Assembly: GCF_000024025.1 (NCBI RefSeq)
Contig: NC_013131.1
Location: forward strand, 3,038,001 to 3,102,000
Direction: 5' to 3'
DNA from: Catenulispora acidiphila DSM 44928
Lineage (GTDB): Bacteria; Actinomycetota; Actinomycetes; Streptomycetales; Catenulisporaceae
DNA: 64,000 nucleotides
In this document: piece after piece, positions 1 through 64,000 of the stretch
How the letters are laid out: each line of letters begins with the position of its first letter
Position numbering within the stretch: position 1 is the stretch's first letter
Notes under the pieces: generated by a model
The model's database searches: none
What the model saw: only the letters and a program-made list of their open reading frames with translations
What the model was told of the DNA's origin: nothing
Program-made: the position numbers and the translations under genes

Positions 1-2034
1 CGGGCGCAGGGTTACGCCGGTCCACTTGAAGATGTGGTCGGTGCTGGTGAGGGTGCCCAGGGAGGTGCCGTTGAGGGTGGCGGTGACTTGGGCGGCGTTG
101 GAGTAGACCTTGATTTCGGTGGCGGCGTCGGTGCGCGTGGTCCAGCGGCGGCTGGTGATGTACAGGGTCGGGGTGGTGGCCCAGTTGGCCTTGTACCAGT
201 AGAAGGCGTCCTTGCGGGTCGCGCGGTCGCGGGTGACCAGGCCCTTGTCGTTGATGCCGGGTTGGCTGCCCTCGTTGCGGCCGTCGGAGGCGAAGTCGAA
301 CATGGTCCAGACGAATGTGCCCCAGATGTAGGGTCGCGCGGCGAGTTCCTTCCAGGACGCCTCGTGCAGCAGCGACTGGTACTCCTCCGGGTGGTACTGG
401 CCTCCGGCGCTCGGCGGTGAGGGATTGAGGGCGTGCTGCGTGGTGTTCGCGCCGGCGCCGTACTCCGAGATGGCGAAGGTGCGGGTCGGCTCGGCCTTGT
501 GCAGGCTGTCGGCCCAGGGTCCCAGGTCGTTGTAGGAGCCGCCGTACCAGCCGTAGTACTTGTTGAACCCGGTGGTGTTCGCGTGGCTCGTCACCTTCGC
601 GTCGTTCCCGAGATTGTTGGCGTACGTGCTGATGCGGTCCGGGTCCTCGGCGGCGACGAGCGCGGCCAGGTTCGCCAGCAGGGTGTTGGTCGGGGTGTCG
701 TCGCTTCCTTGCTCGTTGCCGATGCTCCAGAAGGCGATCGAGGGATGGTTGTAGTTCTGCCGGATCAGCTCGCGCAATTGGTTCTCCGTGCTCGCGGTGA
801 ACGCCGCCGAGTTCGTGGTCGCGTTGACCAGCGGGATCTCCGCCCACACCACCACGCCGGCGGCGTCGGCGAGGTTGTAGTCCTTCTGATCGTGCTGGTA
901 GTGCGCCAGCCGTACCGCGGTCGCGCCGAGTTCCGCGATGAGGGCGAAGTCCTGCGTGTGGTCGGCGTCGCTGATCGCCCAGCCCTCGACGGCGCGGTCC
1001 TGGTGCAGGTTGACGCCGTGCAGTCCGAGGTGCGTTCCGTTGAGCGAGAACCCGGTGGCGGCGTCGAGGCTGAAGGTGCGCAGACCCAGCGGCTCGGTGA
1101 CGACGTCCGTCACCGTGCCGGCCGCCGCGTCGTGGACCTCGACGGTCGCACTGTACTGATAAGGGTCTGCCAGGCCGTTCCATCGGCGCGGGTTGGCGAT
1201 GGTCAGCGTCTGCACGACGTCCAGCTCGCTGGCGGCGCCGATCGTCTGCGGCGCACTGCTCCGGTCCGCCACGATCGTCCCGGCGGCGTCGGTGACGACC
1301 GCGCGCACCACCAAGGAACGGCTCGTGCTGTTGTTGTTGAAGACCTTCGCGGTCACGTCGACAGTCGCCGAAGCGGCTGTGACGCTCCGCTGGCGCAGGT
1401 AGATACCGGGCCCGGCGTAGTCGAGCATCCGCATCCCGAGCTTGTCGACCGCGTAGAGGCTGACGTTGCGGTAGATGCCGCCCTGGAACGTGTAGTCCGC
1501 GCTCAGCGGCGCGATGTCAGGGTTCGAAGCATTGGTCACTTTGACAGCCAGCACAGCGTCCTGGCCCGGAGTCAGGGTGTCGGTGGCGCCGAACCGGAAG
1601 CGCGAGTAGCCGCCCTGATGCTGACCGAGGTGGGTCCCGTTGACCCAGACGTCGGCGACCTGGTCGGCGCCGGCGAACTGCAGGAACAGCATCTTGCCCG
1701 CCAGGTTCGCCGGCACCGTGATGTGCCTGCGGTACCAGCCGATCCCCCGATAGTAGTTCCCGCCGCCGTCCGCGCCGTCGACGGCGTTCCAGGTGTGCGG
1801 GGTGGTGACGGCGCCCCATGCGCTGTCGTTGAACCCGGGCGCTTCGGCACCGGTGACATCGCCCTTGTGGAACCTCCATCCCGAGTTGAGGTCGAGCCGG
1901 GTCCGCGGGGCGGGCGGAGTGTAGGTCTGGGTGGCGGCGGGCGCGGCGGAAGCCGTGCCGCCGACGGCGAACGTGGCCAGGACTCCGCCCGCCACGCCGC
2001 CGAGCACCGCTCGTCGGCTGGGGTGTTCGTTCAT
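1..2034 (-). CDS. Secreted GH2 glycoside hydrolase, beta-galactosidase-like (3' end outside window)
   Basis: The frame is open from an ATG at 2034 to base 1, so 678 residues are visible and the stop lies beyond the edge. It opens with a Tat-like leader (SRRAVLGG followed by an Ala/Gly-rich stretch). The GH2 order follows: jelly-roll sugar-binding domain (about 45-205, WYRRHITVPA), Ig-like domain (about 215-325), then a TIM barrel. The expected acid/base Glu is E441 in WSIGNEQGSDD, and the nucleophile is E524 in ISEYGAGA. A C-terminal beta domain starts near residue 625. GH2 enzymes remove beta-linked galactose, mannose or glucuronate; the substrate cannot be read here. It is divergent from the secreted hydrolase at 2475, so joint control is likely. 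Confidence 0.9.
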   Translation of the reverse strand, partial: MNEHPSRRAVLGGVAGGVLATFAVGGTASAAPAATQTYTPPAPRTRLDLNSGWRFHKGDVTGAEAPGFNDSAWGAVTTPHTWNAVDGADGGGNYYRGIGWYRRHITVPANLAGKMLFLQFAGADQVADVWVNGTHLGQHQGGYSRFRFGATDTLTPGQDAVLAVKVTNASNPDIAPLSADYTFQGGIYRNVSLYAVDKLGMRMLDYAGPGIYLRQRSVTAASATVDVTAKVFNNNSTSRSLVVRAVVTDAAGTIVADRSSAPQTIGAASELDVVQTLTIANPRRWNGLADPYQYSATVEVHDAAAGTVTDVVTEPLGLRTFSLDAATGFSLNGTHLGLHGVNLHQDRAVEGWAISDADHTQDFALIAELGATAVRLAHYQHDQKDYNLADAAGVVVWAEIPLVNATTNSAAFTASTENQLRELIRQNYNHPSIAFWSIGNEQGSDDTPTNTLLANLAALVAAEDPDRISTYANNLGNDAKVTSHANTTGFNKYYGWYGGSYNDLGPWADSLHKAEPTRTFAISEYGAGANTTQHALNPSPPSAGGQYHPEEYQSLLHEASWKELAARPYIWGTFVWTMFDFASDGRNEGSQPGINDKGLVTRDRATRKDAFYWYKANWATTPTLYITSRRWTTRTDAATEIKVYSNAAQVTATLNGTSLGTLTSTDHIFKWTGVTLRP

Positions 2035-2119
2035 GACGCGCTCTCCCTGGAGGTCAGGACAAGCTGCCGGACGACACGCGCCGGACAGACGACACTGCTC
2101 GGCTCGGGTCACGTCAGAT

Positions 2120-2135
2120 GTTCATGTATATGAAC
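2120..2135. promoter_or_regulatory. Palindrome in the divergent promoter region of the two glycosidases
   Basis: The 440-base gap between the divergent hydrolases (2035-2474) holds a perfect inverted repeat with arms GTTCAT and ATGAAC around GTAT. A second one at 2176-2195 has arms GACCGAG and CTCGGTC six bases apart. No gene is visible in the gap. Both are plausible operators for a sugar-responsive regulator, which is not adjacent. Confidence 0.4.
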
Positions 2136-2474
2136 GCTGATCACTATGGTGAACCGCGGCAAGGGGTGACGTTAAGACCGAGTACGCCCTCGGTCAACCC
2201 TGGGAAGAAGTAAGGATGTTTAACTTTGGTGGCTAATGGTGACTGTTGACCGCGAAAAAGCACGACAGTACTCTGATGCCCAGCCGCCTCGCCGGACAGG
2301 ACGACACCTGTCCATAACGTGCGAGTCCGGCCTTCTCTCCCGTGACGCGCAGGGCCTTTCCTCCTGCCGCTGCCCGCTGTGACGCGCGACTTCCGCGATA
2401 TCGCAGTGCCCTGACGCCGACGTCGCAGCGCCGCCGATCTCCGCCGCACCCCCCACCAGACGAGGAGCTTCCGC

Positions 2475-5018
2475 ATGCCTGGATTCAACCGCCGCGCCTT
2501 CATCAAGACCGTCGGGGCAGGTACCGCCGCTGTCGCCGTTCCCGTGTCGAGCGCGCCGTCCCGAGCCGGCGCCGCGTCTTCCGCGTCAGCCGCACCGGCC
2601 GTCCTCGGCGAGACCGTCACCGCCTCCGGCAGCTGGCAGGTGACGGCCTCCGCCCTGGGCTGGACGTTCAGCGGCGCCGTCGGTTCGTCGGCGACGGGCA
2701 TCACCACCGGCTCGGGAACCGATCCGCTGGGCGCCTACACCGAGACCACGTTCACCTTCCAGTCGGGAGCGAGGAAGGGCGGCATCCGCGTCTACAACGA
2801 CGCCTCGGCGGTCATCTTCACCGACACCTACGTGAAGGCCGCGGCCAACTCCAAGCCGTTCCCGACGTTCACCGGCTACCCCGGGCTCGCCCACCACCTG
2901 AGCCACCGCGACTGCTTCGGCAAGGTGCAGTTCAACACCTTCTCCGGCGCGTCGGACAGCCCGTGGGTCTTCTTCGACGCCGCGGGCAACACCTTCGTCC
3001 TCTCGGCGGCGAACCACTTCCAGGAGGCGCAGACCACGCAAGGCACGGACGGCTCGATCGCGGCGGGCGTGCTCACCTCGATCGCCACCTTGCCGGCCGG
3101 CTACACCCGGCAGACGATCCTGACCGCGAAGGCCGGCGTCGGCGCGGCGTATCACGCGTGGGGGAGCGCCCTGACCACGCTGGCGGGCAAGATCCTGCCG
3201 CCCAACGACTCGGGCGCGATTCTCAGTACCCTGGGTTACTGGACCGACAACGGCGCGGACTACTACTACAAGTACGACACCTCGAAGGGCTACACCGGCA
3301 CGCTGCTGGCCGTCCGCGACGAGTGGCAGTCCAAGCAGATCCCGATGGGCTACATGCAGCTCGACAGCTGGTGGTATCCGAAGGGTCCCACCGACACGTG
3401 GAACCATGTGACTGAGGGCACTTACCTGTACCAAGCCGACGCCGAGCTGTTCCCCGACGGCTTGGCCGCCTTCCATCAGCAGCTGGGCAAGCCTCTGGTC
3501 ACGCACGGCCGGTGGATGGACTCCTCGAGTCCCTACCACGGTGAGTATCAGTTCTCGAACGACGTCGTGATCGACCCGAAGTTCTGGCAGAGCGTCATGG
3601 ACTACCTGCGGGCGGGCGGCGTCGCCGTCTACGAGCAGGACTGGTTGTGCAACAACGCCAAACCCGCCGAGAACCTCACCGACGCCGACGCGTTCTTCGA
3701 CAACATGGCGCACAGCGCCGCCGCCGACGGTCTGGACCTTCAGTACTGCATGGCGCTGCCCCGCGACTACCTGCAAAGCACGCGCTACCCCAACCTGACG
3801 ACGATCCGGGTGAGCGACGACCGGTTCGACACCTCGAAGTGGGACGTGTTCCTGTACGACTCGCAGTTCGCCGGCGCGCTCGGGATATGGCCGTGGGTCG
3901 ACGTGTTCATGAGCGGCGAGACGAACAACCTGCTGCTGGCGAACCTCTCGGCCGGACCGGTCGGCGTCGGCGACGCCTTGGGGAAGGTGAACTCCGCCAA
4001 CCTGTTCAAGGTGGTGCGTCCGGACGGCGTGATCGTCAAGCCCGACGTGCCGATCGTCCCCACCGACGCCACCTACGTCGGCGAGGCAGCGGGGAACCTG
4101 CCCGCGATGGTCGCCGCCACGAGCGTCGGGCACGTCGGATTGAAGTACGGCTACGTCTTCGCCTACGCCCGGCAAACTACGCCGCCGCAGCAGACGTATC
4201 AGGCGGAGAACGCGACGCTGTCGGGACCGGTTGTCGCCACCGATAACGCCGGTTACACCGGTACCGGCTACGCCGACTACCAGAACGCCAGCAACGACTA
4301 CGTCCAATGGACGGTCCAGGCGGCCACCGCGGGCATGTACACCTTGCAGTTCCGCTACGCCAACGGCGGCACGACGAACCGGCCGCTCGCCGTCACGGCC
4401 AACGGCGGCTCCCACACGCTGCCCTTCGCCCCGACCGGTTCCTGGACCACCTGGGGCGTCCAGGCGCTGACCGTCACGCTCGCCAAGGGCTCCAATACCG
4501 TCCGCGCGACCGCCACCGGTTCGAACGGCGGCAACATCGACTGGCTCGGCGTCAGCCAGGGCACCGTCCCCACCGGCCCGTCGCAGACCGCCTCGTTCAG
4601 CCTCGCGGCGCTCGGCCTGACCGGCCCGGCCTACGCCTACGACTACTTCGCCGGCACCGGCGTCGCCATCGCCCAAGGCGGCAGCCTGACCGCCACTGTC
4701 AGCACCGGCACCTACTGGATCGTCGCCCCGGTCGGCGCCTCCGGCATCGCCTTCCTCGGCGACGCCGGCAAGTTCGTCGCCCACGGCGACAAGCGCATCC
4801 CGCACCTCAGCGACGACGGCCAAGTCCACGCCACGCTGGCCTTCGCACCCGGCGAAGCACCCGTGACACTGCACGGCCACGCCCCGCGCCAACCCACCGT
4901 CACCGCGACCACCGGCAGCGTCGGCGCGGTCGGCTACAGCGCGGCAACCGGCATCTTCACCGTCACCGTCACCGCGGCGGCGGCGACCGGCGAAGCAGTC
5001 ATCACCATCACTCCCTGA
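2475..5018 (+). CDS. Secreted glycoside hydrolase, clan GH-D-like barrel with CBM35-type module
   Basis: 847 residues. The ATG at 2475 follows a GAGGAG ribosome site. A Tat leader is visible (NRRAFIKTVGAG, Arg6-Arg7). The barrel contains YMQLDSWW (Asp297) and VYEQDWLCNN (Asp389), which recall the Asp-bearing strands of alpha-galactosidase-like enzymes (GH27/GH36). Family membership is inferred and the overall match is loose. A beta-sandwich at about 574-694 (QTYQAENATLSGPV...YVQWTV) has the pattern of a CBM35/CBM6 carbohydrate-binding module. A further Ig-like tail follows. The protein is probably exported and acts on plant or microbial galacto-oligosaccharides. Its 3' end overlaps the convergent response regulator by 11 bases. 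Confidence 0.8.
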   Translation: MPGFNRRAFIKTVGAGTAAVAVPVSSAPSRAGAASSASAAPAVLGETVTASGSWQVTASALGWTFSGAVGSSATGITTGSGTDPLGAYTETTFTFQSGARKGGIRVYNDASAVIFTDTYVKAAANSKPFPTFTGYPGLAHHLSHRDCFGKVQFNTFSGASDSPWVFFDAAGNTFVLSAANHFQEAQTTQGTDGSIAAGVLTSIATLPAGYTRQTILTAKAGVGAAYHAWGSALTTLAGKILPPNDSGAILSTLGYWTDNGADYYYKYDTSKGYTGTLLAVRDEWQSKQIPMGYMQLDSWWYPKGPTDTWNHVTEGTYLYQADAELFPDGLAAFHQQLGKPLVTHGRWMDSSSPYHGEYQFSNDVVIDPKFWQSVMDYLRAGGVAVYEQDWLCNNAKPAENLTDADAFFDNMAHSAAADGLDLQYCMALPRDYLQSTRYPNLTTIRVSDDRFDTSKWDVFLYDSQFAGALGIWPWVDVFMSGETNNLLLANLSAGPVGVGDALGKVNSANLFKVVRPDGVIVKPDVPIVPTDATYVGEAAGNLPAMVAATSVGHVGLKYGYVFAYARQTTPPQQTYQAENATLSGPVVATDNAGYTGTGYADYQNASNDYVQWTVQAATAGMYTLQFRYANGGTTNRPLAVTANGGSHTLPFAPTGSWTTWGVQALTVTLAKGSNTVRATATGSNGGNIDWLGVSQGTVPTGPSQTASFSLAALGLTGPAYAYDYFAGTGVAIAQGGSLTATVSTGTYWIVAPVGASGIAFLGDAGKFVAHGDKRIPHLSDDGQVHATLAFAPGEAPVTLHGHAPRQPTVTATTGSVGAVGYSAATGIFTVTVTAAAATGEAVITITP

Positions 5019-5688
5019 CCGGCTTGGCGCTTCCAGGCCGTGTGACTCCGGCTTCGTAGGCCAAGATGACCGCTTGGACGCGGTCGCGCAGGTCGAGCTT
5101 GTCCAGGATGCGCTTCATGTGGGTCTTGACGGTCGACTCGCTGACGACGAGTGTCTGCGCGATCTCGGGGTTGGACAGTCCGCGCGCCACCAGTTCCAGG
5201 ACGTCGCGCTCGCGAGGTGTCAGAGCACTGAGTCGGCGCATCGTGCGGGGGTCGCGGGCGGGCTGCTCGATCATCCGGTCGATGACGGTTCGGGTGACGG
5301 CGGGGGACAGGAGCGCCTCGCCGCCGGCGATGGTGTGGATCGCGGCGATCAGGTGCTCGGGGCGGGTGCGCTTGAGCAGGAAGCCGGAGGCGCCGGCGGC
5401 GAGGGCGCCGTAGACGTAGTCGTCGTCCTCGAAGGTGGTCAGGATGAGGACGCGGGCGCGCGGCCAGGCGGCGACGATCTGCCGGGTCGCGGCGATGCCG
5501 TCCAGGACCGGCATGCGCACGTCCATCAGGATGACGTCGGGCAGGACCCGCGCCGCGGCCTGGACCGCGGCGTGTCCGTCGGCGGCCTCGGCGACCACCT
5601 CGATCGTCGTGTCGCTGGACAGCACCGCGCACAGCCCGGCCCGCATCAGGTCGTCGTCGTCGACGATCAGCACGCGCAGGGCGCTCAC
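5008..5688 (-). CDS. Two-component response regulator, NarL/LuxR type
   Basis: 226 residues from a GTG at 5688. The start is set by a GTGA overlap with the stop of the upstream kinase, implying translational coupling. The receiver domain has the acidic pocket VDDDD (10-13), the phosphoacceptor Asp56 in VILMDVRMP and the conserved Lys in FLLKRT. The C-terminal LuxR helix-turn-helix lies at about 158-210 (LTPRERDVLELVARG, ESTVKTHM). It is expected to bind DNA when phosphorylated by the kinase at 5685-7031. The divergent MMPL transporter is the obvious candidate target, which is inferred from position only. Confidence 0.95.
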   Translation of the reverse strand: MSALRVLIVDDDDLMRAGLCAVLSSDTTIEVVAEAADGHAAVQAAARVLPDVILMDVRMPVLDGIAATRQIVAAWPRARVLILTTFEDDDYVYGALAAGASGFLLKRTRPEHLIAAIHTIAGGEALLSPAVTRTVIDRMIEQPARDPRTMRRLSALTPRERDVLELVARGLSNPEIAQTLVVSESTVKTHMKRILDKLDLRDRVQAVILAYEAGVTRPGSAKPVRE

Positions 5689-7031
5689 GCCGCCTCCCGC
5701 CGTTTCGGGAGCCGGGCGTGCAGCCGGAAGCCGGCTCCCGTGGCCTGCGCGTGCAGCGTGCCGCCCAGCAGCAGGGCGCGCTCCCGCATGCCGATGATCC
5801 CGTGGCCGCCGGAGGCCGGCGCGGCGGCCGGGGCGAGCGCCGGGTTGGTAACGGTGACCTCGACGGCTTCGGTCCCGAAGGCGAGGACCACCTCGGCGTT
5901 CCCGGGACCGTGGCGGGCCGCGTTCGTCAGCGCCTCCTGCAGGATCCGGTACGCCGCCCACGCGACGCTGCCCGGCAGGGCCTCGCGGGAGCCGTGCACA
6001 TCGGCGGCGATGGTCAGACCGTTGTCGCGGTGGCGCTCCAGCAGCTCCTCGAAGGCGGCCGGCTCGACCGGCGCGGGCGGCTGGATCCCCTGGTCCTCGC
6101 GCAGGGCCAGCACCAGGTGGCCGATCTCGGTGAGGGTGGCGCGCGCCACGTCCTCGATGACCTCCACGGCCTGCCGGGAGCGCGCCGGATCCCGATCGTG
6201 GAGCAGCCGGGCCGCGCCGGCCTGGACCAGGATCACGTTGATGGCGTGCCCGGCGGAGTCGTGCAATTCGCGGGCGATCCGCGTCCGCTCCTCGGCGGCG
6301 GCCAGCCGCCGGTCGCGTTCGGCGTCCCGTTCGGCGCGCTCGGCCCGCTCCTGGAGCTCGGCCAGCCGCCGGCGGCGGTAGCGGGCCCGGTCGCCGGCGA
6401 TCCACACGCCGCTGAAGACCAGCGCCCAGCTCGCCATCGCGGGCACGACCACTCCGGCGTCGGCGTCGCGGGCGGCGTAGGAGGCGACGGTCCCGGGGAT
6501 GAAGACCGCGGCGGCCAGGATCGCCGCCCAGCGCCGCCACCTGCCCGGCTCCCCGGCGATCCACAGGCCGACGAACACCAGCGCCCAGCCGACCATCGCC
6601 GGAAGCGCGTCGCGCACCCCGTCGCCGCGGCCGGCGTAGACCCCCGCGGTCAGCGGGATGAACACTGCCGCGGCGGCCATCACCGGCCACCGCCGCCGGC
6701 GCTGCTGCTCGCCGTCGAAGGTCCCGGCGAGGGTGTAGACCGCGACCAGTTGCGCGATCGGCGCGTCGAGGGAGTATCCGAGCTCTACCAACGCCACGCT
6801 CGCCGCACTGGTCAGCACGTAGGCCGCCAGCGGCGCGCTCCGGCGCAGGAGGAGCGGAAGCGCTGACGCCAACGCCAGCGCCGCGCCGAGGAGATCCAAG
6901 CCGTGGACGGCCGGACCCGGCGAGCCGGTCGAGCCCGACGAGCCCCATCCGCCGATGCCGAGCATCGCCACCGTACCGGCGAGTGTCAGGGCACAGATAC
7001 CCGCGTCGATCAGGACTTCTCGCCGTCTCAC
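5685..7031 (-). CDS. Sensor histidine kinase, HisKA_3 type, multi-pass membrane
   Basis: 448 residues from a GTG at 7031. The N-terminal half is hydrophobic with several membrane helices. Residues about 119-168 and 170-219 are near repeats of one another (AAAVFIP...WALVF.G.WIAG twice), an internal tandem duplication of a two-helix unit. A coiled stretch rich in Arg/Glu leads into the dimerisation helix with phosphoacceptor His257 (ARELHDSAGHAIN). The ATPase domain follows, with the N box ALTNAARHG and the G box GGHGIIGMRERA. The protein probably senses membrane or envelope state and phosphorylates the coupled regulator downstream. Confidence 0.93.
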   Translation of the reverse strand: MRRREVLIDAGICALTLAGTVAMLGIGGWGSSGSTGSPGPAVHGLDLLGAALALASALPLLLRRSAPLAAYVLTSAASVALVELGYSLDAPIAQLVAVYTLAGTFDGEQQRRRRWPVMAAAAVFIPLTAGVYAGRGDGVRDALPAMVGWALVFVGLWIAGEPGRWRRWAAILAAAVFIPGTVASYAARDADAGVVVPAMASWALVFSGVWIAGDRARYRRRRLAELQERAERAERDAERDRRLAAAEERTRIARELHDSAGHAINVILVQAGAARLLHDRDPARSRQAVEVIEDVARATLTEIGHLVLALREDQGIQPPAPVEPAAFEELLERHRDNGLTIAADVHGSREALPGSVAWAAYRILQEALTNAARHGPGNAEVVLAFGTEAVEVTVTNPALAPAAAPASGGHGIIGMRERALLLGGTLHAQATGAGFRLHARLPKRREAA

Positions 7032-7243
7032 CCGGCCAGCGTAGCCGCGGGCTCTCCCACTGCGCGTCCTCCCCAGAGGGGGGTGGCAGCTCCTCCCACG
7101 GGGGGAGGCCGAGATCGCTCCGCGGGATGTGTCGGCGAAGCGGACGCGATCCCTAGCGTCGCAGAGCAGTGAATCAGCGCAGACAGCGCCGACGAAGCAG
7201 ACGAAGCAGACGAAGCAAGTCGGAAGAAGAAGGCGGTGCGGGG
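7032..7243. promoter_or_regulatory. Divergent promoter region, two-component system / MMPL exporter
   Basis: The gap holds two adjacent GC-only dyads: CCCC-AGA-GGGG at 7071-7081, and CCTCCC with GGGAGG at 7092-7108. Further on, near 7190-7218, a nine-base unit resembling GACGAAGCA is repeated in tandem upstream of the exporter. The dyads may be binding sites for the response regulator. No consensus promoter is obvious. Confidence 0.35.
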
Positions 7244-9769
7244 ATGGCTGGATCGGTACGCAAAGGGCCCACAGATCGGCGAGGACTGTTCGACAGGCTG
7301 GCCACCTGGGCGCTGCGGCACCGGCGCCGGGCGGTGGCCGCGTGGCTCGTCGTCATGGTGGCGGCGGTGGTCGGCTCGCAGGCGGCGGGCAGCCGCTACC
7401 ACAACGACGTGTCACTGCCGGGAACCGAGTCGCAGCGGGCGTTGGACCTGTTGCAGCAGCAGGCGCCGGTCCAGGCCGGCGCCACGATCCAGATCGTGCT
7501 CCAGGACCCGAAAGGGCTCGGCGCCGACCGGGATCAGGTGGCGGCGATGCTGGTCCGGGTCAAGGTTCTGCCCCACGTCGCAGCCACGCTGAGCCCGTTC
7601 GCCCGAGCCGGCACGGTGAGTGCGGACCAGACCGTCGGCTACGCCACCGTCGTCCTGGACGGCCAGGTACAGGACGTCCCGGCCGCCGCGGTGCACCGGA
7701 TCATCGACACTGCCCGCCAATCCGCGGTCCACGGTCTGCGGATCGAGTTGGCCGGTGACGCCGTCACCACGGCGGAGGGCGGGGGAGGAGCGCCGGCGGA
7801 GTTCGTGGGTCTGATCGCCGCCCTGGTCATCCTGGTGCTGATGTTCGGCTCCGTCCTGGCCGCCGGGCTGCCCGTCGTGGTGGCCGTCTTCGCGGTCGGC
7901 ACGGCCAGCGGCCTGCTCATCGCGGCCTCGCACGTCGTCGACGTCGCCGACTTCACCACGTCGCTGACCGTCCTGGTGGGTCTCGGCGTGGGCATCGACT
8001 ACGCGCTGGTGCTGTTCTCCCGGTATCGCAGTGAACTGATAGCCGGTGCGTCCGACGAACACGCGATGCGCACCGCGTTGAACACCGCCGGCCGCACGGT
8101 CCTGTTCGCCGGCGGCACCGTGATCATCGCGTTGTCCGGACTCGCGGTGCTCGGGTTGGGCGCGCTGCAAGGGGTCGCCGTGGCCGTCGCGCTGACGGTG
8201 CTCATCACGATGCTGGCGTCGCTGACGCTGCTGCCCGCGCTGCTGGCCGTCCTGTCCCGACGGATTCGGGCAGGTCTGCTACGGCGGGCGGCCAAGGGGC
8301 GAGCACGCCCCGCCGAGGGAGAGCGCTGGCGCCGCTGGGCGGCCTTCGTCCAGCGGCGGCCGGCCGCACTGGCCGCGCTGGGCCTGGCCGCGATGGCCGC
8401 GCTGGCCCTGCCGGCGGCGGACATGCGGCTGGGCATCGCCGACGCCGGCAACGCGGCGACGTCGACCACCAGCCGCCAGGCGTACGACCTGCTGACGCGC
8501 GGGTTCGGACCGGGCTTCAACGGCCCGCTGGTACTGGTCGTCGACGGCGACCCGGCAGCGGCCGCGCAGGCGCGCGCCGAGATCGCGAAGGTGGCGGGCG
8601 TCGCCGCGATGGTGCCGGCGTCGGGCGACGACACCGTTGCTGGAAAGAGCGGCACGGCTGGCAAGAGCGGCACGGCTGGCGGGACCGGCGGAACCGGCGG
8701 GAGCGGCACGACCAGCGAGACCGGCGGAACCGGCGGGAGCGGCACGGCCAGCGAGATCGGCGGGAGCGGCACGGCCGGTGGGACCGGCGGGAGCGGCACG
8801 GCCGGTGGGACCGGCGAGACCGGCAAGAGCGGCGCAGCCGGTGGGACTGGCGAGAGCGGCGCAGCCGGCGCGGCTGGCAAGAGCGGCACGGCTGGCGGGA
8901 CCGGCGGATCCGGTGGAACCGGCGGGAGCGGCGGCACCACCGGGTCCGCCTCCGCGATCACCACGGCCCTGGTCATCCCGTCCGCCAAGCCGCAGGCCGC
9001 CGCCACTCAGCAGTTGGTCACGCGGCTGCGGACCGACGTCCTGCCGGCGCTGGCGCACCGGACCGGTGCGACCTTCCTGATCGGCGGGCCGACGGCGGCG
9101 ACCGTCGACTTCGCCGAGGCGGTGAAGAGCCGCCTGGCCGTGTTCGCCGTGGTCGTGATCGGGTTGTCGATGCTGCTGCTCGCGATTGTGTTCCGCTCAC
9201 TGGTGATCCCGCTGAAGGCCGCGCTCCTGAATCTGCTCAGTGTCGGCGCCTCCCTGGGGGTGATCACCGCGGTGTTCCAGCACGGCACGCTCGGCTCGCT
9301 GATCGGCGTCGAGCCCGGACCGGTCGAGGTCTACGTGCCGGTGATGATCTTCGCGATCGCCTTCGGTCTGTCCATGGACTACGAGGTCTTCCTGCTGTCC
9401 CGGATGCGCGAGGAATGGGACCGGAGCCATGACGCGCCGCGCGCGGTCCGCGAGGGCATCGCGACCACCGGCCGCATCGTGACCGCCGCGGCGGCCATCA
9501 TGGTCGTGATCTTCGCGTCCTTCATCCTGGACCCGAACCGCCTGCTCAAGCAGTTCGGCTTGGGCCTGGCCACAGCCGTCCTGCTGGACGCGCTCGTCAT
9601 CCGCTGCCTGATCCTGCCCGCCGCGATGCAGCTGCTCGGGCGCCGTGCGTGGTGGCTCCCCGCTCGCTTGGAGAGGTGGCTGCCGCACATGCGCCTCGAC
9701 GCGGAGCCATCGACCGGGCAGGACATGACGGTCCACCCGGCCGAGGGCAGCGCCGTATCAGGACGCTGA
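7244..9769 (+). CDS. MMPL-family membrane transporter (RND superfamily)
   Basis: 841 residues from the ATG at 7244. An in-frame GTG at 7169 would add a low-complexity Arg/Ser tail and lacks a ribosome site. Two MMPL halves are clear, each with an N-terminal helix, an extracellular loop and a helix bundle: GIDYALVLFSRYR in the first and GLSMDYEVFLLSRMREEWDR in the second. These proteins export lipids, siderophores or drugs using proton motive force. Residues about 464-567, inside the second extracellular loop, are an unusual Gly/Thr/Ser/Ala repeat (GGTGGSGTA-like units). The gene is divergent from the two-component system and overlaps the convergent S1-domain gene by 12 bases. Confidence 0.92.
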   Translation: MAGSVRKGPTDRRGLFDRLATWALRHRRRAVAAWLVVMVAAVVGSQAAGSRYHNDVSLPGTESQRALDLLQQQAPVQAGATIQIVLQDPKGLGADRDQVAAMLVRVKVLPHVAATLSPFARAGTVSADQTVGYATVVLDGQVQDVPAAAVHRIIDTARQSAVHGLRIELAGDAVTTAEGGGGAPAEFVGLIAALVILVLMFGSVLAAGLPVVVAVFAVGTASGLLIAASHVVDVADFTTSLTVLVGLGVGIDYALVLFSRYRSELIAGASDEHAMRTALNTAGRTVLFAGGTVIIALSGLAVLGLGALQGVAVAVALTVLITMLASLTLLPALLAVLSRRIRAGLLRRAAKGRARPAEGERWRRWAAFVQRRPAALAALGLAAMAALALPAADMRLGIADAGNAATSTTSRQAYDLLTRGFGPGFNGPLVLVVDGDPAAAAQARAEIAKVAGVAAMVPASGDDTVAGKSGTAGKSGTAGGTGGTGGSGTTSETGGTGGSGTASEIGGSGTAGGTGGSGTAGGTGETGKSGAAGGTGESGAAGAAGKSGTAGGTGGSGGTGGSGGTTGSASAITTALVIPSAKPQAAATQQLVTRLRTDVLPALAHRTGATFLIGGPTAATVDFAEAVKSRLAVFAVVVIGLSMLLLAIVFRSLVIPLKAALLNLLSVGASLGVITAVFQHGTLGSLIGVEPGPVEVYVPVMIFAIAFGLSMDYEVFLLSRMREEWDRSHDAPRAVREGIATTGRIVTAAAAIMVVIFASFILDPNRLLKQFGLGLATAVLLDALVIRCLILPAAMQLLGRRAWWLPARLERWLPHMRLDAEPSTGQDMTVHPAEGSAVSGR
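8638..8945 (+). repeat. Degenerate Gly-rich tandem repeat inside the MMPL gene
   Basis: Short units related to GGCGGGAGCGGCACGGCC are repeated imperfectly about fifteen times and stay in frame. They encode a flexible, glycine-rich insert of roughly 100 residues in a loop expected to be extracellular. Confidence 0.8.
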
Positions 9770-10006
9770 CAGCCGCACCCGACGGCGCGTCCGGTCGATC
9801 TCGTCGATGCGCACTCTGAGCAGATCGCCGACGTCGGGCGCGCCGGAGAGGCTGTCCTGATGGACCAGGCCCTCGATCGTCTTGGAGAGCCGGACGAAGA
9901 CGCCGACCGGCACAGCCTTCGTCACCGGTGCGATGAGGACGTCGCCGACCTCGTGGCCGGCGACGAACAGGTCCCAGGCGCTGTGAGCTCCGTCCTGGTG
10001 CGGCAT
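9758..10006 (-). CDS. Small S1 RNA-binding domain protein
   Basis: 82 residues, almost entirely one S1/OB fold: GHEVGDVLIAPVTKAVPVGVFVRL, the EGLVHQDSLSG segment, then VGDLLRVRIDEIDRTRRRVRLS. The order matches S1 domains of ribosomal protein S1 and polynucleotide phosphorylase. Such single-domain proteins bind RNA or the ribosome; the specific role is unknown. An AAGGAAGGGA ribosome site precedes the ATG. Its last 12 bases overlap the end of the MMPL gene. Confidence 0.85.
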   Translation of the reverse strand: MPHQDGAHSAWDLFVAGHEVGDVLIAPVTKAVPVGVFVRLSKTIEGLVHQDSLSGAPDVGDLLRVRIDEIDRTRRRVRLSAS

Positions 10007-10037
10007 GTGATCAGATCCCTTCCTTTCCGCGGGCGTG

Positions 10038-10880
10038 TCAGCCCAGGAAAGCGGCGGAGTTCTCGGCGGCCCAGGTGGCGAAATCGAGGGCGGGGCGACC
10101 GAGGAGCTTGGCGACGGTGTCGGTGGTGGGTCCGGGTTCGCGGGCGTAGTCGGCGAGCGAGCCGAGCAGCCGGTCCGGCATCTCTTCGGGAAGTCCCTGC
10201 GCGATCATCTGGGCTCGGATCTCATCCGGGGCTGCTTCCACGAGAGTCAGACGCCGGCCGGTGGCTTCGCTGATCAGGGCGACCTTGTCGCGTTGGGTCA
10301 AGGACGCCGGGCCGGTGAGCACGTAGGCCTGTCCGTCGTGATCGGGACCGGTGAGCGCGCTGACGGCGACCTCGGCGATGTCCCGGTGGTGGATCGGGGA
10401 CGTGGCGGCGTCGGGGAAGGCGGCCCGCACGAGGCCGGTGACACGGAGCTGCGGTGCCCAGGCCAGGGCGTTGGCCGCGAAGTCGGCGCAGCGCAGGAAG
10501 GTCCACGCCAGGCCGGAATTCCGGGCGGCGCTCTCGACCGCGCGGAATCCGAGCACGAAGCGTGGTTCGCCGGCCGGGTAGTCGATGGTGGCCGCGGAGA
10601 TGACGCTCACGCGCCGCACGCCGTGCGCGGCGGCGTCGGCCAGCAGTTCGGCCGCGGCGGCGCCGGCCGCCCGCGGACTGATCAGCACCGCCTCCGCTCC
10701 CTGCCACACCGCGGACAGCGTGCCGGGTCGGGACGGATCCCCGCCGGCCACGCGGACCCCGTCGGGGAAGTCCGCGCCGGAGGGATTCCGGGTCACGGCT
10801 GTCACGTCGTGCCCGGCTGCCCGCAGCAGTCGGACCGTCTCCTTCCCCACGGATCCGGTGGCACCGATGACCACGATCAT
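10038..10880 (-). CDS. NmrA-like NAD(P)-binding oxidoreductase
   Basis: 280 residues starting MIVVIGATGSVGKETVRLL, the nucleotide-binding GxxGxxG loop at the extreme N-terminus. That sets the start at 10880, behind a GAGAGGGG ribosome site, rather than 14 codons upstream. The middle (SVISAATIDYPAG...FRAVESAARNSGLAWTFLRC) and the C-terminus match atypical short-chain reductases of the NmrA/quinone-reductase type, which lack the classical YxxxK pair. Substrate unknown. A palindrome sits about 34 bases upstream of the start. Confidence 0.88.
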   Translation of the reverse strand: MIVVIGATGSVGKETVRLLRAAGHDVTAVTRNPSGADFPDGVRVAGGDPSRPGTLSAVWQGAEAVLISPRAAGAAAAELLADAAAHGVRRVSVISAATIDYPAGEPRFVLGFRAVESAARNSGLAWTFLRCADFAANALAWAPQLRVTGLVRAAFPDAATSPIHHRDIAEVAVSALTGPDHDGQAYVLTGPASLTQRDKVALISEATGRRLTLVEAAPDEIRAQMIAQGLPEEMPDRLLGSLADYAREPGPTTDTVAKLLGRPALDFATWAAENSAAFLG

Positions 10881-10913
10881 GATGAGCCCCTCTCGTCGAA
10901 CCAGCCTCAATAC

Positions 10914-10937
10914 TGGAATCATATTATCTCGATTCCA
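10914..10937. promoter_or_regulatory. Candidate operator upstream of the NmrA-like gene
   Basis: Perfect 7-base arms TGGAATC and GATTCCA flank a 10-base AT-rich spacer, making a 24-base site in the only AT-rich patch of the 10881-11240 gap. That gap shows no gene. The site would suit a dimeric repressor controlling the reductase; the regulator is not identified, although the AsnC-like gene at 11241 is adjacent. Confidence 0.45.
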
Positions 10938-11240
10938 AACTATACGAGACTGGTACTACTTGCGGCGGCGGCGAAGGGTCGGCGGCGTACCGGCGCCAAT
11001 GGGGGTATTGCTTCACGCCGGTACACCGCCGGGTGCATCCCGTGTCACTCAGGGTGCTACCTAGGGAAACCAGATGAGTTCCGTCTACGCCCTCCTCTCG
11101 ATGCCGATCCGCGAGTCCGCAGCTGACCCCGGTCGAGCCGGCGGAGTCGCGTCGTTGGATGGAAGCGGTATCGCTCATCTTGACTGCAAGGGGACGGGCC
11201 GCCGGGCGCAGCACCGCCGCGATGGGCGAAACTCGTCCCC

Positions 11241-12269
11241 ATGGCACTTGCAACGGCGAATTCCGTTCTATCGCTGCAGGATCAGCGGCTGATCGCGGTC
11301 CTGCAGCACGACGCCCGCGTCACCGCCGAGAAGGCCGCCGCCGTCCTGGACCTGAGCCCGGCTGTCGTGCGGCGGCGCTGGCAGGCGATGTGCGCGGACG
11401 GCACCCTGCGGGTGGTGATCTCCCCGATCGCGCGCCCGCGCACGGGCGGCCTGACCGGCGCACAGCTGCTGCACATCCGGGTACGCAGGGACAAGATCGA
11501 CGCCGTCGCCCGCTCCCTGGCGGCGCGCGACGACGTGCCGTTCGTCGACATCACGACGGCCGGGGACGAGATCGAGGCCATCGCCGCGACGCGTCCCGGC
11601 TCACGCGACCCCTTGGTCTTCCACCTGCTCCCGTCGACGCCGGCCGTCGTGTCGGTGGAGGCGGCCACCATCTTGCACGTCCTGCGCGTCACGTCGGAAT
11701 GGCGCCACCAGGTGCTCGGCGCCGAGGAAGTCAGCGCACTGACGCTCGCCGAGCCGCAAAGCGGAATCGGAATCGGAACCGGAACCGGAATCGGAAACGG
11801 GACCGCGACCGGGCTCGCCCCGGACGGTCCCTATGGCATCGAGACCGACGCGCAGGAACGAGCCATCATCGACGTTCTCACCCCCGACGCCCGCCTGCCC
11901 GCGGTCGCCGTCGCCGCACGCACCGGTCTCCCGGAGTCGACGGTCCGCCGCCGCATCAGCCGCCTGACCGACGAAGGGCGCCTCATCACCCAGGTACTGG
12001 TGGACCCCAGGCGCCTCGGCCTGAACCTCGACGCCCGCCTCAAGCTCCGCGTCACCCCCGACCACCTGGACCGCGCCGCCCGAGCCCTCGCCGCGCACCC
12101 CGCCGTGCACGGCGCCTTCGCCACGTCCGGTCCGAGCAACCTGAGCTTGCACGTGTGGTTCCCCGACCCGGCCGCCCTCTACGACTTCCTCGCCCGCGAC
12201 GTCACCGGACTGGGCATCGCATCGGTGGAGACCACCCTCGTCGCCCACTGGATCAAACGGCCTTTTTAG
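11241..12269 (+). CDS. Double-domain Lrp/AsnC family regulator
   Basis: 342 residues, about twice the usual AsnC length. It carries two winged-helix units: LQDQRLIAVLQHDARVT...VVRRRWQAM near the N-terminus, and AQERAIIDVLTPDARLPAVAV...TVRRRISRLTDEGRL in the second half. Each is followed by an RAM-like ligand-binding alpha/beta domain. The two halves are joined by a Gly/Ile/Thr linker (GIGIGTGTGIGNGT, about residues 174-191) encoded by a six-base tandem repeat. Tandem AsnC proteins are known in actinobacteria and are thought to act as pseudo-dimers. No strong ribosome site precedes the ATG at 11241. Target unknown. Confidence 0.85.
   Translation: MALATANSVLSLQDQRLIAVLQHDARVTAEKAAAVLDLSPAVVRRRWQAMCADGTLRVVISPIARPRTGGLTGAQLLHIRVRRDKIDAVARSLAARDDVPFVDITTAGDEIEAIAATRPGSRDPLVFHLLPSTPAVVSVEAATILHVLRVTSEWRHQVLGAEEVSALTLAEPQSGIGIGTGTGIGNGTATGLAPDGPYGIETDAQERAIIDVLTPDARLPAVAVAARTGLPESTVRRRISRLTDEGRLITQVLVDPRRLGLNLDARLKLRVTPDHLDRAARALAAHPAVHGAFATSGPSNLSLHVWFPDPAALYDFLARDVTGLGIASVETTLVAHWIKRPF
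11763..11801 (+). repeat. Hexanucleotide repeat encoding the AsnC inter-domain linker
   Basis: Units of GGAATC and GGAACC (with one GGAAAC) repeat about six times in tandem and in frame. The linker length could therefore vary by slippage without breaking the reading frame. Confidence 0.75.
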
Positions 12270-12377
12270 CCGTCCCCGCACAGGGCAGTAGCGATCCGCC
12301 TGTCGCTGCCGCCTTCACTGGCGGGCTGCTTCGTTTGAGGAAGCAGTCCCCGCCAATGCAGGTGTGTCGCGGCGGCG

Positions 12378-12635
12378 TCAGCTGCTCGGCGCCTCGTCAT
12401 CGCGGTCATCGCCGTCATCGCCGTCATTGTCCTTCGCGCGGCGGTGGGCCTCCTCGGCCATCTCCGCCGCGTGCTGCAACCTTCTGCGTTCCTGGTGGAT
12501 CTGGCCCGGCCCGGGTTCGAGACGGTCCTCCTCCGCGGGCGGATCGGCGTCGGCATCCGTCTGGTGCTCGGCCTTGTACTCATTGACCCGGTCATGGGCC
12601 TGTTCTCGCAGCAGGAACGGCAAGTCCTCGGTCAT
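12378..12635 (-). CDS. Small charged protein, hypothetical
   Basis: 85 residues from an ATG at 12635, preceded by GAGGTGG. The sequence begins MTEDLPFLLREQAHDRV, is rich in Glu, Asp, Gln and Arg throughout, and ends in an Asp-rich tail (DNDGDDGDDRDDEAPSS). There is no signal peptide or membrane segment. I do not recognise a family. It is divergent from the ROK gene and shares its regulatory region. Confidence 0.6.
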   Translation of the reverse strand: MTEDLPFLLREQAHDRVNEYKAEHQTDADADPPAEEDRLEPGPGQIHQERRRLQHAAEMAEEAHRRAKDNDGDDGDDRDDEAPSS

Positions 12636-12745
12636 CACATCCACCTCTTCCACAGGTTCGTGGTCAGGAAGCCGTCCGCATACCCAGAGTCGAGCGTCAC
12701 ATGCGGCTTGTCGCATCGTGGTGACTTGTGTGCGAGCCCTGATGC

Positions 12746-12756
12746 GAACGTTATCA
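12746..12756. promoter_or_regulatory. Distal GAACGTTATCA site upstream of the ROK gene
   Basis: GAACGTTATCA occurs here and again at 12833-12843. Its reverse complement, TGATAACGTTC, differs at one position from the core of the LacI-type operator at 14991-15010. Together they suggest that the LacI regulator at 13900-14976 controls the ROK gene as well as itself. Confidence 0.5.
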
Positions 12757-12767
12757 ACGAAACGTCG

Positions 12768-12781
12768 CGGAAATATTTCCG
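12768..12781. promoter_or_regulatory. Perfect 14-base AT-centred palindrome
   Basis: CGGAAATATTTCCG is fully self-complementary and lies between the two GAACGTTATCA sites. It is a candidate binding site for a second regulator in the 12636-12896 shared promoter region. Confidence 0.4.
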
Positions 12782-12832
12782 TTGATGTGGCGCATTCGTG
12801 GCGCGATGGGCGATCTTCCCAGGAAGTTCTGT

Positions 12833-12843
12833 GAACGTTATCA
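12833..12843. promoter_or_regulatory. Proximal GAACGTTATCA site upstream of the ROK gene
   Basis: Second copy of the site, 87 bases from the first and 54 bases before the ROK start codon, a position suited to repression. Confidence 0.5.
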
Positions 12844-12896
12844 TCGAGGCAGGGGGCTGATTCGGCCGTCTTGGGCACGCGGGAAGGCTGACGCAC

Positions 12897-13910
12897 ATGG
12901 GGCACACGGCTGGGCGGGAGCAGGGCCTGGCGGTCGCGCTCGACATCGGCGGGACCAAGACCGCCGCCGCCGTGGTCTCCGACCGCGGCGAAATCCTGGG
13001 CTCGGCCACGATGGCCACCCGGGATGGGGACGTCGATCCGTTGGCGAGGATGGAACGGCTGGTGGTGCAAGCCGCCGGACCGGTGGGCCTGGATCGGGTG
13101 TCCGGGTTGGGAATCAGCTCGGCGGGACCGGTAGATCTGGCGTCCGGCACCGTCGCGCCGGTGAACATTCCGGAGCTGCGCGGCCTGCCGCTGCTCGAAC
13201 GCATGGCGGCGCTGGTCCCCGGACGCCCGGCGCGCTTGCTCGGCGACGGCTTGGCTGCGGCTGCCGGAGAACACTGGATCGGTGCGGGGCGGGGGTGTGA
13301 GGATCTGCTGGCCATCGTGGTGTCGACCGGAGTCGGCGGCGGCTTCGTGCTGCGAGGCCGGTTGCACGGTGGGGCGTCGGGCAACGCCGGCCATGTCGGT
13401 CACGCGCCGGTGGTGATCGACGGTGAGCCGTGTCCGTGCGGGGGCGCCGGATGCCCGGAGGTCTACGCGAGCGGACCGTCGATGGTGGCGTTCGCGGTCC
13501 GCAACGGTTGGCGGACGGACGCGCGCGCCGACGGCGAGGCGTTGGCGCAGGCCGCTCGCCGCGGGGAGCCGGCCGCGGTGCTGGCGTTCGAGCGCGGTGC
13601 CGGCGCGCTGGCGGCCATGATCGCCGCCGCCGCGGCGACGTGCGACGTGCGCCGGGTGATCGTCGGGGGCGGGGTCGCCGGCGCCGGGGCTGTGTTGATG
13701 GACCCGTTGCGCCGGTCGCTGGGCAGGTATCTCTCGCTGGCGTTCCTTGCCGGTCTTGAAGTCGTTCCGGCAGGGCTGGGCGCGCGGGCCAGCCTGGTGG
13801 GTGCGGCGGCGGCCGTGCACCGGCCGGATCGGTATGCCTTGGGGGAGGTCACCGCGTCGGTGGTGCGTTCCTCGCCGTCCCGGAACGGAACCGGCGCCGT
13901 CACGACCTGA
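12897..13910 (+). CDS. ROK family sugar kinase
   Basis: 337 residues. The N-terminal phosphate-binding motif is DIGGTKTAAAVV. STGVGGGFVL is followed by the ROK signature GHVGHAPVV and the zinc cluster CPCGGAGCPEVYASGPS. There is no N-terminal helix-turn-helix, so this is a kinase-type ROK protein (glucokinase or N-acetylhexosamine kinase-like), not a repressor. It probably phosphorylates a cytoplasmic hexose. The ATG at 12897 follows GGGAAGG. Its 3' end overlaps the convergent LacI gene by 11 bases, and two LacI-type sites lie upstream. Confidence 0.93.
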   Translation: MGHTAGREQGLAVALDIGGTKTAAAVVSDRGEILGSATMATRDGDVDPLARMERLVVQAAGPVGLDRVSGLGISSAGPVDLASGTVAPVNIPELRGLPLLERMAALVPGRPARLLGDGLAAAAGEHWIGAGRGCEDLLAIVVSTGVGGGFVLRGRLHGGASGNAGHVGHAPVVIDGEPCPCGGAGCPEVYASGPSMVAFAVRNGWRTDARADGEALAQAARRGEPAAVLAFERGAGALAAMIAAAAATCDVRRVIVGGGVAGAGAVLMDPLRRSLGRYLSLAFLAGLEVVPAGLGARASLVGAAAAVHRPDRYALGEVTASVVRSSPSRNGTGAVTT

Positions 13911-14976
13911 CGGTAGGCCGCACCTCGCCCGAGCCGCGGACGACCAGCCGGGTCATCAGCACGACGGAGCGCGGCGGCGACGTGCTGCCCTCGATCCGGG
14001 AGAACAGCAAGCTCGCCGCCGACGTCCCCATGGCAGCAGGGTCCTGACTCACCACCGTCAGCGGAGGGTTCAGCTGGTCGGCGAGTGCGACGTCGTCGAA
14101 CCCGACCAGTGCCACTCCGGCCGCGGCGGCCGCACTGGCTGCACTGGCCGCACCGGCCGCCCCGGAGCCGGGAGCGGTCCGGGCGAGCCGGCTGAGCCCT
14201 TCCACGACCCCCATGGTGATCAGATCGTTGCTGGTGAACACCGCCGTGGGAGGGTTCGGCAGGTCCATCAGCTCGACGACCGCGGCGTGGGCGTCGGCCC
14301 TGGCTCGCAGCCCGTGCCGCACCAGCGAGGGCTCTTCGCGGACGCCCCGGGACGACAGCGCCTGCGTGTAGCCGCTGTAGCGCTCCTGCTGAGTCCATAT
14401 GTCTTCGCGGTCGCCGAGGAAGGCGATCCGCGAGTGTCCGTGATCGAGCAGGTGCGCCACGGCCCTGCGCGCGCCGTCCTGGTTGTCGATGGTCACGGTG
14501 TCGACGTCGAGGCCCTTGGCGGGCCGGTCCACACATACGACCTTCGTCCCGCTTCTCATGCGCCCGCTCAGAAACGCGTGGCTGCCGGCGGTCGGGACGA
14601 CGATGAGCCCGTCGACATGGCGCGCGCAGAACGCCGACACCACCTCGCGCTCGCGCCGGATCTCATCATTGGTACTCCCGACCAGGACCAGGTAGCCCTG
14701 ACGCCGCGCCTCGTCCTCCACCGCGCGGGCCATGACCGCGAAGAAGGGATTGGCCAGATCGTCCAGGACCAGGCCGATCGTGGAGGTCGTCCGATCCTTG
14801 ATCCGCAGATTCCGGGCGATGTCGTCACGCTGATACCCCAGATCGCGCACAGCCTTCTCGACCTTGGCCGCGGTACCCGGCGCGACCCGCGGCTCACCCG
14901 CCACCACCCGCGAGACCGTCATCAGACTCACACCGGCGGCGTTCGCCACGTCCCTCATCGTCGGGCGTCCGGGCAC
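13900..14976 (-). CDS. LacI family transcriptional repressor
   Basis: 358 residues. The LacI helix-turn-helix is at 5-30 (TMRDVANAAGVSLMTVSRVV) with its hinge near residue 60. A periplasmic-binding-protein-like sensor follows (GLVLDDLANPFFAVMARAVE, TAVFTSNDLITMGV, VGFDDVALADQLNPPLT). An Ala/Gly-rich loop near residue 270 is longer than usual. It probably represses sugar-use genes until an effector binds. A near-palindromic operator 15 bases upstream of the ATG implies autoregulation, and related half-sites precede the convergent ROK gene. Confidence 0.95.
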   Translation of the reverse strand: MPGRPTMRDVANAAGVSLMTVSRVVAGEPRVAPGTAAKVEKAVRDLGYQRDDIARNLRIKDRTTSTIGLVLDDLANPFFAVMARAVEDEARRQGYLVLVGSTNDEIRREREVVSAFCARHVDGLIVVPTAGSHAFLSGRMRSGTKVVCVDRPAKGLDVDTVTIDNQDGARRAVAHLLDHGHSRIAFLGDREDIWTQQERYSGYTQALSSRGVREEPSLVRHGLRARADAHAAVVELMDLPNPPTAVFTSNDLITMGVVEGLSRLARTAPGSGAAGAASAASAAAAAGVALVGFDDVALADQLNPPLTVVSQDPAAMGTSAASLLFSRIEGSTSPPRSVVLMTRLVVRGSGEVRPTVRS

Positions 14977-14990
14977 GGTGCTCCTCGGGG

Positions 14991-15010
14991 TGAGTGATAA
15001 CGATCACTCA
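14991..15010. promoter_or_regulatory. LacI-type operator
   Basis: Arms TGAGTGAT and ATCACTCA are perfect complements around AACG, giving the TGATAACG-like centre typical of LacI family operators. It sits directly upstream of the LacI gene start, so autorepression is the simplest reading. Confidence 0.7.
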
Positions 15011-15097
15011 CTTTACCAAGCGAGCACTCCTTCAGGAGTCTTCCTCGGCCGCGATGGACAGCCGAAGGGTGATCTGAGGGCGCCTCCACCCAAAGAA

Positions 15098-16177
15098 TCA
15101 AGATGCTGATTTCTGCCCGCCGTGTCCGAGGACGGTGGTGATGAGCTCACGGCGGCTGCGGACGCCGAGTTGGTCGAACACCGCGGTCAGGTGTTCCTGC
15201 ACGGTGTTGGCGGAGATGTGGAGGCGGTTGACGATTTCGCGGGTTGAGTGGCCTCGGAGGACCAGGGCGACCACTCGGGTCTGGGCTTCGGTGAGGCCGT
15301 GGGCGTTGAGGAGGAGGGAGCCGAGGTCGGCGGGGGTGGCGGGTTCGATGACGACGCCGATCTGGGTTTCGGCGGGGCCGCGCAGGCCGGTGGCGTGGAT
15401 GGCGAGCCATTGGCCGTCGCGGGTGCGGAGGTGGAGGGTGGCGGCGGTTTGGCCGGCGTCGGGGTGCGGGTTCGCGGATTGTGCGGCCAGGAGTTTGGCG
15501 GCGGCGGCGTGGACCGGGACCGGCAAGGTGTCGGCGTGGCCGTCGGACAGCAAGGCCAGCCATTGTTCGGCCTGGGGGCTCATGGAGGTCACGTTCAGGT
15601 CGCCGTCCAGGACCAGCATGCCGGGTGCGCCTGGGTGCCCGGCTTCGGCGGCGTCGCGGACCGTCGCGCGGCGGAGGCCTTCGGCCAGGTGGGGAGCCAG
15701 GTGGCGGATGGTGGCGAGGTCCTGGTCGGAGAAGCCGGCGTCGGCGTCTTCCAGGTGCAGGCACAGCACGCCCCAGCAGTGGTTCCCGGTGATCAGGGCG
15801 GCGCGCAGTTCGTCGCCGAGGCCGAGGGGAGCCATGATCTCCCGGTAGCGGGGGCTGTCGGTTCGGTGGCCGCCGGTGGAGTGGTCCAGGGAGTTGACCG
15901 GGTCGGGTGCCTCGGCGAGGGCGGCGAACTTGTTGACGTCCGGCCGGCTGAACTCGTTGTCCAGGAACAGCGCGGCCGCGGCGCCGAGGGGTTCTTGCGC
16001 GGAGGCCGAGGTGAACAGCAACGTGGCCGGGTCGACGGTGGCGAAGAACGTCGCGGCCACCGGCACGATGGCGGGCAGCCGCCGCAGCACCTCGGTGCTC
16101 AGCTCTGCGCCGGTCAGGCCGGCGTGGCACCGGTCGACCAGCGCATCGGTCCGACGTTCGGCGAGCGTGGTGCCCAT
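15098..16177 (-). CDS. LuxR family regulator with GAF-like sensor region
   Basis: 359 residues. The C-terminal LuxR helix-turn-helix is clear (GLTEAQTRVVALVLRGHSTR, then the DNA-contact helix around SANTVQEHLTAVFDQLGVRS). The first two thirds resemble a GAF-type sensor (about 30-180) and a short PAS-like segment (MLVLDGDLNVTSMSPQAEQWL). No receiver Asp pocket is visible, so activation is by ligand rather than phosphorylation. It begins 10 bases after the end of the upstream SnoaL-like gene on the same strand and is probably cotranscribed with it. Confidence 0.88.
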   Translation of the reverse strand: MGTTLAERRTDALVDRCHAGLTGAELSTEVLRRLPAIVPVAATFFATVDPATLLFTSASAQEPLGAAAALFLDNEFSRPDVNKFAALAEAPDPVNSLDHSTGGHRTDSPRYREIMAPLGLGDELRAALITGNHCWGVLCLHLEDADAGFSDQDLATIRHLAPHLAEGLRRATVRDAAEAGHPGAPGMLVLDGDLNVTSMSPQAEQWLALLSDGHADTLPVPVHAAAAKLLAAQSANPHPDAGQTAATLHLRTRDGQWLAIHATGLRGPAETQIGVVIEPATPADLGSLLLNAHGLTEAQTRVVALVLRGHSTREIVNRLHISANTVQEHLTAVFDQLGVRSRRELITTVLGHGGQKSAS

Positions 16178-16187
16178 GACATCGACG

Positions 16188-16616
16188 CTACGCCTCTACG
16201 GGGGTGGGCACGAGTCCTAGCTGGCGGAGCAGCCCGAGCTCGTCCAGCCGCCCCCAGCGCTCCACGATCCGGCCGTCGCGGAGCCGGAAGATGTTGATGC
16301 CCGGCAGCGTGACGGTGCGGCCGTCGCCGGGAACGCCCATCACCTCGCCCTGATGGGTTCCGGAGGCGACGAACTGCTCGACGACCAGGTCGTTCTCGGC
16401 GACCAGGAACATCAGGTCGGAGTGCCAGTCGGGGAAGGCGACGCGGAACGTCGCGGCGGCGTCGCGCAAGCCGTCGCGACCGCCGAAGCCCAGCGGCGGG
16501 TCGTGGTCGACGAAGTCGGCGGCCAGGTAGGTGTCGGCGGCACTGAGGTCGCCCTGGGTGAACATCGCTTGGATGAACGCGATCACGGTCTGTTTGTTCT
16601 TTTCGATGGTGTCCAT
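16188..16616 (-). CDS. SnoaL-like polyketide cyclase / ester cyclase family protein
   Basis: 142 residues with the NTF2-like alpha+beta cone typical of SnoaL proteins: VIAFIQAMFTQGDLSAADTYL, FVDHDPPLGFGGRDGL, the HxD-type segment and the C-terminal INIFRLRDGRIVERWGRLDE. Members cyclise polyketides or, more often, have unknown hydrolase-like roles. No polyketide genes lie nearby, so a general or catabolic function is more likely. It is the first gene of a probable two-gene unit with the LuxR-GAF regulator. Confidence 0.85.
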   Translation of the reverse strand: MDTIEKNKQTVIAFIQAMFTQGDLSAADTYLAADFVDHDPPLGFGGRDGLRDAAATFRVAFPDWHSDLMFLVAENDLVVEQFVASGTHQGEVMGVPGDGRTVTLPGINIFRLRDGRIVERWGRLDELGLLRQLGLVPTPVEA

Positions 16617-16704
16617 GACTTCAGTCTTCGCCGGGGTGAGGGGCGCCGCTACCCCAAATGTCTGGGGTTGTCACAGCTCGCGCGTGTGGGAGGGGCGGCG
16701 CGCG

Positions 16705-16860
16705 ATGCCCGCGGCGCCCGAAGGCCGCTCCGCCCGCGTGGACGTGGCGGGAGCGCTCATGCTCGCGGGCGGACTGTTCCTCGTCATGTTTCTCGCCAGC
16801 CAGACGAAGCTGTGGAGCCGTCACCTCGTCACGGCGGTGGCGCTCGCCGACGCCCGCCCG
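16705..16860 (+). pseudogene. Remnant of an MFS (DHA2-type) transporter
   Basis: A fragment reading VDVAGALMLAGGLFLVMFLASQ, then KLWSRHLVTAVALADA, resembles the loop-to-TM7 region of drug:H+ antiporter-2 exporters. It lacks the rest of the protein and runs out of frame into the DUF1330 gene. Only about 50 residues carry the resemblance. The likely explanation is decay of an exporter gene. Confidence 0.45.
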
Positions 16861-16925
16861 AGTTTGCGCAGTCCGGACGACTGCCCGAACATGATCCCGA
16901 TCACGACATCTCACTGGAGGTTTCC

Positions 16926-17219
16926 ATGGCCAAGGGCTACTGGGTCAGCGCCTACCGCACCATCTCGGACCCTGAGAAACTGGCTGCCTACAACGAACTC
17001 GCCGGTCCGGCCGTCCGGGCCGGGGGCGGGCGGACCCTGGTCCGTGGCGGTCGGACCGTCGCCCACGACGCCGGGATCGCCGAGCGCACCGTCCTGATCG
17101 AGTTCGACAGCTTTGACCAGGCTGTCGCGGCGCACGAGAGCGAGGCCTACCAGGAGGCGCTGGCTGCTTTGGGCGACGGTGTCGAACGTGACTTCCGTAT
17201 CGTCGAAGGCCTCGACTGA
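16926..17219 (+). CDS. DUF1330 family protein
   Basis: 97 residues from an ATG with a GGAGG site seven bases ahead. The sequence matches the dimeric alpha/beta-barrel DUF1330 family: MAKGYWVSAYRTISDPEKL, AAYNELAGPAV, and VLIEFDSFDQAVAAHESEAY. Function in this family is not established; members resemble small monooxygenase-like or stress proteins. It stands alone, upstream of the convergent alpha/beta hydrolase. Confidence 0.9.
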   Translation: MAKGYWVSAYRTISDPEKLAAYNELAGPAVRAGGGRTLVRGGRTVAHDAGIAERTVLIEFDSFDQAVAAHESEAYQEALAALGDGVERDFRIVEGLD

Positions 17220-17265
17220 TCATCAAATCTGCCAGGTCTATCAGTTCGTCAGTCTGCCAGGTCCG

Positions 17266-18102
17266 TTAGGGCAGGAAGTCGGTCAGCGCGGTGAGCAGGG
17301 CTGCGGGCCGGTCCAGCGGGATGATGTGTCCGCACTCTGCGATGTCGAGTCGGGTGACGTCGTCGCAGACCTGCCGCAGTTGGTGATACAGCGCCGGGCC
17401 CACCGGGTGCGCGCCGACCGCGAGCGTGGGGACGGACAGGCGGCCGGCGAGCGTGGCGGCCTGGATTTGGCGTGCGGTGGCGGGCATGGCGCGGTAGTGC
17501 TCGAAGGCGCAGCGCAGGGACTCGGTCCCGGTGTACGCGGCGACGAACGCATCGCGGACCTCGGCGGGGATGCCACGGCCCTGGGTCCCGGCCGTCAGGA
17601 ACCAGTCCACGTATTCGGGCTCGTGACCGGCCAGCACCTGTTCGGCCAGTCCCGGTACGGCGTGGAAGCCGAACCACCACGGCGGCCCGGCGGGGAGGAA
17701 GTCTTCCGCGCCGGGTAGGCGGCCCAGGAACGCCTCCATGAGGACCAGGCGGCGGACAAGGTCGGGCCGGCGCATCGCCAGCAGGAACGCCGGAGGTGTG
17801 CCGGCGTCGATGCCGACGACCGCGGCGGAGTCCACGTTCAGGGCGGCCAGCAGCCCTTCGGCGTCGGCGGCGAGGTTTTCGGCGTCGTAGCCGTCGGCGG
17901 CGCGGGTGGTGGCGCCGAGGCCGCGCAGGTCTGGGGCGATGACCCGGTACTGGTCGGACAGCGGTCCCATGACCGAGCTCCAAAGCTGCCAGGTGTGCGG
18001 GAATCCGTGCAGCAGTAACACTTCCGGGCCCGTTCCGCAGACGGCGACGTTCACCTCTATCCCGTTGACGGGTACGCGGAGCAGATCGACAGCTGCGGGC
18101 AT
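17266..18102 (-). CDS. Alpha/beta hydrolase, epoxide hydrolase / haloalkane dehalogenase-like
   Basis: 278 residues from the ATG at 18102, which has a GGGAGAA ribosome site; a TTG four codons upstream would place that site inside the gene. Visible motifs are the oxyanion segment LLHGFPHTWQLW, APDLRGLG, and a nucleophile elbow VGIDAGTP in which Asp, not Ser, is the probable nucleophile, as in epoxide hydrolases. The catalytic His is in ECGHIIPLDRP. The divergent HxlR regulator and the palindrome between the genes suggest repression lifted by a small toxic compound. Confidence 0.88.
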   Translation of the reverse strand: MPAAVDLLRVPVNGIEVNVAVCGTGPEVLLLHGFPHTWQLWSSVMGPLSDQYRVIAPDLRGLGATTRAADGYDAENLAADAEGLLAALNVDSAAVVGIDAGTPPAFLLAMRRPDLVRRLVLMEAFLGRLPGAEDFLPAGPPWWFGFHAVPGLAEQVLAGHEPEYVDWFLTAGTQGRGIPAEVRDAFVAAYTGTESLRCAFEHYRAMPATARQIQAATLAGRLSVPTLAVGAHPVGPALYHQLRQVCDDVTRLDIAECGHIIPLDRPAALLTALTDFLP

Positions 18103-18116
18103 GGTTTCTCCCAAGT

Positions 18117-18141
18117 GGTTACCATTGGATACCTGGTAACC
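18117..18141. promoter_or_regulatory. HxlR-type operator between hydrolase and regulator
   Basis: Perfect 8-base arms GGTTACCA and TGGTAACC flank a 9-base spacer. The site begins 15 bases upstream of the hydrolase start and lies within the shared promoter region of both divergent genes. Confidence 0.65.
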
Positions 18142-18200
18142 CTAGGAAACCGACGGCGAGTGGCCAAGACGGCACTTCCGCGTCAGGTGGTGAGGTGGAA

Positions 18201-18587
18201 GTGACCGCCCTGTCCGACAACACACGCGGCGACCTGTTCGATCCGGCGTGCCCGACGCGCGCGCTGCTGGACCGCGTCGGCTCGAAGTGGACGTCGATGG
18301 CCGTGAAGCTGCTCGCCGAGGCCGCACCGCAGGAGATCCGGTTCGCAGAGCTGCGCCGCAGGATGCCCGGCGTCTCGCAGAAGATGCTCGCCACGACGCT
18401 ACGCGCCCTGGTCCGCGACGGGCTCGCCCAGCGGCGCGTCGAGCCGACGGTCCCGCCGCGCGTGCACTACAGCCTGACCCCGCTCGGTCTGTCGCTGGAT
18501 GGACCATTGGCCGTACTGCGAGCCTGGGCTGAGGAGCACATGGCCGAAATCGACCGCGCGAATCGGGATGCGGACGCCGCGGGCTAG
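18201..18587 (+). CDS. HxlR family transcriptional regulator
   Basis: 128 residues from a GTG at 18201 with GAGGTGG just upstream; a GTG at 18195 lies within that site. The winged helix is typical: CPTRALLDRVGSKWTSMAVKLLAE, RFAELRRRMPGVSQKMLATTLR, and the wing VPPRVHYSLTPLG. A single Cys (CPTR) occupies the position often used for redox or electrophile sensing. It probably represses the divergent hydrolase through the 18117-18141 palindrome. Confidence 0.9.
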   Translation: MTALSDNTRGDLFDPACPTRALLDRVGSKWTSMAVKLLAEAAPQEIRFAELRRRMPGVSQKMLATTLRALVRDGLAQRRVEPTVPPRVHYSLTPLGLSLDGPLAVLRAWAEEHMAEIDRANRDADAAG

Positions 18588-18647
18588 ACCGCCGACCCTG
18601 AGAGCTCTCAGGTACTGCCACGCGTCAGACCTTCCTAACCTGGCGAC

Positions 18648-21149
18648 GTGATACGTATCAGAAGGTTGGCACGCTGGCTGGCGATCGCGGCGATGGCCAC
18701 CGCGGGCCTGGCCGCCCCGTCCGCCGCGCACGCCGCGTGGCCGGAGCCGCAGGCTGCCATGTCCTGTAAGCCGTGGGTGATCCTCTCCGCGTACGGCACC
18801 AACGAGTACACAGACTCCGGGCACCCGTACGGGAGCACCGGCGTCAACGAGACCTACATCAAGGCGATCACCAACGCCTTGGCCGATCACAAGATCGGTC
18901 AGCGCACCCCGGACGGCAACTACTACCCGGTGCCGAACGCGACGGTCGACATCCGGAACCTGCCCTATCCGGCCGGTCCCGGCTTGCCGAACCTGCTCAC
19001 CGGGTACTTCGACTCGGTCGAGGCCGGCCGGGCCGAACTGGTGAAGGAGGTGCGCTGGTACTCCGACAACTGCGGGGGCGGCACCAAGCTGGTGCTCGTG
19101 GGGTACTCGCAGGGTGCGCAGGTGGTCAAGAAGGCGCTGGCCGATCCCGGGCTCCAGTCGGCCCAGTACGTGATCAACGGTGTGGTGAACATCGCCGATC
19201 CGACGCGCTACAACAACACGAGCGGCTTCACCGATCCCGGTGACATGAAGACGGTCGACAAGAACTGGTCGCCCGCCTCGCCCGCGGCCGCTGACGGCGG
19301 CCTGATGGGCCGCATCGCCGTGCCGCAGATGTTCTCCCGAGGGCTGACGGACCGGCGGTACTTCGACGTCTGCCGGACCGACGACATGGTGTGCAACCGG
19401 CCCGGGGCGCCGAACCCGAACGACTTCCTGACCCTGTTCGGGCAGAGCCTGGGCGACGGCAGCCACACCTCGTATCGCGACGGCGCGGGACTGGCCACCG
19501 CCACGGCCGTCGCCACCAAGATGGTGTCCACCGCGCTGGGGCCCATCATTAGCCCGCCGGACCCCAACGACTACTCGTGCACACAGCACGGCGACACCGA
19601 CTCCCTCGGTGCGGCGGCCATCCGGGCCGCGTGCGACGTGCAGACCCAGGGCACCTGGTACACCTGGGGCGGCGGCCACTCGGTGAATCCGCCGCAGGCC
19701 ACCTACGGCACGGTCGACCCCTCGGATCCGATTCGCAGCGCCAACGACCCGATCCACAAGGGCTTCGACTGCTCCGGCTTCATGCGCTACGTGTACTACG
19801 TCGCAGCGGGCTACGACATCATCGGCGACCGGACCGCCGATGGGAACTTCAAGGCGCCGTGGTCGGTGCGCATCGACCCGAACCAGGGCATCCTCGGTCT
19901 CATGCCGGGTGACATCGTGTTCTTCGGCAGCCCGGGCTACGCCCACCACACCGCGCTGTACCTGGGCGCCGGCAAGATCGTCGAAGCGCGGCAGTCCAAC
20001 GAGCTGATCCGGGTCTCGGACCTGTTCAGCCACACCGACTACGTCGGCGCGATCCGGGTCAGCGGCGCCGGAGGCGGCGGCGGTCCCAACTCCACGTGGG
20101 GGACCGGTGTCCGGACCCACTCCTCGGCCTCCGTCGGTTCCCCGGTCTACACCACGCTGCCCGGGCCGACCGGCATCCGGATCGACTGCCAGGAGCACGC
20201 CGAGGCCGTGACCGCCGAGGGCTACACCAACGACGTGTGGTCGCACCTGCCGGACCTCGGCGGGAGCTGGGTCTCCAACATCTACGTGCAAGGGCCGGCC
20301 TGGTTGCCGGGAATCCCGGCGTGCGACGGGACAGGGCCCTCGACCGGATCGCAGTCGACCTGGGGCGCGAACGTCAACGTGCACTCGATCGCGGCGGTCG
20401 GCTCGCCGGTCGTCTCCACCCTGCCGGGTCCCACGTCGGTGACCGTCAAGTGCCAGGAGCACGCCGAGCCGGTGACCGCCGAGGGCCTCACCAACGACGC
20501 CTGGTCGTTCCTGCCGGACTACAACGGCTACGTCTCCAACATCTACATGAAGGGCGCGGCCTGGCTGGACGGCGTTCCGACCTGCGACGGCGGCGCCGCG
20601 AGCGGGGGAGCGAACCACACGACCTGGGGGACGAACGTCAACCTGCACACCGGTCCGTCCGCCGGGTCCGGGGTCGCGGCCGTCCTGCCGGGTCCCACCT
20701 CGGTGCGGATCGACTGCCAGACCCACGGCCAGTCGACCACCGCCGAGGGCTACACCAACGACGCCTGGTCGCACCTGCCGGACAGCAACGCCTGGATCTC
20801 CAACATCTACGTGACCGGGGACCCCTGGCTGGCCGACGTCCCCACCTGCGAGGGCGGGACCGGCGGCGGATCGCAGAACTCGCCGAACCAGCGGCAGGTG
20901 TGGGCGACGAACATCAACGTGCGGCAGGACACGACGACGTCCTCGGCGGTGGTCACCACGATCCCAGCGCCGACGACGGTCGCCATCAAGTGCCAGTGGC
21001 ACGGGACTCCGGTCACCGACCAGGGCTACACCAACGACGGATGGTCCTACCTGCCGGACTACAACGGCTGGATCAGCAACATCTACATCAAGGGCACGGC
21101 GTGGCTGGACGGCATCCCGGAATGCACGGCACCGCCGCACGCCAGTTGA
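18648..21149 (+). CDS. Secreted cutinase - NlpC/P60 - SH3-repeat fusion protein
   Basis: 833 residues from a GTG at 18648 with no good ribosome site. A Sec signal peptide ends near AHAAWPEP. Residues about 40-300 form a cutinase-like esterase, with the nucleophile elbow GYSQG (Ser154) and paired cysteines. Residues about 310-475 form an NlpC/P60 peptidase with Cys375 in FDCSGF and His433 in YAHHTALYLG. Four SH3-like repeats of about 88 residues complete the protein, each with WGT.V..H, then LPGPT, C..HA, E.YTNDAWS.LPD and SNIYV. The combination suggests an exported enzyme that anchors to the cell wall, cleaves peptidoglycan cross-bridges and hydrolyses an ester (cutin, mycolate or polyester). 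A strong terminator follows. Confidence 0.9.
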   Translation: MIRIRRLARWLAIAAMATAGLAAPSAAHAAWPEPQAAMSCKPWVILSAYGTNEYTDSGHPYGSTGVNETYIKAITNALADHKIGQRTPDGNYYPVPNATVDIRNLPYPAGPGLPNLLTGYFDSVEAGRAELVKEVRWYSDNCGGGTKLVLVGYSQGAQVVKKALADPGLQSAQYVINGVVNIADPTRYNNTSGFTDPGDMKTVDKNWSPASPAAADGGLMGRIAVPQMFSRGLTDRRYFDVCRTDDMVCNRPGAPNPNDFLTLFGQSLGDGSHTSYRDGAGLATATAVATKMVSTALGPIISPPDPNDYSCTQHGDTDSLGAAAIRAACDVQTQGTWYTWGGGHSVNPPQATYGTVDPSDPIRSANDPIHKGFDCSGFMRYVYYVAAGYDIIGDRTADGNFKAPWSVRIDPNQGILGLMPGDIVFFGSPGYAHHTALYLGAGKIVEARQSNELIRVSDLFSHTDYVGAIRVSGAGGGGGPNSTWGTGVRTHSSASVGSPVYTTLPGPTGIRIDCQEHAEAVTAEGYTNDVWSHLPDLGGSWVSNIYVQGPAWLPGIPACDGTGPSTGSQSTWGANVNVHSIAAVGSPVVSTLPGPTSVTVKCQEHAEPVTAEGLTNDAWSFLPDYNGYVSNIYMKGAAWLDGVPTCDGGAASGGANHTTWGTNVNLHTGPSAGSGVAAVLPGPTSVRIDCQTHGQSTTAEGYTNDAWSHLPDSNAWISNIYVTGDPWLADVPTCEGGTGGGSQNSPNQRQVWATNINVRQDTTTSSAVVTTIPAPTTVAIKCQWHGTPVTDQGYTNDGWSYLPDYNGWISNIYIKGTAWLDGIPECTAPPHAS
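18649..18660. promoter_or_regulatory. Palindrome overlapping the fusion gene start codon
   Basis: TGATACGTATCA is fully self-complementary and includes the last two bases of the GTG start codon. It could be an operator or, in RNA, a short start-codon hairpin. Confidence 0.35.
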
Positions 21150-21165
21150 CGCGCTGACCCGTCGA

Positions 21166-21205
21166 TCAGCCGGCCAGCCGGTCAGCCGGTCAGCCGATCA
21201 GCTGA
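21166..21205. repeat. Eight-base tandem repeat
   Basis: Five consecutive units related to TCAGCCGG lie between the stop of the fusion gene and its terminator. Confidence 0.7.
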
Positions 21206-21219
21206 CTGGCCCGAAGTCG

Positions 21220-21256
21220 CCGGAGGGGTCCTGCCACGGGGGCAGGACCCCTCCGG
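21220..21256 (+). terminator. Rho-independent terminator of the fusion gene
   Basis: A perfect 16-base stem (CCGGAGGGGTCCTGCC and its complement) with a five-base loop is followed by TCTTTCGCTTT on the plus strand. It ends transcription of the fusion gene and lies just before the stop of the convergent kinase gene. Confidence 0.9.
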
Positions 21257-21268
21257 TCTTTCGCTTTA

Positions 21269-22933
21269 TCAGCCTGCGTATTCCCGAGCGTATTCGAGCA
21301 CGGAGTTGGTGAACTCGACGGCGTTCGGCGGCACTCCGTTGGCCTGGCTCACCGCCTTGGTGCTGGTGTCGTACGCGGCGACGGTGAGCGCGGCCAGGTC
21401 GCCCGGCGGGTGCTCCTTGATGAACTCCTCGTCCAGCCAGCACAGGTACTGGCCGGCAGCCATGATGGCGTCGTCGGGGTTCATGTAGTCGGCCCGCGGA
21501 CCGGGAGCCCAGGCGGTGAAGACCCGCGGAGTCCAGCCGGCGATGCCGTAGGAGTCGGTCGCCGGGCTGGAGAACTTCGGGTCGAAGCCGCTCTCCACTT
21601 TCAGCACGGCCGCGACCATGGCCGGCGTGACTTCCGGCGTCGGGCAGGCGTGGGCCGCGCGGCTGATGACGTCGCGGTATTCGGCGGGGACCGCGGCGTC
21701 GGGGCGCAGTTCGCCTCGGGTGAGCGCCGGAGCGGACCGGGGACTGCCCGCTGCGCCGGTGGCCGGTGCGGCGGCCGGCCCGGTGACCGTGCCGGTGTGC
21801 GGCGAGGAAGCGGCGGTCTTCCCCTGCGAGCCGTTCTTGAGAACGAGGACCGTCGCCGCGACCGCGACGATCGCGACGACCGCCGCCACCGCGACCGCTG
21901 GAATCAGGACTCTGCGACGCGTGGAAGGCCCTGTCGGCTGCGCCGTCCCGTGCTCGCTGTGCTCACTGTGCGCACTGCGATCACCGTGCCCACTGCCACC
22001 GGCGCGGCCGATCCGCTCGGCCAGACTCCGCGCCGTGACGGCGCCGCGCCGGGCGTGATCGGGCGCGAGACAGTCCCTGATCAGCGACCGCCAGGGTTCT
22101 GCGATCCGCTCGTCCAGGAGCAGGCCTTCGCCGGTGTGGGCGTAGGCCTGCGCGCTCATCGCCCGGGCGTGCGGTGAGGCGCCGGCGAAGGGGTGACGCC
22201 CGCCGGCGAGCACCTGGTGGGTCAGGATTCCGAAGGCCCAGATGTCCGCGGTCGGACGCAGCGCGATGCCCTGTTCCCCGACCTGCTCGGACCACCATTC
22301 CGGCGGAAGGTAGTCCGAGGAGCCGATCCGCGGCGCGTAGGCGTGCGTGCCGTCGAGTTCCGTCGTGACGCCGAAGTCGGCCAGGCGCGCGCTGCCGTCG
22401 GCCATCAACAGCACGTTGCCGGGCTTCACGTCGCCGTGCACCCAGCCGGCGTCGTGCATGAAAGCCAGGGCCGAACAGACCTCCGCCAGGATCCGCTCCC
22501 CGTCGCCGAGGTCCGCACCGTTCTGAAGCAGCTGTCTGACGTTGCTGACGCCGCGTTCCATGACCAGCACCGTCGCGCCGTCGACGGCGGCGTCGCCGGA
22601 CTCGGCGGTCTCCACGGCCACCGTGCGGATCAGCGCGGGATGCTCGATGCTCTCGCTGAACCGGCGCTCGCGGTCCACGACCTCGGCGAGCAGGGCGCGC
22701 CGCCCCGGGGTGCCGACCGAGGGCGGCAGGAACTTCAGGGCCACCTCGGCCGGATCGCCGTCCACGGCCGCGTCCCCGACTGCTTCCCCGAGATAGACGC
22801 TGCCCCAGCTGCCCGAGCCCAGATACCCGGTGACCCGCCAGCGGCCGACGACGAAGCCGTCCGGCACCTCGACGGGCCTCGCCCCCGCCCCGGCGGCCGG
22901 CTCGCCGGTGTTCCCGGCGCCGTCCACGGTCAC
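21269..22933 (-). CDS. Transmembrane Ser/Thr protein kinase with extracellular lytic-transglycosylase-like domain
   Basis: 554 residues from a GTG at 22933 that overlaps the TGA of the FHA gene (GTGA). The kinase domain (about 30-310) shows the glycine loop YLGSGSWGSVYLG, VALKFL, catalytic WVHGDVKPGNVLL (HGD in place of HRD, Asp168), DFG and the APE-like PPEWWSE. One membrane helix lies at about 337-365. The outer part (about 410-554) reads CPTPEVTPAMVAAVLKVESG with Glu447, then DSYGIAGWTP and YLCWLDEEF, the pattern of a Slt/goose-lysozyme-like lytic transglycosylase. Known actinobacterial kinases carry PASTA or sensor domains there, so this is an unusual fusion linking wall cleavage or binding to phosphorylation. 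Confidence 0.88.
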   Translation of the reverse strand: MTVDGAGNTGEPAAGAGARPVEVPDGFVVGRWRVTGYLGSGSWGSVYLGEAVGDAAVDGDPAEVALKFLPPSVGTPGRRALLAEVVDRERRFSESIEHPALIRTVAVETAESGDAAVDGATVLVMERGVSNVRQLLQNGADLGDGERILAEVCSALAFMHDAGWVHGDVKPGNVLLMADGSARLADFGVTTELDGTHAYAPRIGSSDYLPPEWWSEQVGEQGIALRPTADIWAFGILTHQVLAGGRHPFAGASPHARAMSAQAYAHTGEGLLLDERIAEPWRSLIRDCLAPDHARRGAVTARSLAERIGRAGGSGHGDRSAHSEHSEHGTAQPTGPSTRRRVLIPAVAVAAVVAIVAVAATVLVLKNGSQGKTAASSPHTGTVTGPAAAPATGAAGSPRSAPALTRGELRPDAAVPAEYRDVISRAAHACPTPEVTPAMVAAVLKVESGFDPKFSSPATDSYGIAGWTPRVFTAWAPGPRADYMNPDDAIMAAGQYLCWLDEEFIKEHPPGDLAALTVAAYDTSTKAVSQANGVPPNAVEFTNSVLEYAREYAG

Positions 22934-23730
22934 TGTCCGGCCCGCCGGGCCGGCAGCATCCGGAGGTGCTCGTCCCGCACCAGGTCGAAGCGCAGCGCCA
23001 GCGCGACGATCGCCTCGCGTTTCCAGTCCATGCGCGCCGCGCCGTCGGTCCCCTCCCGCTCCCGGACCCGCAGTTTCGTCGTGGCCAGATAGTCGATGTG
23101 GTAGTTGACCGCCGACTTGGTCAGGTCCGCGCAGGAGGGCAGCGGCCGCAGCCGCTCCACGACGTCCCCGGCGTTCGGTATGGCGACCGCGGAGGCCTCG
23201 CGCAGCCGCGGTTCGCACAAAGCCAGCAGTACCAAGAAGTACTTCGCCGTCGGATCGAGGGAGAACGGCAGCACGGTGCGCTCGCCGGCACCCGGCGCCC
23301 GCGCCCCGGTCCCAGCCGCGGTCCCGGTCGCCTCTGATCCGGTCAGATCCGAGTACGAATCCGAGTACGAATGTTGAGGTGCGTAGACCGTGAAGCCCAC
23401 GAAACCGTCGGCCACCGGGAGCACCACACGGGAGATCTCGAACGGAATGGGCGCCCCGATCCGGCCCGGCGCCACCTTGACGTGCTCCCCGGCACCTTCC
23501 AGATTCTCCACGACGTAGGTGGTGGTGCGGCTGAAGTTGGAGATCCGCCAGTGGTCGTCCACGGCGGCCAGTTCCCCGGCCCGCCGGGACACACCGTCCC
23601 CGGCGAGTTCCAGGCCGACCGGTGCGTTCGGCGCGCCCCGGCCGAAAGTCAGCACATCGCCGGGTCCCAGGCGCAGCAAGCCCGGCGGGCGCGTACGCGG
23701 GTCGGAGGGCTGGACGATCACAGTGTCCAT
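22930..23730 (-). CDS. FHA-domain protein with C-terminal winged-helix region
   Basis: 266 residues, taking the ATG at 23730 (MDTVIVQPSD); a GTG 11 codons upstream is possible but its ribosome site is too close. The N-terminal third fits an FHA phosphothreonine-binding domain: LTFGRG, then GVSRRAGEL, then WRISNFSRTTTYV. After a Ser/Tyr/Thr-rich linker the C-terminal half (FLVLLALCEPRLR...LTKSAVNYHIDYLATTKLRVRE) looks like a winged helix. It is translationally coupled to the kinase gene, so it is the probable substrate or adaptor, passing the signal to DNA or to partners. Confidence 0.85.
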   Translation of the reverse strand: MDTVIVQPSDPRTRPPGLLRLGPGDVLTFGRGAPNAPVGLELAGDGVSRRAGELAAVDDHWRISNFSRTTTYVVENLEGAGEHVKVAPGRIGAPIPFEISRVVLPVADGFVGFTVYAPQHSYSDSYSDLTGSEATGTAAGTGARAPGAGERTVLPFSLDPTAKYFLVLLALCEPRLREASAVAIPNAGDVVERLRPLPSCADLTKSAVNYHIDYLATTKLRVREREGTDGAARMDWKREAIVALALRFDLVRDEHLRMLPARRAGQ

Positions 23731-24073
23731 GAAAGGTCTCTCAGAGGTGGCTCCAGGCTCCACGTCCCCCGGTGGAGGTGGATGCCCGTTCGAGATACCT
23801 CACGACCTTATGTCCCGTCGGGTCGGCCGGGCAAAGGCGACCTCATCCCGCTCCGTGCTGCTGCGCAGGACCTTCGAGCCCTGATGCCGCGGACCGGTGC
23901 CGCGGTCACACCGATCCGTCGACCAGCCCGCCGATGTTTTGCCCGCCCGCCTTGGGGTAGCCGGGTGCGGCACCAGTGCGGCTGCCGCTCGAAACGGCAG
24001 CACATCGGGCCTTGGCTCACTGCTGACGGCCGGATGTCGGGCCGGTGCCGGTTGCGACTTGGAGGCGTGAGCG
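23731..24073. other. Divergent intergenic region without a recognised gene
   Basis: 343 bases between the FHA gene and the DUF1206 gene. Short open frames on both strands have no ribosome site or recognisable content. It presumably holds both promoters, but I see no clear promoter hexamers or palindromes. Confidence 0.5.
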
Positions 24074-24913
24074 ATGGCAATGAACAGCATGGCTGGCCGG
24101 CGGCGCTCTGCTCGATCGCGGACAGAGGCGTCTGCGGCCCATTGGTTGAACGCGCTTGCCCGGGTGGGATTCGTCGCACGCGGGGTCATCTATTTCCTCA
24201 TCGGACTGCTCGCCTTGGCAATCGCCACGGGGAAGGCCGCACCCCAGGCCGACCGGGTCGGCGCGCTGCAGTTCATCGCCGGCCAGTCCTACGGCAAGCC
24301 TCTGTTGTGGGCCTTGACCGTCGGGTTGGCCGCTATGGCGCTTTGGCGGTTCGCCCAGGTGTTTTTCGGTATTCGCCGGCACAGTCGCCAGCACGGTGAG
24401 GAGGCGCAGTCGTTCGCGCGCGGCCTGATCTATGCGGTGTTCTTCGTGGGGACGCTGCACTACGCGCAGGGTTCTGGGCTTCCGAAGAACAGCGGACAGC
24501 AGTCGCGGGACTTCACCGCGCAGGCCATGACGCACTCCGGAGGCCGCGTTCTGGTGGTCGTCGTCGGGCTGGTCATCGCCGCGATCGGCCTTTACATGCT
24601 GTGGAACGGGCTCACCCACCGGTTCTTGAAGGATCTGCGCACCGCGAGCATGAGCCGTCGCGCTCGTACCGTCGTCACCTGGCTCGGCACGGTGGGGAAC
24701 ATCGCCCGCGGGCTGCTGTTCGGAGCGCTCGGCGGCTTCATGATCGACGCGGGGCTGTCCTACAAGCCGAACGAGGCCAAGGGCACCGACGCGGTGCTGC
24801 GCTCCTTCGCGCACACCGCGGTGGGACCGGCGCTGTTGATCGCCGTGGCGGTCGGACTCGTGGTGTTCGGCCTGTTCTCCATGTGCGAGGCGCGCTGGCA
24901 CCGCGACCTGTGA
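24074..24913 (+). CDS. DUF1206 integral membrane protein
   Basis: 279 residues, preceded by GGAGG. Three copies of a two-helix unit of about 80 residues are recognisable: LARVGFVARGVIYFLIGLLAL, SFARGLIYAVFFVGTLHYAQG, and VGNIARGLLFGALGGFMIDA. Each is followed by a second helix. This is the DUF1206 layout. Function is unknown; members are common in actinobacterial membranes. The phospholipase D-like gene follows after 46 bases on the same strand. Confidence 0.92.
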   Translation: MAMNSMAGRRRSARSRTEASAAHWLNALARVGFVARGVIYFLIGLLALAIATGKAAPQADRVGALQFIAGQSYGKPLLWALTVGLAAMALWRFAQVFFGIRRHSRQHGEEAQSFARGLIYAVFFVGTLHYAQGSGLPKNSGQQSRDFTAQAMTHSGGRVLVVVVGLVIAAIGLYMLWNGLTHRFLKDLRTASMSRRARTVVTWLGTVGNIARGLLFGALGGFMIDAGLSYKPNEAKGTDAVLRSFAHTAVGPALLIAVAVGLVVFGLFSMCEARWHRDL

Positions 24914-24959
24914 ACGGTCGGCAGACGCAGACTTGGACACCACCCCGGTAGGAGGCGGC

Positions 24960-26561
24960 ATGGACCCGCGAACGTGGTTGATCACGCGTCATGAGCGGGG
25001 CAACCCCGCCACCAGGGTGGACGACGAGCACGCGGCGCAGGCGGCGTGGTCGGAGGGAAACCTCGTCGAGCCGTTGATCCACGGCGCGGAGTACTTCGCC
25101 GCGCTGTCCGCCGCGGTGCGCGACATGCGCGCCGGCGACCTGCTGTTGTTCACCGACTGGCGGGGCGACGGCGACGAGACCGTGGACGATGAGGGCACGA
25201 CCGTCGGCAGCCTGCTGAGCTCGGCGGCTCGCCGCGGCGTGCACGTCAGGGGTCTGGTATGGCGGTCGCACGTCGACCGGATGCGCTTCAGCGAGACGGA
25301 GAACCGTCATCTGAGCCAGGAGGTGGAGGCCGCAGGCGGCCGTTGCCTGCTCGACACGCGCGTGCGGCCGGGCGGCTCCCACCACCAGAAGTTCGTCGTC
25401 TTGCGCCACGCCGGACGTCCCGAGGCCGATGTCGCCTTCATCGGGGGCATCGATCTGTCTCACGGCCGCCGCGACGACGCCCGGCACGAGGGGGACCCGC
25501 AGACCGTCGAGATGGCCGATGTCTACGGCAAGCGCCCGCCCTGGCACGACGCGCAGGCGATGATCCACGGTCCGGCGGTCGCCGACGCCGAGCGCGTCTT
25601 CCGCGAGCGCTGGGAGGACCCGGCACCGGTGACGCGCAATCCCCTGCACCGGGCCCGAGCCCTGCTGAGCCGCGAGGAAACCAAACAGACACCGCTTCCC
25701 GCGCCGCTCCCGCCCCCGCAATCCTGCGGCCCGCACGCGGTGGAACTGCTGCGCACCTATCCCAAGCGCACGGCCGGCTACCCCTTCGCTCCCGAGGGCG
25801 AGCGCAGCGTCGCGCGCAGCTATCTGAAGGTGCTCAGCCAAGCCAGGAAGCTGATTTACCTGGAGGACCAGTACCTCTGGTCCCGCGAAGTCGCTGTCCC
25901 CTTCGCTGAGGCGCTGGCCGCCAATCAGGGCCTTCATATGATCGCCGTCGTGCCGCACCATCCGGCTGAGCAGGGCCGCGTCGCCCAATCCGCCATGCTG
26001 GCAGGCCGCAACCAGGTGCTGGACATGCTGCGCGCCGCCGGAGGCGACCGCTTCGCCGTCTACGGCATCGAGAACCACGCCGGCACCCCGGTTTACGTCC
26101 ACGCCAAGATCACCGTGATCGACGACGTGTGGGCGGCGATCGGCTCGGACAACCTCAATCTGCGTTCCTGGTCCCACGATTCCGAGCTGAGCTGCGCGGT
26201 CCTGGACCATACCCGCGACCCCCGCGAGCCGCAGGACGTCGGCCGAGCCGGCGACTTCCCCCGGCGCTTCGCCCGAGACCTCCGCCTGCGCCTGGCCCGC
26301 GAGCACCTGGACCGTGCCGATGGCGACGACGCCGACCTCTGGGATCCCACATCGGCGTTCCAGGCCTTCGCCCACGCGGCCGCCGAACTCCGCGACTGGC
26401 ACTCCTCCAACCGCACCACCGCCAGACCCCCCGGCCGCATCCGCCCCTACGAGGCAGCTCCCCAGTCTCGAACAACCACCCTGTGGGCCACCCCGGTCTA
26501 CCGCACCCTGTTCGACCCGGACGGACGTCCCCGTGCCCTGCGTCGCAGCGGGAGTTTCTGA
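24960..26561 (+). CDS. Phospholipase D-like / cardiolipin synthase-like protein
   Basis: 533 residues from the ATG at 24960, six bases after TAGGAGG; an in-frame ATG at 24933 lacks a site. Two PLD half-sites are present. The first, GSHHQKFVVLRH (near residue 140), has His and Lys but Arg in the place of the usual Asp. The second, YVHAKITVIDDVWAAIGSDN (near residue 380), is complete. No signal peptide is visible. Members cleave or transfer phosphatidyl groups. It probably acts at the inner membrane and may be cotranscribed with the DUF1206 gene. Confidence 0.9.
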   Translation: MDPRTWLITRHERGNPATRVDDEHAAQAAWSEGNLVEPLIHGAEYFAALSAAVRDMRAGDLLLFTDWRGDGDETVDDEGTTVGSLLSSAARRGVHVRGLVWRSHVDRMRFSETENRHLSQEVEAAGGRCLLDTRVRPGGSHHQKFVVLRHAGRPEADVAFIGGIDLSHGRRDDARHEGDPQTVEMADVYGKRPPWHDAQAMIHGPAVADAERVFRERWEDPAPVTRNPLHRARALLSREETKQTPLPAPLPPPQSCGPHAVELLRTYPKRTAGYPFAPEGERSVARSYLKVLSQARKLIYLEDQYLWSREVAVPFAEALAANQGLHMIAVVPHHPAEQGRVAQSAMLAGRNQVLDMLRAAGGDRFAVYGIENHAGTPVYVHAKITVIDDVWAAIGSDNLNLRSWSHDSELSCAVLDHTRDPREPQDVGRAGDFPRRFARDLRLRLAREHLDRADGDDADLWDPTSAFQAFAHAAAELRDWHSSNRTTARPPGRIRPYEAAPQSRTTTLWATPVYRTLFDPDGRPRALRRSGSF

Positions 26562-26594
26562 GGAGCGTTCGCACCTTGAGGCAGGCCTTTAATC

Positions 26595-26632
26595 CCCCCT
26601 CATCGCTCAAATGTTCGACTACGATGAGGGGG
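26595..26632 (+). promoter_or_regulatory. 11-base-stem hairpin spanning the start of a small gene
   Basis: Arms CCCCCTCATCG and CGATGAGGGGG are perfect complements around a 16-base loop that contains the ATG at 26611. It may act as a terminator for the phospholipase gene or control access to the next start codon. Confidence 0.5.
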
Positions 26633-26913
26633 TGAGCCCCGAGCCGCTTCAGCATCTGGCCGCCGTCATCGAAGACGAAATCGCCCGCGTTCAGCTCGAA
26701 TACCTTTGCTATGGCATGGATCTCGACCTCGCAGCCGCCATCGACGGTGCTGCGGGAACCGTCGTCATCACCGGGGAGGGCCTCAGTTTCCGCCGGCCGC
26801 GGAGATTGCTCGAGAGCCGGATCAGCCGGGCGGGGCTGCGCTCGGAGACCCACCGGCCGGACCTGCGGATCACCGTCTTTCCGGCGGCGAATCAGGATCC
26901 TGAGCCGGCGTGA
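26611..26913 (+). CDS. Small conserved-looking hypothetical protein
   Basis: 100 residues from ATG 26611; a GTG at 26632 is an alternative start and neither has well-spaced ribosome-site bases. The visible sequence (LQHLAAVIEDEIARVQLEYL, LDLAAAIDGAAGTVVITGEG, LRSETHRPDLRITVFPA) has no signal peptide or membrane segment and no family I recognise. It has normal codon bias and follows the phospholipase gene by 49 bases. Confidence 0.55.
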   Translation: MFDYDEGVSPEPLQHLAAVIEDEIARVQLEYLCYGMDLDLAAAIDGAAGTVVITGEGLSFRRPRRLLESRISRAGLRSETHRPDLRITVFPAANQDPEPA

Positions 26914-27032
26914 CGGGGCGGGGCGGAGGGCTGCCCGCGCATCGTCCTTCCCTCAGTGGTATCCCTCCAATGCGATGCGCTGAGCAACGAAGGTGTATCA
27001 GGCCACTGCCTCACCGACTCTTTCTTAGGAGA

Positions 27033-27056
27033 CGCCCCGCGCAGCCGCGCGGGGCG
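27033..27056 (+). terminator. GC-rich hairpin ahead of the 1319-residue protein gene
   Basis: A perfect 10-base stem (CGCCCCGCGC and complement) with a four-base loop lies 27 bases before the next start codon. It could terminate the upstream transcript or be part of a structured leader. Confidence 0.4.
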
Positions 27057-27083
27057 CGTCGGATCCTAGGGGGGATCTGCTTA

Positions 27084-30000
27084 ATGAGCGCCATCGATGA
27101 TGAGTTCCAGCACGTCATGGACAGCTACACACGCGACACCCGCGCCGCCCGCAAAGCGGTCCAGGCGGACCGGGACCAACAGATCGCGATGCTGTATCCC
27201 GACGCCCGGACCTTCCGCCTCAAGCAGGCGGACGCGATCAGCGACACCGAGAAGGGCGAGAAGGCCCTGGCGCTCGTACCGGAGACGCTGACGCTCGTCA
27301 CGCCCGACCTGCGCGACCCGAAGCGTGACCACCTCTTCGTCGGGCCGCATCCGGTGCCCTCGGTCGGCATGACGTGGAACCCCGTGCACCGGGAGCTCAG
27401 CTTCCTCACCTCCGACGGCGAGCACAAGATCAGCGGCCACCTGTCGATGACGCACAACCGGCTGCGCGCGTACGGCACCGTCTCCGTCGACGGCCAGTCC
27501 GTCGCGGTGGAGTACCACGTCGATCCGCAGCGCTACAAGATGAAGGTCGCCAAGGGCGCCGCGTACCTGGCGGCGGACCGGTCCATCACCTGGGACACCA
27601 CCACTGACCGCTGGAAGAACGCGGAGTGGAGCACCGACTACGAGCTCGGATTCACCTACGGGATCAACGGCGAGGAGGTCATCGGCGACGAGAAGCTGTA
27701 CACCTTCCTCGCGAAGTTCGACAACCCGAAGACCGGCCGCAGCTGGGAGCCGGTCCCCGAGACGTACGGCGGCTACCTGAACAAGCAGCGGCGCATCAAC
27801 TTCGGCCTGCTCTCCGACTACAAGCCGCCGTCGGGCACGGGGACCGAGCTGTTCCCGTACCGGTTCTCCTGCACGCTCAGCGAGTTCGCCGCCGACTTCA
27901 CCGGCGGTCTGGTCGTCGATCCCCCCGGCAGCACCAACCCGCTGGTGTACGGCGCCATCGGCGTCTGGACCGGACGCGGGATCGCCGGGCTCTACCACCT
28001 CGGGGACGCCGGGCATGGCGCTGTGCGGATCGTCGCGGTCCACGCCGGCCGGCTGTACGCCGGCTCCGTGGCCGCCGCGCACACCGAGATCGACGGCGAC
28101 GTGCTGGTCTGGAGCGGGCTGGACAAGGTCGCGGCGGACCAGGCCGGGATCCCGACCGAGGGCCGGCTGGCGTTCTCCCCCGACGGCGGGCGCGTCCTGC
28201 ACTCCTCGTTCGGCGCGACCGGCGAGCGTGTGCACCCGGACCAGGCTCTGGACCTCGTGTCCCGGATCGCCGTCACCGGTCTGGCCGCCTCGCTGCGGCA
28301 CGCGGTGGCGCTGGCGAACCCCGGCCCGGGCGCGACCCACGATCTCAGCGAACTGATGGCCATGAGCCAGTTCACGCGCAACGAGAAGGACGAGTACTAC
28401 GACAAGGTCCAAGAGGACTCCATGGAGGACTTCTACAAGATCCTCCAGAACTACATGGACCCGGAACTGCGCTCGACCTTCTTCCACCGCGACCCGCCGG
28501 CCCTGGACCAGACGCTGCGGGACATCGCCAAGACCAAGGGCAAAAAGGGCACCGACCCGTTCCCGTGGTTCAAGTCGCTCAGCGTCGCCTACACCGCGAC
28601 CTGCGTCGGCAAGTACAGCGACGACCCGGCGGCCAAGACGCTGAACACGATCCGCGCCGAGCAGTGGCTCTCGCAGACCACCAGCGGCAGCGACGTCATG
28701 GACGCCCAGGCGCCGCTGCTGTACGCGAACCGCTGGAGCGAGCGCCCGGCCAACAAGCACCTCGGCTGGTACCTGGCCGACCAGAAGGCCAACTCGGTGA
28801 AGTACGCCGGCGACATCGACGCCACGACCGAGGCCTGGCTCAAGGAGGCACGGGAGGCCAACGTCGGCACGCCCGAGCAGCTGGCGGAGCTGGAGAAGTC
28901 GATCCGGACGATCGGCGACCACGCCAAGAAGCACGACCAGTTCTGGGCGTTCGCCGTCTACATCGGCGCCTCGCGGCCCAGCTACATGAACATGCTGGAG
29001 TCGTTCATCAAGCTCGGCGGCGAGGTCGACGGCTCGGAGTTCAGCCAGCGCGTGCAGCGCACGGTCGCGACCCTGACCGTGCTGGACACCTCCGGCGTCA
29101 TCGCCCAGGAGTACGCCTACATGCTCCAGCTCTTCGAGCTGAGCACGCTGCTGCCGCAGATGGCGGACCTGGAGGGCGGCGTCGGCGGCTTCAACTTCGC
29201 GGTGAAGGCGATCATCGACAAGTTCGTCGAGAAGTACCTCGGTTCCAAGGACCCGGCGCTCGACGAGGCCGCGAAGCTGCTGAAGGAGCACGCGTCGCAG
29301 GACGTCGTCGGCAAGATGCTGGCGATCCTGCGGACCACGGCGGCGGTCGGGTACGGCCTGTTCAACTGGGGCTTCCTGATGGCGCAGTACACGAGCAAGT
29401 GCGCGCAGCTGCTCGGCAGCCTGCCCGCGATGGTCGTCCGGCTCGGCGCGCTCGCCGCCATGGGGACCTTGATGAGCTTCTTCCTCGACGGGACCGCCGA
29501 CTGGAACTCGCTGAGCGACGAGCAGATCGGGTTCATCTCCCTGGCGGGAGCCAACATCCTGGCTCTCAACGCGCTCGCGCTCATCAAGCGCGGCGTCGCG
29601 CTGCACGAGGTCTGGAACCCGGCCAAGGGATTCTGGAAGAACGCGAAGATGTTCTTCTCCTCCAAGCTCCTGGCCAAGGCACAGGCAACCGCGACCAACG
29701 GGCTGCGCGGCTATCTGCTGCAGGAGGGCGGGCCGAAGGTCCCGGCCGGGCGGATCACCTTCAAGCAGTGGTGGGCGAACCGGCAGGCCGCGGCGGCGGC
29801 GCCGCTGGTGCCCAAGCCCTCCCAGTCCTTCGCGCGCCGGCTGTTCGGCAAGAACCTGACCCAGTTCATGGCGCGCGCGCTGGCCGGGGCGTTCGCGATC
29901 GTCGGGATCGTCATGTCCTCGATCGACCTGCACCACAGCGGCGAGCCGTTGGAGAAGGCGGCGCACGCGATGTTCCTGCTGGCCGCCTGCCTGGAGCTGG

Positions 30001-31043
30001 TCGCGGTGATCGGCGCCTGGGCGCTCGGCACCTCGGCGCTGGCCGTCGGCGGGATGCTGGTCAGCACGATGTTCTCGATCGTCTCCGGCATCGGCTTCCT
30101 CGCCCTGGTCGCCGGCGCGATCCTGCTGATCGTGTTGATGACGCGGCCGCAGCAGACGCCGGTCGAGAAGTTCGCCAAGGAGCGCGCGGGCGATCTCTAC
30201 ATGCCCTACAAGGCGGCCATCGAGACGTTCCGCATCTACAAGCCGATCGGCGAGCCGCAGCGCGCGGGCATCGCGGTGTTCGCGACCACGGACCAGTCGC
30301 ACGCGCTGCGCATCGCCTCGGACGGGAAGGTCACGCAGGCTCCGTTCGACGCCACCGGGCACACCGCGTTCTACGTGTCCGTCGACGAGTTCGGCCGCAC
30401 CCAGCTCGGCGCGCCGATCGTGAACACCAAGGGCAAGCCGTGCCTGATGAGCCTCGCCGTCGACGACGCCGGCGCGATCGCGGCCCAGGACTACGCCTCC
30501 GACCTGCCCGAGCCGGAGCCGAAGCTGCTGTGGTACGCGGACATCCAGGGCGAGGGCACCTACCAGGACACCACGCCGGACGTGAAGGAGCTGAAGTCGG
30601 CTCCCTTCAAGCTGCGCAGCGTGTTCTTCGTCGACAGCAAGAAGGAGGTCCGCTGGCTGGCGGCCGACGGCGCGTCCGGCTGGAAGACGACGACCGACGC
30701 GGCCGAGGCGGCGACCGTCCGGCTGGAGATGGTCGCCACCAAGCCCACCGAGCTCGCGATGACCGACGTCTCCTGGTTCACCGTCGCGCACGACGAGGTC
30801 ACCGGTCCCGGTCTGCAGGTCCCGGGCAGCGTGCCGCAGGAGTGGTCGATCTCCCCGGCGCTGCCGACGGGCCTGGAGTTCGACAAGGCCGAGGGCACGA
30901 TCTCGATGCGGAAGGGCGCCGACATCCCGGCCGCCCCGAAGCAGGAGTACACGCTCACGGTGAAGAACGGCGTCGGCTCGGCCGCGACGACATTCTCGCT
31001 GGAAGTCGTCGAGCCCTCCGAGGAGATCATGGCCGCCGCCTGA
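27084..31043 (+). CDS. Large protein with central hydrophobic hairpins and C-terminal He_PIG Ig-like domain; function unknown
   Basis: 1319 residues. The ATG at 27084 follows AGGGGGGAT. There is no signal peptide. Residues 1-70 are charged and helical, and about 70-400 look beta-rich (WNPVHRELSFLTSDGEHKISG, YRFSCTLSEFAADFTGGLVV). Residues 410-740 are alpha-helical. Hydrophobic segments lie at about 749-803, 816-839, 929-951 and 962-1020, the last two as a long paired hairpin (LLAACLELVAVIGAWALGTS, FLALVAGAILLIVLMT). Residues about 1235-1312 form a He_PIG (putative Ig) domain: EWSISPALPTGLEFD, then YTLTVKNGVGSAATTFSLEV. I recognise no family for the main body. A soluble protein with buried hydrophobic hairpins recalls alpha-helical pore-formers, but this is only an analogy. 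It precedes the Hint-domain gene by 245 bases. Confidence 0.85.
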   Translation: MSAIDDEFQHVMDSYTRDTRAARKAVQADRDQQIAMLYPDARTFRLKQADAISDTEKGEKALALVPETLTLVTPDLRDPKRDHLFVGPHPVPSVGMTWNPVHRELSFLTSDGEHKISGHLSMTHNRLRAYGTVSVDGQSVAVEYHVDPQRYKMKVAKGAAYLAADRSITWDTTTDRWKNAEWSTDYELGFTYGINGEEVIGDEKLYTFLAKFDNPKTGRSWEPVPETYGGYLNKQRRINFGLLSDYKPPSGTGTELFPYRFSCTLSEFAADFTGGLVVDPPGSTNPLVYGAIGVWTGRGIAGLYHLGDAGHGAVRIVAVHAGRLYAGSVAAAHTEIDGDVLVWSGLDKVAADQAGIPTEGRLAFSPDGGRVLHSSFGATGERVHPDQALDLVSRIAVTGLAASLRHAVALANPGPGATHDLSELMAMSQFTRNEKDEYYDKVQEDSMEDFYKILQNYMDPELRSTFFHRDPPALDQTLRDIAKTKGKKGTDPFPWFKSLSVAYTATCVGKYSDDPAAKTLNTIRAEQWLSQTTSGSDVMDAQAPLLYANRWSERPANKHLGWYLADQKANSVKYAGDIDATTEAWLKEAREANVGTPEQLAELEKSIRTIGDHAKKHDQFWAFAVYIGASRPSYMNMLESFIKLGGEVDGSEFSQRVQRTVATLTVLDTSGVIAQEYAYMLQLFELSTLLPQMADLEGGVGGFNFAVKAIIDKFVEKYLGSKDPALDEAAKLLKEHASQDVVGKMLAILRTTAAVGYGLFNWGFLMAQYTSKCAQLLGSLPAMVVRLGALAAMGTLMSFFLDGTADWNSLSDEQIGFISLAGANILALNALALIKRGVALHEVWNPAKGFWKNAKMFFSSKLLAKAQATATNGLRGYLLQEGGPKVPAGRITFKQWWANRQAAAAAPLVPKPSQSFARRLFGKNLTQFMARALAGAFAIVGIVMSSIDLHHSGEPLEKAAHAMFLLAACLELVAVIGAWALGTSALAVGGMLVSTMFSIVSGIGFLALVAGAILLIVLMTRPQQTPVEKFAKERAGDLYMPYKAAIETFRIYKPIGEPQRAGIAVFATTDQSHALRIASDGKVTQAPFDATGHTAFYVSVDEFGRTQLGAPIVNTKGKPCLMSLAVDDAGAIAAQDYASDLPEPEPKLLWYADIQGEGTYQDTTPDVKELKSAPFKLRSVFFVDSKKEVRWLAADGASGWKTTTDAAEAATVRLEMVATKPTELAMTDVSWFTVAHDEVTGPGLQVPGSVPQEWSISPALPTGLEFDKAEGTISMRKGADIPAAPKQEYTLTVKNGVGSAATTFSLEVVEPSEEIMAAA

Positions 31044-31107
31044 CGGCCGCTTGGGACAGGCCGGGCTCGCAGGAGGCGATCCTGATCCCGCTCCCGGTCT
31101 CGCAGAG

Positions 31108-31172
31108 TCCTGACGGTGGTGCCGGCCACCGCCGTCAGGACCCTGTCGGTCGTGCCGACCGTGCCGACCGAC
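31108..31172 (+). terminator. Two consecutive hairpins between the large protein and Hint genes
   Basis: Hairpin one has arms TCCTGACGG (31108-31116) and CCGTCAGGA (31132-31140), with further pairing inside. Hairpin two has arms GTCGGTCG (31145-31152) and CGACCGAC (31165-31172). No T-run follows. They could terminate or attenuate transcription before the Hint gene. Confidence 0.5.
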
Positions 31173-31185
31173 GGGATCCACCGGC

Positions 31186-31262
31186 ACGAGATCCGTGTCA
31201 TCCGTGTCATCTATGTCGTCTGTGTTGTCAAGTGTCGTCAGTTGTCATCAAGTGTCATCCGT
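31186..31262 (+). repeat. Degenerate TGTCATC-type repeat before the Hint gene
   Basis: Six or more imperfect units related to GTGTCATC and TGTCGTC run from about 31195 to the Hint gene leader. The stretch is unusually T-rich for this window and has no coding signal. Confidence 0.5.
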
Positions 31263-31288
31263 GCACCGCATCGGGCCAGGAGGCTGCC

Positions 31289-33631
31289 ATGAGTTCACCG
31301 TTCAACCCGCGCGACGTCGAGGCGTTGGCCGCGGCGCTGCCGCCGGAGGGCGTGAACCCCGTCGGCGCCGCGGCCCGCGGCGTGCTCGTCATGCACGCCA
31401 AGCGGCTGACGCCGGGCAACTACTCGCAGATGTTCGGGACCGGCCCGGCGTTCCGGACCATCTTCTTCCCGAACCTCGGCACCAGCCCCTACGAAGGGCT
31501 CATCGGCCCGAACACCGGCCTGGACGACGGGTTCTTCCAGACGGCCTCGATCGCGCTGCTGTGCCGGCAGATGGGGAACGTGACGAGCCGGCTGCGGCCG
31601 CAGATCCTGGTGGCGAAGGCCGACGAGGACCTGCGGAACTACTCGGCGCGCATCCGGCAGAACTCCCACCGGTTCTACGCCGAGTTGCTGAAGCTCGTCG
31701 ACAGTCCGATCCGCACGGCGCTCGCCGCGTTCCGCGACGAGCCCGCCCGGGTCGCGGCTCGCGGCCACTACCTGGAAGGCATCACCTCGGCGGCGTGGGT
31801 GAACGCCAAGATGACGCAGTGGACTGGCGGGTTCTGGCCCGACCGCGACTGGGAGCTGTTCAACCACTACGCGAAGCTGACCGCGCTGGGCTGCTCGGTC
31901 GCCGAGATCGACGGCGCGATCACGCGGATCGTGCAGCAGGGGCTCGCCGTGCCGGCCGAGCTGCGGGCCGGCGCCTGGCACCGGATCGCGCCGTGGTTCG
32001 GCGGCGACCTGCGCGGCGAGGACGTCGGGGACGCCAACGGGCCGATGCTGGCGACCAAGTGCCACGTCTACCCCGGGGCGATGTACCCCGCGTGCATCTC
32101 CGAGGACAACTCGCTGGAGTTCACCGCGCTCTCGCAGCCCGGGACGGGGTACCGGCACGTCCCGAGCTCGTCGTGCTTCGCGCCCGGCACGCGGGTCGTC
32201 ATGGCCGACGGCGCGCTGCGGGCGATCGAGGACGTCGGCGTCGGAGACGAGGTCGCCACGCCGACCGGTCCGCGCGCCGTGATCCTTCGTCCGCAGCCGC
32301 TGCGGGGCGACCGGGTGCTGGAGCGTTTCGAGGGGACCTCGTTCGCCTTCGCGCCGTCGCATCCGTTCGTGACGGCCGACGGGGACGCCGCGTACGCCGC
32401 GGCGGACCCCGAGTCGTTGGCGCGCAGCGTGCCGACGCTGGGCCAGTTCGGCATCCGGCCGCTGAAGGGCGCCGAGTTGCTGCGGCGGACGGCGGACGGC
32501 AAGACCGACCCGTGGGCCGCGCCACCGCTGCGGACCGTGCCGGAGGAACGGCCGGAGACGCTGTACGACCTGTACCTGGCGGTCGGCGGCGACGGCCGGA
32601 GCGAGTACTACGCGGGCGATGAGTCGGTGCAGGTGCTCGTCAGCTCCGAGGTCCCGCGCTTCGCCGCCGCGCCGGAGACGACGGCCGTGGTGTTGCAGGT
32701 GCTGGAGCAGGCCGGTCCGGCGATACTCGGCGCGCTGGCCGACGTTCCGGAGGAGTCCTTCGAGGATCTGCTGACGATCGGGCTGGACAGCATGGCGCGG
32801 ACGATGCTGCCGGTGATCGGGCACGAGCTCACGGCCGATCCGCGTGCCGCGGCTGAGGCCGAGACGGTCCTCGTCGCACCAGCACAGAGCTCTGCCTCAC
32901 CGGAGGCGATGGCGGAGGCGGTCGCGGCAGCGGTCCGGACCTTCGCGACGTCGCTGGCCTCCGCTCCCGAGGGCTATGACCGGCGCATGGGCGTCTTGGT
33001 CGAGCAGTTCGCGTCCCGGTTCGCCCCGCAGTTCCAGGCGCTGCTGGCCCTGCCGTGGCGCTCGTTCGACCTGGCCGAGGCCGACATCACCGACGTCCTC
33101 GCGCTCACCCTCTACAGCGTCGAGCTGTTCCGTCGCGGACCGGTCGCCAAGAAGGCCGAGGCCGAGCTCACCCTCCGCTACCGCGGCCTGTCCACCACGC
33201 GCCGCCTGCCGATCCGTCCGGGCTCACCCGCCGACCGGTGGTACTACAGCGTCGACGACGTCGCCTACTTCCCCGAATGGTCCGAGCCCGATCCCGACGG
33301 ATCGCTGTGGGAACTGGAGATCGCGATCAGCCCCGACGCAGGCGGCGCCCGCATGACCCTGCCCCTTCCCCGCGACATCGCCCACGGCTTCCAGGCCTTC
33401 GCCGCACCGGTGTCCGACACCTCCGGCGCCGTAGTCGGCCACGCGCAATTCGACGTCAGACTCCTGACACTCGAAGCCCTCGCCACCGAGATCCGCGACC
33501 ACGCCGCGCCGACCTCCCGCCGCGATGTCGCCGAGCGTCTCGCGCACCTCGCGGCGCAGTACATCACCCGCGAGTTCGCGACCGCCGTGAAGCTGCTCCG
33601 GTTCTGCGCGGCGACGACGCGGACGCCCTGA
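31289..33631 (+). CDS. Hint (hedgehog/intein) domain-containing protein of unknown function
   Basis: 780 residues from an ATG with an AGGAGG site. Residues 1-290 are a largely helical region I do not recognise (RGVLVMHAKRLTPGNYSQMFG, TASIALLCRQMGN). A Hint domain begins at Cys296 in SSSCFAPGTRVVMADG, continues with AIEDVGVGDEVATP and contains FAPSHPFVTADG (His358). It ends near residue 450 at YYAGDESVQVLVSS, without the His-Asn plus Cys/Ser/Thr that splicing inteins need. Such domains can self-cleave at the N-terminal Cys. About 330 more residues follow, ending in a beta-rich region (LTLRYRGLSTTRRLPIRPG, WYYSVDDVAYFPEWSEPD). It probably works with the large protein upstream. Confidence 0.85.
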   Translation: MSSPFNPRDVEALAAALPPEGVNPVGAAARGVLVMHAKRLTPGNYSQMFGTGPAFRTIFFPNLGTSPYEGLIGPNTGLDDGFFQTASIALLCRQMGNVTSRLRPQILVAKADEDLRNYSARIRQNSHRFYAELLKLVDSPIRTALAAFRDEPARVAARGHYLEGITSAAWVNAKMTQWTGGFWPDRDWELFNHYAKLTALGCSVAEIDGAITRIVQQGLAVPAELRAGAWHRIAPWFGGDLRGEDVGDANGPMLATKCHVYPGAMYPACISEDNSLEFTALSQPGTGYRHVPSSSCFAPGTRVVMADGALRAIEDVGVGDEVATPTGPRAVILRPQPLRGDRVLERFEGTSFAFAPSHPFVTADGDAAYAAADPESLARSVPTLGQFGIRPLKGAELLRRTADGKTDPWAAPPLRTVPEERPETLYDLYLAVGGDGRSEYYAGDESVQVLVSSEVPRFAAAPETTAVVLQVLEQAGPAILGALADVPEESFEDLLTIGLDSMARTMLPVIGHELTADPRAAAEAETVLVAPAQSSASPEAMAEAVAAAVRTFATSLASAPEGYDRRMGVLVEQFASRFAPQFQALLALPWRSFDLAEADITDVLALTLYSVELFRRGPVAKKAEAELTLRYRGLSTTRRLPIRPGSPADRWYYSVDDVAYFPEWSEPDPDGSLWELEIAISPDAGGARMTLPLPRDIAHGFQAFAAPVSDTSGAVVGHAQFDVRLLTLEALATEIRDHAAPTSRRDVAERLAHLAAQYITREFATAVKLLRFCAATTRTP

Positions 33632-33640
33632 GGTATCCGG

Positions 33641-34510
33641 CTACTTGACCGCGCCGGCGGTCAGCCCGGCGATGAGGTACTTCTGCATGAGCAGGAATCC
33701 GGCGACCACCGGGATGCTGACGACCAGGGACGCCGCCATGATCTGGTTCCAGTAGACGTCGTTCTGCGAGGCGTAGTCGCGCAGGCCCACGGCCAGGGTG
33801 CGGGTGGAGTCGTCGGTCATCACTGATGCGAACAGCACTTCGCCCCAGGCTGTCATGAAGGAGTACACCGCGACGGTGACGATGCCGGGGAGGGCTGCCG
33901 GGACGAGGATCTTGAACAGGGTGCTGATCGGGCCGGATCCGTCGACGGAGGCGGCCTCGTCCAGGTCCCGGGGGATGGAGTCGAAGTACCCGACCAGCAT
34001 CCAGATGGAGAACGGCAGGGTGAAGGTCAGGAAGGTGATGATGAGGCCGAGCCGGGTGTCGGAGAGCTGGATCCCGGTGCTGTTCCCGATGTTCACGAAG
34101 ATGAGGTAGAGCGGGAGCAGGAACAGGATGCCGGGGAACATCTGCGTGGACAACACCGTGACGGAGAAGACCTTGCGGCCGGCGAACCGGTAGCGGGACA
34201 CGGCGTAGGCCGCGAAGACGGCGATCACCACCGAGACCGCCGTCGAGCAGGAGGCGACGATGGCGCTGTTGAGGAAGTAGTGCCCGAGCGGGACGGTGCT
34301 CCACATGTCGATGTAGGGGCTGAGCGTCAGGTGTGTGGGCAGCCAGTGGAACGCGTTCTGGACCTCGACCAGCGATTTCACGGAGCTGGACACCATCACC
34401 CACAGCGGGATGCCGGTGAACAGTCCGAGCAGTGTCAGCGCGATGCGCCGGGTCCAGATGAAGGACCGGGGCGGTGCTGTCGGCGAGCGGTGCTTGACGG
34501 CGTCAGACAT
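33641..34510 (-). CDS. Carbohydrate ABC transporter permease, MalG type
   Basis: 289 residues with six predicted membrane helices and the permease EAA loop at about 190-215 (DEAASVDGSGPISTLFKILV). This is the second membrane subunit of a CUT1 importer. Its start overlaps the end of the partner permease by 8 bases, so the two are translated together. No ATPase gene is near; a shared MsiK-type ATPase encoded elsewhere is the known solution in actinobacteria. Confidence 0.95.
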   Translation of the reverse strand: MSDAVKHRSPTAPPRSFIWTRRIALTLLGLFTGIPLWVMVSSSVKSLVEVQNAFHWLPTHLTLSPYIDMWSTVPLGHYFLNSAIVASCSTAVSVVIAVFAAYAVSRYRFAGRKVFSVTVLSTQMFPGILFLLPLYLIFVNIGNSTGIQLSDTRLGLIITFLTFTLPFSIWMLVGYFDSIPRDLDEAASVDGSGPISTLFKILVPAALPGIVTVAVYSFMTAWGEVLFASVMTDDSTRTLAVGLRDYASQNDVYWNQIMAASLVVSIPVVAGFLLMQKYLIAGLTAGAVK

Positions 34511-35495
34511 GTTCCGTGCTCTTTCGGCGGTTGGTGGCCACTAGATAGACGGCCGTCACGAGGAGCAGGAACAGCAACAGCAGCACGGACATCGCCGCAC
34601 CGGAGCCGAAGTTCCAGTTCTGGAAGGACGTGTCGTAGATCTGCAGGGACAGCAGGTTCGACTGCGCCGGTGGGACGCTGCCGAACAGGACGAACGGGGT
34701 GTTGAAGTCGTTGAAGTTCCACAGGAACAGCACCAGCAGCAGCACCTGGTTCACCGGACGCAGCGAGGGCATCGTGATCTTGCGGATGCGCTGCCAGACG
34801 CCGGCGCCGTCGATCGCGGCCGCCTCGTACAGGTCGCCGGGGATGGACTGCATGCCGGCGGTGACGACCAGGAACGCGAACGGCCAGGTGCGCCAAACGG
34901 CGGTGATGACCAGCGCGGTGAAGCTGTTGTCCCCGATCAGCCAGAACGGCGCGGTCTTGGTCAGGTGCAGTTCGTGCACGATGATCTGGTTCAGCAGGCC
35001 GTTGTCCCTCTGGAAGATGAACTCCCAGGTGATGGCCGCGGTGTAGGCGGGGAGCGCGTACGGGACCAGGAAGTAGGTGCGGAGCAGTCCCCGGCCCTTG
35101 AACCTGTCCTGCATCAGGACCGCCGCGCCGCTGCCGAGCAGCCAGGACAGGGCGACGACGAGCACGGTGAAGCTCAGCGTGACGAAAAAGGAGTGCAGCA
35201 GCTGCTTGCCGACGGCGTTGTCGAAGTTCAGCGCGATGCGGTAGTTCCGCAGTCCCGCGCCCGGGGCGGCGCTCCAGTCGCGGATGAAGAACTGGGTGAG
35301 CTGCTTGAAGCTGATCCAGATCCCGACGAGCATCGGGATGACGTGGACCAGCAGTTCGAAGCAGACCGCCGGAAGCAGGAACAGATACGGCAGGCCGCCC
35401 CGGCGCAGGTTGGCCCACGACAGCCGGCGGCGCGCCTTGGCCGCGGGGGGTTTCGATCGGTGCGGCGGCCGGGTGACGTCGGGGGCGGCAACCAT
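34503..35495 (-). CDS. Carbohydrate ABC transporter permease, MalF/UgpA type
   Basis: 330 residues, taking the ATG at 35495 (MVAAPDVTRP); an ATG three codons earlier abuts the AAAGGA ribosome site. Six membrane helices follow a short cytoplasmic tail. The EAA loop reads YEAAAIDGAGVWQRIRKITM. It pairs with the permease at 33641-34510. The gene sits after the binding-protein gene, separated by a hairpin and repeat region. Confidence 0.95.
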   Translation of the reverse strand: MVAAPDVTRPPHRSKPPAAKARRRLSWANLRRGGLPYLFLLPAVCFELLVHVIPMLVGIWISFKQLTQFFIRDWSAAPGAGLRNYRIALNFDNAVGKQLLHSFFVTLSFTVLVVALSWLLGSGAAVLMQDRFKGRGLLRTYFLVPYALPAYTAAITWEFIFQRDNGLLNQIIVHELHLTKTAPFWLIGDNSFTALVITAVWRTWPFAFLVVTAGMQSIPGDLYEAAAIDGAGVWQRIRKITMPSLRPVNQVLLLVLFLWNFNDFNTPFVLFGSVPPAQSNLLSLQIYDTSFQNWNFGSGAAMSVLLLLFLLLVTAVYLVATNRRKSTEHV

Positions 35496-35543
35496 GCGGA
35501 GCATTCCTTTCAGGAGTCGGGCATGTGGGAGGAGGCGGGCCGG

Positions 35544-35589
35544 ATCCCGTCCGTCCCGCGGTGCGCACCGGGCGCAGGACGGACGGGAT
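35544..35589 (-). promoter_or_regulatory. Intergenic hairpin between binding-protein and permease genes
   Basis: Perfect 13-base arms ATCCCGTCCGTCC and GGACGGACGGGAT around a 20-base loop. In sugar ABC operons such stems stabilise the binding-protein message and lower read-through into the permeases. Confidence 0.6.
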
Positions 35590-35623
35590 GTCGCGGACGG
35601 GATCTCGCGGACGGGACTACGCG
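35582..35623 (-). repeat. Three tandem 14-base repeats
   Basis: Three consecutive copies related to GACGGGATCTCGCG lie between the binding-protein stop and the hairpin, overlapping one hairpin arm. Confidence 0.7.
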
Positions 35624-35651
35624 GTCGGGACGTGGCGGTCGGGTCCTGAAC

Positions 35652-37028
35652 TCAGCCGCTCGCCTGCATCGTCTGCTGTGCCGTGGTGAGCTCGGCGTTG
35701 ACGAGCGAGTCAGTGATCTGCTTCCCGCCGGCCGCGTCCGCGAACAGGTGCTTCAGCGCGGCGCCGATGACCGTCTGGAACTCGCTCTCCTTCGCGATCT
35801 CCGGCATCGAACCGGCCGAGGAGGCCAGCACGCTCTGGAACACCTTGTCGTCGGCGGTCTGGAACGCCGGGTCGGTGTACGCGTCGGTGACCGACGGGAG
35901 CGAGCCGTATGCCTTGTTCAGCGCGGTCTCGGTCGAGGCGCTGGTCATGAACTTCAGGAAGGCCAGCGACGCGGCCTTGTGCTTGGTGTTGGCGAACACC
36001 GAGAGGTTGATGCCGCCGACGATGGAGTCGACATGCCGGCCGCCGCTCGGGGTGGTCGCCGGGAACGGCACCGGCACGACGCCGTACGCCGAGGGCTGCA
36101 TGCCGTACTTCTGGAGGTTCGCGCCCGCGGGCTGCCACATCAGCATGGCGGCCTTGCCCGCGGCGAACTCCTGGAGCGCCTCGGTGCCGTTCGAGTTCGC
36201 CGCGTCGCTCGGGTTGACGATCTTGTCGCTGCCCATGAGGTTGACGAAGTCCTCGATGGCGGCGGTGTTCTGCGGCGTGACGAAGTTCGGGTTGTTCGAG
36301 GAGTCGAACCAGTTCCCGCCCTGCTGCTCGTCGAACACGAACGCGTGATGGGAGTTCTCCGTGGGGCTGGCCGCCTCCAGCGTGAGACCCCACTGGCTGC
36401 CGGTCGTCAGCAGCTTGCCGTCGGCGACCAGGTCCTCCCACGTGGCCGGCGGTTTGGTGATGCCGGCCGCGGCGAACTCCGCCTTGTTGTAGTAGAGCCC
36501 GTACGCCGTGGAGTAGATCGGCACGCCGACCGGGTCCTTGCCGGCCGCGCCGGTCGCGGCGAGGGCGCCGGGCAGGAATCGGCCGGTGTCGCCGATCTGG
36601 GACATGATGGCGGGGGTGATCGGCAGGAAGGCGCCGGAGGCCTGGAGCGAGGCGGACCAGGTGTTGCCGATGTTCAGGACGTCAGGGCCCTGACCGGAGG
36701 TGGTCGCCGCGAGGACCCGGTTCAGCAGGTCGGCCCACCCGATCACCTCGAGTTTGACCTTCACCCCGGTCTGCGCGGTGAACGCGTTGAGTTCGGGGGT
36801 CAAGACCTTCACGTCGTCGGCTATGGAGCTGCCCTGATCGCTGGCCCAGTAGGTGATGGTCTGTCCGCTCACGGAGCCCGACGATCCCGCGTCGGACTTG
36901 CTCGAACCGCTCCCGCACGCGGCGGCGAGCAGGGCCACGGCGGCGGCCACGGCGACGAAGGCGGATCTGTACTTCCTTGTGTACTCGCGCTTCCTCGTGT
37001 ATCTGTGCGTTCTCTGGGAGGCGTTCAT
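35652..37028 (-). CDS. Sugar ABC transporter substrate-binding lipoprotein
   Basis: 458 residues. The ATG at 37028 overlaps the TGA of the DUF2264 gene (TGATG), with GGAAGGA upstream. A lipoprotein signal ends in LLAAACGSGSS, so the mature protein is lipid-anchored. The fold is that of extracellular solute-binding family 1: TITYWASDQGSS, VLNIGNTWSASL, YGLYYNKAEFAAAGI, WEDLVADGKLL. It captures an oligosaccharide for the two permeases downstream. The coupled DUF2264 gene suggests the ligand derives from a polysaccharide. Confidence 0.95.
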   Translation of the reverse strand: MNASQRTHRYTRKREYTRKYRSAFVAVAAAVALLAAACGSGSSKSDAGSSGSVSGQTITYWASDQGSSIADDVKVLTPELNAFTAQTGVKVKLEVIGWADLLNRVLAATTSGQGPDVLNIGNTWSASLQASGAFLPITPAIMSQIGDTGRFLPGALAATGAAGKDPVGVPIYSTAYGLYYNKAEFAAAGITKPPATWEDLVADGKLLTTGSQWGLTLEAASPTENSHHAFVFDEQQGGNWFDSSNNPNFVTPQNTAAIEDFVNLMGSDKIVNPSDAANSNGTEALQEFAAGKAAMLMWQPAGANLQKYGMQPSAYGVVPVPFPATTPSGGRHVDSIVGGINLSVFANTKHKAASLAFLKFMTSASTETALNKAYGSLPSVTDAYTDPAFQTADDKVFQSVLASSAGSMPEIAKESEFQTVIGAALKHLFADAAGGKQITDSLVNAELTTAQQTMQASG

Positions 37029-39064
37029 CAGAGTCCTTCCGAATGGGTGGGTGTTGGTGGGCGATCCAGACGCAGGACGTCGCTGTGGCCGTCCGGCCAC
37101 AGGATCTGCACCTCCGCGTCGTCCAGGACGCGGACGGCGGGCACCGGCGGCAGCGCCCGGCCCAGGGCGATCGCGGCGATGTGCAGTTCGCCGGGTCGTA
37201 CCGGCTGGAGGGTGTGCAGGTAGACGGTGGCGGCGTGGGCGCCGTAGGACGTCCGTCCGCTGCTGGTGCGGATGCCTGCGACGAGCGGCCCGTACAGGGC
37301 TGCCGCTTCGGCCCGCAGACCGTCGGAGGTCAGTGCGACGGCGCGGCTGGTCGTCAATTCCGTGGCGGGAGGCTGGCTGTGGGCCAGAGCCCAGCCGCCG
37401 ATGCGGAGCCGGGTGCCTGGATCGCCGCCTGGAATATCGTCGACCCGCACCACTCGTACCTCCCAAGGGCCACGCAGCACAGATGCGGTGGTCAGCAACG
37501 GTGCGGTTGCCGATTCCGGCCGCTCCGTATCAGGGCCCTGCGGCCATCGGGCACGGTGGCGGGAGGAAGCGGCTGGGCCTTCCACGGCCAACCGCAGCAA
37601 GGGACGGCGGTGGGAGGGTCGGCCTTCGGCGTCCAGCAGGGCGACGTGGGAGTCCAGGGGACCGCCGCCGGGCAGGTCCAGATCGGGCGTGGCCGGACGG
37701 GTGATCCCGTGGCTGTCGGCGACCGGTCCGGGACCGCCGAGTTCGGGCCCGGCCGCGGTCGAGTACGCCCATCGGCTGTAGCAGGGGTCGTAGGCGTGAC
37801 CACTGACATCGCCGTGATCGGCGTGGTCCGTGCCGTGGTTGGCGATGCGCACGATGCCGTCGGCGCGGGTGCCCGAGGCGATCCAGCCCGGCGCGTGCAG
37901 GGTGCGCACGAAGTCGCCCCGCTCGACCGGCAGCGGCTCTTCGTCGGCGGTCCACGCTGGATGGTCGGCGGGCAGCAGCAGACCGGCGAAGGCCTTGCTG
38001 GCCCAGTACGGCGAGGCCGGTCCGGAGTAGTTCTGCCGGATCGGCGGGTGCGCGGCGTACCACCCCAGCGGCAGCAGTCCGTTCTCGTCCAGACTGTCGC
38101 GGTCGCTGAAGTGGCGCAGCATCCCGCTGGCGGTGCGGCGGGTCAGACCGGGGGAGAGGGCTCCGGCGTCGAACAGCAGGCCGCACCAGAAGGGCGCGGC
38201 TGTGGCATAGCGGTAAGTCAGTGAGCGTCCTTGGTGAAGCGGTGCGCCGTCGGCTCCCACGAGGTACTGCAGGTCCGTGAGATAGGCGCGCAGCCGCAAA
38301 CGGTAGCGGTCGGCCAACCCCGGCTCGGCGAGCTCTCCGGACATGCGGCAGTACCACAGCGGATAGAGCTGCATGGCCCAGCCGCTGTAGTGGTCGAAGT
38401 TGCGGTAGGGAGCCGGGGTGTCGGCGCCGTCGCTGTACCAGCCCGAACCCGCGTACCAGGCTTCGGTGCGATCTCTGGTGTGCTCGATGTCAGCGGGCTG
38501 CCACGGTCCGCCGACCGAGCGCAGGAACGCCTCGACGATCGCCTGGAACCAGACCCAGTTGTTGTCCGGGACCCGGGCGCCGACCATCTCCGCGAGCCAG
38601 GCGACCACGTTGCTCTGGACCCGCGCGTCCAGCCGGTCCCAGATCCAGGGCCGGGTCTCGTGAAGCGCCAGGGCGATGGACGCCGCCTCGACTTTGGCCT
38701 GGCCGCACTGCGACAGGCGCGGCCAGCGTTCGGGCGAGGCCGGGTCGGTCCCGGCGGTCAGGCCTTCGGCGTAGCGCTCGCACAGGGCGCCGGTACTGTC
38801 GGCGCCCCGCGCGCCCGCGATCCGGAACGCCGCCAGGAGGAACGTCCGGGCGTAGCCTTCCAGTCCGTCGCTGTGGTGCCCGGAGGCGCTCATCGGTCCC
38901 GGCAGGTGGATCAGTGCCTGGCGAGGGGTGGCGTGACGGTGCACCGCGTCGAGCATCCGGTCGGCCAGATGCTCCCAGTGCGCTCTGGTCCAGCCGGTAT
39001 AGGGGGAAAGGACATGGTCAGGCGCAGGCAGGCTGTGCGCCGCTAGGGTGCCGGCGGTCGTCAT
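37028..39064 (-). CDS. DUF2264 family protein, probable polysaccharide-processing enzyme
   Basis: 678 residues from the ATG at 39064, after GGAAGGAAA. The sequence matches the DUF2264 family: WEHLADRMLDAVHRHATP, DGLEGYARTFLLAAFRIAG, VPDNNWVWFQAIVEAFLR and GRSLTYRYATAAPFW. The N-terminal half is expected to be an alpha/alpha toroid, as in glycoside hydrolases and lyases, and the C-terminal part is beta-rich. No signal peptide is visible, so it acts on imported oligosaccharide. It is the first gene of the minus-strand operon and its stop overlaps the binding-protein start. Confidence 0.85.
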   Translation of the reverse strand: MTTAGTLAAHSLPAPDHVLSPYTGWTRAHWEHLADRMLDAVHRHATPRQALIHLPGPMSASGHHSDGLEGYARTFLLAAFRIAGARGADSTGALCERYAEGLTAGTDPASPERWPRLSQCGQAKVEAASIALALHETRPWIWDRLDARVQSNVVAWLAEMVGARVPDNNWVWFQAIVEAFLRSVGGPWQPADIEHTRDRTEAWYAGSGWYSDGADTPAPYRNFDHYSGWAMQLYPLWYCRMSGELAEPGLADRYRLRLRAYLTDLQYLVGADGAPLHQGRSLTYRYATAAPFWCGLLFDAGALSPGLTRRTASGMLRHFSDRDSLDENGLLPLGWYAAHPPIRQNYSGPASPYWASKAFAGLLLPADHPAWTADEEPLPVERGDFVRTLHAPGWIASGTRADGIVRIANHGTDHADHGDVSGHAYDPCYSRWAYSTAAGPELGGPGPVADSHGITRPATPDLDLPGGGPLDSHVALLDAEGRPSHRRPLLRLAVEGPAASSRHRARWPQGPDTERPESATAPLLTTASVLRGPWEVRVVRVDDIPGGDPGTRLRIGGWALAHSQPPATELTTSRAVALTSDGLRAEAAALYGPLVAGIRTSSGRTSYGAHAATVYLHTLQPVRPGELHIAAIALGRALPPVPAVRVLDDAEVQILWPDGHSDVLRLDRPPTPTHSEGL

Positions 39065-39103
39065 CAGTTTCCTTCCGTGGTGACGCCGATCACAATGCTC
39101 AGC

Positions 39104-39146
39104 TTTCCTCAATGAGTCAACAGATCCAGCAAGATTCCTTACTGAG
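39104..39146. promoter_or_regulatory. Direct repeats in the divergent promoter of the sugar locus
   Basis: TTTCCTCAATGAG (39104-39116) and ATTCCTTACTGAG (39134-39146) agree at 10 of 13 positions and are exactly 30 bases apart, about three helical turns. DeoR-type regulators often bind direct repeats, so these may be the sites for the regulator at 39226. Confidence 0.5.
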
Positions 39147-39225
39147 CTGCTATCTTCATCCAGAAAGCTCCAGAATCAGCAGGGAACGCGCAGCGGGAGC
39201 CGGACAGAAGTGAGTTGGAGGAGAA

Positions 39226-40362
39226 GTGCTCGCACACCAGCGCTACAGCTATGTGCTTGACCAGCTACGCACCCACGGGGCGATCAAGGTGACGGACGTG
39301 GTCGCCGGACTCGGCGTTTCCGACGGCACCGTGCGCCGAGACCTGGAGGTTCTGGAGGAGCAGGGGAAGCTGGTACGGGTACGCGGCGGAGCGGTGCTGC
39401 CCGGTCCGCTCCACTCGGGCGGACCGCCCTCCGCCGACCCGCGATCGCAGGACCCTGCCACCACCGAGGGCGTGGTGCTGGGGATGCTCGTGCCCTCGAC
39501 CACCTACTACTACCCGGAGGTCATCCGCGGCGCGCAGACCGTGGTCTCCCGGGCCGGAGCCCGGCTCATCCTCGGTGTCACCGACTACGACGGCGACCGC
39601 GATCTGGAGCAACTCCGCGACCTGATCCGCTCCGGGTGCCGGGGCTTGATGGTCACGACCGCCACCGGCCCGGTGATCCCCGCACCGGTCCGAGGACTGC
39701 TGGAAGACTGCGCCCTGCCCTTCGTGCTGGTCGAGCGCCGTTCGGCCGAGACGTTCGACGACGTCGACTACGTCCTGAGCGACCACCGCCAGGGCGCCTA
39801 CCGGGCGGTGGAACACCTGGCCGCGCTCGGCCACCGGAGTGTGGCCCTGTTCGTCCACGCCACCCCCACCGCCCGGCTGGTCGCCGACGGCTACGCCGAG
39901 GGGGTGCGGCTGCTGGGACTGGACACCGACGCGCCGGTGCACGCACCGGCCGCCGGAGCCGACCGGCAGGCCGAGCTGGACGCCTTCGCCAAAGCCTGCC
40001 GCGACTCGGACGCCACCGCGGCCCTGGTCCACTCCGACCGGGAGGCGATCCTGCTGGCCCAACGGCTGCGCGCGCAAGGCGTGCGGATTCCCGAGGACCT
40101 GGCGGTGATCGCCTACGACGACGAGGTGGCCGCCTTCGCCGAAGTGCCGCTCACCGCCGTGGCTCCGCCCAAGTTCGAGGTCGGGCGCTCCGCGGCGTCC
40201 GCGCTGCTGGAGCAGATCGCGGCCACCGGACCGCTGCCGGTGCGGCAGACCGTGCTGCAGCCGCGGTTCGTCGTCCGCGACTCCACCCGCCGCGGAGCCA
40301 CGAGCACGCAGACCGCCGCCGGTGCGGCGGACCCGGACGCGGCATCGCCGGTGGGCGTGTGA
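39226..40362 (+). CDS. Hybrid regulator: DeoR-type helix-turn-helix with LacI-type sensor domain
   Basis: 378 residues from a GTG with GGAGGAGAA ahead. The N-terminus is a DeoR helix-turn-helix (LAHQRYSYVLDQLRTHGAIK, VSDGTVRRDLEVLEEQGKLV). Residues about 80-345 are a LacI/ribose-binding sensor (LGMLVPSTTYYYPEVIRGAQ, VHSDREAILLAQRLRAQGVR, VIAYDDEVAAFAEVPLT). It probably responds to the sugar imported by the divergent operon. The next gene begins in a TGATG overlap with its stop. Confidence 0.93.
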   Translation: MLAHQRYSYVLDQLRTHGAIKVTDVVAGLGVSDGTVRRDLEVLEEQGKLVRVRGGAVLPGPLHSGGPPSADPRSQDPATTEGVVLGMLVPSTTYYYPEVIRGAQTVVSRAGARLILGVTDYDGDRDLEQLRDLIRSGCRGLMVTTATGPVIPAPVRGLLEDCALPFVLVERRSAETFDDVDYVLSDHRQGAYRAVEHLAALGHRSVALFVHATPTARLVADGYAEGVRLLGLDTDAPVHAPAAGADRQAELDAFAKACRDSDATAALVHSDREAILLAQRLRAQGVRIPEDLAVIAYDDEVAAFAEVPLTAVAPPKFEVGRSAASALLEQIAATGPLPVRQTVLQPRFVVRDSTRRGATSTQTAAGAADPDAASPVGV

Positions 40363-41384
40363 TGGCCCTGGAACCCCCTCGCCGTCCGGCTGCCCTGGCG
40401 ATGCGGCCGACGGTGGCCGCGGCCCTGTTCACCGGTCAGAACCGCAGCCGTCTGATGGACCTCGTGGACGTCGACCCCGATCTGGTCCTGGAGGACCTCC
40501 ACTCCGCCGACGCCCGGTCGGCGCTCGCCGACGCCGAGGTCCTGATCACCGGCTGGGGCTGCCCGCCGATCGACGAGCCGGCCCTGCTGGCAGCTCCGCG
40601 GCTGCGCGCGGTCGTCCACACCGCGGGGTCCGTCAAAGACATCGTCACCGAAGCCTGCTGGCGCCGCGGCATCCAGGTCGCCTCGGCGGCATCGGCGAAC
40701 GCGGTACCGGTCGCCGAGTACACGGTGGCCGCGATCCTGTTCGCCAACAAACAGGTGCTGAACGCCAGAGACGACTACGCCCGGCTCCGCGACCAGGACA
40801 CCGACTGGCACGCCCGGCTCGCCGTCGCCGGCAACTACCGCCGCCGCGTGGGCATCGTCGGCGCGTCCCGGATCGGACGCCGCGTGATAGCGCTGCTCCG
40901 CGGCTTCGACTTGGAGATCCTGCTCACCGATCCCTACCTCCACCCCGACGAGGCCGATCGCCTCGGCGCGCGCCTCACCGGTCTGCCAGAGCTGTTCGCA
41001 GCCTGCGACACCATCAGCATCCACGCACCGCTGCTTCCCCAGACCGCGGGCATGATCACCCGAGCCCTCCTCGCGGCCATGCCGGACGGGGCGACACTGA
41101 TCAACACCGCCCGCGGCGACCTCATCGACCAGCACGCCTTGGAGGAGGAACTGCTCTCCGGACGACTCAGCGCGGTCCTGGACGTCACGACCCCGGAGAC
41201 CCTCCCCGCCTCATCACCGCTGTACACGCTCCCCAATGTCCTGCTTACGCCCCACATCGCCGGCTCCATGGGCAACGAACTCCAGCGCATGGCCCACTTC
41301 GCCCTGGACGAGTTGGAATGCTGGACCAAGGGCGAACCGTTCAACGACCCGGTCTACCGAGCCGCCCTGGAACGCACCGCATGA
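40362..41384 (+). CDS. D-2-hydroxyacid dehydrogenase family protein
   Basis: 340 residues from an ATG overlapping the regulator stop. The NAD-binding loop reads VGIVGASRIGRRVI, with Asp in LLTDPYLHP favouring NAD. The catalytic trio is recognisable: Arg in NTARGDLID, Glu in TTPETLPASSP, and His in TPHIAGSMG. The enzyme likely interconverts a 2-keto and a 2-hydroxy acid, or oxidises a sugar-derived acid from the adjacent uptake locus. Its coupling to the regulator supports a role in that pathway. Confidence 0.93.
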   Translation: MALEPPRRPAALAMRPTVAAALFTGQNRSRLMDLVDVDPDLVLEDLHSADARSALADAEVLITGWGCPPIDEPALLAAPRLRAVVHTAGSVKDIVTEACWRRGIQVASAASANAVPVAEYTVAAILFANKQVLNARDDYARLRDQDTDWHARLAVAGNYRRRVGIVGASRIGRRVIALLRGFDLEILLTDPYLHPDEADRLGARLTGLPELFAACDTISIHAPLLPQTAGMITRALLAAMPDGATLINTARGDLIDQHALEEELLSGRLSAVLDVTTPETLPASSPLYTLPNVLLTPHIAGSMGNELQRMAHFALDELECWTKGEPFNDPVYRAALERTA

Positions 41385-41511
41385 CTGGAAGTCTGGGGTG
41401 CGGACACAGCACCCCTAGGGGGAATCCCTCTACCTTCCGCACCAATCCGATCGCGCCGCTGCATCGGATACGTATGGATAGATAGCGGAATCCTTCCGAG
41501 CAGGAGTGCGG

Positions 41512-41751
41512 ATGAGCCTCGAAAACGGATCTGTACGCGCGGAGCAAGTCACCGCCGGTATGGACATTCTGTGTCGCGGTGCCTGGCGGCCCGTTCTGGC
41601 CGACGTCGACATCGTGGCCGCCAGGAACGGTCGGCGCGCGCGGATCACCGTTGGCAGAGCACAGGCCGACACCACCGACGTCATCGATCTCGTCGCCCAC
41701 TCCGTGGTCCGAGTTCGGGTCCGGACCAAGCCGTTGCAGGTCGAGCCGTAG
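41512..41751 (+). CDS. Small hypothetical protein
   Basis: 79 residues from the ATG at 41512, five bases after CAGGAG; an upstream in-frame GTG overlaps that site. The visible sequence (VRAEQVTAGMDILCRGAWRPV, then RRARITVGRAQADTTDVIDL) is beta-rich with one Cys and has no signal peptide. I do not recognise a family. Its last 71 bases overlap the end of the convergent gvpK relic. Confidence 0.5.
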   Translation: MSLENGSVRAEQVTAGMDILCRGAWRPVLADVDIVAARNGRRARITVGRAQADTTDVIDLVAHSVVRVRVRTKPLQVEP

Positions 41752-42059
41752 AGTCCGGTTCGAGGAGCCATCCCAGCGGACCGAGATCGATGTTCAGGTC
41801 CTCCGGTACGAGATCGAAGTGGTCGCGGAGCTCTGTCATACGTTCCTCCAGTGCCATCAGCGTCACGCCGATGTCCTCGATCTGCTCGGCGGTGAGGTCT
41901 CCCTCGTCGATCCGCCGCAGAGCCTGCCGCTCCACCAGCTCCCGGATCAGTTCCACGACGGTGATGACCAGACACGTCAGGTCGCGCCCGACGCTCTCCG
42001 CGTCGACCGCGAGCGGCGCCGGGCGGTTCGTCGGCGAACGCGTGCGGAGCAGTGGTCAC
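41681..42059 (-). pseudogene. gvpK: Gas vesicle protein GvpK-like gene with a frameshift near its start
   Basis: A GvpK-like frame reads LAVDAESVGRDLTCLVITVV, ELIRELVERQALRRIDEGDL, TAEQIEDIGVTLMALEERMT and HFDLVPEDLNIDLGPLGWLL, covering most of the family. It has no start codon: an in-frame TGA lies at 42056-42058. The neighbouring frame has a GTG at 42059 behind AAGGGGGA. A one-base shift between about 42000 and 42055 would join them into a normal protein. No other gas vesicle gene is in the window. It is either a decayed orphan or carries a sequencing error. Confidence 0.65.
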
Positions 42060-42157
42060 CGGAGTCCCCCTTCTGTGTTCTCCGTGCTTATCGAGCAGAG
42101 ACCAGTGCGTGCGATCCGCCGTCCCGGCGCACCACAGCAGCCGCAGCAGGCAGCAGC

Positions 42158-42202
42158 GATCCCGGTGGCAGTGATTCCGGTTGCGGTGATCCCGGCGGCG
42201 TG
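42158..42202. repeat. Three tandem 15-base repeats
   Basis: Three consecutive units related to GATCCCGGTGGCGGT lie in the 205-base gap between the gvpK relic and the CsbD-like gene. No gene is visible there. Confidence 0.7.
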
Positions 42203-42264
42203 CCGGAAGCGGGCCCGAGAGAACCGTTCACCCGGACCCGCTTCCTGCGTACGGTCTCGCCGCG

Positions 42265-42561
42265 TTACTTGTTGACCTTCTTCTTCGTCTTCGCGGCAGC
42301 CTGCTGCGCCTTCCCCTTGAGCGTCAACGTTTCGTTGCCGACCGTCTTGCCGGTGGTCTCCTTCACCTTCCCGGTCGCGCCCTTGCCCGTCTGCTTGACG
42401 GATTCCTTGGCCTTCGCGGCCTTGTGCTGGGCCGTCCCGGCGGCCTTGTCGGCCTTGCCCTCGGCGGTCAACCGCTCGTTCCCGCTGGCACGCCCGACAC
42501 CTTCCTTGACGTTGCCCTTGACGTTCTTCGCCGCGGCCTTGGCCTTGTCTCCGACGCTCAT
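42265..42561 (-). CDS. CsbD-like stress protein with two repeats
   Basis: 98 residues from the ATG at 42561, behind AGGAGAAGGGA. The sequence is Lys/Ala-rich and contains the CsbD core twice: KGNVKEGVGRASGNERLTAE, then KVKETTGKTVGNETLTLKGK. CsbD proteins are small, hydrophilic general-stress proteins of unclear mechanism. The tandem arrangement is about 45 residues longer than a single CsbD. It is divergent from the cyclopropane synthase-like gene. Confidence 0.9.
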   Translation of the reverse strand: MSVGDKAKAAAKNVKGNVKEGVGRASGNERLTAEGKADKAAGTAQHKAAKAKESVKQTGKGATGKVKETTGKTVGNETLTLKGKAQQAAAKTKKKVNK

Positions 42562-42725
42562 CGCAATCGTTCCCTTCTCCTGTCTGCCCCCAAGGCGCTG
42601 GTGCCCAGGTCCGCGTGATCCATGCGCGACCAAAGCGACTTTTCGGACATGCCCAGCGCGGCGCCAATCCGAGGGGTCCGCAGCGACGAATACCGGTTAA
42701 GGACCGTCGCCGAAAGGACTCACGC

Positions 42726-44000
42726 GTGGAGCAATCCCTGGACAACCCAGCTGTCGGCGTCACGGCGGCGCGTCAGTCCGTCCCGTTCGCCGTGGCGGCC
42801 CAGCCTGGTGGTGGGCTGCTGCGGGCGAAACTGGCCGAGCGGTTGTTCCGCTCGGCGACGGCCCGGTTGCCGTTGACAGTCCGTTACCCCGACGGCCGGG
42901 TCGAGGGTGCGGGGCGCGACGGCTCCCCGGTCATGGTCCTGCACGACCCGCGCGGCTTCTTCCACCGCCTGGGAACCGCGCGGCTGATCGGGTTCGGGGA
43001 GTCCTACCAGGCTCGGGAGTGGGACAGCACCCAGCTGGCTGAACTGCTCGCAGTGTTCGCCGCCGAGTTGCCGCGGCTCGTTCCGGCACCGCTGCAATCC
43101 TTGCGCCGCGCTTTCGACCTGCGCCGCCCCGGCGGTGCGGCGAACTCGCTGCGCGGCGCGCGTCGCAACATCGAGCACCACTACGACCTGTCTGACGAGC
43201 TGTTCGAATTGTTCCTCGACGAAACGATGACCTACTCCGCGGCGTTGTTCCATCAGAACCCGCTCGGCAGACCTGACGGCGGCTTCGCCACGCTCGCAGA
43301 TGCCCAGTGCCGCAAGATCGACCGGCTGCTCGACCTGTGTGGCGTCGGTCTGGGTACCCGGTTGTTGGAGATCGGGAGTGGATGGGGGAGCCTGGCGTTG
43401 CGCGCGGCGGCTCGCGGTGCTCAGGTGACCACGATCACGCTGTCGTCGAATCAGCATGATGCTGTCCGCCGGCGTGCCGACGCAGCGGGTCTGGGCGACC
43501 TGGTCGACGTCCGGCTCATGGACTACCGCGCCGTGCAGGAGCGTTACGACGCGGTGGTCAGCGTGGAGATGATCGAGGCGGTCGGGCGCGAGCACTGGCC
43601 CACGTATTTCCGTGCCCTGCGCCGTCTGACCGCTCCCGGCGGCCGGATCGGACTGCAGGCGATCACCATGCCGCACGAGCGCATGGTCGCGGCGGCCGGC
43701 AGCCAGACCTGGATCACCAAGTACATCTTCCCCGGCGGCATCATCCCGTCCCAGACCGCCATCGACTCCGAGTCGCAGGCTGCCGGCCTGCACATGCTCC
43801 ACGACTTCTCGTTCGGCAGGCACTACGCCCACACGCTGCGGTTGTGGCGCGACCGCTTCAGCGAGCAGCGCGAAGCGGTGGCCGCCCTCGGCTTCGACGA
43901 GACCTTCCGCCGCACCTGGGAGCTGTACCTGGCCTACTCCGAGGCGGGCTTCGCCGCGGGCTATCTCGACGTCCACCAGATGGTGTTCGCCACCGACTGA
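42726..44000 (+). CDS. Cyclopropane-fatty-acyl-phospholipid synthase-like methyltransferase
   Basis: 424 residues from a GTG at 42726, with GAAAGGA upstream. The S-adenosylmethionine-binding motif LEIGSGWGSLALRAA is intact. The family markers ARRNIEHHYDLSDELFELFL, DETMTYSAALF, TTITLSSNQ and KYIFPGGIIPS are all present. The enzyme transfers a methylene group across a double bond of a membrane lipid acyl chain, altering fluidity and acid tolerance. The downstream SRPBCC gene begins 15 bases later and is probably cotranscribed. Confidence 0.93.
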   Translation: MEQSLDNPAVGVTAARQSVPFAVAAQPGGGLLRAKLAERLFRSATARLPLTVRYPDGRVEGAGRDGSPVMVLHDPRGFFHRLGTARLIGFGESYQAREWDSTQLAELLAVFAAELPRLVPAPLQSLRRAFDLRRPGGAANSLRGARRNIEHHYDLSDELFELFLDETMTYSAALFHQNPLGRPDGGFATLADAQCRKIDRLLDLCGVGLGTRLLEIGSGWGSLALRAAARGAQVTTITLSSNQHDAVRRRADAAGLGDLVDVRLMDYRAVQERYDAVVSVEMIEAVGREHWPTYFRALRRLTAPGGRIGLQAITMPHERMVAAAGSQTWITKYIFPGGIIPSQTAIDSESQAAGLHMLHDFSFGRHYAHTLRLWRDRFSEQREAVAALGFDETFRRTWELYLAYSEAGFAAGYLDVHQMVFATD

Positions 44001-44015
44001 ACGGAGAACTCTGCG

Positions 44016-44444
44016 ATGAAAGTCCAGCGCACGATCAAGGTCGACCGACCCCAACCCACGGTCGTGGCCTACCTCGCCGACTTCACCAACACCGAACACT
44101 GGGACCCCGGCACCCTCCACTGCGTGCGCACCGACACCGGCCCGATCCGCGTCGGCGCCACCTGGAAGAACGTCTCAAACTTCCACGGCCGCACCACCGA
44201 ACTCGACTACCGCCTGGCACGCCTGGACCCAGCCCGCCTCACCTTCACCGGCCACAACAAACAAGCCACCACCACCGACGACCTCCACTTCGCCACCAAC
44301 GGCACCACAACCACCATCACCTACAACGCCGAGATCACCTTCAACGGCCTCCTCAAACTGGCGACCCCCTTCGTCCGCCGCAGCTTCGAAAAGCTCGCTG
44401 ACGAGGTCGAAACGTCACTGACAACGACGCTCGAGGCGTTGTGA
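44016..44444 (+). CDS. SRPBCC superfamily protein
   Basis: 142 residues after GGAGAA. The fold signature is the START/Bet v 1-like family: TIKVDRPQPTVVAYLADFTN, WDPGTLHCVRTD, VGATWKNVSNF and the long C-terminal helix FEKLADEVETSLTTTLEAL. Such proteins bind hydrophobic ligands or act as small cyclases. Its position behind the cyclopropane synthase-like gene suggests a lipid-handling role. Confidence 0.85.
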   Translation: MKVQRTIKVDRPQPTVVAYLADFTNTEHWDPGTLHCVRTDTGPIRVGATWKNVSNFHGRTTELDYRLARLDPARLTFTGHNKQATTTDDLHFATNGTTTTITYNAEITFNGLLKLATPFVRRSFEKLADEVETSLTTTLEAL

Positions 44445-44514
44445 TCGCATCAATGCGATCGCCCGCGACTGTCTATCAGTGTCCTGATGTGCGGAATCGG
44501 CGGTCGACCGCCTG

Positions 44515-45231
44515 TCAGTGGTGGACCTGAACCTCGACGCGCTCGCGGATGTACTCGTCGGGATGCGACCGGGCAATCGCCACTGCGGTGTCGACCAGGG
44601 CTCGAAGCTCCGGCGGGTAGGACTCCGGCTTGAGAGGCAGCCCGGGCAGAATGCAACAGCGGACATCCAGATCCTCGTTGGCCACGAACTCCCGCAGCGA
44701 AGCCTCACGCCAGGCTGTCACGACGTCCCGTGCCTCATCTGCCGCGAACCCCATCTCCGCGACTGAGGTCCCGACTCGAAGATGCTGTTGTCGAAGCGGG
44801 TAGCCCGTCCAGTACCACGCGCGGACCGAACCGGCACGCTCCCGGTCGGTGCCCGTCTGGAGATAGGTGAGCAAGGCCGCCTGGACACGACGGCGCCCGA
44901 ACGCGTTGATCGCCGGCTCGACGAACCAGCGGTTATGACTCGGGTCCGGCTCGCAGACGGCTGCGCTGATCAGCGGCTCGAAGAAGTCCTCGGACAGCCC
45001 AGCCGATCGGCTGGTGAAGGCCTTTCGTATCGCGTTCCGAGCGATGTGCCTCCAGCCAGGGGTTTCCGACTTGGGAGGAACCTCGATCCCGAGGAGCCGG
45101 ATCAGCTCTCTCAGATTCCGCCGAAGGATTTCTCCACTGTCCTCCGGCCGCTCCGGCCGCTCTGGCCGCTTCGGCTGCTCCGGCAGCGGGAGCAACTCCC
45201 GTACCTCCCTAGCTGCGCCGTCCTCAGGCAT
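44515..45231 (-). CDS. Hypothetical helical protein, HEAT-like
   Basis: 238 residues, taking the ATG at 45231, seven bases after GGGAGGG. The N-terminus has a Pro/Glu/Arg-rich stretch (PEQPKRPERPERPED). The rest is helical with repeated Trp/Arg/Glu-rich segments (HNRWFVEPAINAFGRRRVQA, LREFVANEDLDVRCCILPGL, SHPDEYIRERVEVQ), reminiscent of HEAT/ARM solenoids. No signal peptide, membrane segment or catalytic motif is seen. The family is not recognised with certainty. Confidence 0.65.
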   Translation of the reverse strand: MPEDGAAREVRELLPLPEQPKRPERPERPEDSGEILRRNLRELIRLLGIEVPPKSETPGWRHIARNAIRKAFTSRSAGLSEDFFEPLISAAVCEPDPSHNRWFVEPAINAFGRRRVQAALLTYLQTGTDRERAGSVRAWYWTGYPLRQQHLRVGTSVAEMGFAADEARDVVTAWREASLREFVANEDLDVRCCILPGLPLKPESYPPELRALVDTAVAIARSHPDEYIRERVEVQVHH

Positions 45232-45476
45232 CGCCATTCCCTCCCGCGTCGCGCGCGTGCTGAATCCATGCAAATCTGGTGAACACGCCACTAATAGATG
45301 CACTGCCTATTGTCGCGGCTTTGAGGCTGTCGCGCGCACCGGCGGCCATAACCGCGCGTTATCGCCGCATTCCCAATCGGCTGGTACCGGCCGGAACGTA
45401 GGCGGTCGAGGATTGGTCCTGGATGCGACGTGTCCGCGATCGCAGTGGCCTGGCAGCCAGAAACGGAGAAGCCTTC

Positions 45477-46508
45477 ATGTCCCACCATCTCGACACCCCG
45501 CTGGCCGCCAAGAACGGTCAACTGTTCCTCGACGACCTGTACGTCTTCCAGGGTGAGGACTCCACCGTCCTGATGATGGACGTCAACTCGAACATCACGG
45601 GCGTCTACGCCGAGCCGGGCTTCCATCTCGAGGCGCGTTACGAGTTCAAGGTCCATGTCGACGGCGAGGATTTTGAAAGCCTCACCTACCGGTTCGCGTT
45701 CGGCGGGCCCGATGCGGACGGCCGTCAGAGCCTGCGGCTGGAAGTTCTCTCCGGCGCCGACGCGCGCGAGGACGGTGCCGTCGGCGCGCTCGTGGCCCAG
45801 GGTCGCACCGGGGAATCCGCCACGGGGGACGACGGGGTCCGGGTCTGGGCTGGACGGATCTGCGACTCCTTCTACATCGACCTGTCGCTGCTGTTCATCA
45901 TCAATGCGGCGGTCGGCGAGGGCAGCAAGGTCGACCTGTCCGCCTGGAAGCCGGGCGAGGCGAAGAACACCTTCGCCGGGACCACGGTGGAAACCATCGT
46001 GTTGGAGATCCCGCATACCCATCCGGTGCTGCGCCCCGGCGCACGTATCGGCGTGTGGGCGGCGACCAAGTTGGCCACCGACGCCGGTGGCTGGCGGCAG
46101 ATCAACCGTGCCGGGAACCCGATGATGTGGCCGATCTTCTGGCCGACCGACACCGAGTTCACCGACCCGGCCAACGCCCGCCATCCCTCCCGGGACGTCG
46201 CCGAAGCCGGCTCGTACCTCGCCGACCGGGTCGCCGCGGTCGTCGCGGCCACCGGCACCTCGGCCGACCCCGAAGCCTACGGACGCCAGGTCGCCGGGCA
46301 ACTGCTGCCTGACGTGCTGTCCTACACCGTCGGTACCCCCGCGCAGTTTGGCTTCGCCATCCGCAACGGCCGCACCCAGGCCGACAACGCGCCCGAAGCG
46401 ATGCTCTCGCTGGTCACCAACAGCGGCGTACCGGCCGGACTGACCCAGGCCGTCGCGGCGGACCTGCGCACGTCGCAATTCCCTTACATCGTCCAGGCCA
46501 AGGCCTAG
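45477..46508 (+). CDS. DUF4331 family protein
   Basis: 343 residues from the ATG at 45477, behind CGGAGAA. It begins SHHLDTPLAAKNGQLFLDDL, the N-terminal signature of DUF4331, with further family segments YVFQGEDSTVLMMDVNSN, DSFYIDLSLLFIINAAV and IVLEIPHTHP. There is no signal peptide. Function is unknown. A chloroperoxidase-like gene follows on the same strand after 44 bases, so the pair may form an operon with an oxidative theme. Confidence 0.88.
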   Translation: MSHHLDTPLAAKNGQLFLDDLYVFQGEDSTVLMMDVNSNITGVYAEPGFHLEARYEFKVHVDGEDFESLTYRFAFGGPDADGRQSLRLEVLSGADAREDGAVGALVAQGRTGESATGDDGVRVWAGRICDSFYIDLSLLFIINAAVGEGSKVDLSAWKPGEAKNTFAGTTVETIVLEIPHTHPVLRPGARIGVWAATKLATDAGGWRQINRAGNPMMWPIFWPTDTEFTDPANARHPSRDVAEAGSYLADRVAAVVAATGTSADPEAYGRQVAGQLLPDVLSYTVGTPAQFGFAIRNGRTQADNAPEAMLSLVTNSGVPAGLTQAVAADLRTSQFPYIVQAKA

Positions 46509-46552
46509 TCGCGCAGGTTCAGCGAAGCACCACTGTGAAGGAGAACAAAGCC

Positions 46553-47383
46553 ATGCCCTACGTCACCGTCGGCGAAGAGAACTCCGCGCCCATCGAGATC
46601 TTTTACGAGGACCACGGCCAGGGACGTCCCGTGGTGCTGATCCACGGATTCCCGCTGTCCGGGCGGGCGTGGGAGCGCCAGGAGCGGGCGCTGCTCGCCG
46701 CCGGCCGCCGCGTGATCACCTACGACCGGCGCGGATTCGGCCGTTCCAGCCAGCCGACCACCGGCTACGACTACGACACGTTCGCCGCCGACCTGGACAA
46801 GCTCCTGGCAGCGCTCGATCTCACCGACGTCGACCTGGCCGGGCATTCGATGGGCGGCGGCGAGATCGCGCGCTACCTCGGGACGTACGGTTCGGCGCGG
46901 ATCGGCAAGGCGGTGATCGTCTCCGGTGTGCCGCCGTACCTGCTCAAGACTGCGGAGACGCCGCAGGGTGTGCCGCAGGAGGTGTTCGACGAAATCGCCG
47001 GAGCCCTAGTCGCCGACCGGTTCGGCTACTTCACCGAGTGGAACAAGAGCTTCTTCAACCTGGACGAGACCCTCGGCAAGCGCATCAGCCCCGAGGCCGT
47101 GCAGGACGCCTGGAACACCGCGGTGTCCGCCTCGCCGACCGGCACCATCGCCTGCGTGGCCACCTGGATCACCGACTTCCGCGCGGACCTGCCCAAGATC
47201 GACATCCCGGTGCTGGTGCTGCACGGCACCGCCGACCGGATCCTGCCCATCGACGCCACCGGCGCCCGCACCCACGAACTGATCAAGGACAGCGAGTACG
47301 TCGCCATCGAAGGCGCCGACCACGGCCTGTGCTGGACCTACGCCGAGGAGGTCAACGCCGAACTGCTCAGATTCCTGGGCTGA
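46553..47383 (+). CDS. Alpha/beta hydrolase, cofactor-free chloroperoxidase-like
   Basis: 276 residues from the ATG at 46553, preceded by GAAGGAG. The motif order is that of bacterial non-haem haloperoxidases/esterases: LIHGFPLSGRAWERQ, YDRRGFGRSSQP, nucleophile elbow LAGHSMGGGEIARYL, acid in HGTADRILPI and the final His in EGADHGLCW. It probably has esterase or perhydrolase activity. A strong hairpin follows the gene. Confidence 0.92.
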   Translation: MPYVTVGEENSAPIEIFYEDHGQGRPVVLIHGFPLSGRAWERQERALLAAGRRVITYDRRGFGRSSQPTTGYDYDTFAADLDKLLAALDLTDVDLAGHSMGGGEIARYLGTYGSARIGKAVIVSGVPPYLLKTAETPQGVPQEVFDEIAGALVADRFGYFTEWNKSFFNLDETLGKRISPEAVQDAWNTAVSASPTGTIACVATWITDFRADLPKIDIPVLVLHGTADRILPIDATGARTHELIKDSEYVAIEGADHGLCWTYAEEVNAELLRFLG

Positions 47384-47435
47384 GAAGGCACGACAGAGCT
47401 CCGGCACTCCACGCCGGGCAGCGACAGCCGCCCTC

Positions 47436-47479
47436 AGGCTTCCGCAGCGGGACCGGTTCCGGTTTCGCTGCGGAAGCCT
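47436..47479 (+). terminator. Hairpin terminator after the chloroperoxidase-like gene
   Basis: A perfect 14-base stem (AGGCTTCCGCAGCG and complement) with a 16-base loop lies 53 bases after the stop codon. It has no T-run on the plus strand. Confidence 0.7.
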
Positions 47480-47502
47480 TCGACTCGCTTGTGCGACTGA
47501 CA

Positions 47503-47524
47503 TTCTGCATATCCGTGCGCAGAA
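47503..47524. promoter_or_regulatory. Candidate LysR-type site upstream of the LysR gene
   Basis: TTCTGC and GCAGAA flank a 10-base spacer in an AT-richer stretch about 125 bases before the LysR start. The T-N11-A layout is common for LysR sites. Confidence 0.4.
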
Positions 47525-47647
47525 ATACAAGGTCGCGAAGTCCATTCCGTGCGGCTTCGCTATCTACCTTCTCTGAATGTGCACCCGGGTCGGGATTGAG
47601 ATTTCCGGGAATACCATTGCTCGCTCGGCGGTGATAATCTTTCGGCT

Positions 47648-48586
47648 ATGACATCTCCCGAGCTCAATCACCTTCAGCTCCTGACGATGGTCGGTGAGCT
47701 CGGCAGCCTCGGGCGGGCCGCCGAGAAGCTGGGGATCAGCCAGCCCGCGGCGAGCAAGCGCATGGACCAGCTGGAGCGGCGCCTCGGTTTGCGCCTGGTC
47801 GAGCGGAACAGCCGGGGCTCGGCTTTGACCGCCGAGGGCAAGGCGGTGTGCCAATGGGCGGAGAAGGTGGTGGCGAGCTTCGACGCGCTGCTGGTCGGCG
47901 CGGCCGCCCTGCGTACCGATATCGGCAACGATCTGCGGGTGGCCTCCAGCATGACGCTCGCGGAGCACCTTGTGCCCCGGTGGATCGGAGCGCTCCAGCG
48001 GCAGCTGCCCGACGTGGTGGTCAGCCTCAGGATGACCAATTCCACGCAGGTCGCCGCCCTGGCCGCGGCCCGCGAGGTGGGCCTGGGGTTCATCGAGGCG
48101 CCGACCGTGCCCCGAGGCCTCTCCTCGCGCCTGGTCGGCACCGACCGGCTCGCCATCGTGGTCGGTCCCGATCACCCGTGGGCGCGCCGGAGCGGCCCGG
48201 TCGGCCTGGCTGAACTCGCTCGCACCCGCCTCCTGGTCCGCGAGCATGGCTCAGGCACCCGCGAAACGCTGGAACGCGTCCTGTCCCGCGCCGAGGCCGA
48301 CCCAGCCAAGCCCCTCATGGTGCTGGACGCCAACGCCGCCATGCGCGCCGCCGTCGCCGACGGCGCAGGTCCCGCCGTGATGAGCATGATGACCGTACGC
48401 AACGACCTCGAAGTCGGCCGCCTGGTAGAGATCCCGGTCGAGGGAATGGACCTCCACCGCCGCCTCCGCGCCGTCTGGTCCACCAACCGGCCACTGACCG
48501 ACGCCGAAAGCCGCCTGCTCCAGATCGCCGTGCAATCCCGCCGCCTCACCCCGACGATCGGCCCGCAGGTACGCAAGACCCGATGA
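47648..48586 (+). CDS. LysR family transcriptional regulator
   Basis: 312 residues. The winged helix occupies residues 7-65 (LNHLQLLTMVGELGSLGRAAE, ISQPAASKRMDQLERRLGLR). The substrate-binding domain of two alpha/beta lobes follows (VASSMTLAEHLVPRWIGAL, LVREHGSGTRETLERVL). The ligand is unknown. The nearest targets are its own promoter and the convergent FMN reductase gene. Confidence 0.93.
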   Translation: MTSPELNHLQLLTMVGELGSLGRAAEKLGISQPAASKRMDQLERRLGLRLVERNSRGSALTAEGKAVCQWAEKVVASFDALLVGAAALRTDIGNDLRVASSMTLAEHLVPRWIGALQRQLPDVVVSLRMTNSTQVAALAAAREVGLGFIEAPTVPRGLSSRLVGTDRLAIVVGPDHPWARRSGPVGLAELARTRLLVREHGSGTRETLERVLSRAEADPAKPLMVLDANAAMRAAVADGAGPAVMSMMTVRNDLEVGRLVEIPVEGMDLHRRLRAVWSTNRPLTDAESRLLQIAVQSRRLTPTIGPQVRKTR

Positions 48587-48672
48587 CACAAGACCCGATG
48601 ATGCGTGGGCAAAAAAATGCTCGCCGCGGTGTCGACCGCAGTGCTCACGCCGGGCGCCTGGTTCGGGCGGGT

Positions 48673-49251
48673 TCACTCAGAAGGGGTCTGGCGCAACGGT
48701 CGCAGGGCCTCGCTCACGCGCAGCAGTTCTTCCAGCGTCGCGGCGAGGGCGGTGGTCATGATGTCGTTGGGCTGGAAGGTGCCCTGCTCGGTGATGAATT
48801 GGTGGACGAAGGGGATCGGGACGGCTTCGAAGATCGGCGTCATCTTGAGGGTGGTGACGACTTGCTTGATCATCTGGGCGGCGCGGGTGCCGCCGGCGAC
48901 GCCGCCGTAGCTCACGAGTCCGACCGGCTTGTACTGCCACTCCTGGTGCAGGTAGTCGATCGCGTTCTTCAGTTCGGCGTTGTAGCCGTAGTTGTACTCC
49001 GGCATGACGAAGAGGAAGGCATCCGCCGCGGCGACGGTCGCGCTCCAGTCCAGGGTGTGCTGGTGGACGTAGCGCTTCAGGCGGGGGTGGTGCGGCTCGT
49101 TCATGAACGGCAGGTTGAGCACGGCCAGGTCCACCAGCTCGACGTCATCGAAGCCTTTGAACGCCTCGGTCTCCTGCTTGACCCAGTCGCCGATCAGGTG
49201 CCCGATCCGGCTCGGACGGGTGCTCGCGACGATGATGGTCACCTTGGCCAT
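48673..49251 (-). CDS. NADPH-dependent FMN reductase family protein
   Basis: 192 residues from the ATG at 49251, behind AGGAGGAGA. The flavodoxin-like fold starts MAKVTIIVASTRPSRIGHLI, the phosphate-binding loop for FMN. The conserved segment MPEYNYGYNAELKNAIDYLH follows, then GLVSYGGVAGGTRA. The enzyme supplies reduced flavin or reduces quinones and azo or chromate compounds. It stands alone, separated from the next minus-strand gene by a strong hairpin. Confidence 0.92.
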   Translation of the reverse strand: MAKVTIIVASTRPSRIGHLIGDWVKQETEAFKGFDDVELVDLAVLNLPFMNEPHHPRLKRYVHQHTLDWSATVAAADAFLFVMPEYNYGYNAELKNAIDYLHQEWQYKPVGLVSYGGVAGGTRAAQMIKQVVTTLKMTPIFEAVPIPFVHQFITEQGTFQPNDIMTTALAATLEELLRVSEALRPLRQTPSE

Positions 49252-49404
49252 GCTTGCGTTCTCCTCCTGGACGGGGCGGAATGTCGCTGCGGGCCGTGTT
49301 CGCGGTTCTGCACACGCGAAGCGCGGTCGTCGGTCAACGGTAGTTCTCGGCGGACTGCCCGTCCTCACCGGGCTGCGGCCCGGCGGTGCCGCGCGTCGAA
49401 ACGT

Positions 49405-49443
49405 CCGCCGGCCGGGATCCGGTGGACGGGTCCCGGCCGGCGG
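49405..49443. terminator. 13-base-stem hairpin in the 49252-49562 gap
   Basis: Arms CCGCCGGCCGGGA and TCCCGGCCGGCGG are perfect complements around a 13-base loop. It follows the monooxygenase-like gene at 49563 on the minus strand and probably ends its transcript. The rest of this 311-base gap shows no gene. Confidence 0.6.
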
Positions 49444-49562
49444 GGCTCCCCGGCGTGAGCCGCCGGGGTCAGTCAGCAGGGGTGGGCGGCGACGTTGGCG
49501 CTTGGCCCTGATCGGGGGTGGCGGCCGGTCGCGACGGTGGCGGCCGGGTGATCAGGCGGTGC

Positions 49563-49922
49563 TCAGAAGTCGTCGTCGGGGACCGGCACGGGGTTGGTCC
49601 AGATGCTCGGCAGCGCTGAGACCGAGGCCGGGTATCCGGGCGGCGTGAGGTAGTTGTGCACTTCGTAGAAGGTCACCTCCGGCAGCTCGGTCACGCCGGT
49701 GCGGGCGATGACCGGGCCCAGGACGGTGCCCAGGAAGATCTCGAACTTCTCCCGGGACTCCCAGACCTCCACGACGTGGAGCTTGCCGTCCTCCTCCTCG
49801 CCGGCCCAGTGGAACAGGACCCCGGGGACGCCGGTGCCGAACGCGACCAAGCCGAGGTCGCTCAACTGCTGCTCGTATTGCTTGAGCGTCGCGATGGAGC
49901 GGATCTCCACTGCTGTGGTCAT
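49563..49922 (-). CDS. Dimeric alpha/beta-barrel protein, antibiotic monooxygenase-like
   Basis: 119 residues. The sequence (FGTGVPGVLFHWAGEEEDGK, LHVVEVWESREKFEIFLGTV, GPVIARTGVTELPEVTFYEV) follows the ABM/dimeric barrel pattern of small ligand-binding oxygenases and heme-degradation-like proteins. No catalytic residue can be assigned. The C-terminus ends in an acidic tail. Cofactor and substrate unknown. Confidence 0.75.
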   Translation of the reverse strand: MTTAVEIRSIATLKQYEQQLSDLGLVAFGTGVPGVLFHWAGEEEDGKLHVVEVWESREKFEIFLGTVLGPVIARTGVTELPEVTFYEVHNYLTPPGYPASVSALPSIWTNPVPVPDDDF

Positions 49923-50027
49923 AGCAATTCCCTGCTTTCGTTTAATGACGTCCGGTCGAACTCAACCGGTGGCTTGCAGATGGCATCGCCGAATTCTCCA
50001 GACAGATACGGAATGCCGATCGAGAGA

Positions 50028-50402
50028 TCATCGGGGGGTGAGCCGGAGCGTGGCCTGGCGGGCCTGCTCGGTCAGCACCATCCCCAGGTGGTCGTGGTGT
50101 CCGTACTTCGCGCGGTACGCGTCGTCGACCAAGGCTTGCTCGGCGGGCTCCGCGTCGTGGAACGCGACGTCCGTGCCGAACCCGGTGGCGGTGACCCGGC
50201 CCTGGTTGCGGGACTGGACACCGCGGAACCACGGGCTGATCCGGCCGTTGATCGCGCGGACGTAGGCGCGGCCGCCGGCGCTGACGGCCCACATCGGGAC
50301 CGGGACGCGCAGGCTGCCGTCAAGGCGCTCCGACTCCAGCGTCACCTCGTCCGCGGCATCAATGCGCGCGAGTTCTTCCTCGTTCCAGGCCGCCATAGGC
50401 AT
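50028..50402 (-). CDS. DUF2255 family protein
   Basis: 124 residues, behind GGGAGGG. Family features are MAAWNEEELARIDAADEVTL, VPMWAVSAGGRAYVRAINGR, SPWFRGVQSRNQGRV and a C-terminal helix with HHDHLG. The fold is probably a split beta-barrel like nitroreductase-type (FMN-binding) proteins, and function is unknown. It is divergent from the glycosyltransferase gene. Confidence 0.85.
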   Translation of the reverse strand: MPMAAWNEEELARIDAADEVTLESERLDGSLRVPVPMWAVSAGGRAYVRAINGRISPWFRGVQSRNQGRVTATGFGTDVAFHDAEPAEQALVDDAYRAKYGHHDHLGMVLTEQARQATLRLTPR

Positions 50403-50818
50403 GTATCCCTCCCGTAGCCCCGTGCACGCTTCGTTTGAAACGTGCTGTATTTAGCAGCCAACCCGCTCCGGTACCGAAAGTCACCGCGCCCGACCCAAAT
50501 GAGCACGTCTGAAGAAACCCGCTCCGGCAGGCCCGGAAACCGGATGGCTTTATGATCTACTGCCGCCCGGCATGGTGATATTGAAGAATTCGACGACCTT
50601 GTCAACCAACTGTCTTCCTCGGGCGAAAACACCTTCCTGGCGCGGTCGCGCGCCGCCGCGCAGCGCTGACGACCAGCCCCGCACCGCGACGTCGCCGCCG
50701 GTGCGCAGGCCCTGCCGGCCGGGAAAATGCGCACGATTGCAGAAGTAGCGCCCGCCCCGCGCTCGTTAGCTTGAGCACCAAGTTCAACCACTATGTGAGC
50801 TTCGGACTGGAGAGGCAG
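50403..50818. other. Divergent intergenic region, DUF2255 / glycosyltransferase
   Basis: 416 bases, less GC-rich than its surroundings. A short dyad, GCTG-TATTTAG-CAGC, lies near 50440. No open frame with a ribosome site is seen. It presumably holds both promoters. Confidence 0.5.
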
Positions 50819-52117
50819 ATGAAGGTTGGCATTGTGCTCTTCGGCAGTCGTGGGGACATCCAGCCCTATGCCGCGTTGGCCCACGGGCTGACCGCGGCGG
50901 GGCATGAGGTGGTCATCGCGGCCAACGCCGACGCGGCACCGATCGTCGACGCGGTCGGGGTCAGGTTCGTACCCGTCGCCGAGCTGGACATCAGGAAGTG
51001 GCTCAGTTCGCCCGTCGGCCAGGAAGCGCTCATGGCCGGGACCGCGCAGGCGCTGCTGGACAGCGCCAACGCGTGGATCGTCTCGGCTCTGCCGAGCCTC
51101 GTCGCGGCGACGAAGGAGGTCGCCGACGGCGCGGACGTCGTGATCTCCGGGTTCCCGATGGACGACTACGTGGCCGCCGTGTGCGCGGCGCAGGGGGTGC
51201 CGATGATCATCGGCTACCTGACCCCGTGGCTGCCCACCAAGGAGTTCCCGCCGGCCTACATGCGCGTCGGCCGGCCCGACCCGGAGCTGCTCTCCGGCGA
51301 GGACAACCTGCGCACCTACCAGGAGTTCGAGGAGATCTTCTGGCGCGGCAGGCGCGAGGCGGTCGCCGAACTGCGCGCGTCGCTCGGCCTGGCGCCGGTG
51401 GACCGTCCGCTGCTGCAGACCGCCCCCGACCTCGGCTACACGGTGCTCCACGCGTACAGCCCGGTCGTGGTCCCGACCCCGCAGGACTGGGGTCAGGGCA
51501 ACGTGTTCACCGGGTACTGGCGGCTCCCGGCGGCGGCGCGCGAGCGGCTCGGCGAGGCGGTGCCCCCCGCCGAGCTGGTGGAGTGGCTCGACGCCGGCAC
51601 CCCGCCGATCTACCTCGGGTTCGGCAGCATGCCCATCATGGACCCGGCGCCGGTGCTGCGGATGGCCGCCGCGGCCGCGGAGCGTGCCGGTGTACGCATC
51701 CTGATCGGCGCGGGGTGGACGGACATGACCGAGGCCGCCGCCGGGCTGCCCGACCACGTCGCGGTGGTGAACGAGGTCGACCACGACTGGCTCTTCCCGC
51801 GCTGCGCGGCAGTCGTGCACCACGGCGGGGCGGGCACCGTGGCCGCCGGGCTGACCGCGGGACGCCCCTCCTTCGTCTTCTCCATGTTCTTCGACCAGCC
51901 GTACTGGGGCGCCCAGATCGCCCGGCTGCACGCCGGCGGCGGGCGCATGCTCACCGAGATGGACCTGGACACGCTCACCGAGGCGATGGTGCTGCTCGGC
52001 GACGGCCACGTACGCGGCCACGCCGCCGAGATCGGCGACCGGCTCCGGCAGGAGGACGGCGTCGCGGCGGCGATCAAGGTGATCACCGACCCGGCTCGCG
52101 CCGTCATTCCCCGATAG
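50819..52117 (+). CDS. Family 1 (GT1) glycosyltransferase, macrolide/sterol type
   Basis: 432 residues from the ATG at 50819, seven bases after GGAGAGG. The N-terminal half (MKVGIVLFGSRGDIQPYAAL, LTAAGHEVVIAANADA) and C-terminal half (YLGFGSMPIMDPAPVLRM, PRCAAVVHHGGAGTVAAGLT) form the GT-B fold, with the nucleotide-sugar motif HHGGAGT. It resembles glycosyltransferases that decorate antibiotics, sterols or lipids. No biosynthetic cluster is adjacent, so the acceptor is unknown; detoxifying transfer is possible. Confidence 0.93.
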   Translation: MKVGIVLFGSRGDIQPYAALAHGLTAAGHEVVIAANADAAPIVDAVGVRFVPVAELDIRKWLSSPVGQEALMAGTAQALLDSANAWIVSALPSLVAATKEVADGADVVISGFPMDDYVAAVCAAQGVPMIIGYLTPWLPTKEFPPAYMRVGRPDPELLSGEDNLRTYQEFEEIFWRGRREAVAELRASLGLAPVDRPLLQTAPDLGYTVLHAYSPVVVPTPQDWGQGNVFTGYWRLPAAARERLGEAVPPAELVEWLDAGTPPIYLGFGSMPIMDPAPVLRMAAAAAERAGVRILIGAGWTDMTEAAAGLPDHVAVVNEVDHDWLFPRCAAVVHHGGAGTVAAGLTAGRPSFVFSMFFDQPYWGAQIARLHAGGGRMLTEMDLDTLTEAMVLLGDGHVRGHAAEIGDRLRQEDGVAAAIKVITDPARAVIPR

Positions 52118-52187
52118 TCCCGATCGGCGCTCCTCAGCTCGACCATCAGTGCACATCCATCACGGGGGCTTCTGACTGGAGACAGTG

Positions 52188-55100
52188 ATGAAAGTCGCCC
52201 GGGCGGTTCGGCCGAAAAGGCACCGCCGACCCAGATCGCGCCTGATGACGTGGCTGACCGCCGTCGCGATCGGTGTGTCCGGCCTGACAGGGCCCTTCCC
52301 CGCGCACGCGCACGCCGACGTGGTCACGGTGTCCAACGATCCGGGCCGCACCGGCTGGGACCGCAGCGAGCCGCACCTCTCACCGGGAGCCGTGAACGGC
52401 AGCGACTTCGGGCAGCTGTTCTCCACCGCGCTCACCGGCCAGATCTACGCGCAGCCGCTGGTGGTCGGCTCGACCGTGGTCGTGGCGACCGAGGAGAATC
52501 ACGTCTACGGCCTCGACAGCGAGACCGGCGCGATCAAGTGGTCGACCTACCTCGGCCCGTCCTGGCCGGCCTCGACGGTCGGCTGCGGTGACCTGACCCC
52601 CGACATCGGGGTCACCTCGACACCGGTCTACGACCCGGCCTCCGGCGACCTCTATGTGACGGCGAAGGTCGACGACGGCGCGAACGCGACTGTCCCGCAC
52701 TACTACCTCTTCGCCCTGAACGCCGGCACCGGTGCGGTGGTCCCGGGGTGGCCGATGAGCGTCCAGGGCGCGCCGTCGAACGACCCGACGAACACCTTCG
52801 ACGCCGAGGACCAGCTCCAGCGCACGGGACTGCTGTTGCAGAACGGCTCGGTGTACATGGCTTTCGGGAGCCTGTGCGACGTCCTGCCGTTCCGGGGCTA
52901 CGTGGCCGGGGTGAACACGGCCACCCGGGCGCTGCACATGTGGACCGCCGAGGCCGGTCCGAACGCCTCGGGCGCGGGGATCTGGCAGGCCGGCGGCGGG
53001 ATCGTCTCCGACGGCGGCGACGGCATGTTCATCGCCACCGGCAACGGCGTCACCCCGCCGGCCGGTCCCGGCACCTCGCCGCCGGCCACGCTCTCGGAGT
53101 CGGTGGCGCATCTCGGGGTGGCCGCCGACGGCACGATCTCGGCCACCGACTTCTTCGCCCCGACCGACGCCGGAACGCTCGACGCGAACGATCAGGACCT
53201 TGCCTCCGGCGGTCCGGTGGCGCTGCCCGACGCCGAGTTCGGGACCAGCGCCGATCCGCACCTGATGGTCGAGATCGGCAAGGCGGGCGAGCTCTACCTC
53301 CTCAACCGCGACGCCCTCGGCGGTCGCGGCCAGGGCAGCGGCGGCGGCGATCAGGTGCTCGGCGAGACAGCGCTGACCGGGGTGTGGGGCCACCCGGCGG
53401 TGTGGGGCGGGGACGGCGGCTACGTCTACCTCACCGAATCGCAGGGCTATCTCACAGCACTGGGTTACGGACAGACGAGCAGCGGCACCCCCGCGCTGCA
53501 CCTGGCCGGCACGAGCGCCGCGACGTTCGGCTACTCGTCCGGCTCGCCGGTGGTGACCTCCGACGGCACTTCCTCGGGGTCGGCTCTGGTGTGGGTCGTC
53601 CAGTCCTCGGGAGCCGACGGCGGCGGCGGGCAGCTCATGGTCTACAACGCCGTGCCGTCCCAGCGGGTGCTCACGCTGCTGCGCGCGTGGCCGCTGGGCA
53701 CCGTCTCCAAGTTCACCGTGCCGGCGACCAACGGCGGGCGCGTCTACGTCGGCACGCGCGACGGCAACCTGCTCGCCTTCGGCGCTCCGATCAACCAGGC
53801 CTTGGAAAGCGGGCCGGTGCACTTCGGTTCCACGGCCGTGGGTTCCACCGGCTCCGCGACGGCCACTTTGACCGCGACCAGGACCGTCACAGTCTCGGCG
53901 ATCACCGCCCCTGCCCCCTTCGGCGTCGCGCCGCCCGCGCTGCCGGTCACGCTGACCGCCGGCCAGACCCTGACCGTTCCCTCTACGTTCTCGCCCACCA
54001 CCTGGGGCGCGGTCACCGGGCAGATCCAGCTGACGACCGATCAGGGCACGATCTACGTCGGACTGGACGCCACCGGCACGCAACCAGGCCTGGCCGCCAC
54101 GCCACCGTCGCTGGATTACGGGGACAGGGCGGTCGGCAGCGGCGAGACGCTGGCACTGAGCGTGGAGAACACCGGCACCACCACCGAGACGTTCACCTCC
54201 CTGACCGCACCGGCCGTGCCGTTCACCGCGAACGGACTGCCCAAGGCCGGCGACACGCTCGCGCCGGGCGCCGCCGACACCTTCACCGTGGCCTACGCGC
54301 CGACCGCCGTCGGCGACGACCGCTCCTCGGTCGTGCTGACCAGCGATCAGGGTGCGGTCACGATCCCGCTGACCGGCGTCGCGCAGATCGCCGACGATCA
54401 GGTCACGATCAGCCCGACGACCCTGTCCCTGGGGAAGGTGGACGTCAGCCAGACCTCGGCTCCGCAATCGTTCACCGTCACCAACACCGGCAACCTGACG
54501 CTGACCGTCACCAAGGCGGCGCCGCCGACCGCACCGTTCACGGTGCTCAACCCGATCCCCGAGGGTCAACAACTCGCCCCGGGCGAGAGTTACACGGTCT
54601 CGATGTTGTTCACCCCGTATCAGCTGGCGAACTTCACCGGCACGTATGCGATCAGCACCGACACCGGCCAGGGCGAGATGGACGTGACCGTGACGGGCAC
54701 CGGTACGCCGACGCCCGCGATCCCCGTGCCTCCGCCGGGCGGCGACTGGACGGTCAACGGCTCGGCCCGCATGGCGGGGACGAACCTGGAGCTCACCACG
54801 CCGCACAACACGCACAGCGCAGGCTCTGCGGTCTACGGCACGCCGGTGCCCAGCGCGGGTCTGAAGGCCGACTTCACCGCGCGGCTGAACGGCGGCAGCG
54901 GGGGCGACGGGCTGACGTTCAGCCTGCTCGACGCGGCGAAGTCGAAGCCCACTTCACTGGGCACCGCCGACGGCGGTATGGGCTTCTCAGGCTTGAAGGG
55001 GGTCGCGGTCGTGCTGGGCACCCACCGGGAAAAGGGCGCGCCGTCGGACAACTTCGTCGGGATCGCGACCGGGAACCGCGACGGCTCGCTCACCTATCTC

Positions 55101-55898
55101 GCGACCTCGACCCATGTCCCCGCCTTGCGCAAAGGCACGCACGCCGTGACCGTGCAGGCGACCGGCGGCCGGCTCGCCGTGTCGGTGGACGGCAAGGTGG
55201 TGCTCTCACCCGCGGTCGCCCTGCCGGCCCAGGTGCTGCCCGCGTTCACCGCAGCCACAGGCGCGCTCACCGACGATCACATGGTCAGCGCGGCCGTGAT
55301 CTCATCGGGCGGCGCGAACCTCCCGGCGCCCGGCGGCGGCTGGTCCTACAACGGCACTAGCGCGCTGAGCGGTCCGGACACCCTCCTGACCCGCGCTGGC
55401 CACGACCAGCCCGGCACCGTGACCTCTCCGACCCCGCTCGGGATCCACGCCATGGAGCTCCAGTTCACGTCGGTCATCGACGGCGCAGCGGCGGGCCGCG
55501 GCTTGACGTTCAGCCTCTTCGACGCCGCATTGGTGACCCCCGGCGCGGTGGGGGAGCGCGGTGACGGACTGGGTGCGAGCGGCCTGCCGGGGGTGTATCT
55601 GATCCTGAACACCTACACCGGCGGCAAGGCGGCTTCGAGCGTCGCGATCGGAACCAACCCGGCATCGGGCACCGCACCGACGCTGCTCTACAGCACCGCG
55701 AATCTGCCGAGTCTGCTGGGGACCCACACAGTGTGGGTGATGTACTTCGGCGGCTTGCTCAGCATCGCCATCGACGGAACGCTCGTGCTGCAGGGCACTG
55801 TCGCACTGCCTGCCACCGCGCTGCCGTCGTTCACGGCGGGTACCGGGCAAGGCGGCGACGCGCACCTCGTGCGCGATGTGTCGCTCCAGTACTTCTAA
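52188..55898 (+). CDS. Large secreted protein: PQQ-like beta-propeller, three Ig-like domains, two lectin-like domains
   Basis: 1236 residues. A long Sec signal ends near AHAHADVVTV. Residues about 45-535 form a PQQ/WD-like beta-propeller with repeated blades (VVVATEENHVYGLDSETGAI, LYVTAKVDDG...YYLFALNAGTGAV). Three choice-of-anchor/HYDIN-type Ig domains follow at about 537-630, 632-733 and 735-838 (SLDYGDRAVGSGETLALSVE, TLSLGKVDVSQTSAPQSFTV). Two homologous L-type-lectin-like domains complete it at about 847-1040 and 1044-1236 (GLTFSLLDAAKSK, GLTFSLFDAALVT). The protein is extracellular and probably binds glycans. No catalytic residues can be assigned. Confidence 0.88.
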   Translation: MKVARAVRPKRHRRPRSRLMTWLTAVAIGVSGLTGPFPAHAHADVVTVSNDPGRTGWDRSEPHLSPGAVNGSDFGQLFSTALTGQIYAQPLVVGSTVVVATEENHVYGLDSETGAIKWSTYLGPSWPASTVGCGDLTPDIGVTSTPVYDPASGDLYVTAKVDDGANATVPHYYLFALNAGTGAVVPGWPMSVQGAPSNDPTNTFDAEDQLQRTGLLLQNGSVYMAFGSLCDVLPFRGYVAGVNTATRALHMWTAEAGPNASGAGIWQAGGGIVSDGGDGMFIATGNGVTPPAGPGTSPPATLSESVAHLGVAADGTISATDFFAPTDAGTLDANDQDLASGGPVALPDAEFGTSADPHLMVEIGKAGELYLLNRDALGGRGQGSGGGDQVLGETALTGVWGHPAVWGGDGGYVYLTESQGYLTALGYGQTSSGTPALHLAGTSAATFGYSSGSPVVTSDGTSSGSALVWVVQSSGADGGGGQLMVYNAVPSQRVLTLLRAWPLGTVSKFTVPATNGGRVYVGTRDGNLLAFGAPINQALESGPVHFGSTAVGSTGSATATLTATRTVTVSAITAPAPFGVAPPALPVTLTAGQTLTVPSTFSPTTWGAVTGQIQLTTDQGTIYVGLDATGTQPGLAATPPSLDYGDRAVGSGETLALSVENTGTTTETFTSLTAPAVPFTANGLPKAGDTLAPGAADTFTVAYAPTAVGDDRSSVVLTSDQGAVTIPLTGVAQIADDQVTISPTTLSLGKVDVSQTSAPQSFTVTNTGNLTLTVTKAAPPTAPFTVLNPIPEGQQLAPGESYTVSMLFTPYQLANFTGTYAISTDTGQGEMDVTVTGTGTPTPAIPVPPPGGDWTVNGSARMAGTNLELTTPHNTHSAGSAVYGTPVPSAGLKADFTARLNGGSGGDGLTFSLLDAAKSKPTSLGTADGGMGFSGLKGVAVVLGTHREKGAPSDNFVGIATGNRDGSLTYLATSTHVPALRKGTHAVTVQATGGRLAVSVDGKVVLSPAVALPAQVLPAFTAATGALTDDHMVSAAVISSGGANLPAPGGGWSYNGTSALSGPDTLLTRAGHDQPGTVTSPTPLGIHAMELQFTSVIDGAAAGRGLTFSLFDAALVTPGAVGERGDGLGASGLPGVYLILNTYTGGKAASSVAIGTNPASGTAPTLLYSTANLPSLLGTHTVWVMYFGGLLSIAIDGTLVLQGTVALPATALPSFTAGTGQGGDAHLVRDVSLQYF

Positions 55899-55918
55899 GC
55901 GTTCTGAGTAGATAACCG

Positions 55919-55951
55919 CGAAGCGACCCGAGCATAGCCCGGGTCGCTTCG
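55919..55951. terminator. Bidirectional terminator hairpin
   Basis: A perfect 12-base stem (CGAAGCGACCCG and complement) with a 9-base loop lies between the convergent propeller and MFS genes and can serve both. Confidence 0.8.
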
Positions 55952-55963
55952 GCGCTTCGCCGT

Positions 55964-57370
55964 CTACTCGGCAGCGGCGATCGCCTCGCTTCTGGACGGG
56001 CCGAGCAGCGCCGGGATCACCGCGGCGAGGGCCACCACACCGGCGACCACGATCGCGTATCTGCTCCCGTGCATGAACGCCGCCGGCGAGGCGTAGCTGC
56101 CGTTGGCCGTGAAGACGGCGGCGAGGATCGCCACCCCGAACAGCCCGCCGATCTCCCGCATCGTGTTGCTGGCGCCGGCTGCCACTCCCGAGTCGGCGGG
56201 CGGCACCGCGCCGATCGCGGCGTTGCCCAGCGTCGGGAAGACGAAGGAGATGCCGATGCCCGCCACGACGAACGGAGCCACGAGCGAGGTGTAGCCCACG
56301 CCGGCCTTGACCGTCAGCCCCAGCCAGAGGAACCCGGCTCCCATCATCAGCAGGCCGCCGACCATGAACGGGCGGTTGCCGGCCTTGTCGGCGCCGATGC
56401 CGCCCAAGGGGGCGAAGACCATCGGCATCATGGTGAACACCAGCATGCGGATCCCCGAGGCGAAGGGGGAGTAGCCCATGCCGACCTGGAGCATCTGCGC
56501 GATCCAGAACACCGCTCCGATCAGCGCGAAGGAGAACAGGACGGCCACCGCGCCCGCCGAGGAGAACGCGCGGTCGCGGAAGTACTCCAGCGGCATCATC
56601 GGCAACGGCGCCCGGCTCTGCCAGACCACGAACGCGGCGATCAGGACCGCGCCGACGATCAGTGCGCTGATCACCTCGCCGCTGCCCCATCCGACCGACG
56701 GCGCCCGGACCGGCGCCCAGACCAGAGCGAGCAGCCCGACCGCGATCAGCGGCAGGCCGACCAGGTCCAACCGCGGGCGCGGACCCCGGCTCTCCTTCAA
56801 CAGGACCGCGGAGGCCGCCGCAGCGACCACGCCGACCGGCACATTGATCCAGAAGATCCACTGCCAGTCGATGCCCTGGATGACTGCACCGCCCACCAGC
56901 GGAGCGACGGAGACGCCCAGACCGGTGACACCGCCCCAGATCCCGATCGCGGCGCCCCGTTTCTCCAGCGGGAACGCCTCGCTGATCAACGTGAGCGACA
57001 GCGGCAGCACGACGGCCGCGCCAGCGCCTTGCACCGCCCGCGCCGCGATCAGCACCCCCACGCTGCCCGCGGTCGCGCACGCGACGGACGAGCCGGTGAA
57101 CACCGCCAGGCCGACGACGTACATCCTTCGGCGTCCGAAACGGTCCCCGAGCGCGGCTCCGGTGAGCATCAGCGAGGCGAACGCGAGGTTGTAGGCGTTG
57201 ATCGTCCACTCGAGATCGGACAGGCTCGCACCCAGATGAGCCTTCAGCGACGGCAGCGCGGTCGCGACGACCACGACGTCCAGCGACGTGACGAAGGCGC
57301 CGATCGAGGCCAGGACCAGCGTCGCGGCGACACGGGGCCGGGGACCCGCGCTCGCGGCGGCCTCACTCAT
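55964..57370 (-). CDS. MFS drug:H+ antiporter, DHA2 (14-helix) family
   Basis: 468 residues from the ATG at 57370, behind GGGGAGG. Family motifs are visible: motif D1-like VTSLDVVVVATALPSL, motif A GDRFGRRRMYVVGLAVF, motif B VQGAGAAVVLPLSLTLI, and motif C GGVTGLGVSVAPLVGGA. About 14 membrane helices are predicted. It probably exports a toxic compound and is repressed by the divergent TetR protein. Confidence 0.93.
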   Translation of the reverse strand: MSEAAASAGPRPRVAATLVLASIGAFVTSLDVVVVATALPSLKAHLGASLSDLEWTINAYNLAFASLMLTGAALGDRFGRRRMYVVGLAVFTGSSVACATAGSVGVLIAARAVQGAGAAVVLPLSLTLISEAFPLEKRGAAIGIWGGVTGLGVSVAPLVGGAVIQGIDWQWIFWINVPVGVVAAAASAVLLKESRGPRPRLDLVGLPLIAVGLLALVWAPVRAPSVGWGSGEVISALIVGAVLIAAFVVWQSRAPLPMMPLEYFRDRAFSSAGAVAVLFSFALIGAVFWIAQMLQVGMGYSPFASGIRMLVFTMMPMVFAPLGGIGADKAGNRPFMVGGLLMMGAGFLWLGLTVKAGVGYTSLVAPFVVAGIGISFVFPTLGNAAIGAVPPADSGVAAGASNTMREIGGLFGVAILAAVFTANGSYASPAAFMHGSRYAIVVAGVVALAAVIPALLGPSRSEAIAAAE

Positions 57371-57453
57371 CGCGAGCGCCTCCCCCCTCGCCGGCACGGA
57401 TGCGCACGGAATTGCTCAGGCAGGCCTTCATTCGGACCCTCCGGTTCCGCCGG

Positions 57454-57477
57454 GTTAGATGACAGTGATAATCTAAC
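57454..57477. promoter_or_regulatory. TetR-type operator
   Basis: Perfect 7-base arms GTTAGAT and ATCTAAC flank a 10-base spacer, midway between the divergent MFS and TetR genes. Confidence 0.65.
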
Positions 57478-57548
57478 TTCGGGGCGTGAGACGGCCGCAT
57501 CTTTGTGGATGCTCGGTGTGATCCACGTGCCGGGAAGGAAGGACCCTC

Positions 57549-58142
57549 ATGGGCCGAGCCTCACGAGCCGACGCCGCGAAGCACCGCGAGCACGTGGTGG
57601 CCGCCGCCGCCCGTCTGCTGAGGGAACGGGGCAGCGCCGAGACCAGCGTCCAGGATGTGATGTCGGCCGCGGGGTTGACGCACGGAGGCTTCTACAAGCA
57701 GTTCGCCTCGAAGCAGGAGCTGACGGGTATCGCCGTCACGGAGGCGTTCGAGGGGATCAGCGGCCTGCTGGCGCGGATCGGCGAGGAATCCGCGGACCGG
57801 ACGCAAGCCCGGACGAGATACCTCGACGCATACCTCACGCCCGAGCACCGCGACTCGCTCGGCACCGGATGCGCCAACACCGCCCTCGCCGCCGACGCCG
57901 CCCGCGCATCGGCCGACAGCCCGCTGCGTCAGTCATACACCGCCGGGGTGAAGCAGACCCTTGACGGACTCGCCAGAATCGAACCCGCGGCGGACCAGGA
58001 CGATGGCGAAGCCCGCCGCCAGGCCATCGTCGACCTCGCGACCATGGTGGGCGCCCTCACGCTGGCGCGGGGGATCGCGGGGGACCCGCTGTCCGACGAG
58101 ATCCTCGCCGCGGTGCGCGCCGCCCTCGACACGCGACGGTAG
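57549..58142 (+). CDS. TetR family transcriptional repressor
   Basis: 197 residues. The helix-turn-helix occupies about 10-58 (AAKHREHVVAAAARLLRERG, SVQDVMSAAGLTHGGFYKQF). The C-terminal ligand domain is helical, with a CANTALAADAA segment typical of the AcrR/TetR_C family. It is divergent from the MFS exporter and shares the 57454-57477 operator, so it most likely represses export until a drug-like ligand binds. A strong hairpin follows downstream. Confidence 0.93.
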   Translation: MGRASRADAAKHREHVVAAAARLLRERGSAETSVQDVMSAAGLTHGGFYKQFASKQELTGIAVTEAFEGISGLLARIGEESADRTQARTRYLDAYLTPEHRDSLGTGCANTALAADAARASADSPLRQSYTAGVKQTLDGLARIEPAADQDDGEARRQAIVDLATMVGALTLARGIAGDPLSDEILAAVRAALDTRR

Positions 58143-58259
58143 CCGGTCCACGGCTGGTAGCCAGGACTCCTGGCTAGGACTCCTGGCTATCAATCTGCGC
58201 TGATGACGGTGCCGGACGACCTCGAACCGGCCCGCGGCTGCCCGGACGCCGGGCACTCA

Positions 58260-58300
58260 CGGCGTGTATGGGCCTTGCAAGCCAAGGCCCATACACGCCG
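58260..58300. terminator. Exact 18-base-stem hairpin between convergent genes
   Basis: Arms CGGCGTGTATGGGCCTTG and its exact complement, with a five-base loop, lie between the TetR and helicase genes. This is the longest perfect stem seen in the window and can terminate both transcripts. Confidence 0.8.
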
Positions 58301-58360
58301 CGTGGTACGGGTAGGGCTGTCGTCGGTGACCAGCGATCACCGTCGAGCCCTGATGTGCTG

Positions 58361-59869
58361 TCAGGCGCCGGCTCGGGCGCGCCGGGGCGCCTGGGTGCGG
58401 GACGCGGTGTTGGCCTGCGTGCGGCCTGTGTGCGGGGGGCGGCTTCGGCGGCTGCGGCCCGCGCCGGTGGAGCCAGTGTAGCGCGGGCGTTCGACCACGG
58501 GGTTGGGGATCGTGACGGCGATGCCGGTGGGGACGCGGGCTCCGGTGATGGCGGCGAGTTCGGCGTCGCCGGGGCGGACCCGGGCGGAGTTCGGAGTGAT
58601 GCCGGCGGCCGCCATCATGCGGGTCATGTCGCGGCGTTGGTTGGGCAGGACCAGGGTGACCACGGTGCCGGACTCCCCGGCGCGCGCGGTGCGGCCGCCG
58701 CGGTGCAGGTAGTCCTTGTGGTCGGCCGGCGGGTCGACGTTGACGACCAGGTCCAGGCCCTCGATGTGGATGCCGCGGGCCGCGACGTTGGTGGCGATCA
58801 GGGCGGTGACCTGGCCGCCGCGGAACTGCTCCAGGGTGCGGGTGCGCTGCGGCTGGGACTTGCCGCCGTGCAGCGCCGCGGCCCGCACCCCGTTGGCCAG
58901 CAGGTCGCGGACCAGGCGGTCGGCGCCGTGCCGGGTGTCGGTGAACATGATCACGCCGCCCTCGCGGGAGGCGATGTGGGCCACCGCGGCGTTCTTGTCG
59001 CTGCCCTCGATGTGCAGCAGGTGGTGCTCCATGGTGGTGACCGACGCGGCCGAGGGGTCGACGGAGTGGGTCACCGGGTCGGTGAGGAAGCGGCGGACCA
59101 GGCGGTCGACGTTGCGGTCCAGGGTGGCCGAGAACAGCATGGTCTGCCCGCCCGGTGCGACCTGGTCCAGGAGTTCGGTGACCTGGGGCAGGAAGCCCAT
59201 GTCGGCCATCTGGTCGGCCTCGTCCAGGACGGTGATCGCGACCTGGTCCAGGCGGCAGTCGCCGCGCTCGATCAGGTCCTTGAGGCGTCCGGGCGTGGCC
59301 ACGACGATCTCCGCACCGCTGCGCAGCGCGTGGGCCTGACGGCCGATCGATATCCCGCCGACGACCGTGGCCAGCCGGAGCCGGACGGCGTGGGCGTAGG
59401 GCGTGAGCGCGTCGGTGACCTGCTGCGCCAGCTCGCGGGTCGGGACCAGGACCAGGGCCAGCGGCTCCCGGGGCTCGGCCCGGCGTCCGGCGGTGCGGGC
59501 CAGCAGCGCCAAGCCGAAGGCGATGGTCTTGCCCGAACCGGTGCGGCCGCGGCCCAGGACGTCGCGGCCGGCCAGCGAGTTCGGCAGCGTCGAGGCCTGG
59601 ATCGGGAACGGCTCGGTCAGGCCCTCGCGCGCCAGCGTCTGCAGCAGGGCACCGGGCAAGTCGAGCTCGCTGAACGCCGTGACGGCGGGCAGCGCCGGCG
59701 TGGAGCTGACGGGAAGGGCGAACTCGCCCTGCACGGCGGGACCCCGGCGGCTCGACTGGCCGCCGGAACGACGGCCGCCGCCCGAGGAGCGGTAGCCGCC
59801 GGAGGCGGAACCGGAGCCCGAGCGCGAGTCGGAACCGCGCTGGGAAGCGGAGTGATTGGAACGGATCAT
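58361..59869 (-). CDS. DEAD-box RNA helicase, RhlE-like
   Basis: 502 residues. The order of motifs is standard: Q motif FPIQASTLPNSLAGRDVL, motif I GRTGSGKT, Ia PTRELAQQV, II VLDEADQM, III FSATLD, V NVAARGIH, VI HRGGRTARAGE. The N- and C-terminal tails are Ser/Arg/Gly-rich, as usual for RNA contact. DEAD-box proteins of this group unwind structured RNA in ribosome assembly and in the cold. The ribosome-binding site lies inside the perfect hairpin at 59877-59906, so translation may depend on temperature or helicase level. The cold-shock gene lies upstream on the same strand. Confidence 0.95.
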   Translation of the reverse strand: MIRSNHSASQRGSDSRSGSGSASGGYRSSGGGRRSGGQSSRRGPAVQGEFALPVSSTPALPAVTAFSELDLPGALLQTLAREGLTEPFPIQASTLPNSLAGRDVLGRGRTGSGKTIAFGLALLARTAGRRAEPREPLALVLVPTRELAQQVTDALTPYAHAVRLRLATVVGGISIGRQAHALRSGAEIVVATPGRLKDLIERGDCRLDQVAITVLDEADQMADMGFLPQVTELLDQVAPGGQTMLFSATLDRNVDRLVRRFLTDPVTHSVDPSAASVTTMEHHLLHIEGSDKNAAVAHIASREGGVIMFTDTRHGADRLVRDLLANGVRAAALHGGKSQPQRTRTLEQFRGGQVTALIATNVAARGIHIEGLDLVVNVDPPADHKDYLHRGGRTARAGESGTVVTLVLPNQRRDMTRMMAAAGITPNSARVRPGDAELAAITGARVPTGIAVTIPNPVVERPRYTGSTGAGRSRRSRPPHTGRTQANTASRTQAPRRARAGA

Positions 59870-59876
59870 GGGATGA

Positions 59877-59906
59877 CCTTCCTCGAGAGGCGCGTTTCGA
59901 GGAAGG
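59877..59906 (-). promoter_or_regulatory. Leader hairpin that hides the helicase ribosome-binding site
   Basis: On the minus strand, arms CCTTCCTCGA and TCGAGGAAGG pair perfectly around a 10-base loop. The second arm contains the AGGAAGG ribosome site, seven bases before the ATG. A second stem (CCGCGGT and ACCGCGG, 59914-59930) lies just upstream. Sequestration of the site suggests translational control such as an RNA thermosensor or autoregulation by the helicase. Confidence 0.6.
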
Positions 59907-60095
59907 AGCCGGGCCGCGGTGAAACCGCGGGCAGACCATCACGAACGAGCCTGAAAAACGTGGGGCGTGGACGGTGGAACCGTTCGGACCGCACTGGTAC
60001 TACGAGAAGAACAGTTCGGCGGGACCCGGAGACGTTGCCGGGCGCGTGGCGCGGACGCAGCTTAGGCAAGCTCCGCCGCGTCCCCCGCGGGAAAA

Positions 60096-60299
60096 TCAGA
60101 TCGGGCGGATGTTCTCGGCATGCGGGCCCTTGGGGCTCTGCGCGATCTCGAACTCGACCCTCTGGCCCTCGAGCAGCTCGCGGAAGCCTTCGGCGCTGAT
60201 GTTCGAGAAGTGGGCGAACACGTCAGGTCCGCCGTCGTCCTGCTCGATGAAACCGAAACCCTTTTCCGCTTTGAACCACTTCACGGTGCCAACAGTCAT
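60096..60299 (-). CDS. Cold-shock protein, CspA family
   Basis: 67 residues from the ATG at 60299 ([20 protein letters not shown]), preceded by AAGGAAG. The RNA-binding motifs RNP1 (KGFGFIE) and RNP2 (VFAHF) are intact. It acts as a nucleic-acid chaperone. The start is set by alignment to the family, which begins at this Met. It is followed downstream by the DEAD-box helicase on the same strand, a functionally related pair. Confidence 0.97.
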
Positions 60300-60404
60300 A
60301 TATGCGTCTTCCTTGGTGGGGGGCCGTACCGAAACCCGCGCTACGCGCGTTTCACGCCGCCGCGATGACCACCAGCCCGGAACCAGCACCGGGAAAACTA
60401 AAGA

Positions 60405-60434
60405 TGCGCCTGTCGGCTACAACCGGCAGGCGCA
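60405..60434 (-). promoter_or_regulatory. Terminator-like stem in the cold-shock gene leader
   Basis: On the minus strand, TGCGCCTGCCGG and CCGACAGGCGCA pair (one G-T) around TTGTAG and are followed by TCTTTAGTTTT. This is an intrinsic-terminator shape 106 bases upstream of the cold-shock start. It may be a leader attenuator, or the end of a short RNA made from further upstream. Confidence 0.55.
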
Positions 60435-60479
60435 CACAAGTACATGGGAACCACAACTGCAACAAGTAACACTGTAGCA

Positions 60480-61113
60480 GCCGCGGGCTCCAGCGTGGCG
60501 GGATTTCGATCACGAGCCGACCGCGACCGCCACCGCTCTCGCAGGGCGTTCGCCCTGCTCGAGCGCACCTCTTACTCCGATAGATGAAAATCTGTAGCCG
60601 CTGGAGTAGACATGGTGCCTCAGTGTGGGTAGTGTTCCTGTCGTAACCACAGCAGCGAAGATGCGCGGCAGACACGAACTGGCGCGAGGCAAGTGCAGGA
60701 CGGCAATGGGGTTCCGGGGCCGGCAGTGCTGGTGGGCGCCGGGGCCGACGGCCGGGCCGCAGGACAGGGCCCGGGGCTGCCGAGCAGTACCGCAAGTGCA
60801 GTAGGCAAGACCCGCAAGTGCAAGACGCAGTATCCGGTCAGGTAGGTCGAGAAGAGAACAGGAGCGAACACCATCAGGATCGCCCGGACGGCATGGTGTG
60901 TCCGGGTGGGCAGTTCAGGCCCCGGATTGGAAGGTGGTCCCCGGTCAGCAGTCCGAGATCCCCGCGCTCCCGCCGTGTTCAGGCGGCCCGCGGAAACAGT
61001 AGGCCGGTGTGTTTCGCCGGTAGGTAGATGGTGTTGAACCCCCCCAGGGCCCGGTGCCGTACGGCACCGGGCCCCTCCTCGTGTCCTGCCGCGCAGCAGA
61101 CAGAAGAGGTGCG
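60480..61113. other. Long non-coding region with repeats and hairpins
   Basis: 634 bases without a convincing gene between the cold-shock leader and the MerR gene. It holds a stem GCAGGGCG-TT-CGCCCTGC (60541-60558). Three copies of GCAAGTGCA lie at 60689, 60792 and 60814, and a 28-base palindrome near 61060 is listed separately. It may encode a structured RNA. Confidence 0.5.
61047..61074. terminator. 28-base perfect palindrome ahead of the MerR gene
   Basis: GGGCCCGGTGCCGT and its complement form an uninterrupted palindrome ending 40 bases before the MerR start codon. On the plus strand it is followed by CCTCCTCG, so it resembles a terminator or attenuator for an upstream plus-strand transcript. 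Confidence 0.6.
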
Positions 61114-61461
61114 ATGACAGGTAGTACCCGCTCCACCCCGGCCGACAGGCTGGACGATGACGACTATCCGGCCTACACGATGGGCCGGGCCGCCGAGATG
61201 ATCGGCGCCACCCCCGCGTTCCTGCGGGCCTTGGGCGAGGCGAAACTGATCGTGCCGCTGCGCTCCGACGGCGGCCACCGCCGCTACTCCCGCTACCAAC
61301 TGCGCATCGCCGCCCGCGCCCGCGAACTCGTCGATGCCGGAACCCCCGTCGACGCCGCCTGCCGCATCATCGTCCTGGAAGACCAGCTCGAAGAAGCCCA
61401 ACGCCTCAACGCGGAGTTGCAAGCCGGGTCGGGCGAGGCGAAGCCGAACGCGCAGGCCTGA
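61114..61461 (+). CDS. Short MerR-family regulator, HspR-like
   Basis: 115 residues from the ATG at 61114, behind AGAAGAGG. The MerR winged helix is complete: YTMGRAAEMIGATPAFLRAL, then the wing PLRSDGGHRRYSRYQLRI. A coiled helix follows (IIVLEDQLEEAQRLNAELQA). The size and helix-turn-helix resemble HspR-type repressors of heat-shock genes. The nearby J-domain, Hsp20 and cold-shock genes support a stress role, but no HAIR-type operator was found. Confidence 0.85.
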   Translation: MTGSTRSTPADRLDDDDYPAYTMGRAAEMIGATPAFLRALGEAKLIVPLRSDGGHRRYSRYQLRIAARARELVDAGTPVDAACRIIVLEDQLEEAQRLNAELQAGSGEAKPNAQA

Positions 61462-61641
61462 GCTCGGACCGAGAGGGGCCGTGTCGGCGCATTCTGGGGC
61501 GAGGGGTGGATCTCAGCGCAGCGCATCGGGCGCGGTTCGCGCTGATGTCGGTGTCCGGCCACTGGTATCCGACCACTGGCATGCGGAGCTCGAGGTCGGA
61601 CAGCAGGTTGTGGTGCCGATGCGTCGGGCCGGTCGCCAGGG

Positions 61642-62034
61642 TCAGTCGCCCAGGCGCATGGGAGGTCCGACGTAAATGTGCGGTCCGGGCACCGGCGCGG
61701 ACTGGCGGGTGTGGATGAGGGTGGGTCCCGCTACCAGCGGGGCATCGCCCGGCTCGGGATCGCCGTCGGAGCGCTCGGCCGGGTCCGGACCTAGCCGGGC
61801 GGCGGACTGAGCGGCTGCGCGGGGGCGGGTGCGGTCGTACGCGGCGCGTTTGGCCGGGTCGTTCAGGATGTGCCAGGCGGCGAGGACCTGTGCCAGACGC
61901 TGTGCGCCGGCGGCACCCGTGGCGGGTGCGGTGTCGGGGTGCAGGGTGCGGGCCAGGTTCCGGAAGGCGCCTTTGATCTGCTCGGGGTCGGCATCGGCGG
62001 CGACGCCGAGGATGGCGTAGAGGTCGTCGGCCAT
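61642..62034 (-). CDS. J-domain protein
   Basis: 130 residues. The N-terminal J domain is complete: LYAILGVAADADPEQIKGAF, NLARTLHPDTAPAT with the HPD motif, and WHILNDPAKRAAYDRTR. The C-terminal half is Pro/Ala-rich with no zinc finger or substrate-binding domain, so it is a class III-like J protein that stimulates Hsp70. It lies downstream of Hsp20 on the same strand, separated by 99 bases. Confidence 0.93.
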   Translation of the reverse strand: MADDLYAILGVAADADPEQIKGAFRNLARTLHPDTAPATGAAGAQRLAQVLAAWHILNDPAKRAAYDRTRPRAAAQSAARLGPDPAERSDGDPEPGDAPLVAGPTLIHTRQSAPVPGPHIYVGPPMRLGD

Positions 62035-62133
62035 GCTCGCTCCCGCTGGGCTGCTCGCCGGTGGCCGCCGGGAGGGGGAGGGGCGGCCACCGGGGTGATG
62101 GTGGGCGTGCCGTGGGGCGGCACGCGGCGGGGG

Positions 62134-62571
62134 TCAGGCGTTGATCGCCTTCTTCTCGTCGGCGGTGGTGATCTGCACCTTGCGGGGCTTGGCCTTCTCG
62201 GCGACGGGGATGCGCAGCGTCAGGACGCCGGCGTCGTAGCCGGCCTTGATGTTGTCGGTGTCCAGGGTGTCGCCGAGGAACAGCTGGCGGGAGAAGGCGC
62301 CCAGCGGCCGCTCGGAGATCTCCACCTTGGCCTCGCCCAGCGCGGCGGGGCGGCGTTCGGCCTTCACCGTGAGCACGTTGCGCTCGATGTCGATGTCGAT
62401 GGCGTCCAGGGACACGCCGGGCAGGTCGAAGCAGACCACGAACTCGTCGCCCTCGCGCCAGGCGTCCAGGGGCATCGGGTTGGGGCGGGTCCAGGTGCCC
62501 GCGGCGGTGGTCCCGAGCAGCTGGCTGGCGATGCGGTCCAGGTCGCGGAACGGGTCGGTGCGCATCAACAT
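62134..62571 (-). CDS. Small heat-shock protein, Hsp20/alpha-crystallin family
   Basis: 145 residues from the ATG at 62571, with GGAGGTGA ahead. The alpha-crystallin domain is at about 45-130: [37 protein letters not shown], and [20 protein letters not shown]. It prevents aggregation of unfolded proteins. The promoter at 62628-62656 has a near-consensus -35/-10 pair overlapped by a palindrome, implying repression, probably by the divergent regulator. Confidence 0.95.
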
Positions 62572-62627
62572 GGGGTCACCTCCAGGTGAGTGGGTCGACC
62601 AGGGGGGTCGACTCGCTGACAGACACA

Positions 62628-62656
62628 GGTATAGCATGTCATCGGAACGATGACAA
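62628..62656 (-). promoter_or_regulatory. Promoter of the Hsp20 gene
   Basis: On the minus strand, TTGTCA (62651-62656) and TATACC (62628-62633) are separated by exactly 17 bases, close to the vegetative sigma consensus. The palindrome at 62637-62655 overlaps the -35 element and spacer. Confidence 0.75.
62637..62655. promoter_or_regulatory. Operator over the Hsp20 promoter
   Basis: Arms TGTCATCG and CGATGACA are perfect complements around GAA. The position over the -35 element is that of a repressor site; the divergent HSP18-type regulator is the likely ligand. Confidence 0.7.
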
Positions 62657-62685
62657 GTGATGCCGTCGCCGAGGAGATGACGCAG

Positions 62686-63369
62686 ATGGAAGACAAGCAG
62701 CGCGGCCGGACGCCCGCCGGCGCCGCCGTTTTCGACACCGGTGCCGCCTTGGGCGAGATCGCGGCCGCGATGCACGCCGTGCATCCCTCCGCCGACGTGC
62801 CCGGGCCGGCGTCGGCGCCGCTGAGTGCCAACCAGGTGCTGGCCGCCCTGACGCTGCTCCGTGAGCTCCGTACGGAGATAGCCGGTTGGGAGCCGCAGCT
62901 GATCGAGGCGGCCCGGGCGTTGAACACCAGCTGGGCCGACCTGGCTCCGGCCTTGGGCGTGGCCAGCCGGCAGGCCGCCGAGCGCCGTTACCTGCGGCTG
63001 CGGCCCGCGGTCGACGGCGCGGAAGGCACCGGCGAGGAGCGGGTGGCCGCCGAGCGGGACCGTAGAGCGGGAGACAAGGCGGTGGCGGGCTGGGCCCGGG
63101 ACAACGCCGCCGGGCTGCGGCAGCTGGCCGGGCAGATCGGCGCGCTGACCGATCTGGGGGACGGCGCCGACGGCGACCTGGCCGCGCTGCACGACGCGCT
63201 GGGCCGCGACGACGCCGCGGACCTGTTGGCACCGCTGGCCGGTACCCGCGGCCACCTGACCGGCGCCCATCCGGGCCTGGCCGAGCAGGTCGGAGCCGTG
63301 GACTCCAGCATTACCCGGGTGCGCGCGGCCTCCGACCGTGCCCGCCGCCCCGGGCCGCAGGACGTGTGA
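62686..63369 (+). CDS. Probable regulator of the small heat-shock gene (HSP18 regulator-like)
   Basis: 227 residues, taking the ATG at 62686, nine bases after GAGGAG. An ATG at 62650 would lie inside the operator. The visible pattern is [20 protein letters not shown], then [20 protein letters not shown], a helix-turn-helix-like segment, then [20 protein letters not shown]. Similar proteins sit beside hsp18-type genes in streptomycetes. It probably represses Hsp20 through the palindrome. The C-terminal half is helical with no further domain recognised. Confidence 0.75.
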
Positions 63370-63400
63370 GCCGTGTCGTCGTCGAGGAGGGCTGCCGTGA

Positions 63401-63694
63401 TCAATCCGCCGCCTGGGCAGCAGGCGGTGAAGCCACCGCGGGGGCAGCGACGAGCAGATCTGTGTGCCCTATGCGGACCTGGAAGCCGGCACCTTCCAAG
63501 ATGGAGCCCATGGCGGTGTACATCGCCGCTTTGATGCCCGCGATCGGGCCCAACTGCGCGAGGTCGGGCTGCCACAGCACCCGTACACCCTCAGGCACCG
63601 CCTCGGCCGTCACCCCCCGCCCGGACGCCCGAGTCCGAAATCCCGCCCGGTCCAGCAGGTCCCGGACGTCATCGAGCATCTGGTGCTGATCCAT
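63401..63694 (-). CDS. Hypothetical protein
   Basis: 97 residues from the ATG at 63694 ([20 protein letters not shown]). The sequence is compact and alpha/beta-like ([40 protein letters not shown]) with an Ala/Pro-rich C-terminus. There is no signal peptide or recognisable family. The ribosome site GGGGAAGG is 12 bases away, longer than usual. It converges on the HSP18-type regulator gene with a gap of 31 bases. Confidence 0.6.
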
Positions 63695-63865
63695 TGGTGT
63701 GCAAGGCCTTCCCCGCGGTAACCCGCCCAGCCGCCGTGCGGCACGGCGGCTCCATAGCTGACTCGAGCCGTTAACCCGATTCGCGCACGGCAAACCTCCC
63801 CGCTCACTTTGATTGCGCACGCGGTGGCGAGCATGCCGATCCGCCCCGCGATTAGAGTGGTCTGC

Positions 63866-64000
63866 ATGGACATGCGAAGGATCGTCGCGGTGCTGGCCGA
63901 GGAGGCTGAGCAGCAACTTCACGACCACGTGTGGGAGCTGTCGCCACACGACCATGGACTGGCTCGTGAGGCCGAGGCCGGCCTGCGCAAAGCGGTCGGT
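63866..64000 (+). CDS. Hypothetical protein, 5' part only
   Basis: 45 codons from an ATG at 63866 run open to the right edge (MDMRRIVAVLAEEAEQQLHD, then HVWELSPHDHGLAREAEAGL). The frame has strong third-position GC bias and no signal peptide. No family can be assigned from this length. Confidence 0.5.
   Translation, partial: MDMRRIVAVLAEEAEQQLHDHVWELSPHDHGLAREAEAGLRKAVG

Follow-up and report, generated by a model that had tools for sequence, protein, structure and literature searches.

A two-gene family of a large protein with hydrophobic segments and a Hint-domain partner in at least five bacterial phyla

Background

PMC7664689 and PMC7906309 describe how a Hint domain that retains its first Cys and lacks the last Asn can undergo an N-S acyl shift and cannot splice, as is the case in Hedgehog. 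According to PMC7906309 ligation in Hedgehog is enabled by a C-terminal sterol recognition region and the block-B Thr and His of human SHH are T267 and H270, and PMC7664689 presents the bacterial intein-like (BIL) domains as performing cleavage more than splicing.

Within a stretch of 64,000 nucleotides of Catenulispora acidiphila DSM 44928 (NC_013131.1, positions 3,038,001 to 3,102,000, referred to here as the window; the genome is a single contig of 10,467,782 bases) two genes lie on the same strand, the first encoding a large protein of 1319 amino acids (P0001, 27084..31043), whose relatives were found by protein search, and the second a Hint-domain partner of 780 amino acids (P0002, 31289..33631), with a gap of 245 bases between them (31044..31288). 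All coordinates are given in the window and on the forward strand unless stated otherwise. These positions and lengths agree exactly with a preliminary description of the locus made from its sequence, which had recognised no described system with such a pairing, and we likewise found none matching both proteins in the open-licence literature or by sequence and profile searches. As far as these searches reach the pair constitutes an unnamed two-gene family that is not yet described. Long antisense and overlapping frames are present at the pair, as is to be expected from a GC3 of 0.94-0.97 in both genes.

The partner protein resembles Hedgehog (Hog) in its layout, with a putatively active N-terminal domain, a Hint domain that has the first Cys and no splicing residues, and a further C-terminal region. 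It differs in that the sequence similarity is weak (E 0.033 to 0.11), the catalytic Thr is not conserved, the C-terminal region is not recognisably sterol-binding, no signal peptide is seen and the protein is bacterial. With the BIL domains it shares a weak profile match of its Hint to 2lwy (E 0.011 and 0.0025), but unlike them its Hint has a fixed place within a single family, flanked on either side by a conserved region, and lacks a terminal His-Asn. The best sequence matches to the first part of the Hint are those of the PI-SceI (VMA1) and Prp8 inteins, from which it is set apart by the lack of splicing residues at its C-end and by a whole length of ~160 residues. A Hint of that length is too short for an added endonuclease.

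Results and discussion

Pairing and distribution

In all 12 genomes whose surroundings were read (the window, L002-L007, G265, G382, Pantoea, Gloeothece and G485) the partner adjoins a full-length large gene, with a contig end between the two in one case. The pairing holds from both sides, since six of these loci were fetched by a Hint search and three (G265, G382 and G485) by a large-protein search. The preliminary description had proposed a search for co-occurrence across actinobacterial genomes, and the two genes do co-occur there and outside the actinobacteria too, with the pair found in Actinomycetota, Pseudomonadota, Bacillota, Myxococcota and Cyanobacteriota and in two cases on plasmids.

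The Hint family was scanned for in one genome per species using two peptide patterns, by which relatives may have been missed; 29 stretches matched and six were confirmed, in Rhizocola, Actinocrinis, Burkholderia, Paenibacillus, Saccharopolyspora and Corallococcus. All six have the large gene directly upstream of the Hint partner. In Corallococcus a second large gene also lies directly downstream, so that large gene, Hint gene and large gene follow one another (L007, 6049-16284); the two large copies are not the same, and a single Hint partner may be shared between them. A genome of the same class as Corallococcus (G485) has the reversed order with the Hint partner first. In another genome of that class (G492), which is left out of the 12-genome count, a lone frame of 385 amino acids (L079, 7620-8777) corresponds only to the middle part of the large protein, with no partner match beside it in the stretch fetched, and it is either a remnant or a free-standing domain. 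A tblastn search of plasmids turned up the pair twice, in Gloeothece and in Pantoea, where it lies between a transposase and an integrase.

Carriage of the pair is patchy. In the window's family the two genes occur together at full length in two of 14 genomes and are both lacking in the other 12, and among 394 genomes of its class 16 matched the large protein, three of them at full length (the window's genome, G265 and G382); the remaining 13 matched solely within model positions 1187-1308, that is the Ig-like domain and the stretch just before it, and were not counted. The search of the Burkholderia class returned the starting genome only (1/369), and that of the phylum Actinomycetota at E≤1e-20 the window's own genome only (1/396); as no more than two to four candidates were scored for each genome in these class and phylum searches, relatives may have been missed. 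Viral contigs held relatives of neither protein and no relative was found in phages with two different large proteins as queries. Protein searches returned 30 relatives of the Hint partner, and 21 and 24 large-protein entries, each including the query and one Ig-only match. The partner alignment A1 omits three of the 30 matches (the short P0019, P0029 and P0030), as does A4, which has two locus rows in addition; the large-protein alignments A2 and A3 omit the two partial sequences P0041 and P0050 as well as P0052, which matched in its Ig stretch alone, and A3 adds six locus rows and was built without the further matches of the second large-protein search.

The large protein of Burkholderia is 43% identical to the Catenulispora copy and that of Saccharopolyspora 33%, a relationship that fits horizontal transfer. 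Distances of the large protein and of the partner's N-terminal domain are correlated (Mantel r 0.94, 16 pairs, 0/9999 permutations as high), a correlation that shared descent alone could explain. In this set P0033 to P0044 were matched to their partners by way of equal-sized contigs, and the P0064 row was given to MAFFT with the gap signs of an older alignment, which we assume were stripped. The pair is best explained as a horizontally moving two-gene unit, a reading graded below together with the rest of the model.

The large protein

The N-terminal region of P0001 (residues 60-430, 27261..28373) is conserved and appears beta-rich by eye, has no known relatives and gave no PDB match at E≤10; it is followed by a second conserved region that appears helical by eye (residues 430-775, 28371..29408). 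Taking a hydrophobic segment as a Kyte-Doolittle value of ≥1.6 over 19 residues, we counted five of these between residues 783 and 1017 in a 2+3 arrangement, a first pair at 783-801 and 816-834 (29430..29585) and a second group at 925-943, 963-981 and 999-1017 (29856..30134). Central hydrophobic segments had been noted previously and are indeed present, but their number had been put at four. The 24 aligned large-protein rows have five segments in 19 cases, six in three and four in two, in places that are similar by eye, and the counts in five relatives further away are 3, 5, 4, 6 and 4. Because shuffled versions of P0001 contain 1.5 segments on average and up to 7, the count by itself is weak evidence and it is the recurring positions that bear the weight. 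Going by these conserved segments the large protein probably inserts into a membrane; as regards a comparison with pore-forming toxins, what was found is the recurrence of hydrophobic segments in the large protein, read from the sequence alone.

Behind the hydrophobic segments, residues 1035-1240 (30186..30803) are suggested to form a beta-trefoil, as a profile of this region (A12) matched designed beta-trefoil proteins with a best E of 6.2e-5 over 42 positions, and natural FGF1 only at E 1.6. The C-terminal Ig-like (He_PIG) domain that had been recognised from the sequence is present at residues 1247-1308 (30822..31007; E 6.8e-5), with a score of 23.7 bits that is slightly below the Pfam cut-off of 24, and He_PIG matches at E≤1 in 14 of the 24 rows. 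A distant relative of 1486 amino acids from a metagenome (P0061, 25% identity) has one He_PIG match and, by eye, a second Ig-like stretch at its end. Neither protein of the pair showed likeness by sequence to a solved structure beyond Hint, Ig and possibly trefoil. Judged by eye, none of the aligned large-protein rows begins with a signal-peptide-like stretch, and the earlier idea of a secreted complex therefore finds no support.

The Hint-domain partner

P0002 consists of an N-domain (residues 1-295, 31289..32173), a Hint domain (residues 296-454, 32174..32650) and a C-terminal region (residues 460-780, 32666..33628). The single-sequence Hint matches of P0002 lie under the Pfam cut-offs (Hom_end_hint 1e-5, Vint 0.0049). 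Hom_end_hint and Vint each match at E≤1 in 28 of 30 partner rows, and family profiles match the PI-SceI Hint at 1.5e-8 and 1.8e-10, bearing out the internal Hint domain proposed earlier; by profile similarity this domain is a member of the Hint superfamily.

The predicted cleavage site lies between S295 and C296 (32171..32176), both of which are invariant in 30/30 partner rows, several of these being closely related and so not amounting to 30 independent observations. The block-B His (H358 in P0002) is kept in 27/30 rows and replaced by Gln or Asp in three, and the position of the catalytic Thr at H minus 3 holds Thr in 10/30 and Ser in 7/30, hence Thr or Ser in 17/30, so that the Hedgehog block B is matched in its His but in its Thr in only a third of the rows. 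The C-terminal His-Asn that together with a following nucleophile characterises splicing inteins occurs in 0/30 rows, where the motif LVSSE or a close variant is found instead, with Ser-Ser in place of His-Asn in the window. Profile alignment to 8w20 places this motif at the usual Hint end with a score that is not significant (-0.5 bits). The Hints of Pantoea, Gloeothece and G485 also keep the Cys and His and lack His-Asn, and their end motif reads AVDAE in Pantoea and Gloeothece; in L078 it is LVQPE.

The variability of the block-B His and Thr suggests that catalysis may be weak or absent in some members. Taken further, a Hint that is silent throughout and has a structural or inhibitory part, with the whole 780-residue chain binding the large protein, would account for the rows in which the block-B His (3/30) or the Thr/Ser (13/30) is missing. 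It leaves unexplained why S295 and C296 never vary and why Cys and His persist even in the Pantoea, Gloeothece and G485 copies, and it sits poorly with the Hint-less partners, whose ends lie close to the predicted cleavage site (see below), so that we regard a silent Hint as rather unlikely.

Neither the N-domain nor the C-terminal region of P0002 has a significant match in Pfam or PDB. A C2 domain, which had come to mind by eye for the C-terminal region, was rejected (Pfam 0/10 members at E≤0.5, and a null PDB profile search). The C-terminal region has so far been seen only in Hint-bearing partners, and can be aligned in 10/10 of the Hint-bearing loci given, across phyla and at 14-59% identity to that of the window.

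This conservation bears on two other readings of the partner. In polymorphic toxins the Hint directly precedes the C-terminal toxin according to PMC3482391. Like the polymorphic toxins with a HINT releasing peptidase the partner carries its Hint inside a larger protein, and P0002 might on that analogy be a toxin precursor whose Hint releases a C-terminal toxin domain. The preliminary description had named polymorphic toxins, beside hedgehog-like proteins, as a setting in which Hint domains process or release attached polypeptides. The analogy proves a poor fit: what follows the Hint is conserved instead of variable, can be aligned across phyla, and was not detected in the stretches around the Hint-less relatives (where the search control was the weaker one, described below). 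No secretion leader was recognised, and a comparison of all frames ≥100 residues outside the pair in 13 stretches found no third gene common to more than two loci, where a shared immunity gene might have appeared, although immunity genes may differ between loci. The 11 pairs of such frames that matched at E≤1e-8 were, where inspected, ABC transport proteins, kinases and regulators. We consider a toxin precursor very improbable.

The alternative closest to Hedgehog is a ligation, in which Hint and C-terminal region would pass the N-domain from the thioester to a small nucleophile such as a lipid or amine, and so anchor or cap it. The order of N-domain, Hint without His-Asn and conserved C-terminal region is that of Hedgehog, Hint chains of Hedgehog are found by the family profiles with E values between 0.033 and 0.11, and no C-terminal region was detected at the loci without a Hint (again with the control that recovered one of two control loci per query). 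Set against this are the lack of a recognised ligand site in a region that matches nothing in Pfam or PDB, a catalytic Thr that is not conserved and the existence of Hint-less relatives that do without such an adduct, and we judge ligation to be unlikely.

Partners without a Hint

In two genomes (G265 and G382) the partner profile matches in its N-domain only beside the large gene, at 5.8e-9 and 1.5e-11 respectively. The G265 partner (P0063, 350 amino acids) has a start that overlaps the stop of the large gene by 4 bases and ends near the Hint boundary. That of G382 likewise overlaps the large gene by 4 bases and runs off the contig end; a second contig starts with the remainder and this piece also ends near the Hint boundary, from which we infer that the two pieces are one gene. 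Both ends were placed by an alignment of the N-domain only, in which both fall at the boundary; an earlier whole-protein alignment had distributed the final residues of P0063 over columns of the Hint, so the exact end depends on the alignment used. The N-domain of G265 is only 16-28% identical to the others and that of G382 is cut by the contig end.

No Hint was found near these two partners, the best chance match having an E of 0.028, with each of 10 Hint control queries finding both control loci at ≤1.2e-17. The C-terminal region was not found near them either, where the control was weaker in that each of 10 queries found one of two control loci (weakest 8.8e-4). Each of the two genomes does have a single additional Hint match at another place, in an unrelated frame, and a Hint acting from afar is possible. 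On the large-protein tree (30 sequences) the two Hint-less genomes are placed among carriers of the Hint, and well-supported branches require a minimum of two changes, which may be losses in both cases or one loss followed by a regain. The tree was built from ungapped rows, 12 of the 30 without a label, the P0065/Pantoea/Gloeothece fork is drawn open (94/89) and the long rows P0061 and G485 meet, possibly falsely; with two Hint-less rows a shuffle control was uninformative (500/500 shuffles as low).

The presence of Hint-less partners among Hint carriers marks the N-domain as the core partner and the Hint and C-terminal region as removable, and apparently the N-domain can do its job without them attached. 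Cleavage would be expected to yield an N-domain of ~295 residues, and the Hint-less genomes appear to have a gene for just such a product, which is the strongest, though indirect, argument for cleavage, and loss of an inert structural Hint would leave the same trace as loss of a cutting one. Together with the missing C-terminal splicing residues, the ends near the predicted cut make self-processing of the Hint partner plausible.

The intergenic gap and other genes in the window

The structured nature of the 245-base gap, noted previously, holds on folding, with a 15-bp stem at 31107-31141 and z-scores of -4.5 for 91 nt and -2.8 for the whole gap. Long gaps at other loci often have a stable stem as well (Rhizocola z -3.1, Actinocrinis -4.9, Saccharopolyspora -6.1), a weaker one being seen in Burkholderia (z -1.85, 7/200 shuffles as low) and none in Gloeothece (z -0.8), and elsewhere the two genes are separated by 12 to 38 bases or overlap by 4. 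The stem is a possible candidate for an attenuator that lowers expression of the second gene. No Rfam match was found, the scans returned neither promoters nor terminators and the window contains no T-run terminator.

Upstream of the pair are genes for a DUF1206 protein and then a phospholipase-D-like protein (24074-26561); among the loci compared, only Rhizocola L002 has a protein weakly related to the latter (28% identity over 461 residues), at 17382-20000, ~5 kb downstream of its pair. Further upstream, on the reverse strand, a protein of 649 amino acids (21269-23218) joins a protein-kinase domain to a transglycosylase (SLT) domain at its C-terminus, to our knowledge an unusual combination in one protein. 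On the forward strand a 1237-amino-acid protein (52185-55898) combines a PQQ-type propeller match with repeated HYDIN/ASH-like Ig domains, families known mainly from cilia and centrosomes, and a 643-amino-acid open frame (58268-60199) has no Pfam match at E≤0.001.

Proposed processing and role

The conserved pairing, the catalytic Cys, the missing splicing residues and the Hint-less partners ending near the boundary were computed directly, and with them as a basis we propose the following model. The large protein (~1300 residues, with no apparent signal peptide) would insert its conserved hydrophobic segments into a membrane, and the trefoil-like and Ig-like domains at its end would bind a surface. 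In most of the lineages seen the partner would be made as a precursor of an N-domain of ~295 residues, a Hint and a tail of ~320 residues, whose Hint would perform the first intein step only, an N-to-S acyl shift at C296. The bond after S295 would then break and the freed N-domain would join the large protein, with another cell as the putative target of the assembly. As a whole, a mobile pair in which the Hint cuts after S295 and the freed N-domain works with a membrane-inserting large protein appears to us about evenly balanced between being right and wrong.

The patchy, multi-phylum and partly plasmid-borne spread and the anatomy of the large protein, in which hydrophobic segments are followed by domains that may bind a surface, suggest a weapon-like or membrane-acting pair, a role that we rate below the processing model. 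A toxin-like role is a guess, since no signal peptide and, at the loci, no immunity gene or export gene was recognised. More far-reaching, and in our estimation decidedly unlikely, is a bacterial counterpart of Hedgehog processing, in which Hint and C-terminal region attach a membrane-seeking or another small nucleophile to the end of a partner domain that works with a large membrane-inserting protein, the two genes forming a portable weapon or membrane machine in at least five phyla.

Conclusions

The pair described here is an unnamed two-gene family that is found in at least five phyla, on chromosomes as well as plasmids, and its naturally Hint-less members provide a genetic control for the function of a Hint in a bacterial protein. 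If the large protein inserts into membranes it would represent a new family of such proteins, one without a solved-structure relative that can be found by sequence, and if the cut is real the partner would offer a compact model of Hedgehog-type self-processing outside animals.
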